Position numbers and translations under genes: made by a program. From NCBI RefSeq assembly GCF_014356525.2, contig NC_052508.1, positions 42,201,858 through 42,265,857 on the forward strand: DNA of 64,000 nucleotides, given 5' to 3'. Each line of letters starts with the position of its first letter. Within the stretch, counting starts at the first letter, position 1. The notes below the pieces were generated by a model, which saw only the letters and a program-made list of their open reading frames with translations, searched no databases and was not told where the DNA came from. Below, piece after piece: positions 1-64,000 of the stretch. Source of the stretch: Nilaparvata lugens (Eukaryota; Arthropoda; Insecta; Hemiptera; Delphacidae).

Positions 1-1066
1 CAAATGTTAATAGTTTGGACATGTCTTCAATCCCTTTCGGTAGTTTGAAATCTCAACTCATTACAGATTTTTCATATCAAGTGCTCAAAGTTGAACAAAA
101 TTTGTAAATCCACGAAAATTTGAAAATTACCCCAGTCTCCTAAGTAGTCTCCCAGTCACCCAGTCTCATAAGTATGAGATTTTTTTCCAAATAAATGTTG
201 TATACCTATAACCATTGATTTCATTCTTGGAGAAAAAATCAATATATAGAAATTTTCGGGCCCCAAATAGGTGGTTGAGAGGGAAATTTTCAAAATTTTA
301 TTCAATTGCGAGCATTTACTCAACAGACAGGACCTATATCCTGAGTTTCATCGAGATCTGTTGGATAGTTTTGTCATTAGCTGTGCTGAAATAAAAATTC
401 CCAAAATTATTAAAATGGCAAAATCCCCGCATATGGCATCTTCACAAATTTATATCGTAGAAACTTCGTTCTGGTCTTGAATGAAAGCGCTGAAAAATCT
501 ACGAAAATAATGTTATTACAACACTCATCAATTTCCATTACCTTCTGCATAAATTGAGATGGCGGAATGCGAAAATCAATGGGAAGTTGGCTACAGAATA
601 TTATAGTGGAGTCAGTCTTTTCAATTTTCGGATTTGCATCTAGATAATCAGTTAGGGGACGGGTAGTGGAACGACCGCTCCACTGGATGTTATTTTATTT
701 ATTAATTGCAGAACTAATAGTCCACACGACATCTGATTTTTCACCAGGTATGTGATGTCACGTGTGACACACAATATAATAATCAAATAAAATAAATCAT
801 CTTGGAAAGAATTAGTGAACTGAAAACAATCAGCCTAGTCAAGGTAGAATTATCATAAAATTGAATCTTCTTTCTGATAAGAAGTACAGCTATTATCGAT
901 AAAGCGATAAGAGATCAATGAAGAGATCTAATTATACACCAGTCTGAGTTCTTTGGCAAAAATAAACTCGTGAAGATAATATAATTTGTTTCTTGGCAGA
1001 CATAAAAAAACATTCATTTAATTTGGAGGTTGGAGTTCTTGTTATGATTTTGTAGGTCACATGATC
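1..1066. other. Flank without recognisable gene
   Basis: No reading frame here looks like a protein family I know. A 69-codon frame at 271-480 has no recognisable motif and is probably chance. The stretch lies downstream of the PolB pseudogene on its minus strand and may be viral end sequence or host DNA. I found no terminal inverted repeat against 13,555-14,079 by eye. Confidence 0.5.
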
Positions 1067-4000
1067 TCAGATCAGCTGGCAATTAGCTGTATGTTTACTC
1101 ATTATTTTAGTAGAACTACTTGCTAAATCCTTACTACAACTACTTGCTAAATCCTTACTACTACTACTACTACTATTCATGCTGCTGCTGCTTAGAATAT
1201 ATTCAAAACTGTAAAGTTTCGCCCTTGAACCCGAAAAAGCAGTTATTTGAAAATTAGAAAGTTCATCTTTAAATGTACCAGGTACACCACAATTTAATTG
1301 GCTATAACAACAATGAGTGGTGGGGTAAGCACTTGTATCAAAATGTTGGAGATTTTGTTTGATAACTGCATAGATATTGTCTGATTTGATATGATATAGC
1401 AACGAGTCTGTATCGCTCATGCATAATTTCACACAGCTTGGATCAAACATTTTCAAGAAAATGTTGTAGTGGAAATTGTACATTGTAAATTTACTCAAAT
1501 CAAGAATAGAAAAACCAGCATAAATTGGACGATCCAATTTTATTTCTGTTTTACACATTTGTACACCAACAATGTCTTTGTCAAACACAATCCATCGTTT
1601 ACAACTTGGTTTTGCAATCAATCTTTCCAATGATTTCTGACAAGTAATTAGCTTAAAATCTATTTGTTTCCTAGAACTTTCAAGCATCTTGCCTTACAGT
1701 GAATTACTCAAAAATTTAAAGAGCTGATGTTCAAATGAATTTTTAGCCTCCTTCCTAAGTTGTGCATTCGAATCAATAAATGGTTCAAGCCAGTATGACT
1801 GTTGAAAAGCGATTACTCTATGTACAGCAGTCAATTTCATGCCTAAGCTTAAATAAAGTTTCAAATTTCTATAGTGAAGAACATAAAGATTACGATTATG
1901 AAGGGTTGCTAACAATCTTGTTGATGCGCTATCGCGCATGTCCATCACTTGTGACGATGACGACGGCGCCGCTTCTCTGTGCACAACATTGTCTTCTGTT
2001 TGATATGATGAGAACAGGCTGTGAGGCGGCTGATCTTTTAACGGTGCAAGTGGAAAGTCATTATATAAATCATGTAAATTATCAGGATACAACAGGTCTG
2101 CTTCTATTATATAGCCAATGTCTGCTTCATCATCAATAGTTGTAAAATCGCCTAAAACTGTAATTCCATCTTGTGATAAAAATCTAAAATTTGATTGCGG
2201 TAGTTTGTATGCAATCATTGAATGAGAGTATAAGCTTGTACAATCAAGATACAACAAAAAACTAGATTCAATAGCTGGATTATAATTACAACCCATGAAT
2301 TTATTGTTAGCGACTGCGTGATGGTGGGGAATGACTGACAAGCCGCCTCGTAAACCAATTTCTATGAGCAGGTTCATATAAGCATTGCTGATTAATTCCA
2401 AGTGTACTTTTGACAAAAATAACATTGCATTCAACAAAAAATGTGGTAACTAAACAAAGTAGGAAACGTCAAGCTTGTAAATCGAAAAAAATACATTGGT
2501 AAAATTTTGAAAAATATCTGCCAGCAATAAACAATCGGTGAGAAGGTAGAGATCATGATAATCGCCTATCGGTTCAATGTCAAAATTGTGCCATACTTTT
2601 TGTGCATGGTTGTAATCGCTTACTTGTAATGCTCTATTATTAAGACTACTGTAAAATGCCTCAATCGGTGGTAGTTGCTGTTCATCAAATTTGTCTGCAT
2701 CTGTTATATATTCATAGGGGTAGACACCCTTGCATAATAACAATTGTTGTTGGTTTTTTTCGTTGAATATGCTACACATTACTTTGAAATTTGTTTCAAT
2801 GTTTTCTCTATCACTTGCAAGATTGACAACAAGTGTCTGTAGACTTGAGAACAAAAATTGATAGCTATCAAGAAATCTTACCCGTTCTACTGTAATTGTG
2901 AGGAATTTTTCAGATGAGTTTGCAATACAATGAATTTTTTCCTTTCGTCCTGCTAAAGCCTTCACAATGAAATGACTGTCATATCCGCGAAAATTATGAA
3001 AAAACCAGTTTAAGAATGACAGTGCTTTTGCATTTAAATTACAAGTCTTGTGTGTTGCACCGAGATACAAGCCAGTCATATGCGAATGATGTCTGCATTG
3101 AATATTGTTGTCTTTAAATTCATCGTTGCACAAAAAACAGTTTTTACTATTGTTAAAATCTAATAATTGTTGTTCATTTAGTTCAATCATTGGCACTTCG
3201 CGTTGCATATCAAAAGAACAGTCTCGACCTATGGCTATGATTTCATCTAGAAATTTTTCAACAATTTTCTCACCAACACTTGTAGCTCTATAGACGCGTG
3301 GACCGTAAAATATTTCACCTAATTCATCTAAAATAATGAATGAGTAACCGCAAGCAACTTGTTTTTGTGTTTTCCTTGTAAAGCTATTTCTTATATCAGT
3401 TCCAAGCAAATCAGCATCATCATCATCATCATTATCTGTTGGTACAATAAAACTTTCAAAATCAGCAAATGCAATGTATTTATTTCTCAAAGTGTATGAA
3501 TAATTCCTAAACTTCAAAATTTCACCCTGTTTAGGCAGTATTGTTTTTTGTATAGCAAATGTTGAGCACAAATCCATGTGCTTGTCTAAATTTGTTTTTC
3601 CGTCACAATTTGCTTGTCTATTAGTTGTGAATTTATTGGAACAAAATGGGCAAATAAACACTTGTCCATTATGTGATGACAAGTGGTGGCTCAGTAGTCG
3701 TGAAAAACCATTATACACTTGATGTGTGTTTAACAGAACATAGTGCAATTTTTTCGGTGTTGTATCATTTGACAAGAGTAAAAGATTTATTTTGTGTTCA
3801 CATTGTCTATAAATTGAACAACGGTACGGGAAAAACTTATTGTTACTTGAATCATAGGCAATCACTGTGATTGATATGTTCACATTTTGTAATTCAAATT
3901 TTTTAATGTCATGCACTATGCTAGGAAACTTCATACTGGTCAAATTCAGTGTTTTTTCAAATTGTTTAAGATAATCAACAGTCATACTGCTACGTCTAAA

Positions 4001-4455
4001 ATGAAAATAGCTAAATACGCTCCATAGGAAACATTTGCTATCGTTTCTGTTCTGTACATTATAATGGCTTTTTTTGCTTTTATAAAAGCAGGTGTTTCAA
4101 TATATGTGCTATTCCCGCCAGTTAAAGGATTATAACAAATAATATTTAAATCAAGGGAAATAATTTTAACAACATTCCATCCACTACCGTATCTTATAAA
4201 TTTGTCAACTGTCGATTCTATTTTATCTACACCTCTAATAAACTGATCTTGCAACTCATCTAAATGTTCATCAACATTAACTAACACAGACGTAAAACTA
4301 TAGAATGATGCATTTGTTGTAGTTTCAATAATTTCCTGTTGATTGTTATCAACATTCACTTTTTTCAATAAAACAGTTGTTACAAAATACCATTTAATAT
4401 TTCCGTCAAAATGTTCACTTCCTTCAACAATTAGTTCAATTAGTTTAAGTTTCAA
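1067..4455 (-). pseudogene. polB: Protein-primed family B DNA polymerase of an endogenous Polinton/adintovirus-like virus (broken)
   Basis: This would have replicated a linear dsDNA viral genome. Counting from the ATG at 3,985, a CPFC...HMDLC zinc-type motif lies at residues 112-140. Exo I (ADFESF, D175/E177) and Exo II (NFRGYD, 331-336) follow, with Exo III (YLLTDCLLLA) near the C-terminal end of that segment. After a TAG at 2,450-2,452, motif A (DCTSLYS) follows. After a TAA at 1,694-1,696, motif C (SDTDSLLY) follows. These three segments share one frame. The first about 130 residues (3,982-4,455, starting at a non-ATG codon) are in another frame, and the switch lies near an A-run at about 4,068-4,083. 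The C-terminus is serine-rich and partly tandemly duplicated (about 1,100-1,190). The domain order fits Polinton/adintovirus PolB; the gene is inactive as read. Confidence 0.93.
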
Positions 4456-4611
4456 AATTTGCAGTAATGTTTGAACAACATCGATAAATATTTTTCTAAA
4501 TAAAAGACTATATCATATTGTGCTTGAATTAATGCTGGTTATTCTTTCAATTGTATAATCCATTAATTATTTGAAGTAGTAGTAGTAGTAGTAGTAATAA
4601 TAAGAAATTTC

Positions 4612-4938
4612 TCACCGCTTGAAAGTTGTTTGTGGATCGATGTTTTCTTTACCGCTGTTTTCGTTGTCGCTGGCTTCGTCCTTTGCAGCACATGTGTTGT
4701 TGCACAAAATTGCAGGTGCATCCAGTCCCTGCTCACTAGACCAACTATTGGTCAATGGTTTCTGCAACTGCACCCCCTCCTCAGCTGGCGTGGAGATTCG
4801 TTGTCCTCTTCTGACACCGTGTTTTTGATACCAACGCCTCTGGTCTAATCGAATCGGTTTTGGTGTTGGGCAAAAAAGTTTTGCTGGCGGTGAAGTGCAG
4901 TCAGCCGTCTTGTCGCCTTCATAGTCCTTCATAGTCAT
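4612..4938 (-). CDS. Small acidic/basic ORF with KEN-box-like motif, possible upstream exon
   Basis: The frame gives about 108 residues from the first ATG. I do not recognise it. It contains RRWYQKHGVRRGQR and ends SGKENIDPQTTFKR; the KEN tripeptide resembles an APC/C degron but may be chance. Upstream, on the minus strand, a T-rich tract ends in TTTCCAG near 4,991. The ORF ends exactly at CGGTGAGAAA, a good 5' splice-donor match. It could therefore be an exon spliced toward PolB (N-terminal segment from 4,455) instead of a free-standing gene. Only splicing data can tell. Confidence 0.35.
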   Translation of the reverse strand: MTMKDYEGDKTADCTSPPAKLFCPTPKPIRLDQRRWYQKHGVRRGQRISTPAEEGVQLQKPLTNSWSSEQGLDAPAILCNNTCAAKDEASDNENSGKENIDPQTTFKR

Positions 4939-5018
4939 CTCCTCCACCACCTCCTCTGCCACCACCACCACTTACTCCCCCTCCTCCCGTCTGGAAACAA
5001 CAAACGAATAGAATGAAA

Positions 5019-5088
5019 TGTGTGTATGTGTGTGTGTGTGTGTGTGTGTTGTGTGTGTGTGTGTGTGTTTGTGTTTGTGTGTGTGTAA
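5019..5088. repeat. (TG)n microsatellite
   Basis: A nearly pure TG/TGTT dinucleotide run of about 70 bases is directly visible. Confidence 0.95.
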
Positions 5089-5951
5089 ATGTATACATTT
5101 GCAATCGTACTGAATGAACAGATAAAATTTACTTGCACAAATATTTACAGTTTAGAGCAAGGCAATATAATCTCCACAATAGAACTTTAAGCATGTCAAT
5201 GTAATTGCTTGCTGCTTTTTCATGAATATTTTCAGTTTGTAAAAACAATCAATAATTGGATAAAATATTTTTCACTTACGTGAAGGTTGATGCTGCTGCA
5301 GCAGCTGCTGCTGCTGTTTCTGGCGATTGCTGTGAATCCATTAGCACACACACAATGATTTTTGCAACAAACGTAATCGAGTCACAACAAACGAATGCAA
5401 GCAAAAACATGGCAGACATTGCTTTTATATTGCCACTACTCAAACACACACAAGATAATTATTGCAATTATAATATGCACAATAACTGTCCCACAGCTGT
5501 TACTTTGACAGATGTTGATTCTGTTACAGTTCTTTGCAACGAAATTTGCAAGGTGCAAGCAACTTGGCCGTTTTTTTCCCTAAGCTGATAAAGCATCTGT
5601 ACTAAAATTTTGCATAAAACATATGCATCAAACAGATATACTTTTTTGTTATTCTTGCCTTCTATATTCATCAAGTGGATAATATATAATTGCGAAAATC
5701 TGCTACCCTTCTGTCAGTTCAGCAGCAGCAGCAGCTATGAATCGCAAAAATTCAACAAACACTCCAGCACCAATCAGGACCGGCGCCGCCGAAATCAATG
5801 TAAGTTCCATACAAGTTTTGTTTAGCAAACTAATCAGTCTTCTTCTACACATAAAATGGTCTTCTTTGCTAGCACTGTCAATAGTCTTCTTCTTCTTCTT
5901 CTACAAACTAAACTCTACTGTTATATAAATACTAAAACACAGCTGTTAACA

Positions 5952-6045
5952 TTCTTCTTCTTCTTCTCCTTCTTCTTCTTCTTCTTCTTCTTCTTCTTCT
6001 TCTTCTTCTTCTTCTTCTTCTTCTTCTTCTTCTTCTTCTTCTTCT
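5952..6045. repeat. (TTC)n microsatellite
   Basis: About 30 TTC units with few interruptions are visible, and a shorter TTC cluster lies near 5,889-5,903. The tract gives a long spurious phenylalanine frame. Confidence 0.97.
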
Positions 6046-6083
6046 TTACTCATTGTTCTTTTTTTTACAAATTCACAATTTGG

Positions 6084-6646
6084 CTATGATTGTATATGTA
6101 GATCAAACAATTGGTATTGATTGATCGATATGTCTGCCCACATACAACATGCACTGCATATAAGACCAAATCCATTCAAATTTGAAAAATCAATTCCGTA
6201 GTAAAAACTGTCAGTTGCAAGCTGTTTGAAATTTTTCGGCAAACAGTCTATTTTCATAAATGAATTTTCACATTCGTATTGCACATCATAATCTGGTTTT
6301 TTCTGAAAAGTTGTTGTTCTAATATTGCCAACAAGAAAATTATTTATGGAACCGCATTTGGGTGACCATTTTTTGTGCTCAAAAATAGCATAATCAGTGT
6401 CTTCCCAATTTTCCAAAACTACATTGCAAAAAACACATTTTGTTCTATCGTGCACTTTTAAAAAATAGAAACCTGCTTCTGCTAGATGATTGGATTTAGG
6501 ATAGTGGTGTGGCCAAATCATTTTATTACCATCAAAAAATTAGTTAAGCCTATCTATTTCTTTAAGATAATTTACCACTTTTTTATTGTCTGTATCATCA
6601 TCATCATCCATACAATGAATACAACACTTTCTTGCTTGCTGCAACA
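6084..6646 (-). pseudogene. BIR-domain, IAP-like protein (one in-frame stop)
   Basis: A baculoviral IAP repeat (BIR) binds caspases or related partners and blocks cell death; large insect DNA viruses often carry such genes. From the ATG at 6,521 the frame shows LAEAGFYF, then C29-x2-C32, W39, H49 and C56, the CX2CX16HX6C zinc pattern of BIR domains. The same frame extends upstream to an ATG at 6,646 with an Asp run and an RLN..FF start typical of the BIR N-terminus. A TAA at 6,540-6,542 interrupts that start. A second CxxC (ICSAC) near residue 120 may be a decayed second repeat. No RING finger is visible. It lies between PolB and the plus-strand capsid genes. Confidence 0.85.
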
Positions 6647-6714
6647 TTTGTGTTAGTCAGCAACTGAAAAAGAAAAATAATAGCATATTATTATGTGTCC
6701 TGTTTGTTTTTCAG

Positions 6715-7548
6715 TCAGCACAAGAAGAATGGACTGAGGATGGCACAATGGCGGTGCTGGAGCAAGAGTTTCACTCAATTTCTTTGACAGCTTTGCCTGA
6801 CCTATTTGATGATGATGATTAAATTTTACTTTATATCAGTGAGGATGCATTCAATCATCATCAACTAGGCCAGGCCTTCCCAACATCATCATCATCTCAA
6901 GCCAATCAACTAGGACAGGCCATCCCATCATCATCATCATCTCCAGCCACATCGTTTGCACCGCCCTCATCACTGCCAGTCTCCCCCCAGCCAGCATTCC
7001 CCCCTGCCCGTCCAGCATACCAACCAGCCCAAGCAGTGCTGCCTCCCCCCGCCACACCATCATCTCCAGCCACATCGTTTGCGGCACCCTCACCACTGCC
7101 AGTCTCCACCCAGTGCGCATTCCCCCCTGCCCGTCCAGCATACCAACCAGCCCAAGCAGTGCTGCCTCCCCCCGCCACCGCACCATCAACCAGCAGACAT
7201 CAACCATATGCACGCATAGTTGCTGCATGGCAGGAAGAGTTCAATTTCACAACTTTGGATAGGTTGTGCAACCAACCCCGTTGTCGCACAATTGCACTCA
7301 AACATTTTTCAGAATTGCTAGAATATCCTGTTATAGGGGCGCGAATTGTGCGCTCCTATAATCAGGATTGTGTAATTATTAGAGTTGTGAATGTGGGACG
7401 ACGGGCGAATGAGAATGATGAAATTGAAACCTTCCTGCCGCAGAAATTTGCAGCGGCAATTATGCGTGCAAATGTGCATTCATTTAATAATTCATGTCTA
7501 AATTTAATCATGTCAGTCAAACATGTACCAGGTCGACACTATTGTTGA
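6715..7548 (+). CDS. Proline-rich protein with C-terminal domain shared by two other proteins here
   Basis: I do not recognise a named family. The frame runs from a strong splice-acceptor-like site (GTTTGTTTTTCAG, ending 6,714) through an acidic segment (LPDLFDDDD), meets a TAA at 6,820-6,822, then stays open to 7,548. Residues encoded at about 6,936-7,181 are two 41-residue proline/alanine-rich repeats. The C-terminal about 110 residues (RIVAAWQEEF to HVPGRHYC) share a pattern with 13,096-13,554 and 46,370-46,681: Y-P/R-V..AR.V, a beta-strand-like I/V run, then FLP.KF. No clear ATG starts the long part; the first internal ATG or a spliced start is possible. An OB-fold-like nucleic-acid binder is only a guess. 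Confidence 0.55.
6936..7181 (+). repeat. Two 123-bp tandem units (41 codons each) in the proline-rich gene
   Basis: CTCCAGCCACATCGTTTGC occurs at 6,941 and 7,064, a spacing of 123 bases. The units preserve the reading frame and encode PARPAYQPAQAVLPPPAT twice. Confidence 0.93.
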
Positions 7549-7605
7549 ATTGTTACAGCATGAGCTGTAACATTTTAAAATATTTGTAAATTTTTAAAAA
7601 TTTTG

Positions 7606-7608
<3 letters not shown>

Positions 7609-7652
<44 letters not shown>
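7609..7652. repeat. (AT)n microsatellite
   Basis: An uninterrupted AT dinucleotide run lies just after the proline-rich gene and before the membrane-protein gene. Confidence 0.97.
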
Positions 7653-7661
<9 letters not shown>

Positions 7662-7834
7662 AACTTACCTTGCGTGCGTGTCTGCCAATGTGCAACCTTG
7701 TGTGCATAACAACAACTGATGTGCAATCATTGTTGTACTTGTCTATTCATAGTCAAAGACCTCAGTCACGCACAGTGAATACACGCAAACTTAGTTTGTC
7801 AGTAGCAGTTGCAGCAGCAGCAGCAGCAGCAGCA

Positions 7835-8245
7835 ATGAAGACAGGTTATGGAATAATTATTGTTACATTCATAATATACACAATTAGTATGATATTACTT
7901 TTTACACTGTGTAGTAGTAGTGTTGAAAACAGTAACCAAACAGTAAAAGACAGCAGCAGCAGTACTGTCAATTTAACCGCCTTTAGAGCACATATATTAT
8001 TTTATATAAGACTATGTGTTCAATCTAAAATGAATTATAAAACAACGAAATTATTTGATGATGGACTAGACAGGTGGTATGCTTATATGAATGATCAAAG
8101 AAAGGTAATATGTGATTTTTTCAACAATTATACATCATTGAACAGTTGTATCAACATAAACCCAGCATCAGGTGATAGTATATCAAATCTTCTGCTAATA
8201 ACAACATTTCAACTTTGTAATATATTTGAGGTGGGTGACGGTTAA
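7835..8245 (+). CDS. Small signal-anchor membrane protein, unrecognised
   Basis: The frame gives 136 residues from the ATG at 7,835, which follows a CAG-rich tract. A hydrophobic segment at about residues 6-25 (GIIIVTFIIYTISMILLFTL) would be a signal peptide or type II anchor. The rest is polar with several Cys and N-glycosylation-type sites (NQT, NYT). It lies directly upstream of the PLA2-like virion gene on the same strand. It may be a virion or host-modulating membrane protein; no homology is evident. The frame is intact. Confidence 0.5.
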   Translation: MKTGYGIIIVTFIIYTISMILLFTLCSSSVENSNQTVKDSSSSTVNLTAFRAHILFYIRLCVQSKMNYKTTKLFDDGLDRWYAYMNDQRKVICDFFNNYTSLNSCININPASGDSISNLLLITTFQLCNIFEVGDG

Positions 8246-8307
8246 TTGAATTTCCTATTTAGTATTAATTTAACATTGCTATTGAAAGGAAGGTAGCAAG
8301 AGAATCA

Positions 8308-8964
8308 ATGCATCGTCGTCGACAATGTGGCACTGGTATTTTATCAAAACTTAGTGGATTCGCCTCAACCACCCTTAATAAAATTGTTGACAACTTACCA
8401 ATTGAATTGCATATCCCCCCCAACTATCGCTTTTGTGGCCCAGGCACAAAGTTAGATAAAAGATTAAAGAGGGGGGATAAAGGAGTTAATTCATTAGATG
8501 AAGCATGTAAAGTGCATGATATAGTGTACACACGGCATAGTGATAACAAGACAGGAGCAGTGGCCGATCATCATTTGGCTGACACTGCATGGGCTGTTCT
8601 CAAAAATCCAAACACTGGTTTATCTGAAAAGGCAGCTGCATATCTAGTTACAAATTTGATTAAAGCAAAAGCTGCATTTGGTGGTGGTGGTAGCCGCGGC
8701 TGCAAAGGAAAACGGAAAACATTAGGTTGGAAAAATAATTCATCACTACAAGAGCAAAGAAGTGCACATTCATGACAAAAAGGAATCAAACAATTAAGTA
8801 AACACCTATCTGGTCAAGGTTTTTATTTAAGACCATATACACTTTTGAGTGGTGGTGGTGGTGGTGCTGGTAGAATCATCCCAAGTCCAAGCAGACAAAA
8901 GATTGAGAGGAGGAGAAAAACTGCAACAAAGAAGAAGAAGAGGACAACAAGGAAGAAAACATGA
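8308..8964 (+). pseudogene. Parvovirus VP1-type phospholipase A2 protein with basic tail (in-frame TGA)
   Basis: PLA2 domains in parvovirus VP1 breach endosomal membranes during entry, and some adintovirus-like elements carry them. Residues 40-48 (YRFCGPGTK) fit the calcium loop. Residues 64-74 (DEACKVHDIVY) match the catalytic DxxCxxHDxxY with H70/D71, and ADHHLAD follows. A TGA at 8,773-8,775 ends the first 155 residues. The same frame stays open to the TGA at 8,962 and encodes SGQGFYLRPY, a glycine run, then a Lys/Arg-rich end like adenoviral core peptides. The halves may once have been one minor virion protein, or the tail a separate one. Confidence 0.88.
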
Positions 8965-8970
8965 AAATAA

Positions 8971-9333
8971 AAGGTACCGCTGTCAAATTATGATCTACAA
9001 GATTGGGCTGATATTTTAGATATCAAATTACATGGGATTTATATGATTGATACACTGCCAAAAAGAATTAATTTCAGTGAAAAAGCAATTATAAACTTGG
9101 ACTCGATTATGAACAGTGGAACACATTGGGTGGCTTATAAAAAACATGCACATAGAGTTTATTATTTTGATCCAATTGGTAATTTACAGCCACTTGTTCA
9201 ATTAATAGACTATTTCGAACAACAGCCAAATGTGGAAATTTATTTCAATTATGATCAATTACAAAAACCAAATAGTAATGTATGTGGTCATTTTTGTCTT
9301 TTATTTCTTGCAGATGTGTTCAGTCAGTTGTAG
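8971..9333 (+). pseudogene. Adenain-like (C5/C48-type) cysteine protease, viral maturation protease
   Basis: This family cleaves capsid precursors during virion maturation. From the ATG at 9,043 the triad is visible: H28 in GTHWVAY, D43 in YYFDPIG and C81 in NVCGHFCLLFL. The frame is open upstream to 8,971 and encodes a PLSNYDLQDW segment typical of the N-terminus of these proteases. That segment lacks an ATG; the nearest (8,961) is one base out of frame beside an A-run. It is therefore either lightly broken or starts at 9,043 and is short. It lies between the PLA2 and penton-like genes, as expected for a virion module. Confidence 0.87.
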
Positions 9334-9365
9334 AAGTGTGTTAGAGAAGGTGGTGGTAACACACA

Positions 9366-10049
9366 ATGGTTGTAATAACATTATCAAACAGTGGTAGCTG
9401 TTTAATAGAAGTACTACCCACTGTATTAGAGCTTGATACATGCTATGAATATGAAATTGGTTTGATTAATTTATGGACATACAATAGTGTACCGAATAAA
9501 ATCAAAAATGTCAACTCATCTTTCAAGTATGGTGATAAATTGGTTGATTTGGATACAGGTTCCTATGAAATTGATCGTATAATAAGTGAAATAAAGAGAA
9601 AATTAAATGTTGATAGTTAAAATCTCATTCTACAGGGGAATAATACAACAATGCTATGTGAATTAAAAGCGGATAAAGATGTTGATTTAACAATGAGCAC
9701 TTCACTGGCTGATATACTTGGTTTTGATAGAGAAATTCTAGTAGCAAATAAATGGCATTATTCTAAACGATTAGTGTGCATCACAAATATAACATCGTTC
9801 CAGATTAGTTGTAATCTAGCATGCAGTAGTTATCGGAATGGAGAAGAGGTTCATACAATTTTTGAATTTCTTCCAAAGGTTGCACCTGGTTTTCTAATAA
9901 ATAAATCGCCAAATCAAATTATTTATTTTCCATTGAACACACATAGAATTCAATCTATTGTAATTCAGATAGTTGATCAGAATGGTAAACTAGTTGATTC
10001 CCGCAGTGATAGTATAACAATGAGAGTTCACATTAGATGGAAGGAGTGA
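9366..10049 (+). pseudogene. Penton-like minor capsid protein (single jelly roll), in-frame TAA
   Basis: Two segments in one frame, 9,366-9,617 and 9,621-10,049, are separated by a TAA at 9,618-9,620. The first ends GSYEIDRIISEIKRKLN. The second has LADILGFDRE, FEFLPKVAPGF and a C-terminal MRVHIRWKE. This pattern recurs in the small capsid protein next to the major capsid gene in invertebrate Polinton/adintovirus elements. The protein would form the vertex pentamers. Assignment is from pattern memory; a profile search would settle it. Confidence 0.72.
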
Positions 10050-10145
10050 GAGAGAGAGAGAGGAAAGATGAATGCTAGGTGTGTTAGAACATTGTGTGTG
10101 TGTGCATTAGTTGTGTGTGAACAACACAAGCGAGAGAGAGAGAGA

Positions 10146-10325
10146 ATGGGTTTTGTTATTTATAACCTAGCGCCAGGTGCAAGTAGGTCTGCTAGTCGTC
10201 AGCCGCCGCCGCTTAGTACTTATCAGTCTGTGGAACTGATAACACATAATCGAGCAAGGTTTTTAGAAAAGCTTGGTTTTAAAGTAAATTGGAAATATGT
10301 CATCAACATACGCAGCCGCAATTAG
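10146..10325 (+). CDS. Short ORF overlapping the start of the capsid gene
   Basis: The frame gives 59 residues from the ATG at 10,146; an upstream in-frame ATG at 10,068 lies in GA-rich sequence. The segment VELITHNRARFLEKLGFKV looks amphipathic and protein-like. It overlaps the capsid ATG (10,297) by 29 bases. It may be a tiny virion protein. I do not recognise a named family. Confidence 0.35.
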   Translation: MGFVIYNLAPGASRSASRQPPPLSTYQSVELITHNRARFLEKLGFKVNWKYVINIRSRN

Positions 10326-11511
10326 CGACATACTAAATGTTGAACAAGATATACACTATTATTCAGATATAACAAAATTTGATTATCACACTCATGCTCC
10401 ATATGGTAATTTGAAATTTCATTATAATGACGAGATTCACATTTTAAAATCATCACACGATCTTATTTCTTTCGTTGCAAAATCTTTTCTTATTGTTGAA
10501 GGAAACATTACATGTAAAAAGCCGGGTGAAGAAAAAGAAGACCCGCTCGTTGATGCACAATATATGCCCAACTCGAATGCAGTAGCACATATGTTTGATG
10601 AGATACGATTTGAATTGGCAGGTACAGGTGTTGAGAAGTGTCATCTAGTGGGTATTACTTCATCTATAAAAGCATATTTAGTGAAAAAACAAATCGATAA
10701 AAATACATATGAGCTAGCAGGATTCAATAAGGGAGGATTAACACTTAGTGATAATAGATTTGCATTTTGTGTGCCATTAAAATAACTTCTACCATTTTTT
10801 GAGGATTTTCAACACATGATTTTGAATATGAGACAAGAGCTTGTACTATTGAGATCGGCAACAGATGTTAATTGTATTATATCCTCTAATGCTACAACAA
10901 TGTCATTGGAAATAACAGAACTGCTTTGGAAAGTACCTTATATACATGTAGATGATCATTTAAGATTGAAATTTCTAAAAATTGTCGATCAGGATAGGCC
11001 GTTGAAAATTGTGTTCAGAAAATGGGATATTCATGAATACCCGCAATTACCCAGTTCAACTTCAACTGTTTGGATGATAAAGATGGCATCAAAGGCTGAC
11101 ACACCACGATTTGTAATATTAGCATTTCAGACCAACAGGAAAAATGTAATGTCAAAGACAATGTCCAATTTTGATTCATGCAAATTGCATGATGTTAAAC
11201 TTTTCTTAAATAGTGAATATTTACTGTATGTTCGACTAAATGGAAACAAACAACTTTTGTACAAAATGTTTTTGGATTTTGCACCTAGCTATTTTAATTT
11301 AGGAATCCATACCGAGCATGGTACAGATGTAGATTATAAAACTTTTACTGATAACTGTGCAATAGTTGTACTCGGTTGTTCACATCAAGCTGATCATTTA
11401 ACATCGTCAACAGACATTCGATTGGAAATGGAATTTGCAGAGAATGTACCAAATTTAATGACTGCATATTGTATTTTAATAAGTGACACATTAGTGGAAA
11501 CAATAATATAG
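10297..11511 (+). pseudogene. Double-jelly-roll major capsid protein of a Polinton/adintovirus-like virus (in-frame TAA)
   Basis: This protein would form the icosahedral shell. One frame runs 10,297-11,511, interrupted by a TAA at 10,783-10,785. The first part (162 residues) includes HMFDEIRFELAG. The second includes PFFEDFQHM just after the stop, NMRQELVLLRS, FQTNRKNVMSK, VKLFLNSEYLLY and VVLGCSHQADHL. These are hallmarks of the F54H12.2-like proteins annotated in many invertebrate genomes and now read as viral capsid proteins. Length near 405 codons fits a double jelly roll. It lies directly after the penton-like gene. Confidence 0.85.
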
Positions 11512-11579
11512 AGCGCATTAGTTCGCGAAGTTCAGTAATTTGACGCAAGAGTGTGTGTTTTATGAACATAGGAGGGGGG

Positions 11580-11617
11580 TATATATAAGTGCGTGTTTAA
11601 ACAGTAATTATATCAGT
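11580..11617 (+). promoter_or_regulatory. TATA box plus arthropod initiator
   Basis: TATATATAAG at 11,580-11,589 is followed by TCAGTT at 11,613-11,618, an arthropod Inr match about 31-33 bases downstream. The ATG of the next gene is at 11,622, so the leader would be only a few bases long. Confidence 0.4.
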
Positions 11618-11621
11618 TGTG

Positions 11622-12525
11622 ATGAGTAGCTTAGATATTCCTCAACCGCCATCACCATCATTATTGCCAAAAGCAAAATTTGATGCATTTGTACAAAGAA
11701 TGTGTGCTGGCGATGGGCAACAGAAGATGGATGAAGAAGGGAGCAGCAGCAGCAGCAGCAATTCGACAGAATTTCGAGAAATTGGTATACAATGCGACAT
11801 GGATAAAGAAGAAGAAGTAGAAGAAGAAGAGGCGGCACAGGAAAGAATGGAGAAGAATTGCCTCGAACAGAAAAGTGATTCTTCTTTTGCTGTAGTCAAG
11901 TTACATTTTTTCAAAAGTGATGATAACTTCATCATTATTAAAGAGGTAGGCATAATTGATCACAATCTACTCCATATTGTTCTACACTTTAAATCACCAT
12001 TTGCAAAAAAATTACTGAGTAGAAAAATGTATCGTGATGGTGTTGTGTATCGTCTGTTGGTTGGAGCATAACTATCATAAAATTAGATGGGATCAAGGTG
12101 ATTTGACTTATTCTGATGAACTGTTAGCATCATACTTGCAGAATTATTTCACAATCCATACAAAGGGAAGAGGAAAATCACAGTTTTTGAAAAGGTTACA
12201 CAACAATGTAGAAACTATGCCGGAGAACTTTGAAAAACCAGACTATTCAATGTTTACAGATTCTTGGTGTTTTAGTGTATGCAAAATTCATAACAAAACT
12301 AACAATGCTTGTTGTGCACTTTTTAGTGCATATCATTATTTGACAATCTTGTTGAGTAAGAAGCAAACAGAGAGAAAGGAGAATAGTGCAGCAGCAGCAG
12401 CAGCAAACAATTTGCTAAATTCCGATTATACATGTGAAAATAATAGAATGGAAAGTATGAAGCATTGTAATCTATACACAAAACAGCTAAAACGCAAGTA
12501 TGCACGACAAGGATTCTATTTCTAA
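11622..12525 (+). pseudogene. Unrecognised viral gene, two frames
   Basis: From the ATG at 11,622 the first frame has a proline-rich start, serine and glutamate runs, then a folded-looking part (FAVVKLHFFKSDDNFIIIKEV) ending at 12,071. The second frame overlaps it from 12,034 and continues WLEHNYHKIRWDQGD, YTKGRG-like and FLKRLHNN segments to 12,525. The two join near 12,055, so a one-base change is likely. The joined pattern resembles an uncharacterised protein common in mobile elements of hemipteran genomes. I know no function. An alanine run and a C-terminal tandem duplication follow. Confidence 0.5.
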
Positions 12526-12595
12526 GTATGAAGCATTGTAATCTATAAACAAAACAGCTAAAACGCAAGTATGCACAACAAGGATTCTATTTTGA
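12454..12595. repeat. 71-bp tandem duplication
   Basis: AGTATGAAGCATTGTAATCT starts at 12,454 and again at 12,525. The two 71-base units differ at a few positions. Because 71 is not a multiple of three, the duplication shifts the frame and creates the stop that ends the upstream ORF. Confidence 0.93.
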
Positions 12596-12734
12596 TGGAA
12601 AAAACATTCTATGTGTTTATTGTGGATTTGATTTGAATTCGCATAGAGCAAGAGTATGCAGTCTAGCCTGTAGCGAAGGTGGAGGGGGACGGCAGAAACA
12701 AATAAATTTCACTGTTTTTGTACCACTCATTTAG
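12526..12734 (+). pseudogene. BIR-like zinc-finger fragment
   Basis: After the duplicated unit, a frame encodes RQGFYFDGKNILCVYCGFD and ends at a TAG (12,732-12,734). The GFYF....CxxC pattern is that of the first half of a BIR domain, but the His and last Cys are not in place. It could be the C-terminal end of the preceding gene or a decayed IAP remnant. Confidence 0.4.
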
Positions 12735-12760
12735 ATGTGAAGAAGCAGCATCAGAGTATA

Positions 12761-13099
12761 ATGAATCCTCAAACTTGGTCTTATGCACCAGTATTCTTGG
12801 AAATAAAACTACAAGAGAATATTGAATGTTATGAAATGTGTGAAAAAGCAATACATTCTGCTGAGGAGGGAAATAGTAAAAGTATTGCTAGACAAATGAA
12901 ATCAATATTTTCAAATTCGGTGAATGTTAGTGATATCAGTGATTATTTAGCTTATTATAGACCATTTAGATTGAGTGTAGACAAACTGATGAAAATTGAA
13001 GAAGAAATATTGTTATCGTTATGTGGAACTGGAAGTGTGGAAGAAGAAGAAGGGGAGCTAGTAGAAAGTGAGAGCTTAGAGGAAGGTATGTGTAAATGA
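12761..13099 (+). CDS. Unrecognised 112-residue protein with acidic tail
   Basis: The start is the ATG at 12,761 (MNPQTWSYAPVF). The middle looks helical and the end is glutamate-rich. The stop overlaps the next ATG as ATGA (13,096-13,099), which suggests coupled or bicistronic expression. I see no family motif. The frame is intact. Confidence 0.45.
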   Translation: MNPQTWSYAPVFLEIKLQENIECYEMCEKAIHSAEEGNSKSIARQMKSIFSNSVNVSDISDYLAYYRPFRLSVDKLMKIEEEILLSLCGTGSVEEEEGELVESESLEEGMCK

Positions 13100-13554
13100 G
13101 TAGCAGGTGGAGCGGTGAACATGGAAGGGGTGAGCAGCAGGCGAAGCGGCAGCTGTTGGCTGTTCAGTCACATGCATGCGCAACGAGAATCATGGATTAT
13201 CAACAGCAGAGTAACAGTGGAAATGATCGACATTTCAGTATGGAATCTTTCAATTATATTTCAAAAACGGAATATCCGATGGTCTCACTCAAAGAACTTG
13301 TGCACGATTCATGGTACCGTGTTGTACATGCTAGATTGGTGAGAACACAACAAGGACAATGTATCATCATGAGGTTATACGATCTTGACAGCAATGGTGA
13401 CCATAATTGTGAAGTTTACTTACCTGAGAAATTTCTAAGTGTTTCAAATGTGCAAACACTTGATGATTTCAACAAACAAAAACTCTATCTGAAGTGTATA
13501 CAGCGAGAAGGTAAATTGCAACTTGTTCTTTTAGAAGAAGAAAGGAATATATAG
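13096..13554 (+). CDS. Small protein, second member of the FLP.KF family
   Basis: The frame gives 152 residues. Residues about 65-140 contain WYRVVHARLVRTQQGQC, IIMRLYDLD and VYLPEKF. They line up with the C-terminal part of the proline-rich gene at 7,200-7,548 and with 46,370-46,681. An arginine/glutamine-rich N-terminus precedes this. No named family is recognised; a compact beta-barrel nucleic-acid binder is a guess. The frame is intact. Confidence 0.55.
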   Translation: MSSRWSGEHGRGEQQAKRQLLAVQSHACATRIMDYQQQSNSGNDRHFSMESFNYISKTEYPMVSLKELVHDSWYRVVHARLVRTQQGQCIIMRLYDLDSNGDHNCEVYLPEKFLSVSNVQTLDDFNKQKLYLKCIQREGKLQLVLLEEERNI

Positions 13555-14079
13555 AAAAATGAATGAATAAATAAATAAAAAAAAAAAACCTATTCCAATT
13601 TGTGCAATAGACACAAACACTTGATTAACACTTTGTAAAGTATAACTATAGTAGTATGTAGAATAGATTATCACTATATACAACCTATTATAGAAATTCA
13701 ATTGATGTTTTTCAATATGGGGATAGCACATTAAAAAAAGCGCCACTATTCCTTTTACAGCATAGTGTGAGGAAAATAACATCTTATATTTTGACAAAAA
13801 TATGAAATGTAATTTTCTTCATTCTTCCTGTGGTAGAGGAAAAAAGGAGACTAATGTTATAGAATCGTCTAACTGTAGAAATTCGTACAAAGTTATAATG
13901 GGAAAGCAAGCTAGTGGTAGTAGTTGCGAGTTTTGCCCACCAGTAGTAGTAGTTGCGAGTTTTGCGCACCAGTAGTTGAAATTGCATGTTTTGCCCACCA
14001 GTAGTAGTTGTGAGTTCTGCCCAGTTGAAATTACAAATCTGAGATATCTGAGATTTTAAATATCTGAGATATCTTTACG
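13555..14079. other. Noncoding end of the viral region
   Basis: There is no credible gene. It holds an A-run near 13,575, short tandem units at 13,916-14,025 and a TCTGAGATA-rich patch at 14,038-14,070. Confidence 0.5.
13916..14025. repeat. Four 27-28-bp tandem units
   Basis: The unit is close to GTAGTAGTTGCGAGTTTTGCCCACCA, repeated four times with a few changes. Confidence 0.85.
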
Positions 14080-14666
14080 TTGGCAAGCCTGCTGCTGCAG
14101 GCCCAAGCAGGTTGGAACAAGCCTTCCTATTGGTGGGGCATGTGCACCTGCTCAACAAAGAAGGGAAACAAGCCTTCCTATTGGTGGTGGTGGGGCATGA
14201 CAGGTGCACCTGCTGGTCAACAAAGAAGGGGAACAAAATGGCTGTATCTGTCTTCCTATTGGTAGGGCCTATTGGTGAGGGCAATTGGTAGGGAGTCCAT
14301 TGGTGGGGGGTGCCTTCCTATTGGTGGGAGGCCTGACTCATGGGCAGGGGGGCCACCATTTTGCACATGGTGGGGGACAACACAGGGAAATCCGCCATTT
14401 TGGACATGCTCCTTCGCTTCCTATTGGTTGGGGGAGGGGCTTCGGTGAGGGGCAGAATGGCTAATGCTAGGGCTGGCGAGGCAGAGGGGGATGTGGTGGG
14501 GGAAATCTGCCATTTTGGCCACGCCCCCTCACTTCCTATTGGTTGGGGCATGGCCAAAATGGCCGACACTAGTGCTGGGGTGTGAAGGGGTGGTGAGGGC
14601 GGGGTTTTAGGCCATGCCCCTCGTCACCTATTGGTCTTGTGCAGAACTCTCAAATCTACACTACTC
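14080..14666 (+). repeat. CCAAT/ATGGC motif array, left copy
   Basis: TTCCTATTGGT and close variants (reverse: CCAATAGGAAG) recur about every 30-80 bases, interspersed with CCATTTTG/CAAAATGGC and GC-rich runs. The end CTTGTGCAGAACTCTC...CTACACTACTC is shared, inverted, with 62,272-62,310. The end GCCCAAGCAGG near 14,100 is shared with 62,980-62,995. It is the GC-richest long stretch nearby. It is either a repeat family or a viral terminal/regulatory region. Confidence 0.85.
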
Positions 14667-15057
14667 GCAGGTAATGTTTTTTGAGCTTTTGAATGTCCTC
14701 AGACAACATATATAGTTAAACTGAACACCACTCATTGCCGTGCAATTGGGCCTGAACAGAGATTAGCAATCTGATCAACACTAGATTACTTATGTGGAAT
14801 TGTTGTTACACCATCACTTAAGTGTCGTGAATTTTACTACTACTTATCTTTTTTTTAACTACACTTCAAATCAAATTTTTCGCATTTATTCTATTATAAC
14901 TTTGTTCCGAGTACTCTTCGTACTTGAAAAACAAATTTTATTCACTTGAAACCCCAAAACTTTTATTTATATAATCAAACATATAGTGAACCTGAAGATT
15001 CCAAGTTTCCAAAAACAGGATTTTTGAGTTAGGCAAAAATTTATTCTAGAATATATT
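14667..15057. other. No gene seen
   Basis: AT-rich sequence with no coding pattern or repeat that I can name. Confidence 0.5.
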
Positions 15058-16330
15058 TTATTGAATGATATGCATTGGAATATAGAGTACAAATGTTATA
15101 AAACAATATTTCTTAGTGTATAAGAAGTTCTCACCTTGTTGTGGAATTTTGGTGCATGCTTTAACATTTTGTTTGAAACTTATTTTTTTGTCACACTCCA
15201 CACAGCAGATTGCTCGGTGTTGACCACATATTGGGTTGTTGCAGTGACCACAGTAAGTTGTTGTCATGCGTCATAGTGCTGCTGGGCAGTAGAAGCACGT
15301 TTTACGTATCCCTGGTCTTTTTGGCATTTCTGGGGTCATTGGTATTCCAAGAATTTCACATATCTGTATTCTAGTGTTTCTTCACAGGTTGGGCGTTTGA
15401 AGTCGGGTTCTCATGTGTGGTTCAGTTAGTTGTTGGCACAATTCCTTCATGAAGGATTTCCTATTCATTGGTTCATTACCGAAACGTATGTTATTCATGC
15501 AATAAATCACTTAGGAGTACACGAATGCAATGTTCATTATGCCGTAAAACACGCTGAGAGGCCAACGACGTGTTTTCCTGCTGCAGGACATATCACCACA
15601 CATCTTATCAAGTGTATCTACTGCTCCTTTTGTAGAGTTGTACGTATGAATAATTTCTGGTTTCTCTGTGTTTGGGTTCAAATTCATCCCAGAGTGCATG
15701 GTAGAAAGGAGAACTACGACCTTATTGGCTTTTTGCTTGTGGGAGACTAATGTTTTTCTCCATATCAAAAAGGAACATGGAAGATCCAACTGGCCTTTCT
15801 TTCTTGTTGCCAAGATCCTTAGGTACACCTTTTCTATTCAGACGGATTGTTCCTACTGTTGTTAGATTGTAAGGCTGGTTCAACAGCTCATCAGCAAGTG
15901 GTATGTTTGTAAACCAATTGTCAGTGGTTACACTTCTATTGGACCCATGATTGCTTCTAGTCACACTTCTCACGAAATAATCAGCTGTAGCTTGACCTTC
16001 TATTGGAGTTTTTTTTTCCTAAATATGGTGTTCCATCGACCATATGATATATAGTGGTGTTACAACAAAGAACAATCTTTATGCCATACTTGGCCGGCTT
16101 GTTTGGAATATACATCCTGAATGGGCATTTGCCCCATTTAAAAGCTGAACCTAGTGCCGCAGTGCAGGATGGTTCCTCACAGCTTGGCGTTGTTGTCATT
16201 TGCAATGGGTGTCTGGCTTGGAAGTGTTTCGACCGCATTGCAGGATGACTATTTATGGTTGCCGGAAGATCAACAGCTGGGTTTCTTTCGTTATTTTTCG
16301 TGATAGAGAAATTCTGATAGCAGATTCATT
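15058..16330 (-). pseudogene. piggyBac-like transposase, degenerate
   Basis: piggyBac transposases cut and paste DNA at TTAA. On the minus strand the pieces in order are PAKYGIKIVLCCNTT (about 16,110), TTDNWFTNIPLADELL (about 15,910) with a catalytic-type Asp, KGAVDTLDKMC (about 15,620) with a second Asp, and a C-terminal Cys/His zinc region (CGHC..PICGQH...CCVEC) at 15,190-15,265. At least three frame changes separate them. Ends and TTAA target sites were not identified. Confidence 0.85.
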
Positions 16331-16389
16331 CTCAGCGATCCCAAGTTTAGCCTGTAGGCTCATAATGTCAAAAATATTTTTTAATAATT

Positions 16390-19300
16390 AAAAATCATAA
16401 TGAAAAGTCATTAATATGGTAGTACACCACGTTCCTGGAAACTTTCTACTGGTGACTGGAGTTATTATTGATTATAGGTAGCACAAAAATCAAAATAGCC
16501 GTGAGAAAGAAAACTGCTGATGAACGCGAATGAGACCGTCACTCCATTGTTCTATTGTCTCGGCTGCTTGGCTGAGCCTGGCTGGAGAGATCAAATAACC
16601 GACTGGATTGATCTTTCGTCTGTCCACCAGGCGGAGCTATGCTGACCATTGCTGAGTCGAAGACGTTACTGCGGCCGCTCGCATTCCCACCAACGCTGCT
16701 ATTATTTGCTGTCTCAGCGCCAAGTCCAAGTCAGACAAGCATCCAGCCTGCACTGCAGAGCTAGGTTGAGACCAATGTATACTTTCGGCTGCTAAGGGAA
16801 GTCGTACTCATCAGAATATTGGATGAGATAAAGGAACGGAGTAAGAAACCTTGCTGGCTCACAATCATCGGTCTTCTTAGCACTACTCTCTCTCAATTGA
16901 TGTGCTCACATCAGCCTTCTTTTCCTAGAGAAGTTCATTATTACAGTAGCAGCACTCTCTCACAATCAACTCGCTGACTCACACATCAGCCTTCTCTTTC
17001 TAGAGAAGTTATTATTATACACTCCATTGTCTACTCATTCTACTGCTGTTCTAAGCTTCTAACATGACTGATCTGCTTTTGAGTAGATCAGAGAACACTT
17101 CATTTTTCTAAATCAACTCACAAGTTCATCAATATACGAGTGCACCATATAATATATAGATACATGCAGTAAGTGCTGAAGGGTGATAATAAGCAGTTGT
17201 TACTGTATTGGAGTGATTTGGAAAATATTCCAAATCATTCTAAAAATCCAAGGCCAAGAAGAACTAGACTATCATACTGTACATTAGATTTAAGATTTTT
17301 AGCTTCTCTTCCGAATTGAAAACTACTTATACCCTTCAATCACTTCATAAAAAGAAGCCTAGCAGTAATTATTTCTTCAGATTGCGTTCAGATTTGCAAG
17401 GTGACCGGATTTTTGGAACCAGTAATTGTGGAATCAACTATGAAAAAGAGGGATTTTGGGACCATGTCTGGGGTATCTACCTGCAAGGTGATTAGCAAAC
17501 AATAGCCGGCCATTTCGACAGTTCCACAGGCTTCTGTCGATGAATGAAAACCATTCATCAATTCATTTTTGGGAATAGTTATATGAGGCCAACTGAGTAG
17601 ATAAATAATCTATTTTCATTACAGACAACTCCAAGAGCAGAAGGCCTCTTTTCCTACATGTTATTAGATCTAAGTTTTTTGATCTAATGGAAACTCGAAA
17701 TTTATATTTTCCTGATCATGTAGCAGGAATAATATTTCAACTTGAAAATGTGCATAAAGAGATATATGAAGTATATTTATATCTGAGTATAAGTTGTGAT
17801 GTACCAAAAGATTATACAGCCCTCAAACTATATAATAGATTTATTCATAGGCCGTTATGAGAACAAAATAAATTCTATCAACGAAAAGCACTACAATCTT
17901 ATCTGAGGTAGATAGACGATCGTTATCTAACCTACAAAGTGTGAAATAAATGAAACGGTATTTATATGCTTTTCAAAAAAATTTGTCAATGGAAAGAACC
18001 ATATATGTTTGTATGTCTATTGATTGGATCAGTAAAACCATATTTGAAGGTTAGATTTGAAACAAAAACATAACCCCAAAACAGACCAAAGCTAACTTGT
18101 TAACAAGTAGCAAATTGAGAAGGCAGTTTGACTAATGATCGATCATAAAAATTATATAATATCAACTTTTTCATTTTTATACTTTTATTTCTATGCCGAA
18201 TAGGCCTGAATATTTATTTAATGAACTATCATAAAAATATACTTGTTAGAAATATGAAAACAAATTGGCTTAGCCAGTATATTATGATTGAGGGTCGATA
18301 TTCTAACATATAAAAAACCATAAACAAAAAAAAAGAAATATTTAATTATTATTATGTTCGTTATTATTATAAGCATGTATATTCTTATATTATGTCTGCT
18401 CTATGTTATAAAAGCATATCTATGTTCTATAATCATTAGCTATCTTTCGAAGTTATTTACAAATGCATTTCATCATAGACGAATTTTATTAATTATTTGT
18501 GTATTCTTATAATTATATGGAACTAAACGATAATTTGGAACAACCCAAAATCAAGAATTTCGCCCTATTTAAAAGCTTTAAAGTTGGACACATTGACACC
18601 ACCCTTTCAGCATATTGGTTACGTCACAGAATCTGACCAATCCTGAATTAATATGTAAATTTGGTGAGATAAATTTCGAAGAAGAAACTCAACTGAAAAT
18701 TAGAAGAGGATGACTCAAGGCCATTTTGCAAGAATCATCGGTAGGATGCAGACCTAGTCCATGTACTTAATTGTTGAAAAGCTTTGATTTATGTTTAATG
18801 TAATTATATCTTTGTCTTTCTGTTTTAAAAGAGTTGTTCCAAAGTTCCTACAATAATTGTGATATTAAAATTTTCAATTTCATTTGAATAAACCCTGAAA
18901 TTTTATTAGTGAGGTCTGTTTGACGTTTTTCGCCACGCGGAAGGATCCAGCTGGACGATATATTCTACGGCCGAATATACTTCAAAAACAAGAAACGGAA
19001 ACAAAAGTCTACATAAGTTATTCGAATATATAAAAGGGGATCCCCATAAATCTACGAAAATTACACAGCGTACAAACTCGTCCATTTAAGAAAAGTCATG
19101 ACTTTAGTCTTAAGGGTACAAAGTTCTCATAGATGATTTTTATTGTATTAAATAAATTTAAATATACACGCTGTACTTAGCCAAAAGGTCTATTTTCTTT
19201 AGGCGAAACCACACCCTGATAACAATTTTAATTATCAATTTATTCTATTTTCTGAATCATAATTTTGTATTAACTCATTTTTGCCTATTTAACTAGTGCA

Positions 19301-21900
19301 GTTTATGACCCTTTCCAAGGGCTATTATCTATTTTATTTTGTTCAATCAAAGAGTACCGAATTTTTACATAATATTCATAATTTAAAGATTCTAATCTGC
19401 TATCATTCAATATTCATTCGGTATCGAATAAAAATCATAATTTGTAGAATCTGTTCATTAATTTATTCAATATTTGCTGTAAAAGTGTATCTCTCAGAAT
19501 ATATCCATATTACCATTTCGTTAAACTGGGTTTACTTCATTATACCTCCAAATTTGTTCTTTCTCGACTGACACATATTGATCGTGCAGGACACATCCTG
19601 TTTTGCAATGGTCAGACATTATCGAGTATAATATCTATTATAAGACTATTATTTCTTCTGGTGGTAAATGGTGGTCGATTTTCTTACCAAATAATAAATC
19701 TTTTTATTGGGAATATCCCGCAGAATCAAATAATAAATCGACTCCCACCAGCCTACCACACCGAGGTGAAGTGAATCCTGCATTATCAGCCGATCAATGT
19801 CACAAGGAAAAGTAATAGATCGTATAAACAGCATTAGAATTAAACTCGGTACTCGAGATATTTACTATTTTGGTTCAGCATTTTGCCTTCATACAACCTA
19901 TAGTACTTATCAGAGACCTGGTTCGCATGGATTTGCTATTCTGTCTGTTGTTTCATGCGGTCTAATATCTTTCCCAACCACAGCACAATTATTGGATTCT
20001 AAATATTTATTATATTAAATAGTCATCATTTGGAGAAAAAGTTCACTCCTAAATTACTATCTCTGTCTGATCCTAGTGACAGCATAATTCATACTCAGCA
20101 GATTCAAATTGGACTGCATTTAATTATCAAATTGGATTTAATTCCATCTCACTATAATATAACCACCTACAGTGTTAAGTTAGAAATTCAGATCCCTTAC
20201 TTCGGCTACCTTTGTAGACCGCCAAACCCTCTATTGAGCAAATCAATTTTTCCAATCTATTCCATCCATACACCAGTCATTCTACTTAGATACTCTGAAT
20301 TAAATGATACTGATAGTCCAGTTAAACAAAGGCTGGTCAACCTAACCTGCAACTACATACCGCTAAATCATAACCTCAAATACGGTAATTGTTCAATTAT
20401 TTTCTTCAATCCAACCATTTTATTTATTAATTCCCTTTTTTACTGGACATCCACCCCCCTTCACGGAGCAAAATAGGCTGCAATATTTGCCAACACAAGG
20501 TAAGACCTACTATACGAAGAAACCGTACTCATGGTTGAACGATTATAATCTTAGTTTATTGTCTTATGATTCAAATTATATATTTCAGTGTCCTCCCCAT
20601 GGAGCGGATCTGTGACAAAGTATATTTATATTATATTTATGAAGCTGCCCCTGAACTCTGTAGGAAAAGCTGTGATTTCTGTTGATCATAACTTGGTTTT
20701 CAACCAAGTTCAGGAAGGGAAACGTTTCTGCCCTGATTACATATTCTGGATACAATCCTTTACATGAACCAAAAAAGCATAGCTACCGAGAATATAATAC
20801 AGTCGCTATATACATTGGTGCTTGCAATTTATATTAAAGTTCTTATTTTCAATATATTATTTGGATACATGAAAGAAGTCCAGAACCAATGTCTTCATGT
20901 AAAATTTCCTTGTGCTAAATACAGAGTGGCACAAAAACCTCGTATTTTTTTATTCATTTTACAGTATTCAGCTATTTCTGCCAAATCCAAGAAACAGACA
21001 GATAAAATTTTCCCCGCCTTTTTTTCAGATAATAGGATTGTGAATAAAATGAGATCATTCGGAACTCTCAATCGCCAATGAGTACTAAGTTATGATTTTT
21101 CGAAAATGAGTGAAACTTCAAGAAAAAAATCAATTCTGATGACTTTCAGTTTTTGATCAACAATATCTTTCGATTGTCACCATTTAGATGTATGATTCAA
21201 AATTCCTCTGGGCGTATTTTTGTGCTCTACAATCTGAGATCAGGTAGAGCGCTCTATATCATATAGATTTCCAGGTACACCTGAGAACAATGCTCCGTGT
21301 ATCGAACGGTCTATCACGCATAATTATATCCAATCAACATTGCTGTATGGAATTATTGCTCGGGGTAGTGCATACAAGACTATACTTTCCTCTTTATCAG
21401 TCATGCGAAGAATTATCATGAAAACTGCATTTCGTCAGCCTTAACAATATCCCACAGACGCACTATTCAACCAATTTCAAGTTCTCAACATTACTCAACT
21501 CTATGTCAAACCCTGATTTGGTATATTTTTAAGTGCAAGTTTTCTTTATTCACTAATAACCGCCACAATTATTACCAAACAAGAATTTTTCTGAACACAG
21601 GTATCATCACTCCTAGACTGCTTGAGATATTTACAACTATATCCTTGAATTATAAAATCAATATGATTTTCCCTAAGGTACCAGAATTAATAAAAAAATC
21701 CCGAAAATAATAAAATAAGCCATCTAAAGCAAATAGTCAACAAATGGATACTTAGTGTGAATCGTGAGGAAATGGAGAATTATGCAGTATCAATTTATTC
21801 TGATCGATGGTGGTCGAGTGGTGTGATAACTGTACTATAATATTGAAAATTGATATAGATTTGAATAAAAATTGGAATAGAACATATAAATAGGGAAGTT
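16390..21900. other. 5.5 kb without recognisable genes
   Basis: The sequence is AT-rich and noncoding. Noted inside are a more GC-rich patch at 16,500-16,800, two imperfect units ending TCTAGAGAAGTT(C)ATTATTA at 16,925-17,010, a hairpin-like GGTGGTCGATTT/AAATCGACTCCCACC at 19,672-19,750, and an AGGTACACCTGA.AACAAT string at about 21,272 that recurs near 36,150. Frames of 60-150 codons here show no family pattern. Confidence 0.55.
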
Positions 21901-21923
21901 CAAATTAATTTATACGGAATTCA

Positions 21924-22854
21924 ATGTGTACGGTGTGTAGAGCAATTTTGAGTGTGTTTGGGATGTCTATTTTAGGACTGATTTCTTGTAGTATCCTAAT
22001 ATGCTCTCTAAATAAAGTTCCATCACCCAATAAAGTTGAGGATTTTAGACCAATCAATATTCTACCTGCATTGTCCAAAGTGCTAGAAAGACTCATTCAT
22101 GCTCAAGTTGTAAAATTTCTAGACAAGAATAGTAAGCTTCATAACTTTCAATCAGGCTTTAGAAAATTCCATTCAACTGAGACAGCTCTGCTTCGTGTGA
22201 CTGATGATATAAGGCTAGCTATGGACCAAAGAAAATGCACCATCCTCACCCTATTTGATTTTTCTAAAGCATTCGATACTGTTGATCATACAGTCCTTTT
22301 GAATAAGTTGGCTATTCTTGGTTTCAGTCACAACTCGTTAGTTTGGTTCAAATCCTATCTATTAGGTAGGAAACAATGTGTATCTGTCGGTGACAAAAAG
22401 TCAACTTGGAAATACATTATGCATGGAGTACCACAAGGTTCAATTTTAGGCCCTCTCCTCTTCACTTTGTATGCTAATGACCTTTCTTCCATTATCAAAT
22501 TCTCCAGTTTCCATACTTATGCAGACGACCTTCAAATCTATTCAAGCTGTCCCATAACAAAAATTAATGAAACCGTTGGAATAATGAATCAGGATATCAA
22601 TTCGATAGTGGAATGGACAAAGAAAAATGGCCTTAAGCTTAATCTCATCAAAACACAACCCATTATAATTGGATATTCTCGTCTTATAAACAATATTGAC
22701 CTTGAATCGATTCACAGAGTTAGTGTAGACGGTAATGACATTCCTTACTGTAGCTCAGTTAGAAATTTAGGCATTATTATGAATAATACTCTTGACTGGT
22801 CAGAACAAGTGAACAAAACTTGTAAAAAGGTATTCTCAGCCATGCATGCACTGA
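21924..22854 (+). pseudogene. LINE reverse transcriptase, left part (split by transposon)
   Basis: This is a non-LTR retrotransposon RT of the Jockey/CR1 group. Visible blocks are DFRPINILPALSKVLERL, FDFSKAFDTVDH, GVPQGSILGPLLF and the active-site YADDLQIY, then the C-terminal VRNLGIIMNN. The 5' end is truncated, with no endonuclease domain. The frame is cut at 22,854 by the insertion of a DNA transposon. The next coding bases resume at 33,264 (MHDILPRNIK). Confidence 0.92.
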
Positions 22855-23552
22855 TAGTCCAGGCGCTGGCTTACATTGAGCATACATGAGAGAGGCAGAG
22901 AATTTGACTTCGGATTATTGTTAGGGGGTCTTTAGTGTATATGGAACCCGATGTCGTCACGTCCCAGGGTGGTGGACAGATTGGAGGGAGGGGGGTAAGT
23001 TGTAAAAAACGCGCGCTTATAAAATCACCTGTCCTGCAGTTACTATTCATAGTACAGCTTTGACTTCTTCCTCAATATTATGTACTTATAACTGGCTTTC
23101 AATGTGATCCTCTACATTTTTGCGATAAACCGCATAGTTTTTCCGCAAAAAAATAAAATATCTCGAAAAATGAATTTTTTTATTATGGACTTTTTGTTAT
23201 TTCTTGAACATTCAAGTCGTTAGCCGACTTAGAGGAAAAGGTTTCCATTAAACGTTGTAGGCCGTTTCTTCCCGAATTCAATTATATTTATAGTTTGAGG
23301 GTTACGATCATAGATGCGGCAGTGGGAGGGGGATAAGTAGCACTGTTACCCTGTTCCCCAATGATTAATGCGCGTAGTGGCCTGTCTATCGCATCGCTCC
23401 TACTATTCTATGCATTCAAATTATGTATTTCAGAAACGCTATCTTATGTATTTTCGGTCGCTGAACACGATTTTTCAACTCTCAAGCCTCAATAATTGAT
23501 AATTCTCATCATAATATACAAATTATGGTCAAATTACAAACTTCATCTCATT
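22855..23552 (+). repeat. Left terminal inverted repeat
   Basis: It matches 32,660-33,263 in reverse complement at about 90% by eye. It carries about 85 extra bases around 23,090-23,180. Confidence 0.92.
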
Positions 23553-23825
23553 ATCATTATTTATGATTACATTGTAATGATAAACCATCTTGTTTCTTGT
23601 TAGGAATCCTATTTGTGTTTCTCAGTCGATAAAAAACTAATATCTCATAAAAAGAGAATAATTATTCGATTTAGTTCAATGATCACTTTGGAAATGCGAA
23701 AGTCATGTAATGGTGTAAGTTTAACAAATAATATAGGCTACCCCATATAGAGCACCGTGTAACAGGAGTAAAATATTTTCTCAATATAAATTTACAATTG
23801 AAGCACGAATATCTTATTTATTCAT

Positions 23826-26506
23826 TCATTTATTCCAAGAAAACATAGGCTCACAGACAAACTCCAGTACGAGCCTTATTGACATAGATGATAGTATAAC
23901 ATTACAATTAACATACAAAAAAGAAAACAAAAAAAAAATATCGCACTTCATAAAATCACGATTCAGTATATAACTAATACGATTAGAAGAGAACGATTTT
24001 TTGGTTAGATTCCGGAAAATGTAGATAGATCTTCGTATTTTATTTTTTAATTGTATTATATGTTCCGACCATTTTAATTTGTCATCAACTATTACACCTA
24101 AATACTTGTATGAGCTAACTCTCTCAATGGACTCACATTGACATTGCATATTATTTGGGTTTGTACAAGAATGTAATACTATTGAATCTACTGATGGCTC
24201 CTGAATTTTTCTTAATGATATCTCTATAAATTTAGATTTTCCTATATTAAGAGTTAAGATATTTTGGTCGAACCATGCCTTGAGTAAGTGGAGATCGCGG
24301 GATGCTTTCTGGTACATTTCCTCTTTATTTCTACCATAAACATGCAGAGCCGTGTCATCAGCAAACAGAAATAGATTTCCAGTGAGAGGAAGTTTTGCCA
24401 GGTTATTTATATAAATGAGAAACAATAAAGGTCCCAATGTGCTGCCTTGCACCACCCCATAATCTATCGAATTCAATTCACTCTCAACGCCCATTATTTG
24501 CACAGCCTGTTTCCTGTCCGTTAAATAGCTTTCAAACCAGCTGTAAGATTTATTTCTAATGCCAATGATCTCCAATTTTTCATCAGCTTTAATCTATCAA
24601 CTGTATCGAAGGCTTTAGCTAAGTCGAGGAAAATTATACAGTTATTTAGATTATCATTCAGTGAGCAGTTAACTTCCCTTGTTAAATTAAAGAGAGCATC
24701 TGATATATTTTTGTTATTTCTGAATCCAAATTGTCTTTCCGTTAAAATGTTATTATTTTCAATATAGGAACTCAACTGTGACTTTACTATTTTCTCCAAG
24801 ATTTTTGAAAAAATACTTAAAAGAGATATTGGTCTGTAGTTATTTTTTTGAGATTTGTCACCATTTTTGTGCAAAGGAAAAACTCTAGCTATTTTGAAAC
24901 TATCAGGAAATATACCTTGTTCAATACTTAAATTATAAATGTGTTTCAGAGGAGTTAAAAAAATTTGTATGTTTTGTTTGAAGAATCTAGTAGGAATATT
25001 GTCGTATCCTGGCGCAGACATGCCTCTCAGTTTTGAGGTAAATTGAATAATCTCGATTTCACTAACGGGTTTCATTGTAAAATTCGAATCAAGACGGTAG
25101 TTTTCATCATTCAAAACTGGTGGTTTTGTAGAATCTACAGCGCGGGCTAAATTCTCCCCAACACGTGAAAAGTAATCATTAAAATCCTGAGCTACAGCCT
25201 TGATTTTCTCTAGTGGAGAAATGGAGCTATCATGAGCTGGCTCGAACTGTTCAAGAGGAAAACCATCTTTCTTATTGCTTCTGCCTGAAATTTCATTTAT
25301 AATGCACCAGAACTTTTTAGGATCTCTACCACTCTCATTTATTCTATCTTTATAGTATTGATTTTTGCTTATTCTTAATAAATTATTTAGTCTATTCCTA
25401 TAGTTTTTATAATGAGTTAATAATTCTCTATTGAAAGGTTGTTTTCTGGTTTGTTTATACAATTTATCTCTTTCCCTAATAGATCGAACTAAGCCTTCGG
25501 TTATCCAGGGTTTAATTTTTTTGAAACGAGAATTCCTTTGAAGAACTGGTTTTTTTGATTCATCTATGTTACGTTTAATGATAGAATAGAATTTGTCTGT
25601 AGCAATGTTGACTTCCTGCTCTATGAGAACGGAATTCCACGTTTCCTCTCTGAATGTAGATAATAAGGTTTCATTATGAATAAAATATTTGGGAGGATCA
25701 GATTTACTTTTATTTGTGAAACTGGAAGTAATTTTTATTGCTTCAATGTAATGATCTGTAACTGCTACTTTAAGAATAGCTGATTGTATTATATTAAGGT
25801 TTGCATTGTTAATAAATATATGATCTATTAAAGTGCTACTAGTTCTCTGTTCTCTAGTAGGTTTGTCAATGCAATTGACAAATCCATGCTCATAGAGAAC
25901 ATTTAAATATGAGTCAGTTTGTAAATCGTTGTTCAAAATGTTAATGTTAATGTCTCCTACTAATAAATTTGTTCTACCTCTACTCGAATTATCATAATAG
26001 TTATTAAGTTCGTCAATGAAATGAGGAATATGAGACTCGTGGTTCCGATAGACAGCCAAGAGACAATAATCTTTTCTATCGTAGTGGAAAGTAATTTCTA
26101 AAGCATTAGCTCCTCCTATACTGATGCTTCTACCAACTGCTGATAAGGAATTTTTAATAAAAACAAGCACTCCATCATTTCTATTGGATTTATCTTCAGT
26201 CTGAAACGAAGTGTAGCCGTCCAACTGTTTGTTATCGTCCACCTCAAGCCATGTCTCAGATAAAACGATAACATCAATTTCACAGCTTAATGAATTCAGC
26301 CCTACTAGCAAATTATCGAAATTCTCATTATAGCTCCTTATATTCTGATGTATTAATCTCAAGCAACTCTCGTCTGAATCACAAAAATCATTAAAAGAAT
26401 CAAATGTATCAAACTCTTTGCATGTTATTAAATTAAAATTTTCTAATTCTTCTTCATGCCTATTCATTGTCATGAAAAGAATGCTCCGCCCGCTCAACTG
26501 TCTCAC
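23826..26506 (-). pseudogene. LINE ORF2: APE endonuclease plus reverse transcriptase
   Basis: The first frame (26,506-24,521, 661 codons) carries an apurinic-endonuclease-like domain: LIHQNIRS, LSETWLE, GVLVFIKNS, LLVGDININ and TDHYIEA. RT blocks follow: NNYRPISLLSIFSKILEK and FLDLAKAFDTVD. A frame change near 24,575-24,590, beside a T-run, leads to the second frame with YGVVQGSTLGPLLF and FADDTALHVYG. The C-terminus is lost after IFRNLTKKSF, where the frame runs into 3' UTR sequence shared with the copy at 29,465. It is broken by at least one frameshift and one internal deletion. Confidence 0.93.
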
Positions 26507-28096
26507 CTTATCAATAACCTATATGGTTTATATATAAAAGAAGAAACCTACTCTATTTTATTATAAGATGAAATGTATGGTATGTAAATTTAAGAACTAA
26601 TAATCCTCGCTAGAACAATTCAAATCTCAGGTAAAAGCGTGGGTAAGTTCAAGACTTTTTAAACAAGATTATACGATAGAATAGAGATAGAAGTAATCAT
26701 GCTAATTAACGTGAAAAATAAAACGTTCTCACAGTATTAAATGAGTGGATGTTGTAATGTGGATCACTCAGTCAGGCGTTATCCAACTTATTAGAAACAA
26801 TAACAATCATAATTACAAAAATAAAGCTAATGAAAAATTAATAAATTGTCATTTCAAATTAACATTAAAATAAATCTAAATCAAGATACAAATACTGCAA
26901 ATTGAAATTATATTTGAATTTACTTCTAGTACGCGCAATATTAATTAACATGGAAAATAAAACGTTCTCCTTGTAAATAAAATTCGTGAATTAGTAATGT
27001 ATCGCTCGATCAAGCGTCGCATAATTAAGCTATGAAACATTTCAAAAAATAAATAAATACATGATTCAATAAAAACATGAAAAATAACTACATGATTTCA
27101 AATCAGAAGTTTTCATAGTAAATTTAGGTTTAAATATAAGACTGGAAATTTACATTTACGTAATTGAATTCATTTCAATTACGTGAAATACGTAATAAAT
27201 TTTTCAGAACTGTGATGTTAGGTTTAGAAATATCTCTCAACCGAACTGCGCATCCCGATCGAGCGACAAAAAACAGCATCCACACCCCACTCACGATCAC
27301 GTGAGACAAAAAAAACGTTATAACACTGTCTTAACAAAAAAATTGCTGACATTCGTACGCAAGCAAAAAATAAAAAGTTTTTTCATACAGTGTCAAGCGA
27401 TCGATACAGTTGAATAATAATTCTACATACTGTAAATATTCATGCATACGAATAATGAATATTACGGGATGTTATTTATAAAAAAGTTGACAATAACTGT
27501 AAAAATTAATACATTCATTAGTTCATTTTGAAAGACCGTTTATCCAGTAGAGAAAAGAGAGTTTATCTCATGAATTAATTGATAAATCTCAATGGCATGA
27601 CAGTTTGATTGTAAGTGTTGCAGTAATAATAGCCTACTGTATTATTCTTATATATATTTTTACTATAAATCACTATAAATTGACAGTAATTCATTGCCAT
27701 AAATTCACTATGAATGCTCTATTATTTATCAATCATGTTTAGTATTTTTTATATTGAAAAGGAGACTATTAAAATAATTTACTAAACTTGGAAAAAAATT
27801 ATTAATATTGTATTGAGTTAGTTTCAATTGTTTTAGACTACTTAGTGTAATATTCTATTTATCAAATAAATAAGTTGATATATAAGTAAAATTATCAACA
27901 ATTGTATTCAAACATAATACATGACACTTGAATTATAAATAAAAAAGGATAATATAATTGAATAAAATTAAACAATCTTGTTTTAGCTTCAATCGTTCCA
28001 GCATTCCACTTGAATTAGAATATAACTAGCTCGTATTCAGACCATACCTGAATGTTGATAATAGTAGAGTTCTCACCCGAGTTCAACCACTTGTTT
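26507..28096. other. AT-rich spacer between LINE ORF1 and ORF2
   Basis: There is no coding signal. A direct repeat (AATAAAACGTTCTC, then TCAAGCGT/TCAGGCGTT) occurs at about 26,700-26,785 and 26,940-27,025. The spacer is much longer than usual for such LINEs, so it may be an insertion. Confidence 0.5.
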
Positions 28097-29046
28097 TCAT
28101 TCGTTGGTTGTGGCAGCGTGATCGATGTCATGTGGGGACCACACTCTGATTTGCTGATCGTTTGCGTTCTTCTTCACCCACATCTTGCCGTTGCTGAACC
28201 AGGCTCTATGGAGTTTTTTCGCTTTCACCAGGTTTTTGCCATAGGAAAGAAGAAATTTGTTCTGCGGTGTCAAGTGTTCGTTAACATACACGTCTCCAGA
28301 TGGAAATGAAGCGTTGACCTCGGTTGCGTTGAGGCGCTGAATTTTATTCTTCTCAATAGCTGCAGCCATCCACGCATTACGAGTACTTCTCGAAATGTAA
28401 GACACGATGATGGAGGGGATTTTGGAATTCTTTGTTGCAGGAATACGATGTGCTATGGATATTTCAGACCTACAGTAAGACAAGTTCAGTCCTTTTGCAA
28501 CACTTTCAATGATTGAATAAATATCTTCATTCTCAGTAACCGGAAAACCCACTATTTCTAAATTGTTTTTGCGAGAGTATTGCTGCAAATCATTGAGATC
28601 TTGTCTTGTTCTCCATAGTTCCTCCGAGAACTTCTGATTCTTCATCTTTAGACCCTCACATTCACCTTTTAGATTTTCAGTATCAGTTTTTAAAAGATTA
28701 AATTCACTTCGGATATCGTTCAAAGCAGAAGTATTGAGATTAACCGCACTTTCTAACTCCGACAATTTTTTCGTGTTGACATCAAGTTAGAGTCCATAGA
28801 GTTCACTGTTAGATGGAGGTTTTTTATAGCTTCGAGAATAGGATCTTGCTCTACAGATGTTGCAGTTGCAGCAGGTTTAAAACATTCTTCGCACTGCCAT
28901 GTATCTTTCTTGTCTTTGAGAGCAAGTAACTTAGCCGGCGTACGAATGCGTGTACATGCTGCATGATAAGTTTTAACGCATTTGGAACACTTTATAATAT
29001 CAGCAGCGGTAGGCTGAACAGCTAAATTACACTTGAAACACGACAT
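28097..29046 (-). pseudogene. LINE ORF1: PHD finger, coiled coil and RRM-like region
   Basis: ORF1 proteins bind element RNA. The N-terminal frame (29,046-28,753) has a PHD-type C4HC3 pattern: CFKC...CSKC...YHAAC...WQCEEC. The second frame (28,765-28,097) has a coiled coil, QQYSRKNNLEIVGFP and a C-terminal domain ending GKMWVKK. The frames change at a T-run near 28,768. The gene lies 5' of ORF2 on the same strand. Confidence 0.85.
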
Positions 29047-29214
29047 AATTGCTATTTAACCGAAGCACAACTTGTAAAATAATTGAATTTGAGGTTATAG
29101 TAATAACAGAAAATCAACTTAAAACAAGCTAGTAAGATAGTCGAGCGGGCTTGTTTTTCACTATCGGAGCGTACTGATAAAGACTACCTTTCCGAACGGC
29201 ATCTAGAGCCAGAC

Positions 29215-30039
29215 TGATAAACCATCTTGTTTCTTGTTAGGAATCCTATTTTGTGTTTCTCAGTCGATAAAAAACTAATATCTCATAAAAAGAGAATAAT
29301 TATTCGATTTAGTTCAATGATCACTTTGGAATTTGCGAAAGTCATGTAATGGTGTAAGTTTAACAAATAATATAGGCTACCCCATATAGAGCACCGTGTA
29401 ACAGGAGTAAAATATTTTCTCAATATAAATTTACAATTGAAGCACGAATATCTTATTTATTCATTTATTTATTCCAAGAAAACATAGGCTCACAGACAAA
29501 CTCCAGTACGAGCCTTATTGACATAGATGATAGTATAACATTACAATTAACATACAAAAAAGAAAACAAAAAAATAATATCGCACTTCATAAAATCACGA
29601 TTCAGTATATAACTAATACGATTAGAAGAGAACGATTTTTTGGTTAGATTCCGGAAAGTTAGTAAAGGGGTATAGGATGAAAGATACATATAGAAAGAAG
29701 AAACATTTGAAGAAAGAAGAGTTAGTAGAGCTCAAAAATAATAATTTATTCATCAATTGAGCAGCATAATCTTCCACAAGATCTCTTGAATGCATTGTAG
29801 CGGTTATAGAAGGGATCAAGGAATGGGTTTAGTCTATTGTACAATCTCATTGTTCTATTTAGGTAGGAATTGAAATGGTGAGCGGTTCTGACAAACGGTA
29901 TTTGAAATAGCATATTAAGTCTTGGTCTTTTGCATGGAACATGAAAATTTAACAAATTGATTGAATCTGGCATGAATATAATATTATTTAGAATTTCATA
30001 TAATAACATTAATGCTCTAATGGACTTTCTGGTTTTCAA
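29215..30039 (-). mobile_element. 5'-truncated LINE copy abutting the full-length LINE
   Basis: The frame 30,039-29,746 ends a LINE ORF2: LFQIPFVRTAHHFNSYLNR and RLYNRLNPFLD are typical C-terminal blocks. The 3' UTR (29,660-29,215) is about 97% identical to 24,017-23,579. Its end GGTTTATCA joins the 5' end of the next LINE with no spacer. Confidence 0.8.
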
Positions 30040-32659
30040 TTTTTGGACTAAATGTTGACCTTAAGGTTTCAGTGAAAAAACTATTGGACAAAATAGAATT
30101 GTACTTTTTAAATAGAGATATAATGCCAATCACTCCCATGTGATATGACTAAATATTTGAATACAGAGGAAATACAACTCTAAAGCTTCGTTTTCACCAA
30201 ATTTATTAACGAGATGTTAATAACTTAATCTTTATAGATTCTACTTGATTGAACATAATTTATCATACACATGATGAACATATGTGTTTGTCAAGTTCCG
30301 TTCAATCTAATAAAGATTGAGTTATCAACATTATGTTAATAGCTTTGGTGTAAACGCAGCTTCATCAACTGATTTCTGTAACTTATATCTACGAATAGAT
30401 ACGTTTCATCTGGCTGAGTTTGACTGATTGTCTTGGGGTGGTACTTGAATGGAAGTGGAATGGGAGCTATCTTTGTTGAATCTGAAATATTTGGAGAGAA
30501 TACTGTTAGTTGGAAATCCATTGAGGGGAGATTAGTCTAATTAAGGTGTGAGAGCAAGCAATCAATTCAATGAAACAACTACAAATAAGGACTCATGAAC
30601 GGTTCAAATATGAGAGATTGTCAAAGTATATTTGAAAGAAGTCAGGAGCTATTTGTGAAGTTTTTTTAGAATCACAATGCAAAATCAATGACTACTTGAA
30701 ATTTATGACTGATTATTGTAACATAGTTTAAATTATCTTGAATTGTATTCGTGCTCATAGTAGGTATCTGGTATTGCACATAGAAACTGTTCGAGAAAAG
30801 ACCCATACTTTTTTCATTCAATCACACAAACCATGTTATGGAGTCTGTGTTAAATCTAGAGAAAAAATACCCACAGAAGTAGAAAATCATTTCCAATAAG
30901 GAAACATTAACTTTAGACAGTCAATACATTGACTCTCTGTCAAAAGAAAATCTAAAAAATTTAATAATGTGACAACCGATCATGCTTTGGAGCAACCCTC
31001 ATTCGATCATCTAAAACTCATAGGTGAGTGATTGGAATAGCTGGTTCTTCAAAGGCTTTCCTGAAATGGCTGATACTATATAAATAAATCTTAGTATGTT
31101 GACATCATTATGGGATATCACTGGAGATTGTGAAGAAAGACATCGAAGGAAGTAAAACAAGAATAATGAGAGGTAAGAATGATTTCCAAGAGCATAACCT
31201 TCTCACGAGAACATTACATTTTTCTTCAAGACTCTGATGGACAACAGAATCTGCATAATGTTATCAATGGTCTGGAAGCAAGTGAAGAAGTGTGTGATTC
31301 TCTTTTGAATGTATAAAGAAATAGTAATTCGGTCTTCAACGATTTTTATCTGAACATAGTTATGGCAAATTGTACGAGTGAAAGTGTATTCTCACCTATA
31401 AAAAAAAGAGTTCTGTCATTCTCCACGATGCAATCAAACAAAAAATCCTAGTCTTAGTTCATTCTAGAACAAAAAGATCTGATCTCTGTATTTTTACTAG
31501 GTAGCTGTTTAAATATAATTCAGCATTGAATTTTTAGTGCAGCATGCATTTCTACAATAACCGCAATCTCTGTCAACATCTGATGGATATTTGAAAAAAA
31601 AAACGCTTAATCTCACTTGGCCCATGAAATAATTACAGTAGTGAAACTAGTTGTGGATTTGTCTAGATCCTTGAATATCGTTGACAAATTCGCATAATGA
31701 TGACATGGCTCTCCTGAATTCAACTCCTACTTCACTTTTCAAAACTTTCAAACGCTGCAAGATTATGGGAACTTTGTGATGAGAAGAGTTATGAAAATTC
31801 TCAATGAAGATGGAGTGATACAGGTGGACATAGTTTCTATTGTCTATAGTCTAAATTCAAGAAAAGGTAGTGCACATACTAGAAGCAGCAGAGTAAAAGA
31901 ATCACTCCAATAATATGCTCTCCAAACCATCGAGACTTGATTTTTAAATCTGTGGCAGAGATTTATTAATGTAACATGCAATAATCTATAAAGGAATAAT
32001 CCATACGTTGGCTACGTGCAGGTATACATCCGTTCATTCATTTGTGGATTGAATTACAAATCATATAAATATGTTTGGGAAAGATTAACAGGCATGGCCC
32101 AAAACTATTCTATTCCAAAATTTTGATACTGAATAAATTTTGATACTGGATGAATTACCATTTCGAAACAGTCTGAACCATAATGGATGAATCAATCAAA
32201 AGTTAGTGAAATACCATTATAATAATACTGTTAGAAATAATTCCAATGAATATTTAAATTCTCATTTCATTTTGATTTGACATATATCTATTATTATATT
32301 GGATATACTCTCTCGAAAGTTCACGACAAACTGAAGATTCACGAAAGTTTAACATTTTCATATTAAACATAATTATTATGATAATGAATGGATGATGAAT
32401 TCCATTTCCACCATAAAGAACTAAGAAATTCCACAAACATTTCTTGGAAATTAACTGACCACTATATCAAGTAAGCGTGGCCAGTGTGTAATTAATAATG
32501 TAGCCTGAAGCGCATCACAATAAATTAATTTAAAATAAAAACAATAAAACATAAACACATATAAATATTATCATTTTCTATCTTAATATATTTCTTGAAA
32601 CCAAAGTTTCAATTGTTTTTTTTTTGTTTCAAACAGTCATTTCTTAGTTTCCTTGCAGA
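30040..32659. other. Transposon interior with weak hAT-like trace
   Basis: Mostly AT-rich and noncoding. On the plus strand near 31,345-31,435 a frame reads NIVMANCTSESVFSPIKKRV, which resembles the hAT C-terminal C.SERSFS.LKRIK block. Upstream fragments are too decayed to align by eye. hAT elements make 8-bp duplications, which does not fit the 3-bp flanks here, so this trace may be an older, separate insert. Confidence 0.35.
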
Positions 32660-33263
32660 ATGAGATGAAGTTTGTAATTTTGACCATAATTTGTATATTA
32701 TGATGAGAATTATCAATTATTGAGGCTTGAGAGTTGAAAAATCGTGTTCAGCGACCGAAAATACATAAGATAGCGTTTCTGAAATACATAATTTGAATGC
32801 ATAGAATAGTAGGAGCGATGCGATAGACAGGCCACTACGCGCATTAATCATGGGGGAGGACCGCGCCGCAGCGTAACAGTGCTACTTATCCCCCTCCCAC
32901 TGCCGCATCAATGATCGTAACCCCCAAACTATACATATCATTGAACTCAGGAAGAAACGGCCCACAACGCTTATTTGAAACCTTTTCCTCTAAGTCGTCT
33001 AACGACTCGAATATTAAAGAAATAACAAAAAGTACATAATATTGAGAGAAAAGTCAAAGCTGTACTATGAATAGTAACTGCAGGACAGGCGATTTTATAA
33101 GCGCACGTTTTTTACAACTTACCCTCCTCCCCTCCAATCTGTCGACCACCCTGGGACGTGACGACATCGAGTTTCATATACACTTAAGACCCCCTAACAA
33201 TAATCCGAAGTCAAATTCTCTGCATCTCTCATGTATGCTCAATGTAAGCCAGCGCCTGGACTA
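32660..33263 (-). repeat. Right terminal inverted repeat
   Basis: This is the reverse complement of 22,855-23,552. The outermost 200 bases match with only scattered substitutions. Confidence 0.92.
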
Positions 33264-33400
33264 TGAAGAAAATGCACGATATCCTCCCTAGAAACATTAA
33301 ATTATTTTTGGTTCAATCTCTCATCTTCCCACATTTAATGTATTGTAATTCTGTTCTCAACGATATGCAAGTCACTCTGAATGATAAACTACAGCGTTTT
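33264..33400 (+). pseudogene. LINE reverse transcriptase, right part
   Basis: The frame gives MHDILPRNIKLFLVQSLIF then PHLMYCNSVLND, the C-terminal block that follows the palm domain in Jockey/CR1 RTs. It continues the frame broken at 22,854. It ends at about 33,400, where errantivirus-like sequence begins. Confidence 0.85.
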
Positions 33401-33556
33401 TAAAAAGAAATTTTATTTGTAAAAATACATGTTAGCACATCAAGTGGCTGAAGTAGACTAACTAAATGAGCGCGCTGAGAGCGACACTAAGCGGTACTGA
33501 CAAAAATAGTAGTCAGCACATCAATTGTTTAGGTTTACATAATTCCTCCCTCCTTA
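33401..33556 (-). promoter_or_regulatory. Polypurine tract and short 3' LTR-like end of errantivirus
   Basis: On the minus strand, AAGGAGGGAGG (33,543-33,554) follows the Env gene, as a polypurine tract should. An AATAAA lies at 33,412-33,417, close to the junction with the LINE. No second LTR copy was found in the window, so the LTR limits are tentative. Confidence 0.4.
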
Positions 33557-33725
33557 AGTTTTTAAATAAATTCGGGACACTCAAAAATTACAAAAATTAA
33601 AATGAAGTTACAAATTAAAGTTTACTAACTTAGATCTAATTTCTAGGTGGTACAATATAGCTTATGGTAGGGGTTGATGATATTGGTACTTGTGTATCAA
33701 TTCGGTAATTCAGTACACTGGTTGG

Positions 33726-35205
33726 CTACTTAAATTTGTAATAAACGATTATCAAAATTACAATAAGTATGAATGTACTTAAAACAAAAATTACAATGTG
33801 GCGTGTCTTAAGGACGAAAGAATCTTCAAAATTTATAAAATCAAAATCTCTAGGTTCAATATCATCAACTTCACTAACATCTTTCAAATCGATAAGTTTA
33901 GTATGAATTTTATTTGGTACATGACTCAATTTCTGTGCATATGTGGTAACTGAAGTAAATGGTAATTTTACGTCTGTCATTTTATCATTGATATCCAGAT
34001 TGATAAGGAAAGATGAGGGAGTATTTATTATTGATATTATTGTGCCATTATTGATATTAATTCGATCAAACTTATATCCTAGAATACAATTACAATTTTC
34101 GAAATAATTCATAAATGGTCTATCATTAATTATTTCTATTCTTACACAACTATCCAAATCCTTATTATTTACTACGGACAAAATACAGTTATCATGTATA
34201 ATTTCTCCTGAAGTACAAAAAGAAATAGAAGAGAATTTTTGAAAATTGGTCAGTTTCCAAAGCTTTTTGTTTTGAGACACAGATATCGATTTTTCTTTTA
34301 ATTTCATGGTGTGAACATTTGATTCCATTTCAACAGGATAAGACAGAAGGTCATATTTCTCAAATAAATCGTTTAATTTCGGTAAATGGATAATGTAAGT
34401 TACAACAGATTTCGATAAAATACAAGTGTTATTACTAATTTCCCATAAAATACTGGAATCTCTACTAGCTAATGAATAATTCTTATAATTAATTAACCTA
34501 CGAAAATCATCAAAGCTCAAAATTGATGGATGAAGTTTCCCTTCTTTGCAATACATCAACGAGTTAACAACATCATTTATCTCATCATCCAACAATTGTA
34601 TAGTCAAAGTAATTAAGTCAACAGCTTGCATATTTTCGACAATATTGGCAGTTTCATTAGTAATATTTTCAAATGCTTTATTATTCGAATTAATATGCTC
34701 AACATCGAAATTAAATTTCTTAATTAACTTATGGTTCATTTCAAAATTATGTTCTTCATTTTTAACAAGATGTAATTCATTATTTTCTATTTTATGAATA
34801 ACTTTGTCGAGGTTTTCTTTGTTGTCAGCAGTCATAAGTCCTGTCAACCATGATATGGCGTTTCCTAATCCGTTCATTAGTCCACGTTTTACCTTTTTAT
34901 TTTTATTTTCAGAAATAATTTCTAATTTAAAATATTGGTTGAGCGAAATTTTCTTCAAGGATTCAATAATGTCAGAGGATATGTAAGCAACTTGCAGATT
35001 ATTAATATGAGTCTGTAATTTATTTCAAAGATGGTATTTTAAGGTCAGTCACGTTAGTAAAATGGATAACTTTGTATGTGTCGTTGATGAGCATAGATTG
35101 TCCTATTTTAATCGTGCTGTCTTTGTCAAGTCTGTCAGTCTGTACGTCAACGTTGCTGGGATCAGGAACAACAGAAGGATGGTCATTGCCTTCATCTGCA
35201 ACAAT
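33726..35205 (-). pseudogene. env: Errantivirus envelope glycoprotein (baculovirus F-like), broken
   Basis: Insect endogenous retroviruses carry a class I-type fusion Env related to baculovirus F. The main frame (to 33,726, open from about 35,030, no early ATG) shows a furin-type site KKVKR followed by a glycine-rich fusion-peptide-like GLMNGLGNAISWLTGL. It then has a long ectodomain with Cys pairs and a C-terminal membrane span (HIVIFVLSTFILIVILIIVYY) with a short tail. A preceding segment with VIHFTNVTDL (about 35,205-35,033) is in another frame, so the N-terminal subunit is shifted. Env normally arises from spliced RNA; a TTACAG acceptor-like site lies near 35,019. Confidence 0.85.
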
Positions 35206-35713
35206 TAGATTATCTTTTACTTTTTACGAGGCCTTTTCATTCTGTTAGGGTGGATTTTGATTGAATTTCTTTTCAATTTAAACCTATCACCTTCCTTAGT
35301 AGCTGTGCTATAGCCTACCTTGGAACATTTTTATGAAATTTCGGGTTTTTGATGAATATCCTATCTGGTATTTCAGGTGGTTCCTCTCTATTTTTGTTAC
35401 ATTTTTCTGTTCGTTTTCCTTTTTCCTCGATTATTTTCTTGTAAACGGCATCATTCAACGCTTGTATTTCTTTGAAGTAGGCTATTGATTAGCAAGTTCC
35501 TCAGTGATTACTGCGGGATTATCCTGATCTTGATTTTTTGGTAAATAATTCTGAATTCCGAAAGTTAGTTCATTTGGGATTAAGTTGAATTGATCTTCTA
35601 TCGAATTGTTATAGGTTCGCAAAGCTAATCGAAGTTTTTGTTCAACACTATATTTTGGAAATTTAATTTCGAGTCCTTGTAGAATTTCAATAATTGTGGA
35701 GTGTGTTCTTTCT
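35206..35713 (-). pseudogene. Errantivirus integrase C-terminal remnant
   Basis: On the minus strand the frame starts ALIERTHSTIIEILQGLE, the end of a retroviral integrase core. After a stop near 35,488 comes a region with RIFIKNPKFHKN, like the integrase C-terminal domain. Several stops and shifts are present. It is cut at 35,720 by the GC-rich foldback element. Confidence 0.7.
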
Positions 35714-35720
35714 ATTAGTG

Positions 35721-36006
35721 CAGGGACACACGATCCGGCGACATCGCCGTCCGGCGTTTTCGCCGGACGAAGCTTCGCCGTCCGGTTGCAAGAAGTACAC
35801 AGGAAGGCATGGGGCAGAACACACGACTCCGGCGACGCCGGCGACGGCGAAAACGCCGGCCCGGCGAGAAATTGATCCGGCGATATCGCCGGGTATTCTC
35901 TACTTCGCCGTCCGGTTTTGCCGCCGGAAAGCAGTAGCAGGGCATTGTACTATATGGAGATGAACACACGACACGGCGAAAACGCCGGACGGCGCTGTCC
36001 CCACCC
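35721..36006. mobile_element. GC-rich foldback/MITE-like element
   Basis: This is a sharply GC-rich island in AT-rich DNA. CGGCGTTTTCGCCGG and related palindromes occur three times. The ends are inverted, YRGGGACA on both sides (CAGGGACA left; TGTCCCCA right). It interrupts the integrase remnant. No target duplication is evident. Long frames across it are artefacts of GC content. Confidence 0.7.
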
Positions 36007-36556
36007 ATGCCACTTCTTTATTTATTAACATTTGTAACGTTACAAATGGGTAGGGTAGGTTCACAAGGGTAGGTTACAAGGGTAGGGTTGTAAGTAGGGA
36101 TGGGTATCGATACATCGATGTTCAGGTATAGCGATCTATCTCATATTCTAGGTACACCTGACAACAATTCTCCTTGTATTATGAAAAAGACCTAATTTTC
36201 AGCTTCAAGCATCATCACCAACTACATTGTCCTCACATTGATATTTTGCACAACAACATAAGTTCTTGAGATTATGTTCTATTAGAATTACCAGTAAGAT
36301 ACACTTCATTTCAGTATTTCCTAGTGGAGAGGCGCGCTTAAGGACACCTCAAGGATCAAAATTTCAAACACATAACTTTCGACACAATGCTCAGATTTCA
36401 TCGTACTACACTTCATCCTTCTCGGTTCGTCACGACGGTTCAAAATCATGCCTAATAAGTCAAATTCGGTCGAAAAATGGAAAATTTATTGTTGAGTGTA
36501 CGGTACTTAAGCCCATATTCCAATACACAGAAAATGACCAATTTCTATATTCAAAG
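36007..36556. other. Spacer with hAT-like terminus
   Basis: TAGGGATGGGTATCGATACA at 36,093-36,112 looks like a hAT-type transposon end. The reverse complement of most of it sits at 49,915-49,934. The rest is noncoding; the long frame at 36,266-36,784 has no family pattern. Confidence 0.4.
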
Positions 36557-36916
36557 TTTTGTCACAATCAGAAAAATATTATTGAAGTTTGCATTTGGAT
36601 TACGATTGAAGTTGTGATTTTGGAAACTTTGTCCATTACGAAATCTACTCTGAAAGGATTGTCCTCTGTTAAAATTATTTTAAGGCTGAGAGAAATTTCT
36701 CTGATTGAAATGATTTTGAGAAAAATTTCTCAGATTGAATTTGAAATTACGATTTTGAGATTGAGAAAAGTTTCTTTGATTTGAATTGTTTTGGTTTTGA
36801 AACTGATGGAAATTTTTCGGATGCGAATTTTGATTGGAATTTGACGAGTTTTGTTTCCCTTAAGATTTACTGAAAGTTTGATTCATTTGTGTTACATCAG
36901 TAGTAAATCCTAAATG

Positions 36917-37378
36917 TTACAAATAAGCACTACTCTTATTGATAATAGCCTGTCTTGCATCACTGAGGTCTTTGATTCCTAGCGTTTGTAGGTGAGCTCC
37001 TAGCTGGTGGTTGATTCCTTCAACTAAAATCATTACAATTTGTTTATCCAACTGAGATGAGATAGTTTCAAGAATTGGACCAGTTAGTCCATCGAGTTTG
37101 TGTCTTGAGATAATCACGGTTCTTTTTTGTTGCAGTCTATTTATGAATTGAATAGGGTGTTCTTTCTGGGCAAGCAGTTCCATAGTTAATTGTTCTACTG
37201 TCCTATTATCGGCAAAGTTGTTTTTCAAAACATCAATCAAATTTGAGAGGTCATCTACTGTACTGTTGAGGATTACATCTTTAGCAGGTCCATGTAATTT
37301 GTTCTTACAATAGTGAAGGAGAATCCAATGATTGTCTGCTGCTTCCGCGATACGATTATTACAATAGTCATTTTTCAA
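36917..37378 (-). pseudogene. gag: Gypsy/errantivirus gag fragment
   Basis: The frame gives 153 residues with helical Gag-like text (LHGPAKDVILNSTVDDLSNL, QFINRLQQKRTVII). Upstream it runs into the integrase zinc finger across a T-run near 37,405. Downstream (36,900-36,557) is an Asn/Gln/Phe/Arg-rich nucleocapsid-like region (NFSQNHFNQRNFSQ) with stops. The copy at 40,133-40,639 is nearly identical. Confidence 0.75.
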
Positions 37379-37439
37379 TTTTTTGACAACTTCAAGAAAG
37401 GTACAAAAAAAAAACAGATTTCACATTTATTTACAAATT

Positions 37440-37600
37440 CGGTTATGTCTTTGTGCATTGCGGGCCAATAGTAGTTTTTACGTATTTGTTTATAATTCTC
37501 GTTAATTCCTCTGTGGAAGTTTTTGTCTTCATGACATCGAGCTATTATCATTGTTTGTTCATCTACATCAGTTATGTCGGCAATTATTCTTTTGTAGATT
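37440..37600 (-). pseudogene. Integrase HHCC zinc-finger fragment
   Basis: A frame reads CHEDKNFHRGINENYKQI, KNYYWPAMHKDI and NKCEIC, the H-H-C-C domain at the start of gypsy integrases. It is cut right after the last Cys, where gag sequence begins. The same junction exists in the second copy. Confidence 0.75.
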
Positions 37601-37619
37601 CAGAATTTTATGTTGGGAA

Positions 37620-38093
37620 CTATTTTGACAATAGACTATCATTAGTCATTGAACTTAGAATTTCTGTTTTTAGAGCTTCAAACAATGGACTTTTATTTGA
37701 AAATACTATACCGTACACAGTATCAGGTTTCAAATACTCTCGTATTTCTTCTACGTTGTTTCCAATGTCATGTGCGTCTCTGTATTTGAAAATTATTCTG
37801 TTTTTATTAAAGATCTTTTTGAATTGGGGTTTTCCTTTACCTCGTGAAATAACCATTTGGTTAGCTTTAGTGTTTATGATACTATTCTCGTCCATTATAC
37901 CTATTCTATCATGTGAACTTTCTTGAGAATGTTGTGTCATTAGTGAGTCATTGTCATTATCATTATTAGTATTATTTACAAGGTTTTCGTTGCCAGTTTC
38001 CACATCATTTTCATTAATATTATCAATATTTGCATTAACTATTGAATTGTTACCTATTTGTTCATCAAGATCATTCAATACACTTTCACTCAC
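37620..38093 (-). pseudogene. Pol linker between RNase H and integrase
   Basis: The frame gives 157 residues, Asn/Asp-rich, ending ALKTEILSSMTNDSLLSK. This acidic tether commonly lies between RNase H and integrase in errantiviruses. It is repeated at 40,835-41,308. Confidence 0.6.
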
Positions 38094-38752
38094 CGAGGAG
38101 CTTCATTGTTATGGAATCTTAGCAGATCATTGATATCAATGTCATCGTACTCATCATTGTTATTGGCATTGTCGTTGGCATTGTTCGCATTATTTTCCGC
38201 GGAAAAGCCTGGGAATAATTCTGAATCGTCAAAACCTGTAAATTCATCACTACTTTCCATCATATTTACATTGAAAGGCCGTGAGAGACAATCAGCAACA
38301 CAATTTGAGCGGCCTTTTATGAATTCTACGGTGTAATCATACTCTTCCATTAACAATTTTCATCTCATTAATTTAGCATTTGGTTCTTTTAGAGAATGAA
38401 GCCATTGGAGTGGCTTTTGATCTGTTCTTAGGGTGAATTTTCTTCCATACAAATATGGCCTGAAATATTTCACTGCCCAAGTTATTGCCAACATTTCTTT
38501 TTCAATAGTAGAAAGATTTTGTTCAGCGGGATTGAGTGTTCTAGAAGTGAATGAAATTGGGAGATCTTTATTGTCAGTCATTTGACTAAGGACCACCCCA
38601 AAGCTTACATTGGATGTGTCTGTTGTCAAAATATATGGATCATTATATTCAGGTAACTGCAATATTGGTTCGTTAGTAATTGCTTCTTTCAGAAAATTGA
38701 CAGCTTCAATGAATTTAGGATCTTTTGGGTTTATAGTGGATGTTTTTCTCAA
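38090..38752 (-). pseudogene. Gypsy RNase H
   Basis: Residues LTTDTSNVSFGVVLSQ give the first catalytic Asp, and STIEKEMLAITWAVKYFR the Glu helix. DQKPLQWL follows, then DYTVEFIKGRSNCVADCLSR with the last Asp. A TGA just after NAKLMR interrupts a single frame. It lies between RT and the linker. Confidence 0.88.
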
Positions 38753-38760
38753 TGTGTTAG

Positions 38761-39399
38761 TTAAGCTATTTTAGCGAATCCTTTTATCATTTTTCTGTAG
38801 TATCCTGCCAAACCTAAAACTTGTTTTATTTGTTTAGTAGTTTGTGGAACGGGAAAATCTTTTATTGCTTTTACTTTTTCAGGATTAGGCTGAATGCCTT
38901 TTTCCGAAACTATGTGACCTAGAAATAGAAGTTCTTTCTTGAAGAATTCGGTCTTGTCCAATTGTATTTTTAGTTGATGAGTTTTCAATCGTTTGAATAC
39001 AACGTTCAGGTGTTTCATGTGCTCTTGTAAGCTATCACTAAAAATAATAATATCATCAAGATATACAAGAACATTTGGTAAATCACAAAATATCAAGTTC
39101 ATTGTCCTTTGAAATTGAGGTGGACCATTTTTCAACCCAAATGGCATTCTGAGGAACTCATAATGACCATTTTCAGTACTAAAAGCTGTTTTTGCTATTG
39201 ATTCGGGTTCCATTTCGATTTGATGGAATCCTGAAACAAGGTCAATAGCCGAAAAGTACGTTGCTCGACCGATTTTTGAGAACAAGTCTTCAATACTCGG
39301 GAGAGGAAATCTATCATCTTTAGTTTTGTTGTTCAATTTCTGATAATCTACTACAAGATGAGCTTCGCGTTTTCCTGAAGCATCAGGTTTCTTCGGCAC
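38761..39399 (-). pseudogene. pol: Gypsy reverse transcriptase
   Basis: Ty3/gypsy RT motifs are clear: RFPLPSIEDLFSKIG, FSAIDLVSGFHQIEM, FLRMPFGLKNGPPQFQR and the active site VLVYLDDIIIFS, then FLGHIVSEKGI. The frame shifts at 39,400-39,411 relative to the pre-RT segment (39,411-39,770, ending IIRPSNSPYSSP) and again before RNase H. Confidence 0.95.
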
Positions 39400-39771
39400 A
39401 ACCCATAAGTTTAGGGAGAGCTGTACGGAGAATTAGACGGTCTTATTATCTTTTGTTCGAGTAACTTGTTTATTTCATTACTAATATCCTGCCTAAATAA
39501 GATAGGATAGCGGTAGTTTTTTGAATAAACAGGTTCTTCGTCTGCAGTCACTATTTTATGCTTGAGCAAGTTAGTAGCAGTTAATATATCACCTTCGTAT
39601 TTTATTATTTCGGGATATTTCATAAGAGTACTAATAATGCATTCTTTCTCTTCTGAGTTCATATGCTCAGTTCTCAATAGAGAAGTGATTTCGTCAATGG
39701 AGAGGGGATTATCGATCATCTCACCCAAGTACAATTCACATTCTTCTACAGAAACTGTTTCGATACTCAAC

Positions 39772-41786
39772 GTTTTGTCACAATCAGAAAAATATTATTG
39801 AAGTTTGCATTTGGATTACGATTGAAGTTGTGATTTTGGAAACTTTGTCCATTACGAAATCTACTCTGAAAGGATTGTCCTCTGTTAAAATTATTTTAAG
39901 GCTGAGAGAAATTTCTCTGATTGAAATGATTTTGAGAAAAATTTCTCAGATTGAATTTGAAATTACGATTTTGAGATTGAGAAAAGTTTCTTTGATTTGA
40001 ATTGTTTTGGTTTTGAAACTGATGGAAATTTTTCGGATGCGAATTTTGATTGGAATTTGACGAGTTTTGTTTCCCTTAAGATTTACTGAAAGTTTGATTC
40101 ATTTGTGTTACATCAGTAGTAAATCCTAAATGTTACAAATAAGCACTACTCTTATTGATAATAGCCTGTCTTGCATCACTGAGGTCTTTGATTCCTAGCG
40201 TTTGTAGGTGAGCTCCTAGCTGGTGGTTGATTCCTTCAACTAAAATCATTACAATTTGTTTATCCAACTGAGATGAGATAGTTTCAAGAATTGGACCAGT
40301 TAGTCCATCGAGTTTGTGTCTTGAGATAATCACGGTTCTTTTTTGTTGCAGTCTATTTATGAATTGAATAGGGTGTTCTTTCTGGGCAAGCAGTTCCATA
40401 GTTAATTGTTCTACTGTCCTATTATCGGCAAAGTTGTTTTTCAAAACATCAATCAAATTTGAGAGGTCATCTACTGTACTGTTGAGGATTACATCTTTAG
40501 CAGGTCCATGTAATTTGTTCTTACAATAGTGAAGGAGAATCCAATGATTGTCTGCTGCTTCCGCGATACGATTATTACAATAGTCATTTTTCAATTTTTT
40601 GACAACTTCAAGAAAGGTACAAAAAAAAACAGATTTCACATTTATTTACAAATTCGGTTATGTCTTTGTGCATTGCGGGCCAATAGTAGTTTTTACGTAT
40701 TTGTTTATAATTCTCGTTAATTCCTCTGTGGAAGTTTTTGTCTTCATGACATCGAGCTATTATCATTGTTTGTTCATCTACATCAGTTATGTCGGCAATT
40801 ATTCTTTTGTAGATTCAGAATTTTATGTTGGGAACTATTTTGACAATAGACTATCATTAGTCATTGAACTTAGAATTTCTGTTTTTAGAGCTTCAAACAA
40901 TGGACTTTTATTTGAAAATACTATACCGTACACAGTATCAGGTTTCAAATACTCTCGTATTTCTTCTACGTTGTTTCCAATGTCATGTGCGTCTCTGTAT
41001 TTGAAAATTATTCTGTTTTTATTAAAGATCTTTTTGAATTGGGGTTTTCCTTTACCTCGTGAAATAACCATTTGGTTAGCTTTAGTGTTTATGATACTAT
41101 TCTCGTCCATTATACCTATTCTATCATGTGAACTTTCTTGAGAATGTTGTGTCATTAGTGAGTCATTGTCATTATCATTATTAGTATTATTTACAAGGTT
41201 TTCGTTGCCAGTTTCCACATCATTTTCATTAATATTATCAATATTTGCATTAACTATTGAATTGTTACCTATTTGTTCATCAAGATCATTCAATACACTT
41301 TCACTCACCGAGGAGCTTCATTGTTATGGAATCTTAGCAGATCATTGATATCAATGTCATCGTACTCATCATTGTTATTGGCATTGTCGTTGGCATTGTT
41401 CGCATTATTTTCCGCGGAAAAGCCTGGGAATAATTCTGAATCGTCAAAACCTGTAAATTCATCACTACTTTCCATCATATTTACATTGAAAGGCCGTGAG
41501 AGACAATCAGCAACACAATTTGAGCGGCCTTTTATGAATTCTACGGTGTAATCATACTCTTCCATTAACAATTTTCATCTCATTAATTAGCATTTGGTTC
41601 TTTTAGAGAATGAAGCCATTGGAGTGGCTTTTGATCTGTTCTTAGGGTGAATTTTCTTCCATACAAATATGGCCTGAAATATTTCACTGCCCAAGTTATT
41701 GCCAACATTTCTTTTTCAATAGTAGAAAGATTTTGTTCAGCGGGATTGAGTGTTCTAGAAGTGAATGAAATTGGGAGATCTTTATT
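39772..41786 (-). mobile_element. Second, partial gypsy unit running into the assembly gap
   Basis: It repeats 36,557-38,576 almost base for base: gag end, gag (40,633-40,133), integrase zinc finger, linker (41,308-40,835) and RNase H to 41,763. Visible differences are single-base changes in homopolymer length (for example near 37,405/40,620 and 38,372/41,587). It ends at the N run, so further units may be hidden. Confidence 0.9.
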
Positions 41787-41886
41787 NNNNNNNNNNNNNN
41801 NNNNNNNNNNNNNNNNNNNNNNNNNNNNNNNNNNNNNNNNNNNNNNNNNNNNNNNNNNNNNNNNNNNNNNNNNNNNNNNNNNNNNN
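41787..41886. other. Assembly gap (100 N)
   Basis: Exactly 100 N, the usual placeholder for a gap of unknown size. Gypsy RNase H lies on one side and viral PolB on the other, so the true link between them is unknown. Confidence 1.
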
Positions 41887-44304
41887 ACCAGTTCCTGAAT
41901 TGCTGTCCAAATTCGCGAAATCAAGTTTGGAAATTTCTTCCTCTGTGAGGAATTTGAAATTTCCAACAGGGAGGGGTCTGCTCATAGCTTCCGAGTATAA
42001 ACTGTTTGCATCGATATAAAGCAGATAATTAGACGGTTTTGAAGGATCGTATGTCTCAGGTAGATGTTTGGTATTTGCTTTGCAATAACGTTTACCGATA
42101 AATGACACCCCACCCCTCATCAGCGCCTCAAACATAAGATGCATGTCAGGATCTGTAAGTAATTGCAGTTCGACTTTAGTGTGTTTCAGCATGCAATTCC
42201 AGGTGAAGTGCGCGAGAGAAAGAAAATGGGTCACATCAAGACCGTATGAGCTAAAAAGCGTAGACCTCATGGATTCAAAAACTACCGCTAATAGCATTAC
42301 GTCCAAACATAAAAAAAATCGTGATATTCACCCAGATTTTTCAGCTTGAATGTTGAGAACACTCTTTGCGCATGCTCATATTCTTCGCGAGACAGAGGTG
42401 TATCAGTTAAGTCGTTATGAAAACATTCAATGGGAGGGAGCGATGTTTCCGCGAATTTTTCAGGACAGCTCATGTACGAGTAGGGATATACTCATTTTTT
42501 CAACAAGAGCTGTCTGTGTTTGCAAGGTGGATCATGAAACACCGAAAATAATCATTCAAACTTCTTTTCCATGTCTGTACTTTCCACCAAATTACGCACC
42601 AATACCTTCAAGGATTCAGACATAAACTTGTAGGAATCTAAAAATTTAATTTTGCCTACTGAAAGTGTCAAAAATCTCTCTGACGTATTTGCGATGCAGG
42701 AAATTTCTTTTTTACATTTACCGAGCGATTTCAGAATAAAATGTGAATCAAAACCGGAGAAATTATGAAAATAACACGAAATGTACTCCGGAGTATGAGC
42801 TGTTAAATTGCAAGAAACATGTGCTGCACATAGGTAATTACCGGTTTCATGTGCATGGTGTCGACATTTAATATCGGTTTCTGAAAACGGTTCAGCACAA
42901 AGCCCGCAGTTTACTGAATTTTGAAATTCGCGCTCTTCACTTTCGGACAAATGTTGCATCAGAATTTCACGTTTCATATCCTCATACAAAATTTCGCCAA
43001 GATCTGTAATTTCCTGAAGAAATTTCTCCATGATTTTTTCGTCTAAACTACTCGATCTATGGAGTACAGGTCCGTATGCAATTTCTCCGTTTACATCTAT
43101 AACAACGAAACAATACCCACAAGGAATATGCCGCGCCGTTTTCTTTGTGTAACTACGAGTAACTTCATCAGAATCGGAATCATCATCATCATCATCATTA
43201 ATATTCACAACGTATGTTTCTAAATCCGCGTAAATGGTGTACTTTCTCTTCAATGTCGCGCCTAGTTTCTTGAATTTAATTGTCTCTCCGCGTTTAGGAT
43301 ATGAAACGCGCTGAGATTCAAACTTGGAACAAAGTTCCATATGTTTCAACAAATTTGCTTTACCATCACAATTTTTAGTTTTGTCTGATGTGAACCGGTG
43401 GAAACAAAAATTACAAACATGTACTTGACCGTGGGATTTTGAAAGGTGGGAGAGAAGACGAGATAGCCCGTTTTTCCCGTTCGCGGTATTTACTAAACAA
43501 TAATGAGTTTTTCCTGCATCGCCTTTTAACATTAAAAGATTAATTTGGTGTTTACGAGTGCGGAAAATGCTTGTACGGTAGGGGAAAAACTTTTTGTTGT
43601 CATACGCGATGACGTGAATTGCAATGTCCGGATTGAGTATTTCAAATTTCTTAATATCGCATGTTGTCACCGGGAAATTTACACCTCGCATATTGAGTCT
43701 GTGAGCAAACTTGCTCAAATACTTTACAGTCAAGTGTGAGTCCTTTGGCTTCTGATGGAAATACGCGAGCACTGACCATAAAAAATATTTTTCGTCAGAG
43801 AGATTTTTGACATTTATAATACATTTTTTGTTTTTCAAAAACTGGGGTGTTTGAATGAAAACTGGATGTGTATATAGGATTAAATTTAATCACATTTACA
43901 TCCAGTGATTCAATTTTCTTTAGCACCCATCCGCTCCCATGTCTTACGAAATTTTCGAAAGACATGAGGATTTTTCTCACAGCCAAGAAAAAATGCTCAT
44001 TAAAATCTTCATAGTTCTCAAGCACGTTTAGCGCTATGTTGGAGTAACTATGTAGATTTATTAGAGATGAAACAGACTCATCAACCTTGTCATCCAGCAC
44101 CACTAATTTATACAATAAAACGTTTAAAACTATGTACCACTTTACATTTCCATCATACCGTGCCGCATGCTCCCTAATTATCTCGAAAACTCGAGTTTTC
44201 GACCTCTCAAGCACATTCTCAATGTCAATATCCTCGTCATCGAGGGTGATGCGATGGCGGACTGCGCTTGAATTGATGCCACGAAGTCTGCGTTCCCTCG
44301 GCAT
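41887..44304 (-). pseudogene. polB: Second, diverged viral family B DNA polymerase (partial)
   Basis: This is a paralogous protein-primed PolB, roughly half identical to the first by eye. The segments are an N-terminal piece (44,304-43,795, ATG start), the exonuclease segment (43,838-42,552) with CNFCFHRF...HMELC zinc-type motif, ADLETY, FHNFSGFDSHFI, and a third piece (42,306 downward) with an Exo III-like LDVMLLAVVFES and motif A (IDANSLYSEAM). Frame changes lie near 43,830, 42,552 and 42,310. Motifs B and C are lost in the gap. Confidence 0.92.
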
Positions 44305-44407
44305 GATGCTGAAAAAACAAAAGAATAATGATCAGGATGGCATAGGCAATAGTGTGTGTGTGTGTAAAGGAGTACAATTCACAATCAGTTGTGAATTAGC
44401 ATTCACG

Positions 44408-44620
44408 ATGTTATCACAAGGACAGATAATGTTGCATGAAAGATTGAGATTATTATCTTTTGATAAAAGATGGTTGAAATCTTCTCCGCATTTGTCTGCG
44501 GAAAACATGGCGAAAGAGGGATTTATATTCTCATCTGCACCAGACATTGTGCAATGTGTATTTTGTTCAATTTATTTGGGAAAATTGAAATATTTAATAA
44601 CTGTAACCAAATATATATAA
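44408..44620 (+). pseudogene. Truncated BIR (IAP-like) gene
   Basis: From the ATG at 44,408 the frame reads RLRLLSFDKRW, then ENMAKEGFIFSS and IVQCVFCSIYLGKL: the first half of a BIR domain up to its CxxC. The sequence then departs at about 44,586, before the zinc-binding His and final Cys, and ends at a TAA-rich patch. A 33-base string at this break recurs at 45,693. It sits head to head with the second PolB. Confidence 0.75.
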
Positions 44621-44755
44621 GTAGAGTACTATAAAGTACAATAAATTATCGCTAGAGTGTGCTTCACATAATAATAATAATAATAAGCTAGAGCAAGCTA
44701 ATCTGTTAGTAGTGATCTTGTCTTTGCTGATACAACATCAAGCTACTGTACTGAG

Positions 44756-45260
44756 ATGGATAATGTGTTTGGTGCGGGATCAGTGGAGTCTGAGTTAAAG
44801 TCTTCAGATTTGTGCGTTCAATTCATTATAGATAGACATTTTAATCAATTAAGTGAATACCATTCTGTTCCTTTAGAAAAAATGAGATATCAATATAAAT
44901 TAAGTGAACTCTTGGACATGCACCTAGATATATTGGACCAGTTAGCAGAAAAAGGATGGACAAATCTACAATATTAAACTTTTGTGTTGAGATTATGAAA
45001 AATTAGGAGTTTGGCATAGTGATAACTATAATCATATTCTTGTTTGTGATTTATATGGTACATCATATGATAAATTCTGGGGGAATGGCGATATCCCAGG
45101 CTCATGGAGATGTGTGTGTGCAATCCTTACACACTCTATCAATAGAATTAAGAAGGTTATAATAGAAAACAATGCTCATTTAACAAAAGAACAATTAAAT
45201 GAACTTATCTGGAATTTTTTACGAGATTCTTCAGATGAAACAGGCTTAGAACAAGATTGA
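44756..45260 (+). pseudogene. Unrecognised viral-region gene, two frames
   Basis: The first frame (44,756-44,977) starts MDNVFGAGSVESEL and looks helical. The second (44,991-45,260) reads LGVWHSDNYNHILVCDLYG and ends DETGLEQD. They lie in different frames and together could be one protein of about 160 residues. No family is recognised. Confidence 0.45.
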
Positions 45261-46369
45261 CAAAGAAAGATCAAAACATATAAGTGTATGTGTGCAATAT
45301 TGTAAATAAATGAAATGCATCAACTTTGCTACTGGTTGGTTAAATATTAAAATGCGTTATCTCATTGATGATAGAAAACACTGACAAGATAAGATTCATG
45401 TTTGAAAAATGAGGTCCTCTTACTTCCATGTTGAAGGATCTAACATGGAGAACAATATTGTCCTCGGAGAAGAGGAAAATTTGAGTAAAAATGAACTTAC
45501 ATGTGTTGATGATGATGACGAAATGAAATAATCGGATATGCTTCTCTCAGCTCCTCGACTCGGTTCAGGTAGCTCCTCGTTCCAGCTTAGCTCCTCGGCT
45601 ATGATTTTCTCGATGCAGGTAAGTTTCCCTCACGAGAGCACAACTGCTTATGAGACCGAGTTGTGAGGTGAGAAAATGCTGTGAAAAACAATGAAATATT
45701 TAATAACTGTAACCAAATATATATATATTATAAATCAATTTAGTGTTATTTCACAAAAATATGAGAATGTAACAAAAATTTTTACTTACAATCAATAATG
45801 TTAGCGTCGAGCTAAACCTCTGTGGAGTATGCAGTGCTCGCCAATTGTGATAGGTCTCCTATGTGTTTCTCTCCGCTAGTATGTGTAGACAAGTGCACTC
45901 AATCACTCTCCACTATTCAAGCTGCATTAAGTGATAAGAAATTAAAAATGTGTTTTTATAGCTTGATGTATGTACGCACAAGCTGACATCACTCGGTCGC
46001 TCACTCAGTCAAGGCCGGGCAACGCCCTCCAGACCTTCACAAGGCCGCCCGAGGTGGATGATGGATTCACTTAAACTGGCAGTAGTGTACGACCGATCAA
46101 AGGGGAGAACGACATGATTTCTCTCCTTTACTCGCCATTCGTAATGCAGAGATCGCTACGCGGTGAGAGGCAAATGGTTTCACTAGTACAGTATACGAAT
46201 GACAGATTAAAAAGGAACTCATGACTGATTTCTCTTTCACATGGCTTTTGCAATAGAGGAAAAGCGGCAACGTGCCAGGGGGCCCGAGTTGGGTGCAAGC
46301 CAGTCTGCTGCTTGTGTGAGAGAGAGAGAGTCATTTGGTTCTAATCGTTCGAACTGATAAGACGAGAAA
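45261..46369. other. Noncoding spacer in viral region 2
   Basis: There is no gene. It contains three AGCTCCTCG units at 45,550-45,600, a GC-rich patch at 45,985-46,055 and two segments (46,065-46,262) that recur at 46,970-47,053. Confidence 0.5.
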
Positions 46370-46681
46370 ATGACTGCTTATTTTGATTGCACAAGTTTTA
46401 ATGAATTCTCAATTGATGCAGACCAGCAAGTCAATTGGGGATTTGACCATTTTCCTTTTGATTTATTTAGAGTAACAAATGTAACATTTCCCGATAATGG
46501 TGAAATTCACCTTGAAATTATAGATATTGATAGTGAGGGGGACTTTAAGGAAATTATCAAATTGCCGAATGAGTATTCTCTAGTACTAAACAAGCATAAG
46601 CTTAAAAGTTTTCTTTCTCGGTCGTGGGAACTAAATGTCAGTGGAAATAGAATTTTCCTAAGAGAACTGTACCGATATTGA
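46370..46681 (+). CDS. Small protein, third member of the FLP.KF family
   Basis: The frame gives 103 residues, intact. FDLFRVTNVTFPDNGEI, HLEIIDIDSEGDF and IKLPNEYSLVL follow the same order as the domains at 7,200-7,548 and 13,096-13,554, with a weaker FLP.KF block. It supports the view that 41,887-46,681 is a relative of the first viral element. Confidence 0.5.
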   Translation: MTAYFDCTSFNEFSIDADQQVNWGFDHFPFDLFRVTNVTFPDNGEIHLEIIDIDSEGDFKEIIKLPNEYSLVLNKHKLKSFLSRSWELNVSGNRIFLRELYRY

Positions 46682-46886
46682 TGATGATTTGTCCACACCA
46701 AGTGATATAGGTCTGAGGATATCTATAGCCATTTTTGGAATGCTTGTTCATACTAAATTTACTATAGATATTCTCGGAGAACACACTTACCAAAAAAGTA
46801 ACGCCTGTGGTTTGTACAGCACATAGAAAATTTCAATATAAATTTATGAAATTTTTCTTAACTGTCGGGTGGAAAGCAAACCAATT

Positions 46887-47535
46887 GTATTAATTTGCAA
46901 TCAATTTAATTTTACAGTATAAAGATGTAACAGATTCACTCAGTATAAAGATGTAGAAATATGGATTCACTTTAACTGGCAGTATACGAATGACGGATTA
47001 AAAAGGAACTCACGACTGATTTCTCTTTCACATGGCTTTCGTAATAGAGGAAAAAGCAGTAGATATGGTGCGAGTAAGCGAGAATAGGAGATAACGCATG
47101 GGGCCATCTGTTTTTTCCACCTAGTAGTTTGCACAATCTTTAAGCTTATGCGAGAGACAGAGAAACGATGGGTGTATCACTCTCTCTTGTACCCTCCGAA
47201 TTATTCAATTTGCAATCACTTTATAATTTTACAGTATAAAGATGTAACAGATTCACTTTAATTTGACAGTAGAGAATACAGATTCACTTTAATCTGTCAG
47301 TAGATACAGTATAAGTTATTAGATGTATTAATTTGCAATCAATTTAATTTTACAGTATAAAGATGTAACAGATTCACTCAGTATAAAGATGTAACAGATT
47401 CACTTTAATTTGACAGTAGAGAATTTTTCCCTCAAAGGGAAATTATTTTTTCCCTTATTTAGCATTCACTTTAATCTGTCAGTATAGCATTAGATGTAGA
47501 AATATGGATTCACTTTAATCTGTCAGTATAGAGAG
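46887..47535. repeat. Cluster of short interspersed direct repeats
   Basis: The unit GATTCACTTTAATYTGWCAG occurs about six times (for example near 46,974, 47,250, 47,283, 47,397, 47,507), with CAGTATAAAGATGTAACAGA copies between. A longer unit at 46,887-46,960 recurs at 47,328-47,400. No gene. Confidence 0.85.
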
Positions 47536-47639
47536 GGAATTTTTCCTCCAAAAAGGGAAATTTTTTTTTCCCTCACCTTGTCAAGGGGAAGGGGAGAGAT
47601 CACTCTCTCTCTTTTCAACCCCCTCGTCCTCACTGGGAG

Positions 47640-47805
47640 AGGGGAAATAAGATAAGGAGAGGGAGAGGGAGAGGGAGAGGGAGAAGGAGAGGGAGAGGAA
47701 GAGGGTGAGGGAGAAGGAGAAGGAGAGGGAGAGGGAGAAGGAGAGGGAGAGGGAGAAGGAGAAGGAGAAGGAGAAGGAGAGGGAGAGGGGGAGGGGGAGG
47801 GGGAT
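47640..47805. repeat. (GAGAGG/GAGAAG)n purine microsatellite
   Basis: A purine-only run of about 165 bases is visible. Long serine-proline frames on the opposite strand are artefacts. Confidence 0.97.
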
Positions 47806-47895
47806 TTGCGCAAACTCAGGGTGGTGGGGGAGTGGGAAGGGGGGGTAATTGCCCAAAAAAGCTTCTCAGTTCTCCCAATTTATAGCTACTGGAGC

Positions 47896-48695
47896 GGTCT
47901 GAGAATGTCAATGTCTTTACCAAAGTAGTTTTAGAACTAGCAGAACCTTTCCTCAATTTTGGTAGGACTATGTATACTGACAATTGGTATACCAGTGTTG
48001 ATCTGGCACACAGATTGAATGCCCAACAGACTCACCTTGTAGGGACTCTCCGTGCAAACCGAGAACTGAATCCCAAGGACCTTGTAACAAAAAAGTTGAA
48101 AAAGGGTGAAGTGGTTGCACAGAAAAGTTCATCGAATATTTTAGTTTTAAAATGGAGGGATAGAAGGGATTTACTGATGCAGATTACCATTGATAATTCA
48201 GAGTGCTCAGAAGTCCCCATGGGTCATGATAGCCTAAAATGCAAGCCCAATGTAGTAATAAGCTATAATGCTGCAAAGTCTGCCATTGATCTTTCAGATC
48301 AATTGGCTTCCTATAATTCTCCACTGAGGAGGTCCATCAAGTGGTATCGAAAGGTAGCATTTGATTTGATTTGCAACATTTCTATAGTGAATGCACACAC
48401 CTTGTTTGAATCCGTAGCGCAAAAAAATATCTCAATAACCAATTTCAGGCAGTCTCTTGCACTTTTCCTAACACATGTAACTTCCCAAATTCAACCACAA
48501 ATTCCAACTCATTCAAGTCACATTCTGGAGAAATGTTCCAAAGGTAGATGCACTAGGTGCTACAAGACATGTAGTGCCAAGTATGGCAGAAAATATGCAC
48601 AGAGCCATTCGACCCAAACACGAAACCAGTACAAGGAGTGCAAAATTCGATTTTGTAATCCTTGTTTCTTTGAGGTCCATAAAGTGAAATTTTGA
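47896..48695 (+). pseudogene. piggyBac-like transposase, 5'-truncated
   Basis: The frame is open from about 47,896 (VVLELAEPFLNFGRTMY) to the stop at 48,693. TDNWYTSVDLAHRL carries a catalytic-type Asp, and KSAIDLSDQLASYN a second. WYRKVAFDLICNISIVNAHTL is the conserved helix. The C-terminal Cys-rich domain (CTRCYKTC, CKIRFCNPCF) follows. The first about half is missing. The last codons lie inside the first unit of a tandem repeat. Confidence 0.9.
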
Positions 48696-49085
48696 GATAT
48701 TTTCCAAGTAACTAGGATGAATTCATTCCTAATAATTTTGTGTGATGTAGATATAGTGTTTTTATTGAATTTCAAAGTATATGTAACTTTTATCACTAAT
48801 CTTAGTTAGGTCCATAAAGTGAAATTTTGAAATATTTTCCAAGTAACTAAGTTAGGATAAATTCATTCCTAATAATTTTGTGTGATGTATATATAGTGTT
48901 TTTATTGAATTTCAAATTATGTGTAACTTTTGTCACTAATTTTAGTTAGGTCCATAATGTGAAATTTTGAAATATTTTCTAAATAACTAGGATAAATTCA
49001 TTCATAATAATTTTGTGTGTTGTATATATAGTGTTTTTATTGAATTTCAAAGCAAAATGTAACTTTTATCACTAATTTTAGGTTG
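48673..49085. repeat. Three tandem units of about 135-142 bp
   Basis: AGGTCCATAAAGTGAAATTT begins at 48,673, recurs at 48,808 and, with one change, at 48,950. The first unit includes the transposase stop codon. Confidence 0.92.
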
Positions 49086-50023
49086 TAATTTTTCAATTTT
49101 TGACTTTTGATTACACACTAATTGTATGACTTATTTGAATTATTCCAAAATTACAATCTCATTATTATTCAAATTTGTTTTTGCGTTCTGAACCGTTATT
49201 GATCCAGTTATTCCACTTTGAAAAATGAGCTGAGATTCCAATTGGAATCATAAAAAGTTGGAAATTCTATTCTTGAATTTCGACCTGCTCTGTGGGGCCA
49301 TGTGATTCCATCTGGAATCTCAGCTGAAAAACAGTCAAAGTGAAATAATAACATGTGATTAACACTTTTATTACTTATATTGATGTGTTTGGATACTAGA
49401 ATTAGGGAAAAAACTACTTGGCCAGGGGGACATGTCCAACTCAAAGAGTACTTGGCCCATGAGTCAAACGCTTGGAAATGAGCCTGGCAGTCAAGTTGCT
49501 AGGAAATGAGAATGAATAGAGGTGTTTTTTTATGGCTATCTACACTCCATACTATACGAGGACCTCTATTCCAGAGCTAGATTAATAATTGGTATTAAAT
49601 GTATGTTGAGGAAAGCACTTGTAATAAGAAAAACTCTTTCTTTCTAAGAAACGAAAAATCTGACCTCTTATTCAATTATAAATAGGCATCTAACCTTGAC
49701 AAGGGCCACAGTTAGAAAAAAAATTTCAAGAGTATCCAACAGTCTCACATAAAAATACAGAGAGCCTGATTGAAAAATTCCTTTTTGTTGGGAAAAACAT
49801 CGAATGATCGATGTCTGGGTAAAACCATCGATAGGTGAAAAACATCGAACAGTAAACATTGATGTTAAAAACATCGATGTTTGATGGTGAAACATCGATG
49901 TTTCTAAACATCGATGTATCGATACCCATCCCTAATTTCAACACAAAATTCAAAGAAGAACATACATGTCAAATCTCATGAAATTCTATTGCTGCGTTTC
50001 ACCTTGAATGTGAAACATGGATA
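49086..50023. other. Spacer with ATCGATGTTT cluster
   Basis: There is no gene. At 49,797-49,937, AACATCGATGTTT-like palindromes occur about six times and end in ATGTATCGATACCCATCCCT, the inverse of the hAT-like end at 36,093. Confidence 0.6.
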
Positions 50024-50647
50024 TTTCAGTTTAGTTTAGTTCAGTTCAGTTTAGTTTTATTCTGAGTCATTGACCAGCGCTGCTGGATAGACTGTGTCAG
50101 GGGTTATGAAACATGTCACAGAAAAAAAGTTTCAAAATGTCATCTCACTATCAAGAAATTCACTCAGGCTATAGAATGGATGCTCCACCAAGAGTGATTT
50201 TCAAACTGCTCGGAACTGTCTATCACTCCCACTATCCTTGACCCACTCTGGCAGCTTATTGAACATTTCGAAGGCAATGAAAGGATAACTCCTCGGAGTC
50301 CTTGCCAAACGGTATCTTGGCATGTGGATGGGGTGAGTTTGACGGGTTCCATAGCCATGTATCTCACCACGAGTATCAGCACTACTAGCTCAGTCTCTGA
50401 TGCAAACCAGACATTCAAGAATGTACTGATTTACAACAGTAAGCATTTTTAGCCTCTTGAAGAGTGGTCTGCAATGAGCCATGTAGTCACTGCCCGTCAG
50501 CACTCGCACAGCCTTTTTCTGCAGAAGCAGCACATCACCAAGTCGTCCAGAGTGACCTCACAGGTAAAGTCCATAACGGACAGGGCTGTGAAACATGGAA
50601 TAGTAGACAGTAAGCAGGTATCCGGCACCAATTTCTGATTTCAAGTC

Positions 50648-50944
50648 TCACAGAAGATAGATCGCACTGGACAGCTTGGAGCAAACATTGACAATATGAC
50701 TTTTCCAGCTCATTCTGGTATTCAAGGAAAAACCCAGCCACTTCACATCAGTTTCAACCACTCGACCAGCCTTTTCCAAGGAGCAGAGAAGCTTCTGTGT
50801 CTTGTCCTTGTTCAGTAGCAACTTTTTTTGGTTGAACCATCTCTCAGCAGACCTCAAAGAACTATCAGCAGCTTGCCCCAGCAACTGCACATCACGTCCT
50901 CTATTGATCAGTGTAGTGTCGTCAGCATATACCAAAGCGTTCAT
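50648..50944 (-). pseudogene. LINE B RT palm fragment
   Basis: ALVYADDTTLINRG is the RT active site. WFNQKKLLLNKDKTQKL and VKWLGFSLN follow, the usual post-palm blocks. The finger half is missing, since the frame begins three codons after the endonuclease segment ends. Confidence 0.88.
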
Positions 50945-50946
50945 TT

Positions 50947-51762
50947 TCAGACCAATGTCATTAATTGAAATTTTTCAGATAAAACCATCATGAAAGAGTG
51001 AAAAGCCAGATCTACATTATCTGCCTGAACAGTTTCCGACCAATCAACTCTGTCTAACCAGTACTTTAACCTGCTTATCCTTGTTTCATTAACTAGTCTA
51101 AAGCTGTGAGTCAATGATTTATCCTTGGTACTTGTAGTTGAGCCTGGTAAAATGCCTGCAATCTCCAATACCAAACCCACATGATCAGACAAATGCGGCT
51201 GCACTGTCTTACACTTATATATTGAGGGGTGAAGATTGGAAATGGAGTTATCCAGGCAAGACTCAGATCTGGTAGGATGCAGATTAACACAAAAGCAGTA
51301 ATAGGATTTCAGCATATTTGTAAACGCGACGTTGGTGGATCTCTTCATATTAGGGTCGATGTTCAAGTCGCTAGCTATGACTATTCTGAAGTTAGAGTAT
51401 TTAGAATTATTCTGGATATAATCAAATAGTTGAGAAATTTTTTTGGTAAAAAGGACAATTGGAGAGTCGGGCGTACGGTATACAGGAACAACTATTAATT
51501 CAATACTACTGATAACTATCATTACTGCCTCAAATAGTTTGAAATTACAGAGAAAATCAATGTTGACAACCGAGAAAGGGTGCATGAAAGAGTCCCTCAC
51601 ATAGGTAGCAGCTCCTCCATATGGAGTAGGTCTACAGAAACTGGCAGCTACACAAAAATCTACCGGTTTGTAAATGCTAATTTCTCCTTGTGTACACCAG
51701 TGTTCATTTACACAAAGTATATCACAACGTGTGCTATTGATGAAGACATCCAAAGAGTTCAA
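50947..51762 (-). pseudogene. LINE B APE endonuclease
   Basis: DILCVNEHWC, GGAATYVRDS, VIASDLNIDPN and LSDHVGLVLE are the metal-binding and catalytic blocks of LINE APE domains. The domain nicks target DNA. The frame is open for 271 codons, then meets the deletion before YADD. Confidence 0.9.
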
Positions 51763-51915
51763 CTATTGATTGTAAGTTAATATGTAAAATTACTAGTGTA
51801 TCGTCAGAACATCTGTTATCAGAGTTGGATTGTCTTATTCTAGATCGAAAATCAGAAGGGTCAACCAAGTCTGTGAAATTATCAGCAGCATGTCGTTGTG
51901 CTTTGTCATTGAGTC

Positions 51916-52605
51916 CTAGTTAAAAGGAGTATAGTCAAGTTCAGGAAGAGAAACACTTCTCTTACAACCACCACAATTGTCCGCCGGAAGAAGAGAAGCT
52001 GGATCTGGAAGGGATGAGGCTCCAGATAGGCATATTGAAGTCGTCCTAGATCGTTCACAAGTGCCACACAGGGATGGGTTTTTAGAGATTGTTTCATCAG
52101 GAGTCGTGTAGTACGGCAGAGTGATTGAAAAAGGTGTCATAGGAATTGATTCGATCACTTGAATGACGGGAGAATCCGTCACTTCACAGATTTTGAACAC
52201 CTGATGACATGAATGTACCTGATCCTCATCGTCAGCTAGAGAATAATTATTATTCCCAACCACATTTATCCCAGTTTGCCTAATGAGTGTTGACAAATGT
52301 TTTGTGAGAAGTCTTCTCCCGTGTTTATTAAGGTGGAGACCATGTCTAGTGAAATGAGCTCTCTGAAGAAAGTCGTTAATATCTAAATAGAGCAGTTGCG
52401 CTACCCCGTCATAATTATTCACCATTCGAGACATGTATGTGTTGAAGTACTGTATGTTGTCGTTGAGTATAGGATCATCATATCGGCAAGGCGCACCACA
52501 CAAAATTATGTTAGTACTGAGATTGAGTTCGAAAAGAGAGTCCATACCATGCAATAGAGTCAATTGATAGGGTTCATCCAAGTGGAGGTCATTTGTGCCA
52601 GCTAA
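51916..52605 (-). pseudogene. LINE B ORF1 SGNH/GDSL esterase-like domain (partial)
   Basis: LAGTNDL at the start is block III (GxND) of SGNH hydrolases. HFTRHGLHLNKHGRRLL holds the block V His. ILCGAPCRYDD lies between. Some CR1-type ORF1 proteins carry this esterase domain. The block I serine region is missing because the 5' part is cut at 52,605. A Cys-containing tail ends near 51,916. Confidence 0.75.
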
Positions 52606-53460
52606 AATTCTTCCTCAAAAGCATTGGTGATTTCCTCCATCAACTTTTCAACAGCAGTGATGATTGATCCACCCTCTAGAAAGCCATGCTGACAGGATGA
52701 AAAGAGATCCTCACTCACAAAATAGGCCATCAACTGCTCCCCCATAAGAACCTCCATGATTTTGGCAAAAACTGGCTCAATAGAGATTGGTCGAAAACTA
52801 CTCATCATAGTTCTAGGGCCCCTCTTGTACACTGGAACAGTCCTGGAAATCTTCAGCTTGTCTGGGAAAACTCCCACGTCCCAACATTGATTTATACACT
52901 TTGTGAGTGGAGCAGCAATCAGATAGATGAATGATTTGTTTCAGAACAGGAATGGTGAGGGCATATACATCCTGACTATGAGAGTTTTTGAAACCAGAAA
53001 CTATTCGTAACACAGTGGCCTCTTCAATTTGCCTCCAATTTGTGAAGGCTGCACTAGTGAGCATAACATCCTCCCCCTGATCCACTGGAGTCAATACAGG
53101 TATGTCTGCAACAAGATCTCGCACAACTGACAAAAATTAAGAGTTAATTCCATCAGGACTGGCCAAACAATGAATTGGGGAGTATTCCCTTTCACTGTGT
53201 TTGACAATACTCCATACTGCCTTTGCCGGATTACAGGCCGAAATAATAGCAGACTCATTTAAACTCCTCTTGGCTTCATCAATCTTGTGGCGGTTATTCC
53301 CTCTCATATCCGAGATATCGCTGATAATAAAAGTCACGCAGAGTCCTGTGCATCCTTCATCATATCATTGTACAAAAGTGTCATATCTCTGCACTCTTCC
53401 AATTCTTGAGTGTACCACAATCCAGATCTGCGAGCAGAACTAGATCCAGCTTGTGAACCG
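52606..53460 (-). pseudogene. LINE C: pre-RT and RT finger fragment
   Basis: Frames in order carry HKIDEAKRSLNESAIISA and NPAKAVWSIVKHSE (pre-RT), then VFPDKLKISRTVPVYKRGP, FRPISIEPVFAKIMEVLM and SSCQHGFLEGGSIITAV (RT blocks 0-2). Several stops and shifts are present. It ends just where the part retained in LINE B would begin, and shares its orientation. Confidence 0.85.
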
Positions 53461-53828
53461 ACATGAGGAAACTTTCAATGCAAAGCAGGAGACACGGTGT
53501 TGAAAATTTGCAGAAAAACACAGAGGAAAAACTTGAAGCATTCTCCATCATTGTCCAACAGATACCAGCAAACTCCAGCCAATTCAAAATAATTCAGAGT
53601 ATGATCTTATATTGGACGATATTTAAAAACATATTTATTTATTTATTTATTCATTTATTGTATCAAATACTATAATCATAATACAATTATGACATTGGAG
53701 GAAAAACTAGGCTAAGCCTGTACTATTTCTCTCCAGAAATTTTGATAAAATGTTAATGTTGTCCAAAAGATAAGGTTATATAATCACACATTGCTTCGTC
53801 ACTTGATTTTCGGTCCAGAAATGATGAT

Positions 53829-54579
53829 TTAAAATTTTGAATTTTGAAGGTTGATTTTATACTCTAAATGAGAGTGCCATGTAATTTTGGGGTCACTATC
53901 AGCCTTACCAATTTCAGCATCCACTATAAGTGCATCATGATCAGCAATCAGTGGGTTTATCACATTCACATGATAATCAGATCGACCAATATTTGTAGCG
54001 ATAATATCCAGACAGTTTTTTCCTCTATTGGGCTTTGGGTCAGACCAAAAGACCAACAAACAGACCAAAAGATCTCAGCAAGTTTATCACAGCATTTGCC
54101 TCTCGATCACCAGTCAAGTTGAAACGCACATTGAAATCACCACCAATTAGGATTTTGTTACCTCCACCTCCCCTGTGAACAAAACCAAGACAAGCCTCAA
54201 GCTTATTCACAGAAACTTCAAAACCTCCATTTGGTGAGTGGTACACAAAAAGTACAATCAAATCATAATGCACCAGCTTTGAACAAGTCACCTCAAAATC
54301 CAGCTCCACACAAAAACGGCCAACATCAATATTGTCATATTAGATAGAATTTTTTACATACATACAACCTCCTCCACAGTCAATCACTTGTCTATTGAAA
54401 CAGTTGGTCATCACAAAATCATTTATTACTTTATAGTGGAGGGCCTCCAAATCTTTCATCCAATGTTCACTCACACACACAATATCTGAGTTAACAGAGT
54501 CCATAAATTCAACGAGAAGATTGTATTTCGTCCTGATACATTGAACATTTATATATACAATTCTGAGATCATCAAGCAA
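53829..54579 (-). pseudogene. LINE A APE endonuclease
   Basis: DIVCVSEHWMKDLE, LFVYHSPNGG, ILIGGDFNV and IADHDALIVDAE are endonuclease blocks. An in-frame stop lies at 54,340 and a frame change near 54,050. It follows ORF1 on the same strand. Confidence 0.88.
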
Positions 54580-54608
54580 GGTAGGTTTACCAGTGCTACT
54601 TAATTTCT

Positions 54609-55735
54609 CTAAAAAATTTGGCTTACCTGATTCATTAAAGTGCTTTCATTTTCGGTAACATTACTGTCATTTCTGATAGGTAGTCCTACATTATGTGGAG
54701 TATTTCTGTCTGTCTTTTGCAAATAAAACTGTCTTACTACTACACCAAGTGGCCAGAAATCACAATTCAGTAGATCATTTTGGTACCTACGATCAACACT
54801 CACTTTAAAGCTTGCGTACTTACCTTTTGCCTGCAGATTACTTACAACGCAATCATTTTCTTTGCAATTTGTCCTTTCAGTAACATATTTTTGGATTTGT
54901 TCAGCTTCTACATCCCTTTGCAACCTCCCAACATAGATCCATGACCTACGGGAGCACACTGCAAATGAGAACCAAACTCAGTATTACTATCAATTATTAC
55001 CTTTCTTCTCCTGTTTCCACCAACACCAGCAGACCTCAATGCATCACTGTACCGCATTACGTTAGACATTTTCGAACTTTGGCTTCTTTGCAAGTTGTCA
55101 TTATTATTACTTGAACGTCTTCGAGAATTCATCTTCTCAAAACCGTGCCGGGATAATATATCGTTTGTCATATCATAACCTACAATATTTGAAACATTTT
55201 TCTGGCTATGGTCGTCAGCAGGAGTAATATTTGGGTCAGTGACAGCTGGAGAAACTATCTGATCACTTGTCGTCTGCGACAAAACTCCAGCTGGTAAGGC
55301 AACATACATTCCAGTTCCAGTTTCTCCAGTTACATCAGTGATGTCGTCCAAAGCACTTTCAAGGTAAGAATTTTTGAGTTGCAAAAACTGCAAACGTCTA
55401 TCAAAGTCTCGTTGATCTTCAGTTAACAGGAATATCTGGTCCGTCAGTATTTTAGAAGTAGTACTACAATGCTTTTCCTCAATAACAATATTTGAACTAG
55501 AATTGTTAACAATGCAATCACCACCCAGCAAGTTCGTCAAAATGGACCTGCACCTATCACACAGCCATATAACTTTATTTTTCAGCTTTCCCAGATAATC
55601 GTATTCATCTTCCGATATATTCACACATTCAATATGAAACCACAATCTACAATTCCCACACTGAAGGGCTTTACTATTTTTCGATACGTTTTCAATACAG
55701 CTTCTACACTTGCACAATTTCTTAACCGGCGCCAT
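54609..55735 (-). pseudogene. LINE A ORF1: PHD finger plus RRM-like C-terminal domain
   Basis: The start is the ATG at 55,735 (MAPVKKLCKC). A C4HC3 PHD pattern (CRSC, CGNC, WFHIEC, WLCDRC) is followed by a coiled-coil-like and serine-rich middle. A second frame from 54,959 has YVGRLQRDVEAEQI, YASFKVSVDRR and FWPLGVVVRQFY, the usual C-terminal domain of insect LINE ORF1. The frames change at 54,908-54,959. Confidence 0.87.
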
Positions 55736-55780
55736 CTTCTCCCATGAGTGCCATAAACATAAACATAAAGAGAAATGCAA

Positions 55781-58700
55781 AACCGACGACTTGAATCTTA
55801 GAACCCACTTCGCTCGGTCAATAAATAGGTGAATAACGTGGGAGATTGAGATACTTTACGATTTCTTCATGATAAATGCTTTAAAAAATAATTTTGAAAT
55901 TTCTTACACTCATGATAACATGCGTTATAATATAATAGTATAATATAGTTCCTCCATGAGACTACAGTCATGAGTATAGCCTTATGACTATAGTATGACT
56001 ATAGTCATGAGTATTGACCATAAAAAAATACATTTAAAATCATAAAGTAGGTAGACATAGCATTTTTCTATGATCAAAATATTCATTATCACTGTATTCA
56101 AATGTGTGATGATTATTCTCTTATTAAGAAAACTAAAAATAAATATGAATTATGGAGAGAAAGCAACAAAGTATGCGATACTTAGCAAACTAGAGAAACA
56201 TGGTCCAAGTAGGTTCCTACTACTATACTTCATGGATTGGATTTCTTTACCAGATAAATAGGCAACCTCATTAAACCTATCATAAATGAAACCTACAATA
56301 ATAATTATAATAATTAACCGCAGTACCCTAATCACTTTTAACTCGCTTAACAAGCCGCTTTCTAACTATATGGATAATAATATTTAATGAGAGTTATGTT
56401 CTGTAGACAGGTCAAGGAAATTGAATAAGCTCTTGCATGTTGGGCAGCTATAAAAATTAGGAGAGGTTGGTTGGGTTTGGGCAGGAAAGAAAAGAGAAAG
56501 AATTATTTTCATCGCATTTTACTTTTGTCAGTTGATTTTAACTACTTATAGTTATGAGAGGAGTTGAGAAAATTCATGAAATATTTGAAAAGACGTTGGT
56601 TTTCAAACAGCAATTCACTTCTTCTAACTTGCAACTAACAGTTCCAATTTCATCCTTTCCAAACATGTGATTATTTCTCTGACCTACAAATTTTATTTTT
56701 TACGAATTCCTCTCAAATCACAGGAATGAAAATTACGATAGCAGAATTTATTCAAAAAAAAAAAATACAAACAAGAACATTTAACACAGGAATGACATGA
56801 AAATATATGGATGATTCAATGTACTGTTGGAGAATGTATGCTATTCTCTTACAATATTGAATTTGCTTACATTATAAAAACAAACAATCAATCCTATTCT
56901 ATCAACAGCTTCCCTCGAAGTGAAACTTTTTCAAAATGGAAGGAGCAAAGTCTTCTCAACTGGCGATTTCCTAGATAATTCCTAAGCAGTAATTTTGAAA
57001 ACACAATATGTAGGTACCATATCAATAATTCGCTAATCAGTAGGTCGTCTTAATCATGGAACACAAGCTAATACAAACAACATTGCTTCTATCACAGTAC
57101 CTTCTATACTAACTTCTCTATTTTTGTAACTTGCTTTCAAAATATGGATTCTTTCCATCCAATAATATATGTGATTGGTGGAGAAAGGACATTGTTTTAA
57201 TTATTGTAATGATAGTTCATTGGTGTGGATTATTCATCTTTACAAAGATTTGAGCCCCATCTATTATTGGAGATACGAGTATGAAAATAATAATATTATG
57301 ATGAGTATATTTCATCAAAATGCCATATGCAATGAAAAACGTTTCCTGAAATGAAAGTTCGAACAGAATACAGGACTGGAATGGAAGTTTTTTTGTTTAT
57401 TCGATATCCTCATATCGACACCTTTGGTCATGCAATAAAAGGAACATGCCCAAATTGAATGAATAATGATTGAAACGTGTGTGTAGATTGAAGAAAAAAC
57501 GGAATGAACTTCAACAGACCAATCCTCATCATCGCCTGGATAGTTATTGAAACGAGCGACCAACGCCTCAGTAACCATTCGCAAATCCAATTTGTGCTAA
57601 TCAATAAATCCATAAATCCAATTTCCGAACTGAAAATTGAAAGAACTTTTTATGTGCTGTAGGCCATGTAGATTGACATCTTGATTACCGCAGTGATAAT
57701 GTCTTGGAGTGGAGAAACCTTGTATGGACATATTGTATTTTACCATGTACAATGAATAATTGGTAATAAGCTGTACTGCTCTTCAGAATATTTCATGAAT
57801 TACAATTTCCAACTACTCTGTGATTGAAGGGAACGATTCACTGAAGCGATTTATTGATTGAATTATTATAGAAACCTTCTGATTCGCTTGAATATTTTTA
57901 ATGATTTTTAATTCTAAAAATCATACTAAATTACTCAACATTGTAGATGTGAGCCAGCACTTGTGAATCGTATTATGATTTACAACGTTCAATACTTAAC
58001 AATTTTCGGACTTCCCAGTAATGAGACTGGAAACACCCATGTATGGAGTGTGTTTTCATTCACTCGTAGACCTAGTCGTATACCATCAGGTGACAATTTT
58101 TCCTTAGAATTAAAATTTCTTTCCATGCCCTTCAAGCGTATATAAGACTAAAAGAGAAAAGAGCATTTCACTCACAATCGGAATATAGAATACCATCATT
58201 ATAAGAAAATAGAAAAAAACTCATTTGAACGGAGAACTTTTGGTTTCATAATTATTATTATGGTAATATTGGTCTTCTTTTACGGTTGTTGTTTCTATAT
58301 TGATAAATCGATGAATAAATGTGAACAATCATGTAGGCTATACATCATTCTCAATCAAAAATTTGAACCGAACATTTATTCCACAACGATGGTTATCCAA
58401 CAATGGTTCCATTGGAATCTATCCTTATATTCGAAATAGATTTATGAATCAAAATCCAACAGGAATGTACTTGACTCGTCTTTGAACTTAAAAATAGATA
58501 ATTGGAATCTCATTTTAATATCGTATTACCTCTCCCATCAAATTATTTATTATCTCTGATTTTTAGAGTATGATGAAATACCAAAAACATCAATTGAAAC
58601 TTCCTGACATCCACCATACAGAAAACCATAGTACAGAATCATAATCATATACAGAACAGTTCCATCTACGGCATCACTCATCATCTTGATTATTTGGTGT

Positions 58701-60369
58701 GCAGCAGCGTTTCGAACGTCCATATTTTGTAATTGTTGCTCCATAGCTCTGCAAAGTGTGTGTTATTGGATGGTGCGATTGTTTTGTCTTTGTTTTTGCA
58801 ATGAATCCGAATCCATTTTGCAGTGCGGCGATTCTTAATGAGGTGCACAACTGTAGAGCAGTAGAGCTATAGAGAGTGTTCGGAAATGAGGGTGCAGTGA
58901 AGCAGCAAAAGTTGGCCGAGCAGGCGCTTATAATTAACATTTATACACATAGACAGGATACCTAATGGGCGACCGGTAACCGCATTAGCGTGTGCCTATG
59001 CGTATTGGGTGCGTGTGCGAACCTGTGCGTGTGTGCGCAAAGTAGGCAAAAGTACAGCAGAGCAAATGGCGACCAGCAATACAGTATAGTAGTAAAGGGC
59101 GTCATTAGCTTATGATCAACAAGGATATTAATCTCTACACCTTGCCACTATCAGTCCTTCATGCTTCTCCGCACCAACTTAGTCTCTCTTCCATCAGCGT
59201 TTCTAATCATTCTCTATTGATCTTTCCTTTCTCCCATGTATTACTAGATTACTAGTCTCTATGTATTCCACACTTATTCCGCACGTATTCCATACTTAGC
59301 CGTTAATAACCGTATTTTCCCTTCAACTTTCTAGTAGCTTTCCTTTGAATAATTGGTTTCTCAGAAATTATTTTCTCCCTTCGACACTATACTTATTCTA
59401 TTATCGTCCACTTTCCTTATGGAAAATAACTATTTTCATCTACATCGCTTTCCTTTTACACTTCCAAACTTCTCCATTCTGATCTTCTTGTTTTCTTGTC
59501 TCCTTTTCTCTTGTCTCAACCCTTTTTGAACCTTTCCTTTTCTTTTACTCTCTACTCTTCTCTATTCCCTCATTCACTTCACTCACATTTTCTCTTCTAT
59601 TTTTCCTACTCTATCGCATTCACCTTCTCTGTTATCTGTTTTCATCCCACAACTAGTTCACACTCCTGACAGGGAGGCAATTCTATCTTTCTTCTAATCA
59701 TTCTCTATACTCCACTCCAATTTTTTCTCCTCCTTTTTCTCTCTCCAATTTCCTATTTTAATTTCCTTCCAAACTTTTCAACCATCTCATTGGCATTCCT
59801 CTTTCTTTTCATTCCATCTCACATCTTGCTCTCCCTCATTTTGGTAGAGAGTTAATGGGGAGGATATTTATAATATTCTTTCCAAAGAATGAACATTGAT
59901 ATGTCCAAAGCTCCGCCAATTTATGTAGATTCATAACAATATAATTATCTATAGTTATTATATTACAAAATGCTTTTCCATATCATATACAGTTCAATAA
60001 TTATTTTCATAGTCTATATTATGTAAATTCATCTTCAATTTTGCTGTATTGTGAGCTATTGTATATAAGTGTATAAGCCAGTATATATTGTAATCTACAT
60101 AGATAAAGTACTCAATCAAACAATCAATCTGCTCTCTCTCTTGGTTATGTCGAGTGAGTGAACGTGTCTCAGTTCGGCTCCGCATTCAAATACATATTTC
60201 GTAGGGTTATACAGTTCAATTCACTACAAATTATACATCAAGTTATTCAGTTCTTCGAGCTTCATTTAATTGTAAAATTATCTTTTCAATTACCTCACTC
60301 TCTTTTTATTCATTTTCAAAAAACTTTCCCGGTTTTACAGTTTACCTGTTCGCCTGTGATCCACCTTTT
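55781..60369. other. 4.6 kb without recognisable genes
   Basis: AT-rich noncoding DNA. An A-run lies near 56,755, a pyrimidine-rich stretch at 59,150-59,850. Frames of 60-90 codons show no family pattern. No tRNA-like cloverleaf was noticed. Confidence 0.55.
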
Positions 60370-60470
60370 CTTTATTCTTTCTTTATTCTTTTTACAATGA
60401 AGCACAGTTCGGGAGAGAAAAACTAAGAATACCTTGTACTATTTCTCTCCCAAATTTAGGTAACATTAAA
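60370..60470 (-). mobile_element. 3' end of a LINE A relative
   Basis: The hairpin GGGAGAGAAA ... TTTCTCTCCC (60,410-60,451) and the adjoining AAAGAATAAAG tail (60,372-60,396) resemble the 3' end of LINE A at 53,635-53,740. Only this end remains. Confidence 0.6.
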
Positions 60471-60690
60471 AGTCCAAAATGAGGTTATGTCTTCTAGATT
60501 TCCACAGAATTTTCAGTCCAAAAATATTCATACAAACCATTCTTTTGAATTTAGATGTTCCAAATACTAAAATAATAATAATAAACACTCAGTTATTTTC
60601 AAAATAGAGAATATTCACTTATTAGAGAAATTTTTTAACACGAACCAAAAAAACAAACTTACTCCTAAAACTTACACCTAATGGTACATC

Positions 60691-61410
60691 ATGGTCAGGT
60701 CTAGAAGCACACCGAAAAATGAGGTCAATGCTCCGAAGCCAGGGCCTACCCCAGCCATTTCTGAACCCTCAATGTCTAAGGAGACCCTTAGCATAATGCG
60801 ACTGCAAATTGAAGAGTCCATTCGAAATGCAGTCACAATGGCAATGGAGAACATTCTCGAAGAAGTCCAGCCGCTGAAAGTGGAGAATCAACTGCTGAAT
60901 GAAAAAATTCGGGAGATTGAGGTGAATTGTCACCTTAAAGTCGACGATCTGGAGCAATATGGTCGCCGACACTCCATTCGTATTTTCGGCATCCCGGAGA
61001 GCGATAGAGAAGACACGGACCTGCTGGCGCTTGATGTCTTCATTAAGAAGCTGAACGTGTCCGTGACTCTGGTGGATGTCAACCGCTCGCATCGAGTTGG
61101 AAGGCGTCAACCACCTCAACAAGGGCAAGCGAAGCTGAAGGATTGCCCCATCATCGTTCGTCTGTGCAGCTACTGGACCAGGAAGATGATCTCCGACGCT
61201 AAGGAGAAGCTGAAGGGTTCCGGCATCACGATTCGCGAGGATCTGACTACTGAGCGTCTCAACATCCTCAACGCTGCGTCTGACCGTCATGGGCACAGGA
61301 ATGTCTGGTCATCTGACGGGAAGATCAAGATATCTATCGGTGAGGGAGGATCCAAGAGGGTCCACACTGTCGAGAGGATGACCGACCTCCAAAAACTAAA
61401 GGTAAACTAA
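60691..61410 (+). CDS. L1-like ORF1 protein (coiled coil plus RRM), intact
   Basis: The frame gives 239 residues from the ATG at 60,691. A leucine-rich coiled coil at about residues 50-85 precedes DLEQYGRRHSIRIFGIP, the start of the L1 ORF1 RRM. DVNRSHRVGRR and CPIIVRLCSYWTRK are further family blocks, and the C-terminal domain has NVWSSDGKIKI. Such proteins trimerise and coat LINE RNA. No ORF2 follows within the window, so it is an orphan or 3'-truncated element. Its GC content is higher than the surroundings. Confidence 0.85.
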   Translation: MVRSRSTPKNEVNAPKPGPTPAISEPSMSKETLSIMRLQIEESIRNAVTMAMENILEEVQPLKVENQLLNEKIREIEVNCHLKVDDLEQYGRRHSIRIFGIPESDREDTDLLALDVFIKKLNVSVTLVDVNRSHRVGRRQPPQQGQAKLKDCPIIVRLCSYWTRKMISDAKEKLKGSGITIREDLTTERLNILNAASDRHGHRNVWSSDGKIKISIGEGGSKRVHTVERMTDLQKLKVN

Positions 61411-61976
61411 ATCATTTCAGCATTCGGTTACTGTGGCATTATTTATGAGCAGACTTTCTGTTCTATAATAAATCTCTCCACTGCTATATACGGTAATCCA
61501 CATAAAAGGAAATCTACATTTGATAATACCCATTAATAAGTTTTTCTATAATAAATTCTCAAATCAACATTTTACGATTCAACTGCTATACTCCAGAGGG
61601 TACTAGAAAAATTGCTTACTAATTACATCACTCGCCAAAATCAGTTCCATTCTAATTCATAATTTTGAAAATGCAGAATTCCAAATGGATTGGATAATTA
61701 GCATACGTTATGGGTATAGATGTAATCTCTCCCATATTATAGTTATTGCAACTCCCAATGATTATTTATCCTTGTTCTCATACTCCACCGTTAAATCCTA
61801 TTTGAAACTCATCTAAGATAATCTCTAGAATTTTCTCAATCGTCTCCTCTACTTCTTATTTTTCTTTCTCATTTCTCATCCTCCTCATTTCTATAGTTAT
61901 TATATTAACTAGAATGGTGTTATTTTTATTGTATTATTATTACTATAACTGTTGGGATTGCAGTGATTGTTGTGAT
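61411..61976. other. No gene seen
   Basis: AT-rich sequence downstream of the L1-like ORF1. No RT sequence is visible. Confidence 0.5.
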
Positions 61977-62146
61977 GATGATAATTATTCTTCTTAATCC
62001 TTCTTCGTCTTCTTCTTCTTATTCTGCTTTTTATTCTTCTTCTTTCTTCTTCTTCTTCTTCTTCTTCTTCTTCTTCTTCTTCTTCTTCTTCTTCTTCTTC
62101 TTCTTCTTCTTCTTCTTCTTCTTCTTCTTCTTCTTCTTCTTCCCTT
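61977..62146. repeat. (TTC)n microsatellite
   Basis: The pure TTC run spans about 62,046-62,142, preceded by a mixed TCT/TTC stretch. Confidence 0.95.
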
Positions 62147-62271
62147 GATTAATTCCATCACAATATGATATGCAGTCTCTTATTCTCTAGTTTAGTTTCA
62201 AAAGCTCTTCTCAATTGTGCACATTCCTTCTTTCTCTTCTCTTCTTCTTTGTTATTGTGATTCTTCCACAA

Positions 62272-63004
62272 GAGTAGTGTAGATTTGAGAGTTCTGCACA
62301 AGACCAATAAGTGGCCTAAAACCCTACCCCCTTCCCCCCCGCCACCACAAGCCCTAGTGTCAGCAATTTTGGCCATACCCCCAACCAATAGGAAGCCAGG
62401 GAGCGTGGCCAAAATGCCAGATTTCCCCCACCACACCCCTCTCCACCCCGCCAGTCACAGTGTCAGCCATTTTGCCCCCCACCAAAGCCCTTCCCTCAAC
62501 CAATAGGAAGCCAGGGGGCGTGACCAAAATGGCGGATTTCCCCTATCACACCCCCAACCAGGCCTAGTGTCAGCCATTTTATCCCCCACCAAAGCCCCTG
62601 GAGGTGCAAAATGGCGGTCCCCCTGCCCATGAGACAGGCCTCCCACAATAGGAAGCTCCCCCCCCACCAATAGGCCCCACCAATAGGAAGGCACACATGG
62701 CCATTTTGTTCCCTTTCTTTGTTGACCAGCAGCACCTGTTAGCAATAGGCCCCACCACCAATAGGAAGGCACACATGGCCATTTTGTTCCCCTTCTTTGT
62801 TGACCAGCAGCACCTATTAGCAATAGGCCCCACCACCAATAGGAAGGCACACATGGCCATTTTGTTCCCCTTTTTGTTGACCAGCAGCACCTGTCACCAA
62901 TAGGCCCCCCCACCAATAGGAGGGCACACATGGCCATTTTGTCCCCCTTCTTTGTTGACCAGCAGGTGCACATCCAACACCTGCTTGGGCCAGCAGCCCA
63001 TTTT
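62272..63004 (-). repeat. CCAAT/ATGGC motif array, right inverted copy
   Basis: This is the reverse-complement relative of 14,080-14,666, sharing both ends and motif content (ACCAATAGGAAG, CAAAATGGCGG). The end abuts a PolB fragment at about 63,005. Confidence 0.88.
62680..62990. repeat. Four tandem units of 77-78 bp
   Basis: CCAATAGGA(A/G)GGCACACATG begins at 62,680, 62,758, 62,836 and 62,913. Each unit also holds CCATTTTGT, TTTGTTGACCAGCAG and usually a second CAATAGGCCCC. Confidence 0.93.
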
Positions 63005-64000
63005 GTTTTGATAAATTCACAACTAATAGACAAGCAAATTGTGACAGAAAAGCAAATTTAGACAAGCACATGGATTTGTGCTCAACATTTGCTATACAAA
63101 AAACAATACTGCCTAAACAGGGTGAAATTTTTAAGTTTAGCAATTATTCGTACACTTTGAAAAATAAATACATTGCATTTGCTGATTTTGAAAGTTTTAT
63201 TGTGCCAACAAATAATGATGATGATGTGGATGATGGTGATTTGCTTGGAACTGATATGAGAAATAGCTTTACAAGGAAAACACAAGAACATGTTGCTCGC
63301 TGTTACTCATTTATTATTTTAGATAAATGAGATTAAATATTTTACGGTCCATGCGTCTATAGAGCTACAAGTGTTGGTGAGAAAAATGTTGAAAAATTTC
63401 TAGATGAAATCATAGCCATAGGTCAAAACTGTTCTTTTGATATGCAACACGAAGTGTCAATGATTGAACTAAATGAACAACAATTATTAGATTTTAACAA
63501 TAGTAAAAACTGTTTTTTGTGCAACAATGAATTTTAAGACAATGATATTCGATGCAGACATCATTCGCATATGACTGGCTTGTATCTCGGTGCAACGCAC
63601 AAGACTTGTAATTTAAATGCAAAAGCACCATCATTCTTGAACTGTTTTTTTCATAATTTTCGTGGATATGACAGTCATTTCATTGTAAAGGCTTTAGCAG
63701 GACGAAAGGAAAAAATTCATTGTATTGCAAACTCATTGGAAAAATTCCTCACAATCACAGTAGATTGGGTAAGATTTCTTGATAGCTATCAATTTTTGTG
63801 CTCAAGTCTACAGACACTTGTTGCCAATCTTGCAAGTGATAGAGAAAACATTGAAACAAATTTCAAAGTATTGTGTAGCATATTCAATGAAAAAAAAACC
63901 AACAACAATTGTTATTATGCAAGGGTGTCTACCCCTATGAATATATAACAGATGCAGACAAATTTGATTAACAGCAACTACCGCTGATTGAGGCATTTTA
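63005..64000 (+). pseudogene. polB: Close copy of the first viral PolB, N-truncated and decayed
   Basis: It matches 3,620-2,650 in reverse complement at about 93% by eye. It starts inside the zinc-type motif and carries Exo I (ADFESF) and Exo II (NFRGYD). It has in-frame stops near 63,328, 63,335, 63,535 and 63,968 and a frame change at the A-run near 63,890. It runs off the window. It has more lesions per base than the first copy. Confidence 0.93.

What the first reader, a model, noticed from the sequence alone, without database searches (positions are those of the whole stretch)
1067..13554. Endogenous Polinton/adintovirus-like virus with PolB, protease, capsid pair, PLA2 and BIR but no visible integrase or ATPase
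Seen: PolB, adenain-like protease, double-jelly-roll MCP, penton-like protein, PLA2 and BIR motifs within 12.5 kb. Known: Polintons and adintoviruses pair PolB, protease and jelly-roll capsids with an integrase and an FtsK/HerA ATPase. Inference: neither of the last two is visible in any frame here. Either they were lost, lie outside, or this lineage lacks them and entered the genome another way. The PLA2-BIR-PolB mix resembles a crossroads of adintovirus, parvovirus and bidnavirus gene sets.
Basis: partly seen in the sequence, partly recalled or inferred. Interest (0 to 1): 0.85.

Follow-up and report, generated by a model that had tools for sequence, protein, structure and literature searches.

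The report
Decayed Maverick virus missing its integrase
A broken copy of a virus-like Maverick (Polinton) element sits in what is likely an insect genome; its right end carries the six-base end motif reported for Mavericks, and the stretch examined holds no recognisable integrase or packaging-ATPase gene, most likely because this copy lost them or the window cuts them off, so it looks like a mostly ordinary genomic fossil.

Summary
From about 1,205 to 14,665 lie PolB pieces, BIR, PLA2, an adenain-type protease, a gene in the penton position (fold unconfirmed) and a double-jelly-roll MCP. No integrase or ATPase was recognised. Stops interrupt PolB, PLA2, the penton-position gene and the MCP: the copy is dead.

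New: the right end falls exactly on AGTAGT, read inward, and an internally deleted copy at 62,273-64,000 ends on the same motif with different flanks. That is the (AGT)2 end reported for vertebrate Mavericks (PMC8097293, passages), so ordinary Maverick integration is likely. PLA2 with PolB, protease, integrase and ATPase is published for Spodoptera Mavericks (PMC5803895); no parvovirus or bidnavirus crossroads is needed.

Why integrase and ATPase are missing stays open: no left end is in the window and the own-genome search did not complete. Loss or position outside the window is likeliest. A lineage lacking them is not excluded: the usual integrase site holds other ORFs, and a distant complete viral contig with PolB and PLA2 (L001) shows no rve domain.

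The parts
1205..4512 (-). PolB in pieces: ORFs 3985-4512, 2450-4096, 1694-2449, 1067-1693; a frame change between 3,985 and 4,096, in-frame stops at 2450-2452 and 1694-1696, last ~90 residues not recognisable
   Evidence: Pfam DNA_pol_B_2 4e-08; L001 PolB aligns to 4078-1205 over 1002 columns, residues 281-1220 of 1313, 31%; ORFs; stops
6084..6539 (-). BIR (inhibitor-of-apoptosis) domain ORF
   Evidence: Pfam 1.4e-17; PDB chain 8fvu, baculoviral IAP repeat-containing protein 1, 3.7e-20
6823..7548 (+). ORF of unknown family; C-terminal part is a paralogue of 13096-13554
   Evidence: blastp 2.6e-07, 29% over 72 columns; no Pfam family above cut-off
7664..8245 (+). ORF of unknown family with a hydrophobic stretch (by eye)
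   Evidence: no Pfam family above cut-off
8281..8958 (+). PLA2 protein, HD and CGPG motifs kept, in-frame stop TGA 8773-8775
   Evidence: Pfam 1.7e-10; P0020 77%, P0021 Nilaparvata lugens 75%; alignment A3; tblastn extent 67%
8971..9333 (+). adenain-type (C5) protease
   Evidence: Pfam 2.7e-08; PDB adenain 1avp E 0.0015, its best stretch alone 0.061, with GTHW, DPIG and QKPNSNVCGHFC aligned
9366..10046 (+). penton-position protein, in-frame stop TAA 9618-9620; jelly roll not confirmed
   Evidence: P0140 87-88%; model pLDDT 30.6
10297..11535 (+). [quoted passage not shown]
   Evidence: Pfam 1.6e-59, P0001, fold searches
11601..12525 (+). two overlapping ORFs of unknown family (11601-12071, 12019-12525); place matches ORF8 of Sf Maverick
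   Evidence: order comparison with PMC5803895
12674..13099 (+). ORF of unknown family
13096..13554 (+). ORF of unknown family, paralogue of the C-terminus of 6823-7548
14090..14665 (.). G+C-rich terminal repeat (start approximate); element right end at 14,665, end motif ACTACT at 14660-14665
62273..62990 (+). related terminal repeat in the opposite direction (inner edge approximate), end motif AGTAGT at 62273-62278 (copy 3)
62996..64000 (+). PolB piece of copy 3, 94.3% DNA identity to 3651-2652, joined directly to the terminal repeat: an internally deleted copy
   Evidence: junction
41887..44331 (-). PolB of a second, diverged locus, 48.5% to the main PolB piece over 437 columns; bounded at its left by ~100 N and a gypsy-like retroelement
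44447..44584 (+). BIR domain of the second locus
   Evidence: Pfam 1.7e-07

Best explanation
This is a decayed copy of a Polinton/Maverick (adintovirus-like) element whose integrase and packaging ATPase were likely lost from this copy or lie left of the window, rather than never having belonged to its lineage. Shown: PolB pieces, C5 protease, DJR capsid protein, PLA2 and BIR in one ~13.5-kb block, stop codons in PolB, PLA2, the penton-position gene and the MCP, and a right end on the motif AGTAGT shared exactly by a second, internally deleted copy with different flanks. Inferred: when intact it would have copied a linear DNA by protein-primed PolB, with the AGT repeat letting the primer jump back; built an icosahedral shell matured by the protease; used PLA2 to cross a host membrane and BIR to hold off host cell death; and an integrase, its own or supplied by a sister copy, would have joined its (AGT)2 ends to the chromosome. 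Afterwards point mutation and truncation or deletion wore it down.
For: Domains; DJR fold of the close MCP relative. Run PLA2-PRO-(239 aa)-MCP-ORF as in Spodoptera Mavericks, listed as ATP, ORF2, INT, CAP (PLA2, 4th small ORF), PRO, ORF6, ORF7 (404 aa), ORF8 (PMC5803895; section 11 part 1 and passages; figure not seen, order taken from numbering and text). End motif: identity of the two copies stops at AGTAGT plus one shared base and the flanks differ; AGTAGT occurs 33 times on the plus strand of 64,000 positions, so a given boundary hits it by chance about 5 in 10,000. PMC8097293 (passages): 5'-(AGT)2//(ACT)2-3' is the commonest vertebrate Maverick end; intact elements 12.7-24.6 kb, mean 16.9 kb; 96% of loci degraded; two kiwi loci each lack one core gene (pro or atp). 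The held part (1205-14665) is 13.5 kb, leaving about 3.4 kb at that mean size, room for genes of the Sf ATP (684 nt) and INT (930 nt) size. PMC4028283 (passages): ATPase identifiable in 83% of 72 Polintons, so missing genes are common. PMC11071296 (passage): all adintoviruses encode an integrase. Copy 3 shows internal deletion in this family.
Against: INT precedes the capsid genes in the lists for Sf and vertebrate Mavericks; here that space (4513-8280) holds BIR and other ORFs, no rve. The 1,204 bp left of the recognisable PolB show no rve or ATPase. No left terminal repeat is in the window, so truncation and cut-off cannot be told apart and no target-site duplication could be checked. The terminal repeats of the two copies are only 71.7% identical with many gaps although their PolB pieces are 94.3% identical: fast change of tandem units, or copy 3 is a recombinant. 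L001, a 15,128-bp contig with 123-bp perfect terminal repeats, PolB, PLA2 and a P-loop-like protein, shows no rve, so integrase-less relatives, though distant, seem to exist.
Confidence: 0.78

Rival explanations
1. The lineage itself lacks integrase and ATPase: the block ATP-ORF2-INT was replaced by BIR and small ORFs, and the element is inserted and packaged in trans by sister Polintons that recognise its (AGT)2 ends.
For: The expected integrase site holds BIR and two other ORFs. A second locus, PolB 48.5% identical, also has BIR next to PolB and no rve or ATPase in 44300-47601. L001 has PolB, PLA2 and a P-loop-like protein without rve between perfect terminal repeats.
Against: Both loci are incomplete on the PolB 3' side, where genes could have been. 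Copy 3 shows that internal deletions happen in this family. Published insect relatives carry both genes (PMC5803895; PMC8363768).
Confidence: 0.13
2. The element entered the chromosome without an integrase, for example by end joining of viral DNA.
For: No integrase gene seen; only one end of each copy is available.
Against: Two insertions end at the same base, on the Maverick end motif, with unrelated flanks; end joining would be expected to leave ragged ends.
Confidence: 0.04
3. A chimera of adintovirus, parvovirus and bidnavirus gene sets.
For: Parvovirus VP1 carries a PLA2 domain (PMC5803895); bidnavirus PolB is reported to descend from Polintons (PMC4061559, passages). One PLA2 relative is named 'coat protein VP1' by its source (P0126).
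Against: No parvovirus capsid or SF3 helicase domain in the Pfam scans. PLA2 stands in both Sf Mavericks, and of 429 related proteins (120 listed) the ones with a species name are from Nilaparvata, Lycorma, Aromia, Rhodnius and Episyrphus, all insects.
Confidence: 0.03

Closest known systems
Spodoptera frugiperda Maverick 1 and 2 (PMC5803895; section 11 part 1 and passages seen)
   Same: PolB of Maverick type, listed there with a weak recombination-endonuclease-VII match (here PF02945 at 0.85), PLA2-bearing CAP, C5-type protease, 404-aa ORF7, same order CAP-PRO-ORF6-ORF7-ORF8
   Different: Sf Mavericks carry ATP, ORF2 and INT before CAP; here BIR and unknown ORFs stand there. This copy is broken. 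Sequences were not compared here.
Nilaparvata lugens proteins LOC120353851 (MCP) and LOC120351358 (PLA2), and read-assembly proteins P0001, P0020, P0140
   Same: MCP 59% (P0001 86%), PLA2 75% (P0020 77%), penton-position gene P0140 88%. P0001 and P0020 both list a longest contig of 5,022 bp (probably one contig); P0020 is 96% identical to the N. lugens PLA2 protein.
   Different: These relatives are open; their gene neighbourhood could not be read here.
Drosophila-associated adintovirus 1 (PMC8363768, passages)
   Same: PolB, protease and capsid genes in 14.5 kb
   Different: Encodes integrase and an FtsK homologue. Sequence not compared here.
Vertebrate Mavericks (PMC8097293, passages)
   Same: 5'-(AGT)2 end motif; PolB module and capsid module on different strands; modules pointing away as described for the cane toad
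   Different: Intact ones carry int, atp and paired terminal repeats; only one end is visible here.
Polinton-like contig IMGVR_UViG_3300007522_001028 (L001)
   Same: PolB 31% over 1002 columns, PLA2 33% in the best segment
   Different: 123-bp perfect terminal repeats unlike (AGT)2; P-loop-like protein with weak AAA/NB-ARC matches (best 8.6e-04, below cut-offs) and a tail-fibre/S74-like protein; its likely MCP matched no Pfam family; no rve found

Membership tests
Polinton/Maverick | family B DNA polymerase of the viral/organellar type | tested here: met
   gene broken; protein priming itself not tested
Polinton/Maverick | double-jelly-roll MCP | tested here: met
Polinton/Maverick | C5/Ulp1-type cysteine protease | tested here: met
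Polinton/Maverick | single-jelly-roll penton | tested here: inconclusive
   gene present in the right place; model unusable
Polinton/Maverick | RVE integrase | tested here: inconclusive
   not found in the part held; the left flank is unread, so absence from the element is not shown
Polinton/Maverick | FtsK/HerA packaging ATPase | tested here: inconclusive
   no Walker A in 1-14,000, no family; left flank unread
Polinton/Maverick | 6-bp end motif such as (AGT)2 | tested here: met
   right end, two copies; left end not in window
[quoted passage not shown]
   only one end of each copy lies in the window; the genome search did not complete (16 calls)
Adintovirus (Buck et al. [quoted passage not shown]
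   no adintovirus reference sequence was at hand; by fold the MCP model matches an Adintovirus sp. protein (BFVD A0A8D9PE51, 7.5e-17), as it does many other DJR capsids
Adintovirus (Buck et al. definition, PMC11071296) | rve integrase with chromodomain | tested here: not met
   not in the part held; so it is called adintovirus-like, not filed as an adintovirus
Bidnavirus / parvovirus | SF3 helicase NS1 and parvovirus jelly-roll VP | tested here: not met
   no such family in Pfam scans

The most novel reading that the evidence does not exclude
An insect Polinton lineage that has dropped integrase and packaging ATPase altogether, put a BIR anti-apoptosis gene and small ORFs in their place beside PolB, and travels as a satellite whose (AGT)2 ends and capsid are served in trans by sister Polintons.
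Probability: 0.12. Interest if true: 0.65.

Novelty: new member of a known kind. Interest (0 to 1): 0.3.

Why it matters
It adds a family with intact planthopper relatives to the insect Mavericks, shows the Maverick end motif at two insertions of one lineage, and links a BIR gene to PolB at two loci whose PolB pieces are about half identical, so BIR is likely an inherited viral gene rather than a chance capture. If the missing integrase and ATPase proved lineage-wide, it would be a case of Polintons living off other Polintons.

Tried and rejected
Own-genome search (genome search, where own) was sent 16 times and never answered. Five viral-contig scans: MCP piece (1 stretch matched, none confirmed), MCP alignment A1 (28, none), PolB piece (7, none), PLA2 alignment A3 (14, one confirmed: L001), second PolB (9, none). 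The penton-position model failed (pLDDT 30.6). A1 found no PDB chain by sequence. The very long six-frame scan lost known domains and was replaced by shorter stretches, which do not cover all of 1-14,666. Rfam and tRNA gave nothing; PHROGs gave only weak matches to families of unknown function (best 0.0078). A candidate left end AGTAGT at 143 was rejected: beyond the six bases it does not match the right end. Alternative genetic code as the reason for the stops was rejected: TAA, TAG and TGA all occur. Starrett et al. 2021 and Kapitonov & Jurka 2006 are not held; nothing is quoted from them directly. Searches for Polinton with BIR (15 shown of 539) and for planthopper with Polinton (15 shown of 51) listed no paper that by title or abstract start describes such an element; passages of one of them, PMC12567637, were seen. 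That is no proof that none exists.
Full report
What is there. The block is a Polinton/Maverick-like element. On the minus strand lie PolB pieces (4512 down to about 1205) and a BIR ORF (6084-6539). On the plus strand follow an ORF of unknown family (6823-7548), another (7664-8245), PLA2 (8281-8958), C5 protease (8971-9333), a 239-aa-type gene in the penton position (9366-10046), the double-jelly-roll MCP (10297-11535) and four small ORFs up to 13,554. Pfam supports PolB, BIR, PLA2, C5 and DJR. The protease aligns with adenovirus adenain around GTHW, DPIG and NSNVCGHFC (that these hold the catalytic residues is recalled). The MCP fold was checked on the close database relative P0001 (pLDDT 83.9): its best solved matches are PBCV-1, with Sputnik and mavirus also high in the list. 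The penton call could not be confirmed.

It is dead. Stops lie inside the PolB coding stretch (TAG 2450, TAA 1694), PLA2 (TGA 8773), the penton-position gene (TAA 9618) and the MCP (TAA 10783, TAG 11509), and PolB changes frame between 3,985 and 4,096. All three stop codons occur, so a variant code is not the reason. Open relatives exist: P0001, P0020 and P0140, mainly from read assemblies, and named Nilaparvata lugens proteins. The host is therefore likely an insect, perhaps a planthopper; this was not tested directly.

The ends. The DNA from 14,142 to 14,666 recurs inverted at 62,272-62,813 (71.7% with many gaps). The last 38 bases are identical, and similarity stops at ...CTACACTACT plus one shared C, that is AGTAGT read inward. 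A 27-base end pattern occurs exactly twice in 64 kb even when 3 mismatches are allowed, against none in 100 shuffles. PMC8097293 (passages) names 5'-(AGT)2//(ACT)2-3' as the commonest end motif of vertebrate Mavericks. The chance that a given boundary falls on AGTAGT is about 33 in 64,000. So this family has standard Maverick ends. The copy at 62,273 joins this end directly to a PolB piece (62,996-64,000, 94.3% to 3651-2652), with a short shared ACAAAATGG stretch at the joint (also present, as AAAATGGC, in the repeat): an internally deleted copy. That shows that gene loss by deletion happens in this family. Unexplained: the terminal repeats are much less alike (71.7%) than the PolB pieces (94.3%). 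They are tandem arrays, which may change faster, but copy 3 could also be a recombinant of two subfamilies.

Integrase and ATPase. No Walker A pattern lies in any frame of 1-14,000, and Pfam with X at stops found no rve or packaging ATPase in 1-1301, 4400-8301 and 11400-14671, with BIR, PLA2 and C5 recovered as controls. In Spodoptera Mavericks the order is ATP, ORF2, INT, CAP (PLA2), PRO, ORF6, ORF7, ORF8 (PMC5803895; order read from the ORF numbering and text, figure not seen). Here CAP-PRO-ORF6-ORF7-ORF8 is matched in order and the ATP-ORF2-INT run before it is not. In vertebrate Mavericks one module is listed as polymerase, ATPase, PZ and the other as integrase, minor capsid protein, PW, MCP, protease. 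If this element is built like the cane-toad type, with modules pointing away from each other, ATP would be expected left of PolB, mostly outside the window (inference). The left end is not in the window, and recognisable PolB stops at 1205, residue 1220 of 1313 of the L001 PolB. So cut-off by the window, truncation of this copy, internal loss and lineage-wide absence all remain; the first three together are much the likelier, given PMC8097293, PMC4028283 and copy 3.

Against that reading. A second PolB locus (41,887-44,331, 48.5% identical over 437 columns) also carries BIR beside PolB (1.7e-07) and no rve or ATPase in 44300-47601. And the only confirmed viral contigs relative, L001, is a complete-looking 15,128-bp genome (123-bp perfect terminal repeats) with PolB, PLA2 (1.1e-14) and a P-loop-like protein (best match 8.6e-04, below Pfam's cut-off) but no rve: 12 of 12 ORFs of 100 aa or more were scanned (10, 2), plus three plus-strand frames of its first 3.6 kb and three minus-strand frames of its first 2.7 kb. 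Pfam at E<=1 also missed the PolB of L001 although tblastn finds it, so a diverged integrase could be missed there, and in the window, too.

PLA2 and BIR. PLA2 is not a parvovirus intrusion special to this locus. Both Sf Mavericks have it, and 429 of 472 candidates matched at E<=0.001, 120 of which were listed. BIR occurs at both PolB loci, though on opposite strands relative to PolB, so it likely belongs to the lineage. PMC11071296 (passage) mentions anti-apoptotic homologues in mammal-associated adintoviruses.

Verdict. An ordinary kind of fossil with a useful end motif and an unusual gene next to PolB. The missing integrase is real for the stretch held, but its meaning is undecided until the left flank or a full sister copy is read.

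Noticed in passing
41887-46681: Second, diverged Polinton-like locus: PolB (minus), BIR (plus, 44447-44584) and a small ORF 46361-46681 weakly like 13096-13554 (E 0.068); no capsid domain found in 44300-47601.
   Followed up: partly
62273-64000: Third copy, internally deleted: terminal repeat joined directly to a PolB piece, continuing past the window end.
   Followed up: partly
14074-14665 and 62273-62990: Terminal repeats carry 8 CCAATAGG motifs each (shuffle means 0.03 and 0.05) and 4 and 8 AAAATGGC motifs. Bare CCAAT exceeds 300 shuffles only in the first (10 against a maximum of 7; in the second 9 against 10). They recall CCAAT-box and YY1-like sites (names recalled), perhaps comparable to transcription-factor sites in adenovirus ends; tandem duplication alone could also multiply them.
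   Followed up: partly
36542-38572 and 39758-41786: A 2,031-bp direct duplication at 99.75% within a gypsy-like retroelement beside a run of about 100 N near 41785: a recent duplication or an assembly error.
   Followed up: no
33726-35024: 432-aa minus-strand ORF with a C-terminal hydrophobic stretch near a retroelement; looks like a retrovirus-type envelope protein (recall only; no Pfam hit).
   Followed up: no
15511-16325 and 47886-48695: piggyBac-like transposase remnants (PF13843 3.1e-10 on 15511-15837 and 1.5e-04, just below its cut-off, on 15984-16325; 47886-48695 judged by eye).
   Followed up: no
12453-12594: 71-bp tandem duplication of an ORF end; the ORF behind it (12549-12731) weakly resembles a BIR start (GFYF..CVYCGF; blastp to the BIR ORF E 2.1), so not significant.
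   Followed up: partly
L001:1-15128: Complete-looking free polinton-like viral genome with PolB, PLA2, a P-loop-like protein and a T4-tail-fibre/S74-like protein, without recognisable integrase.
   Followed up: partly
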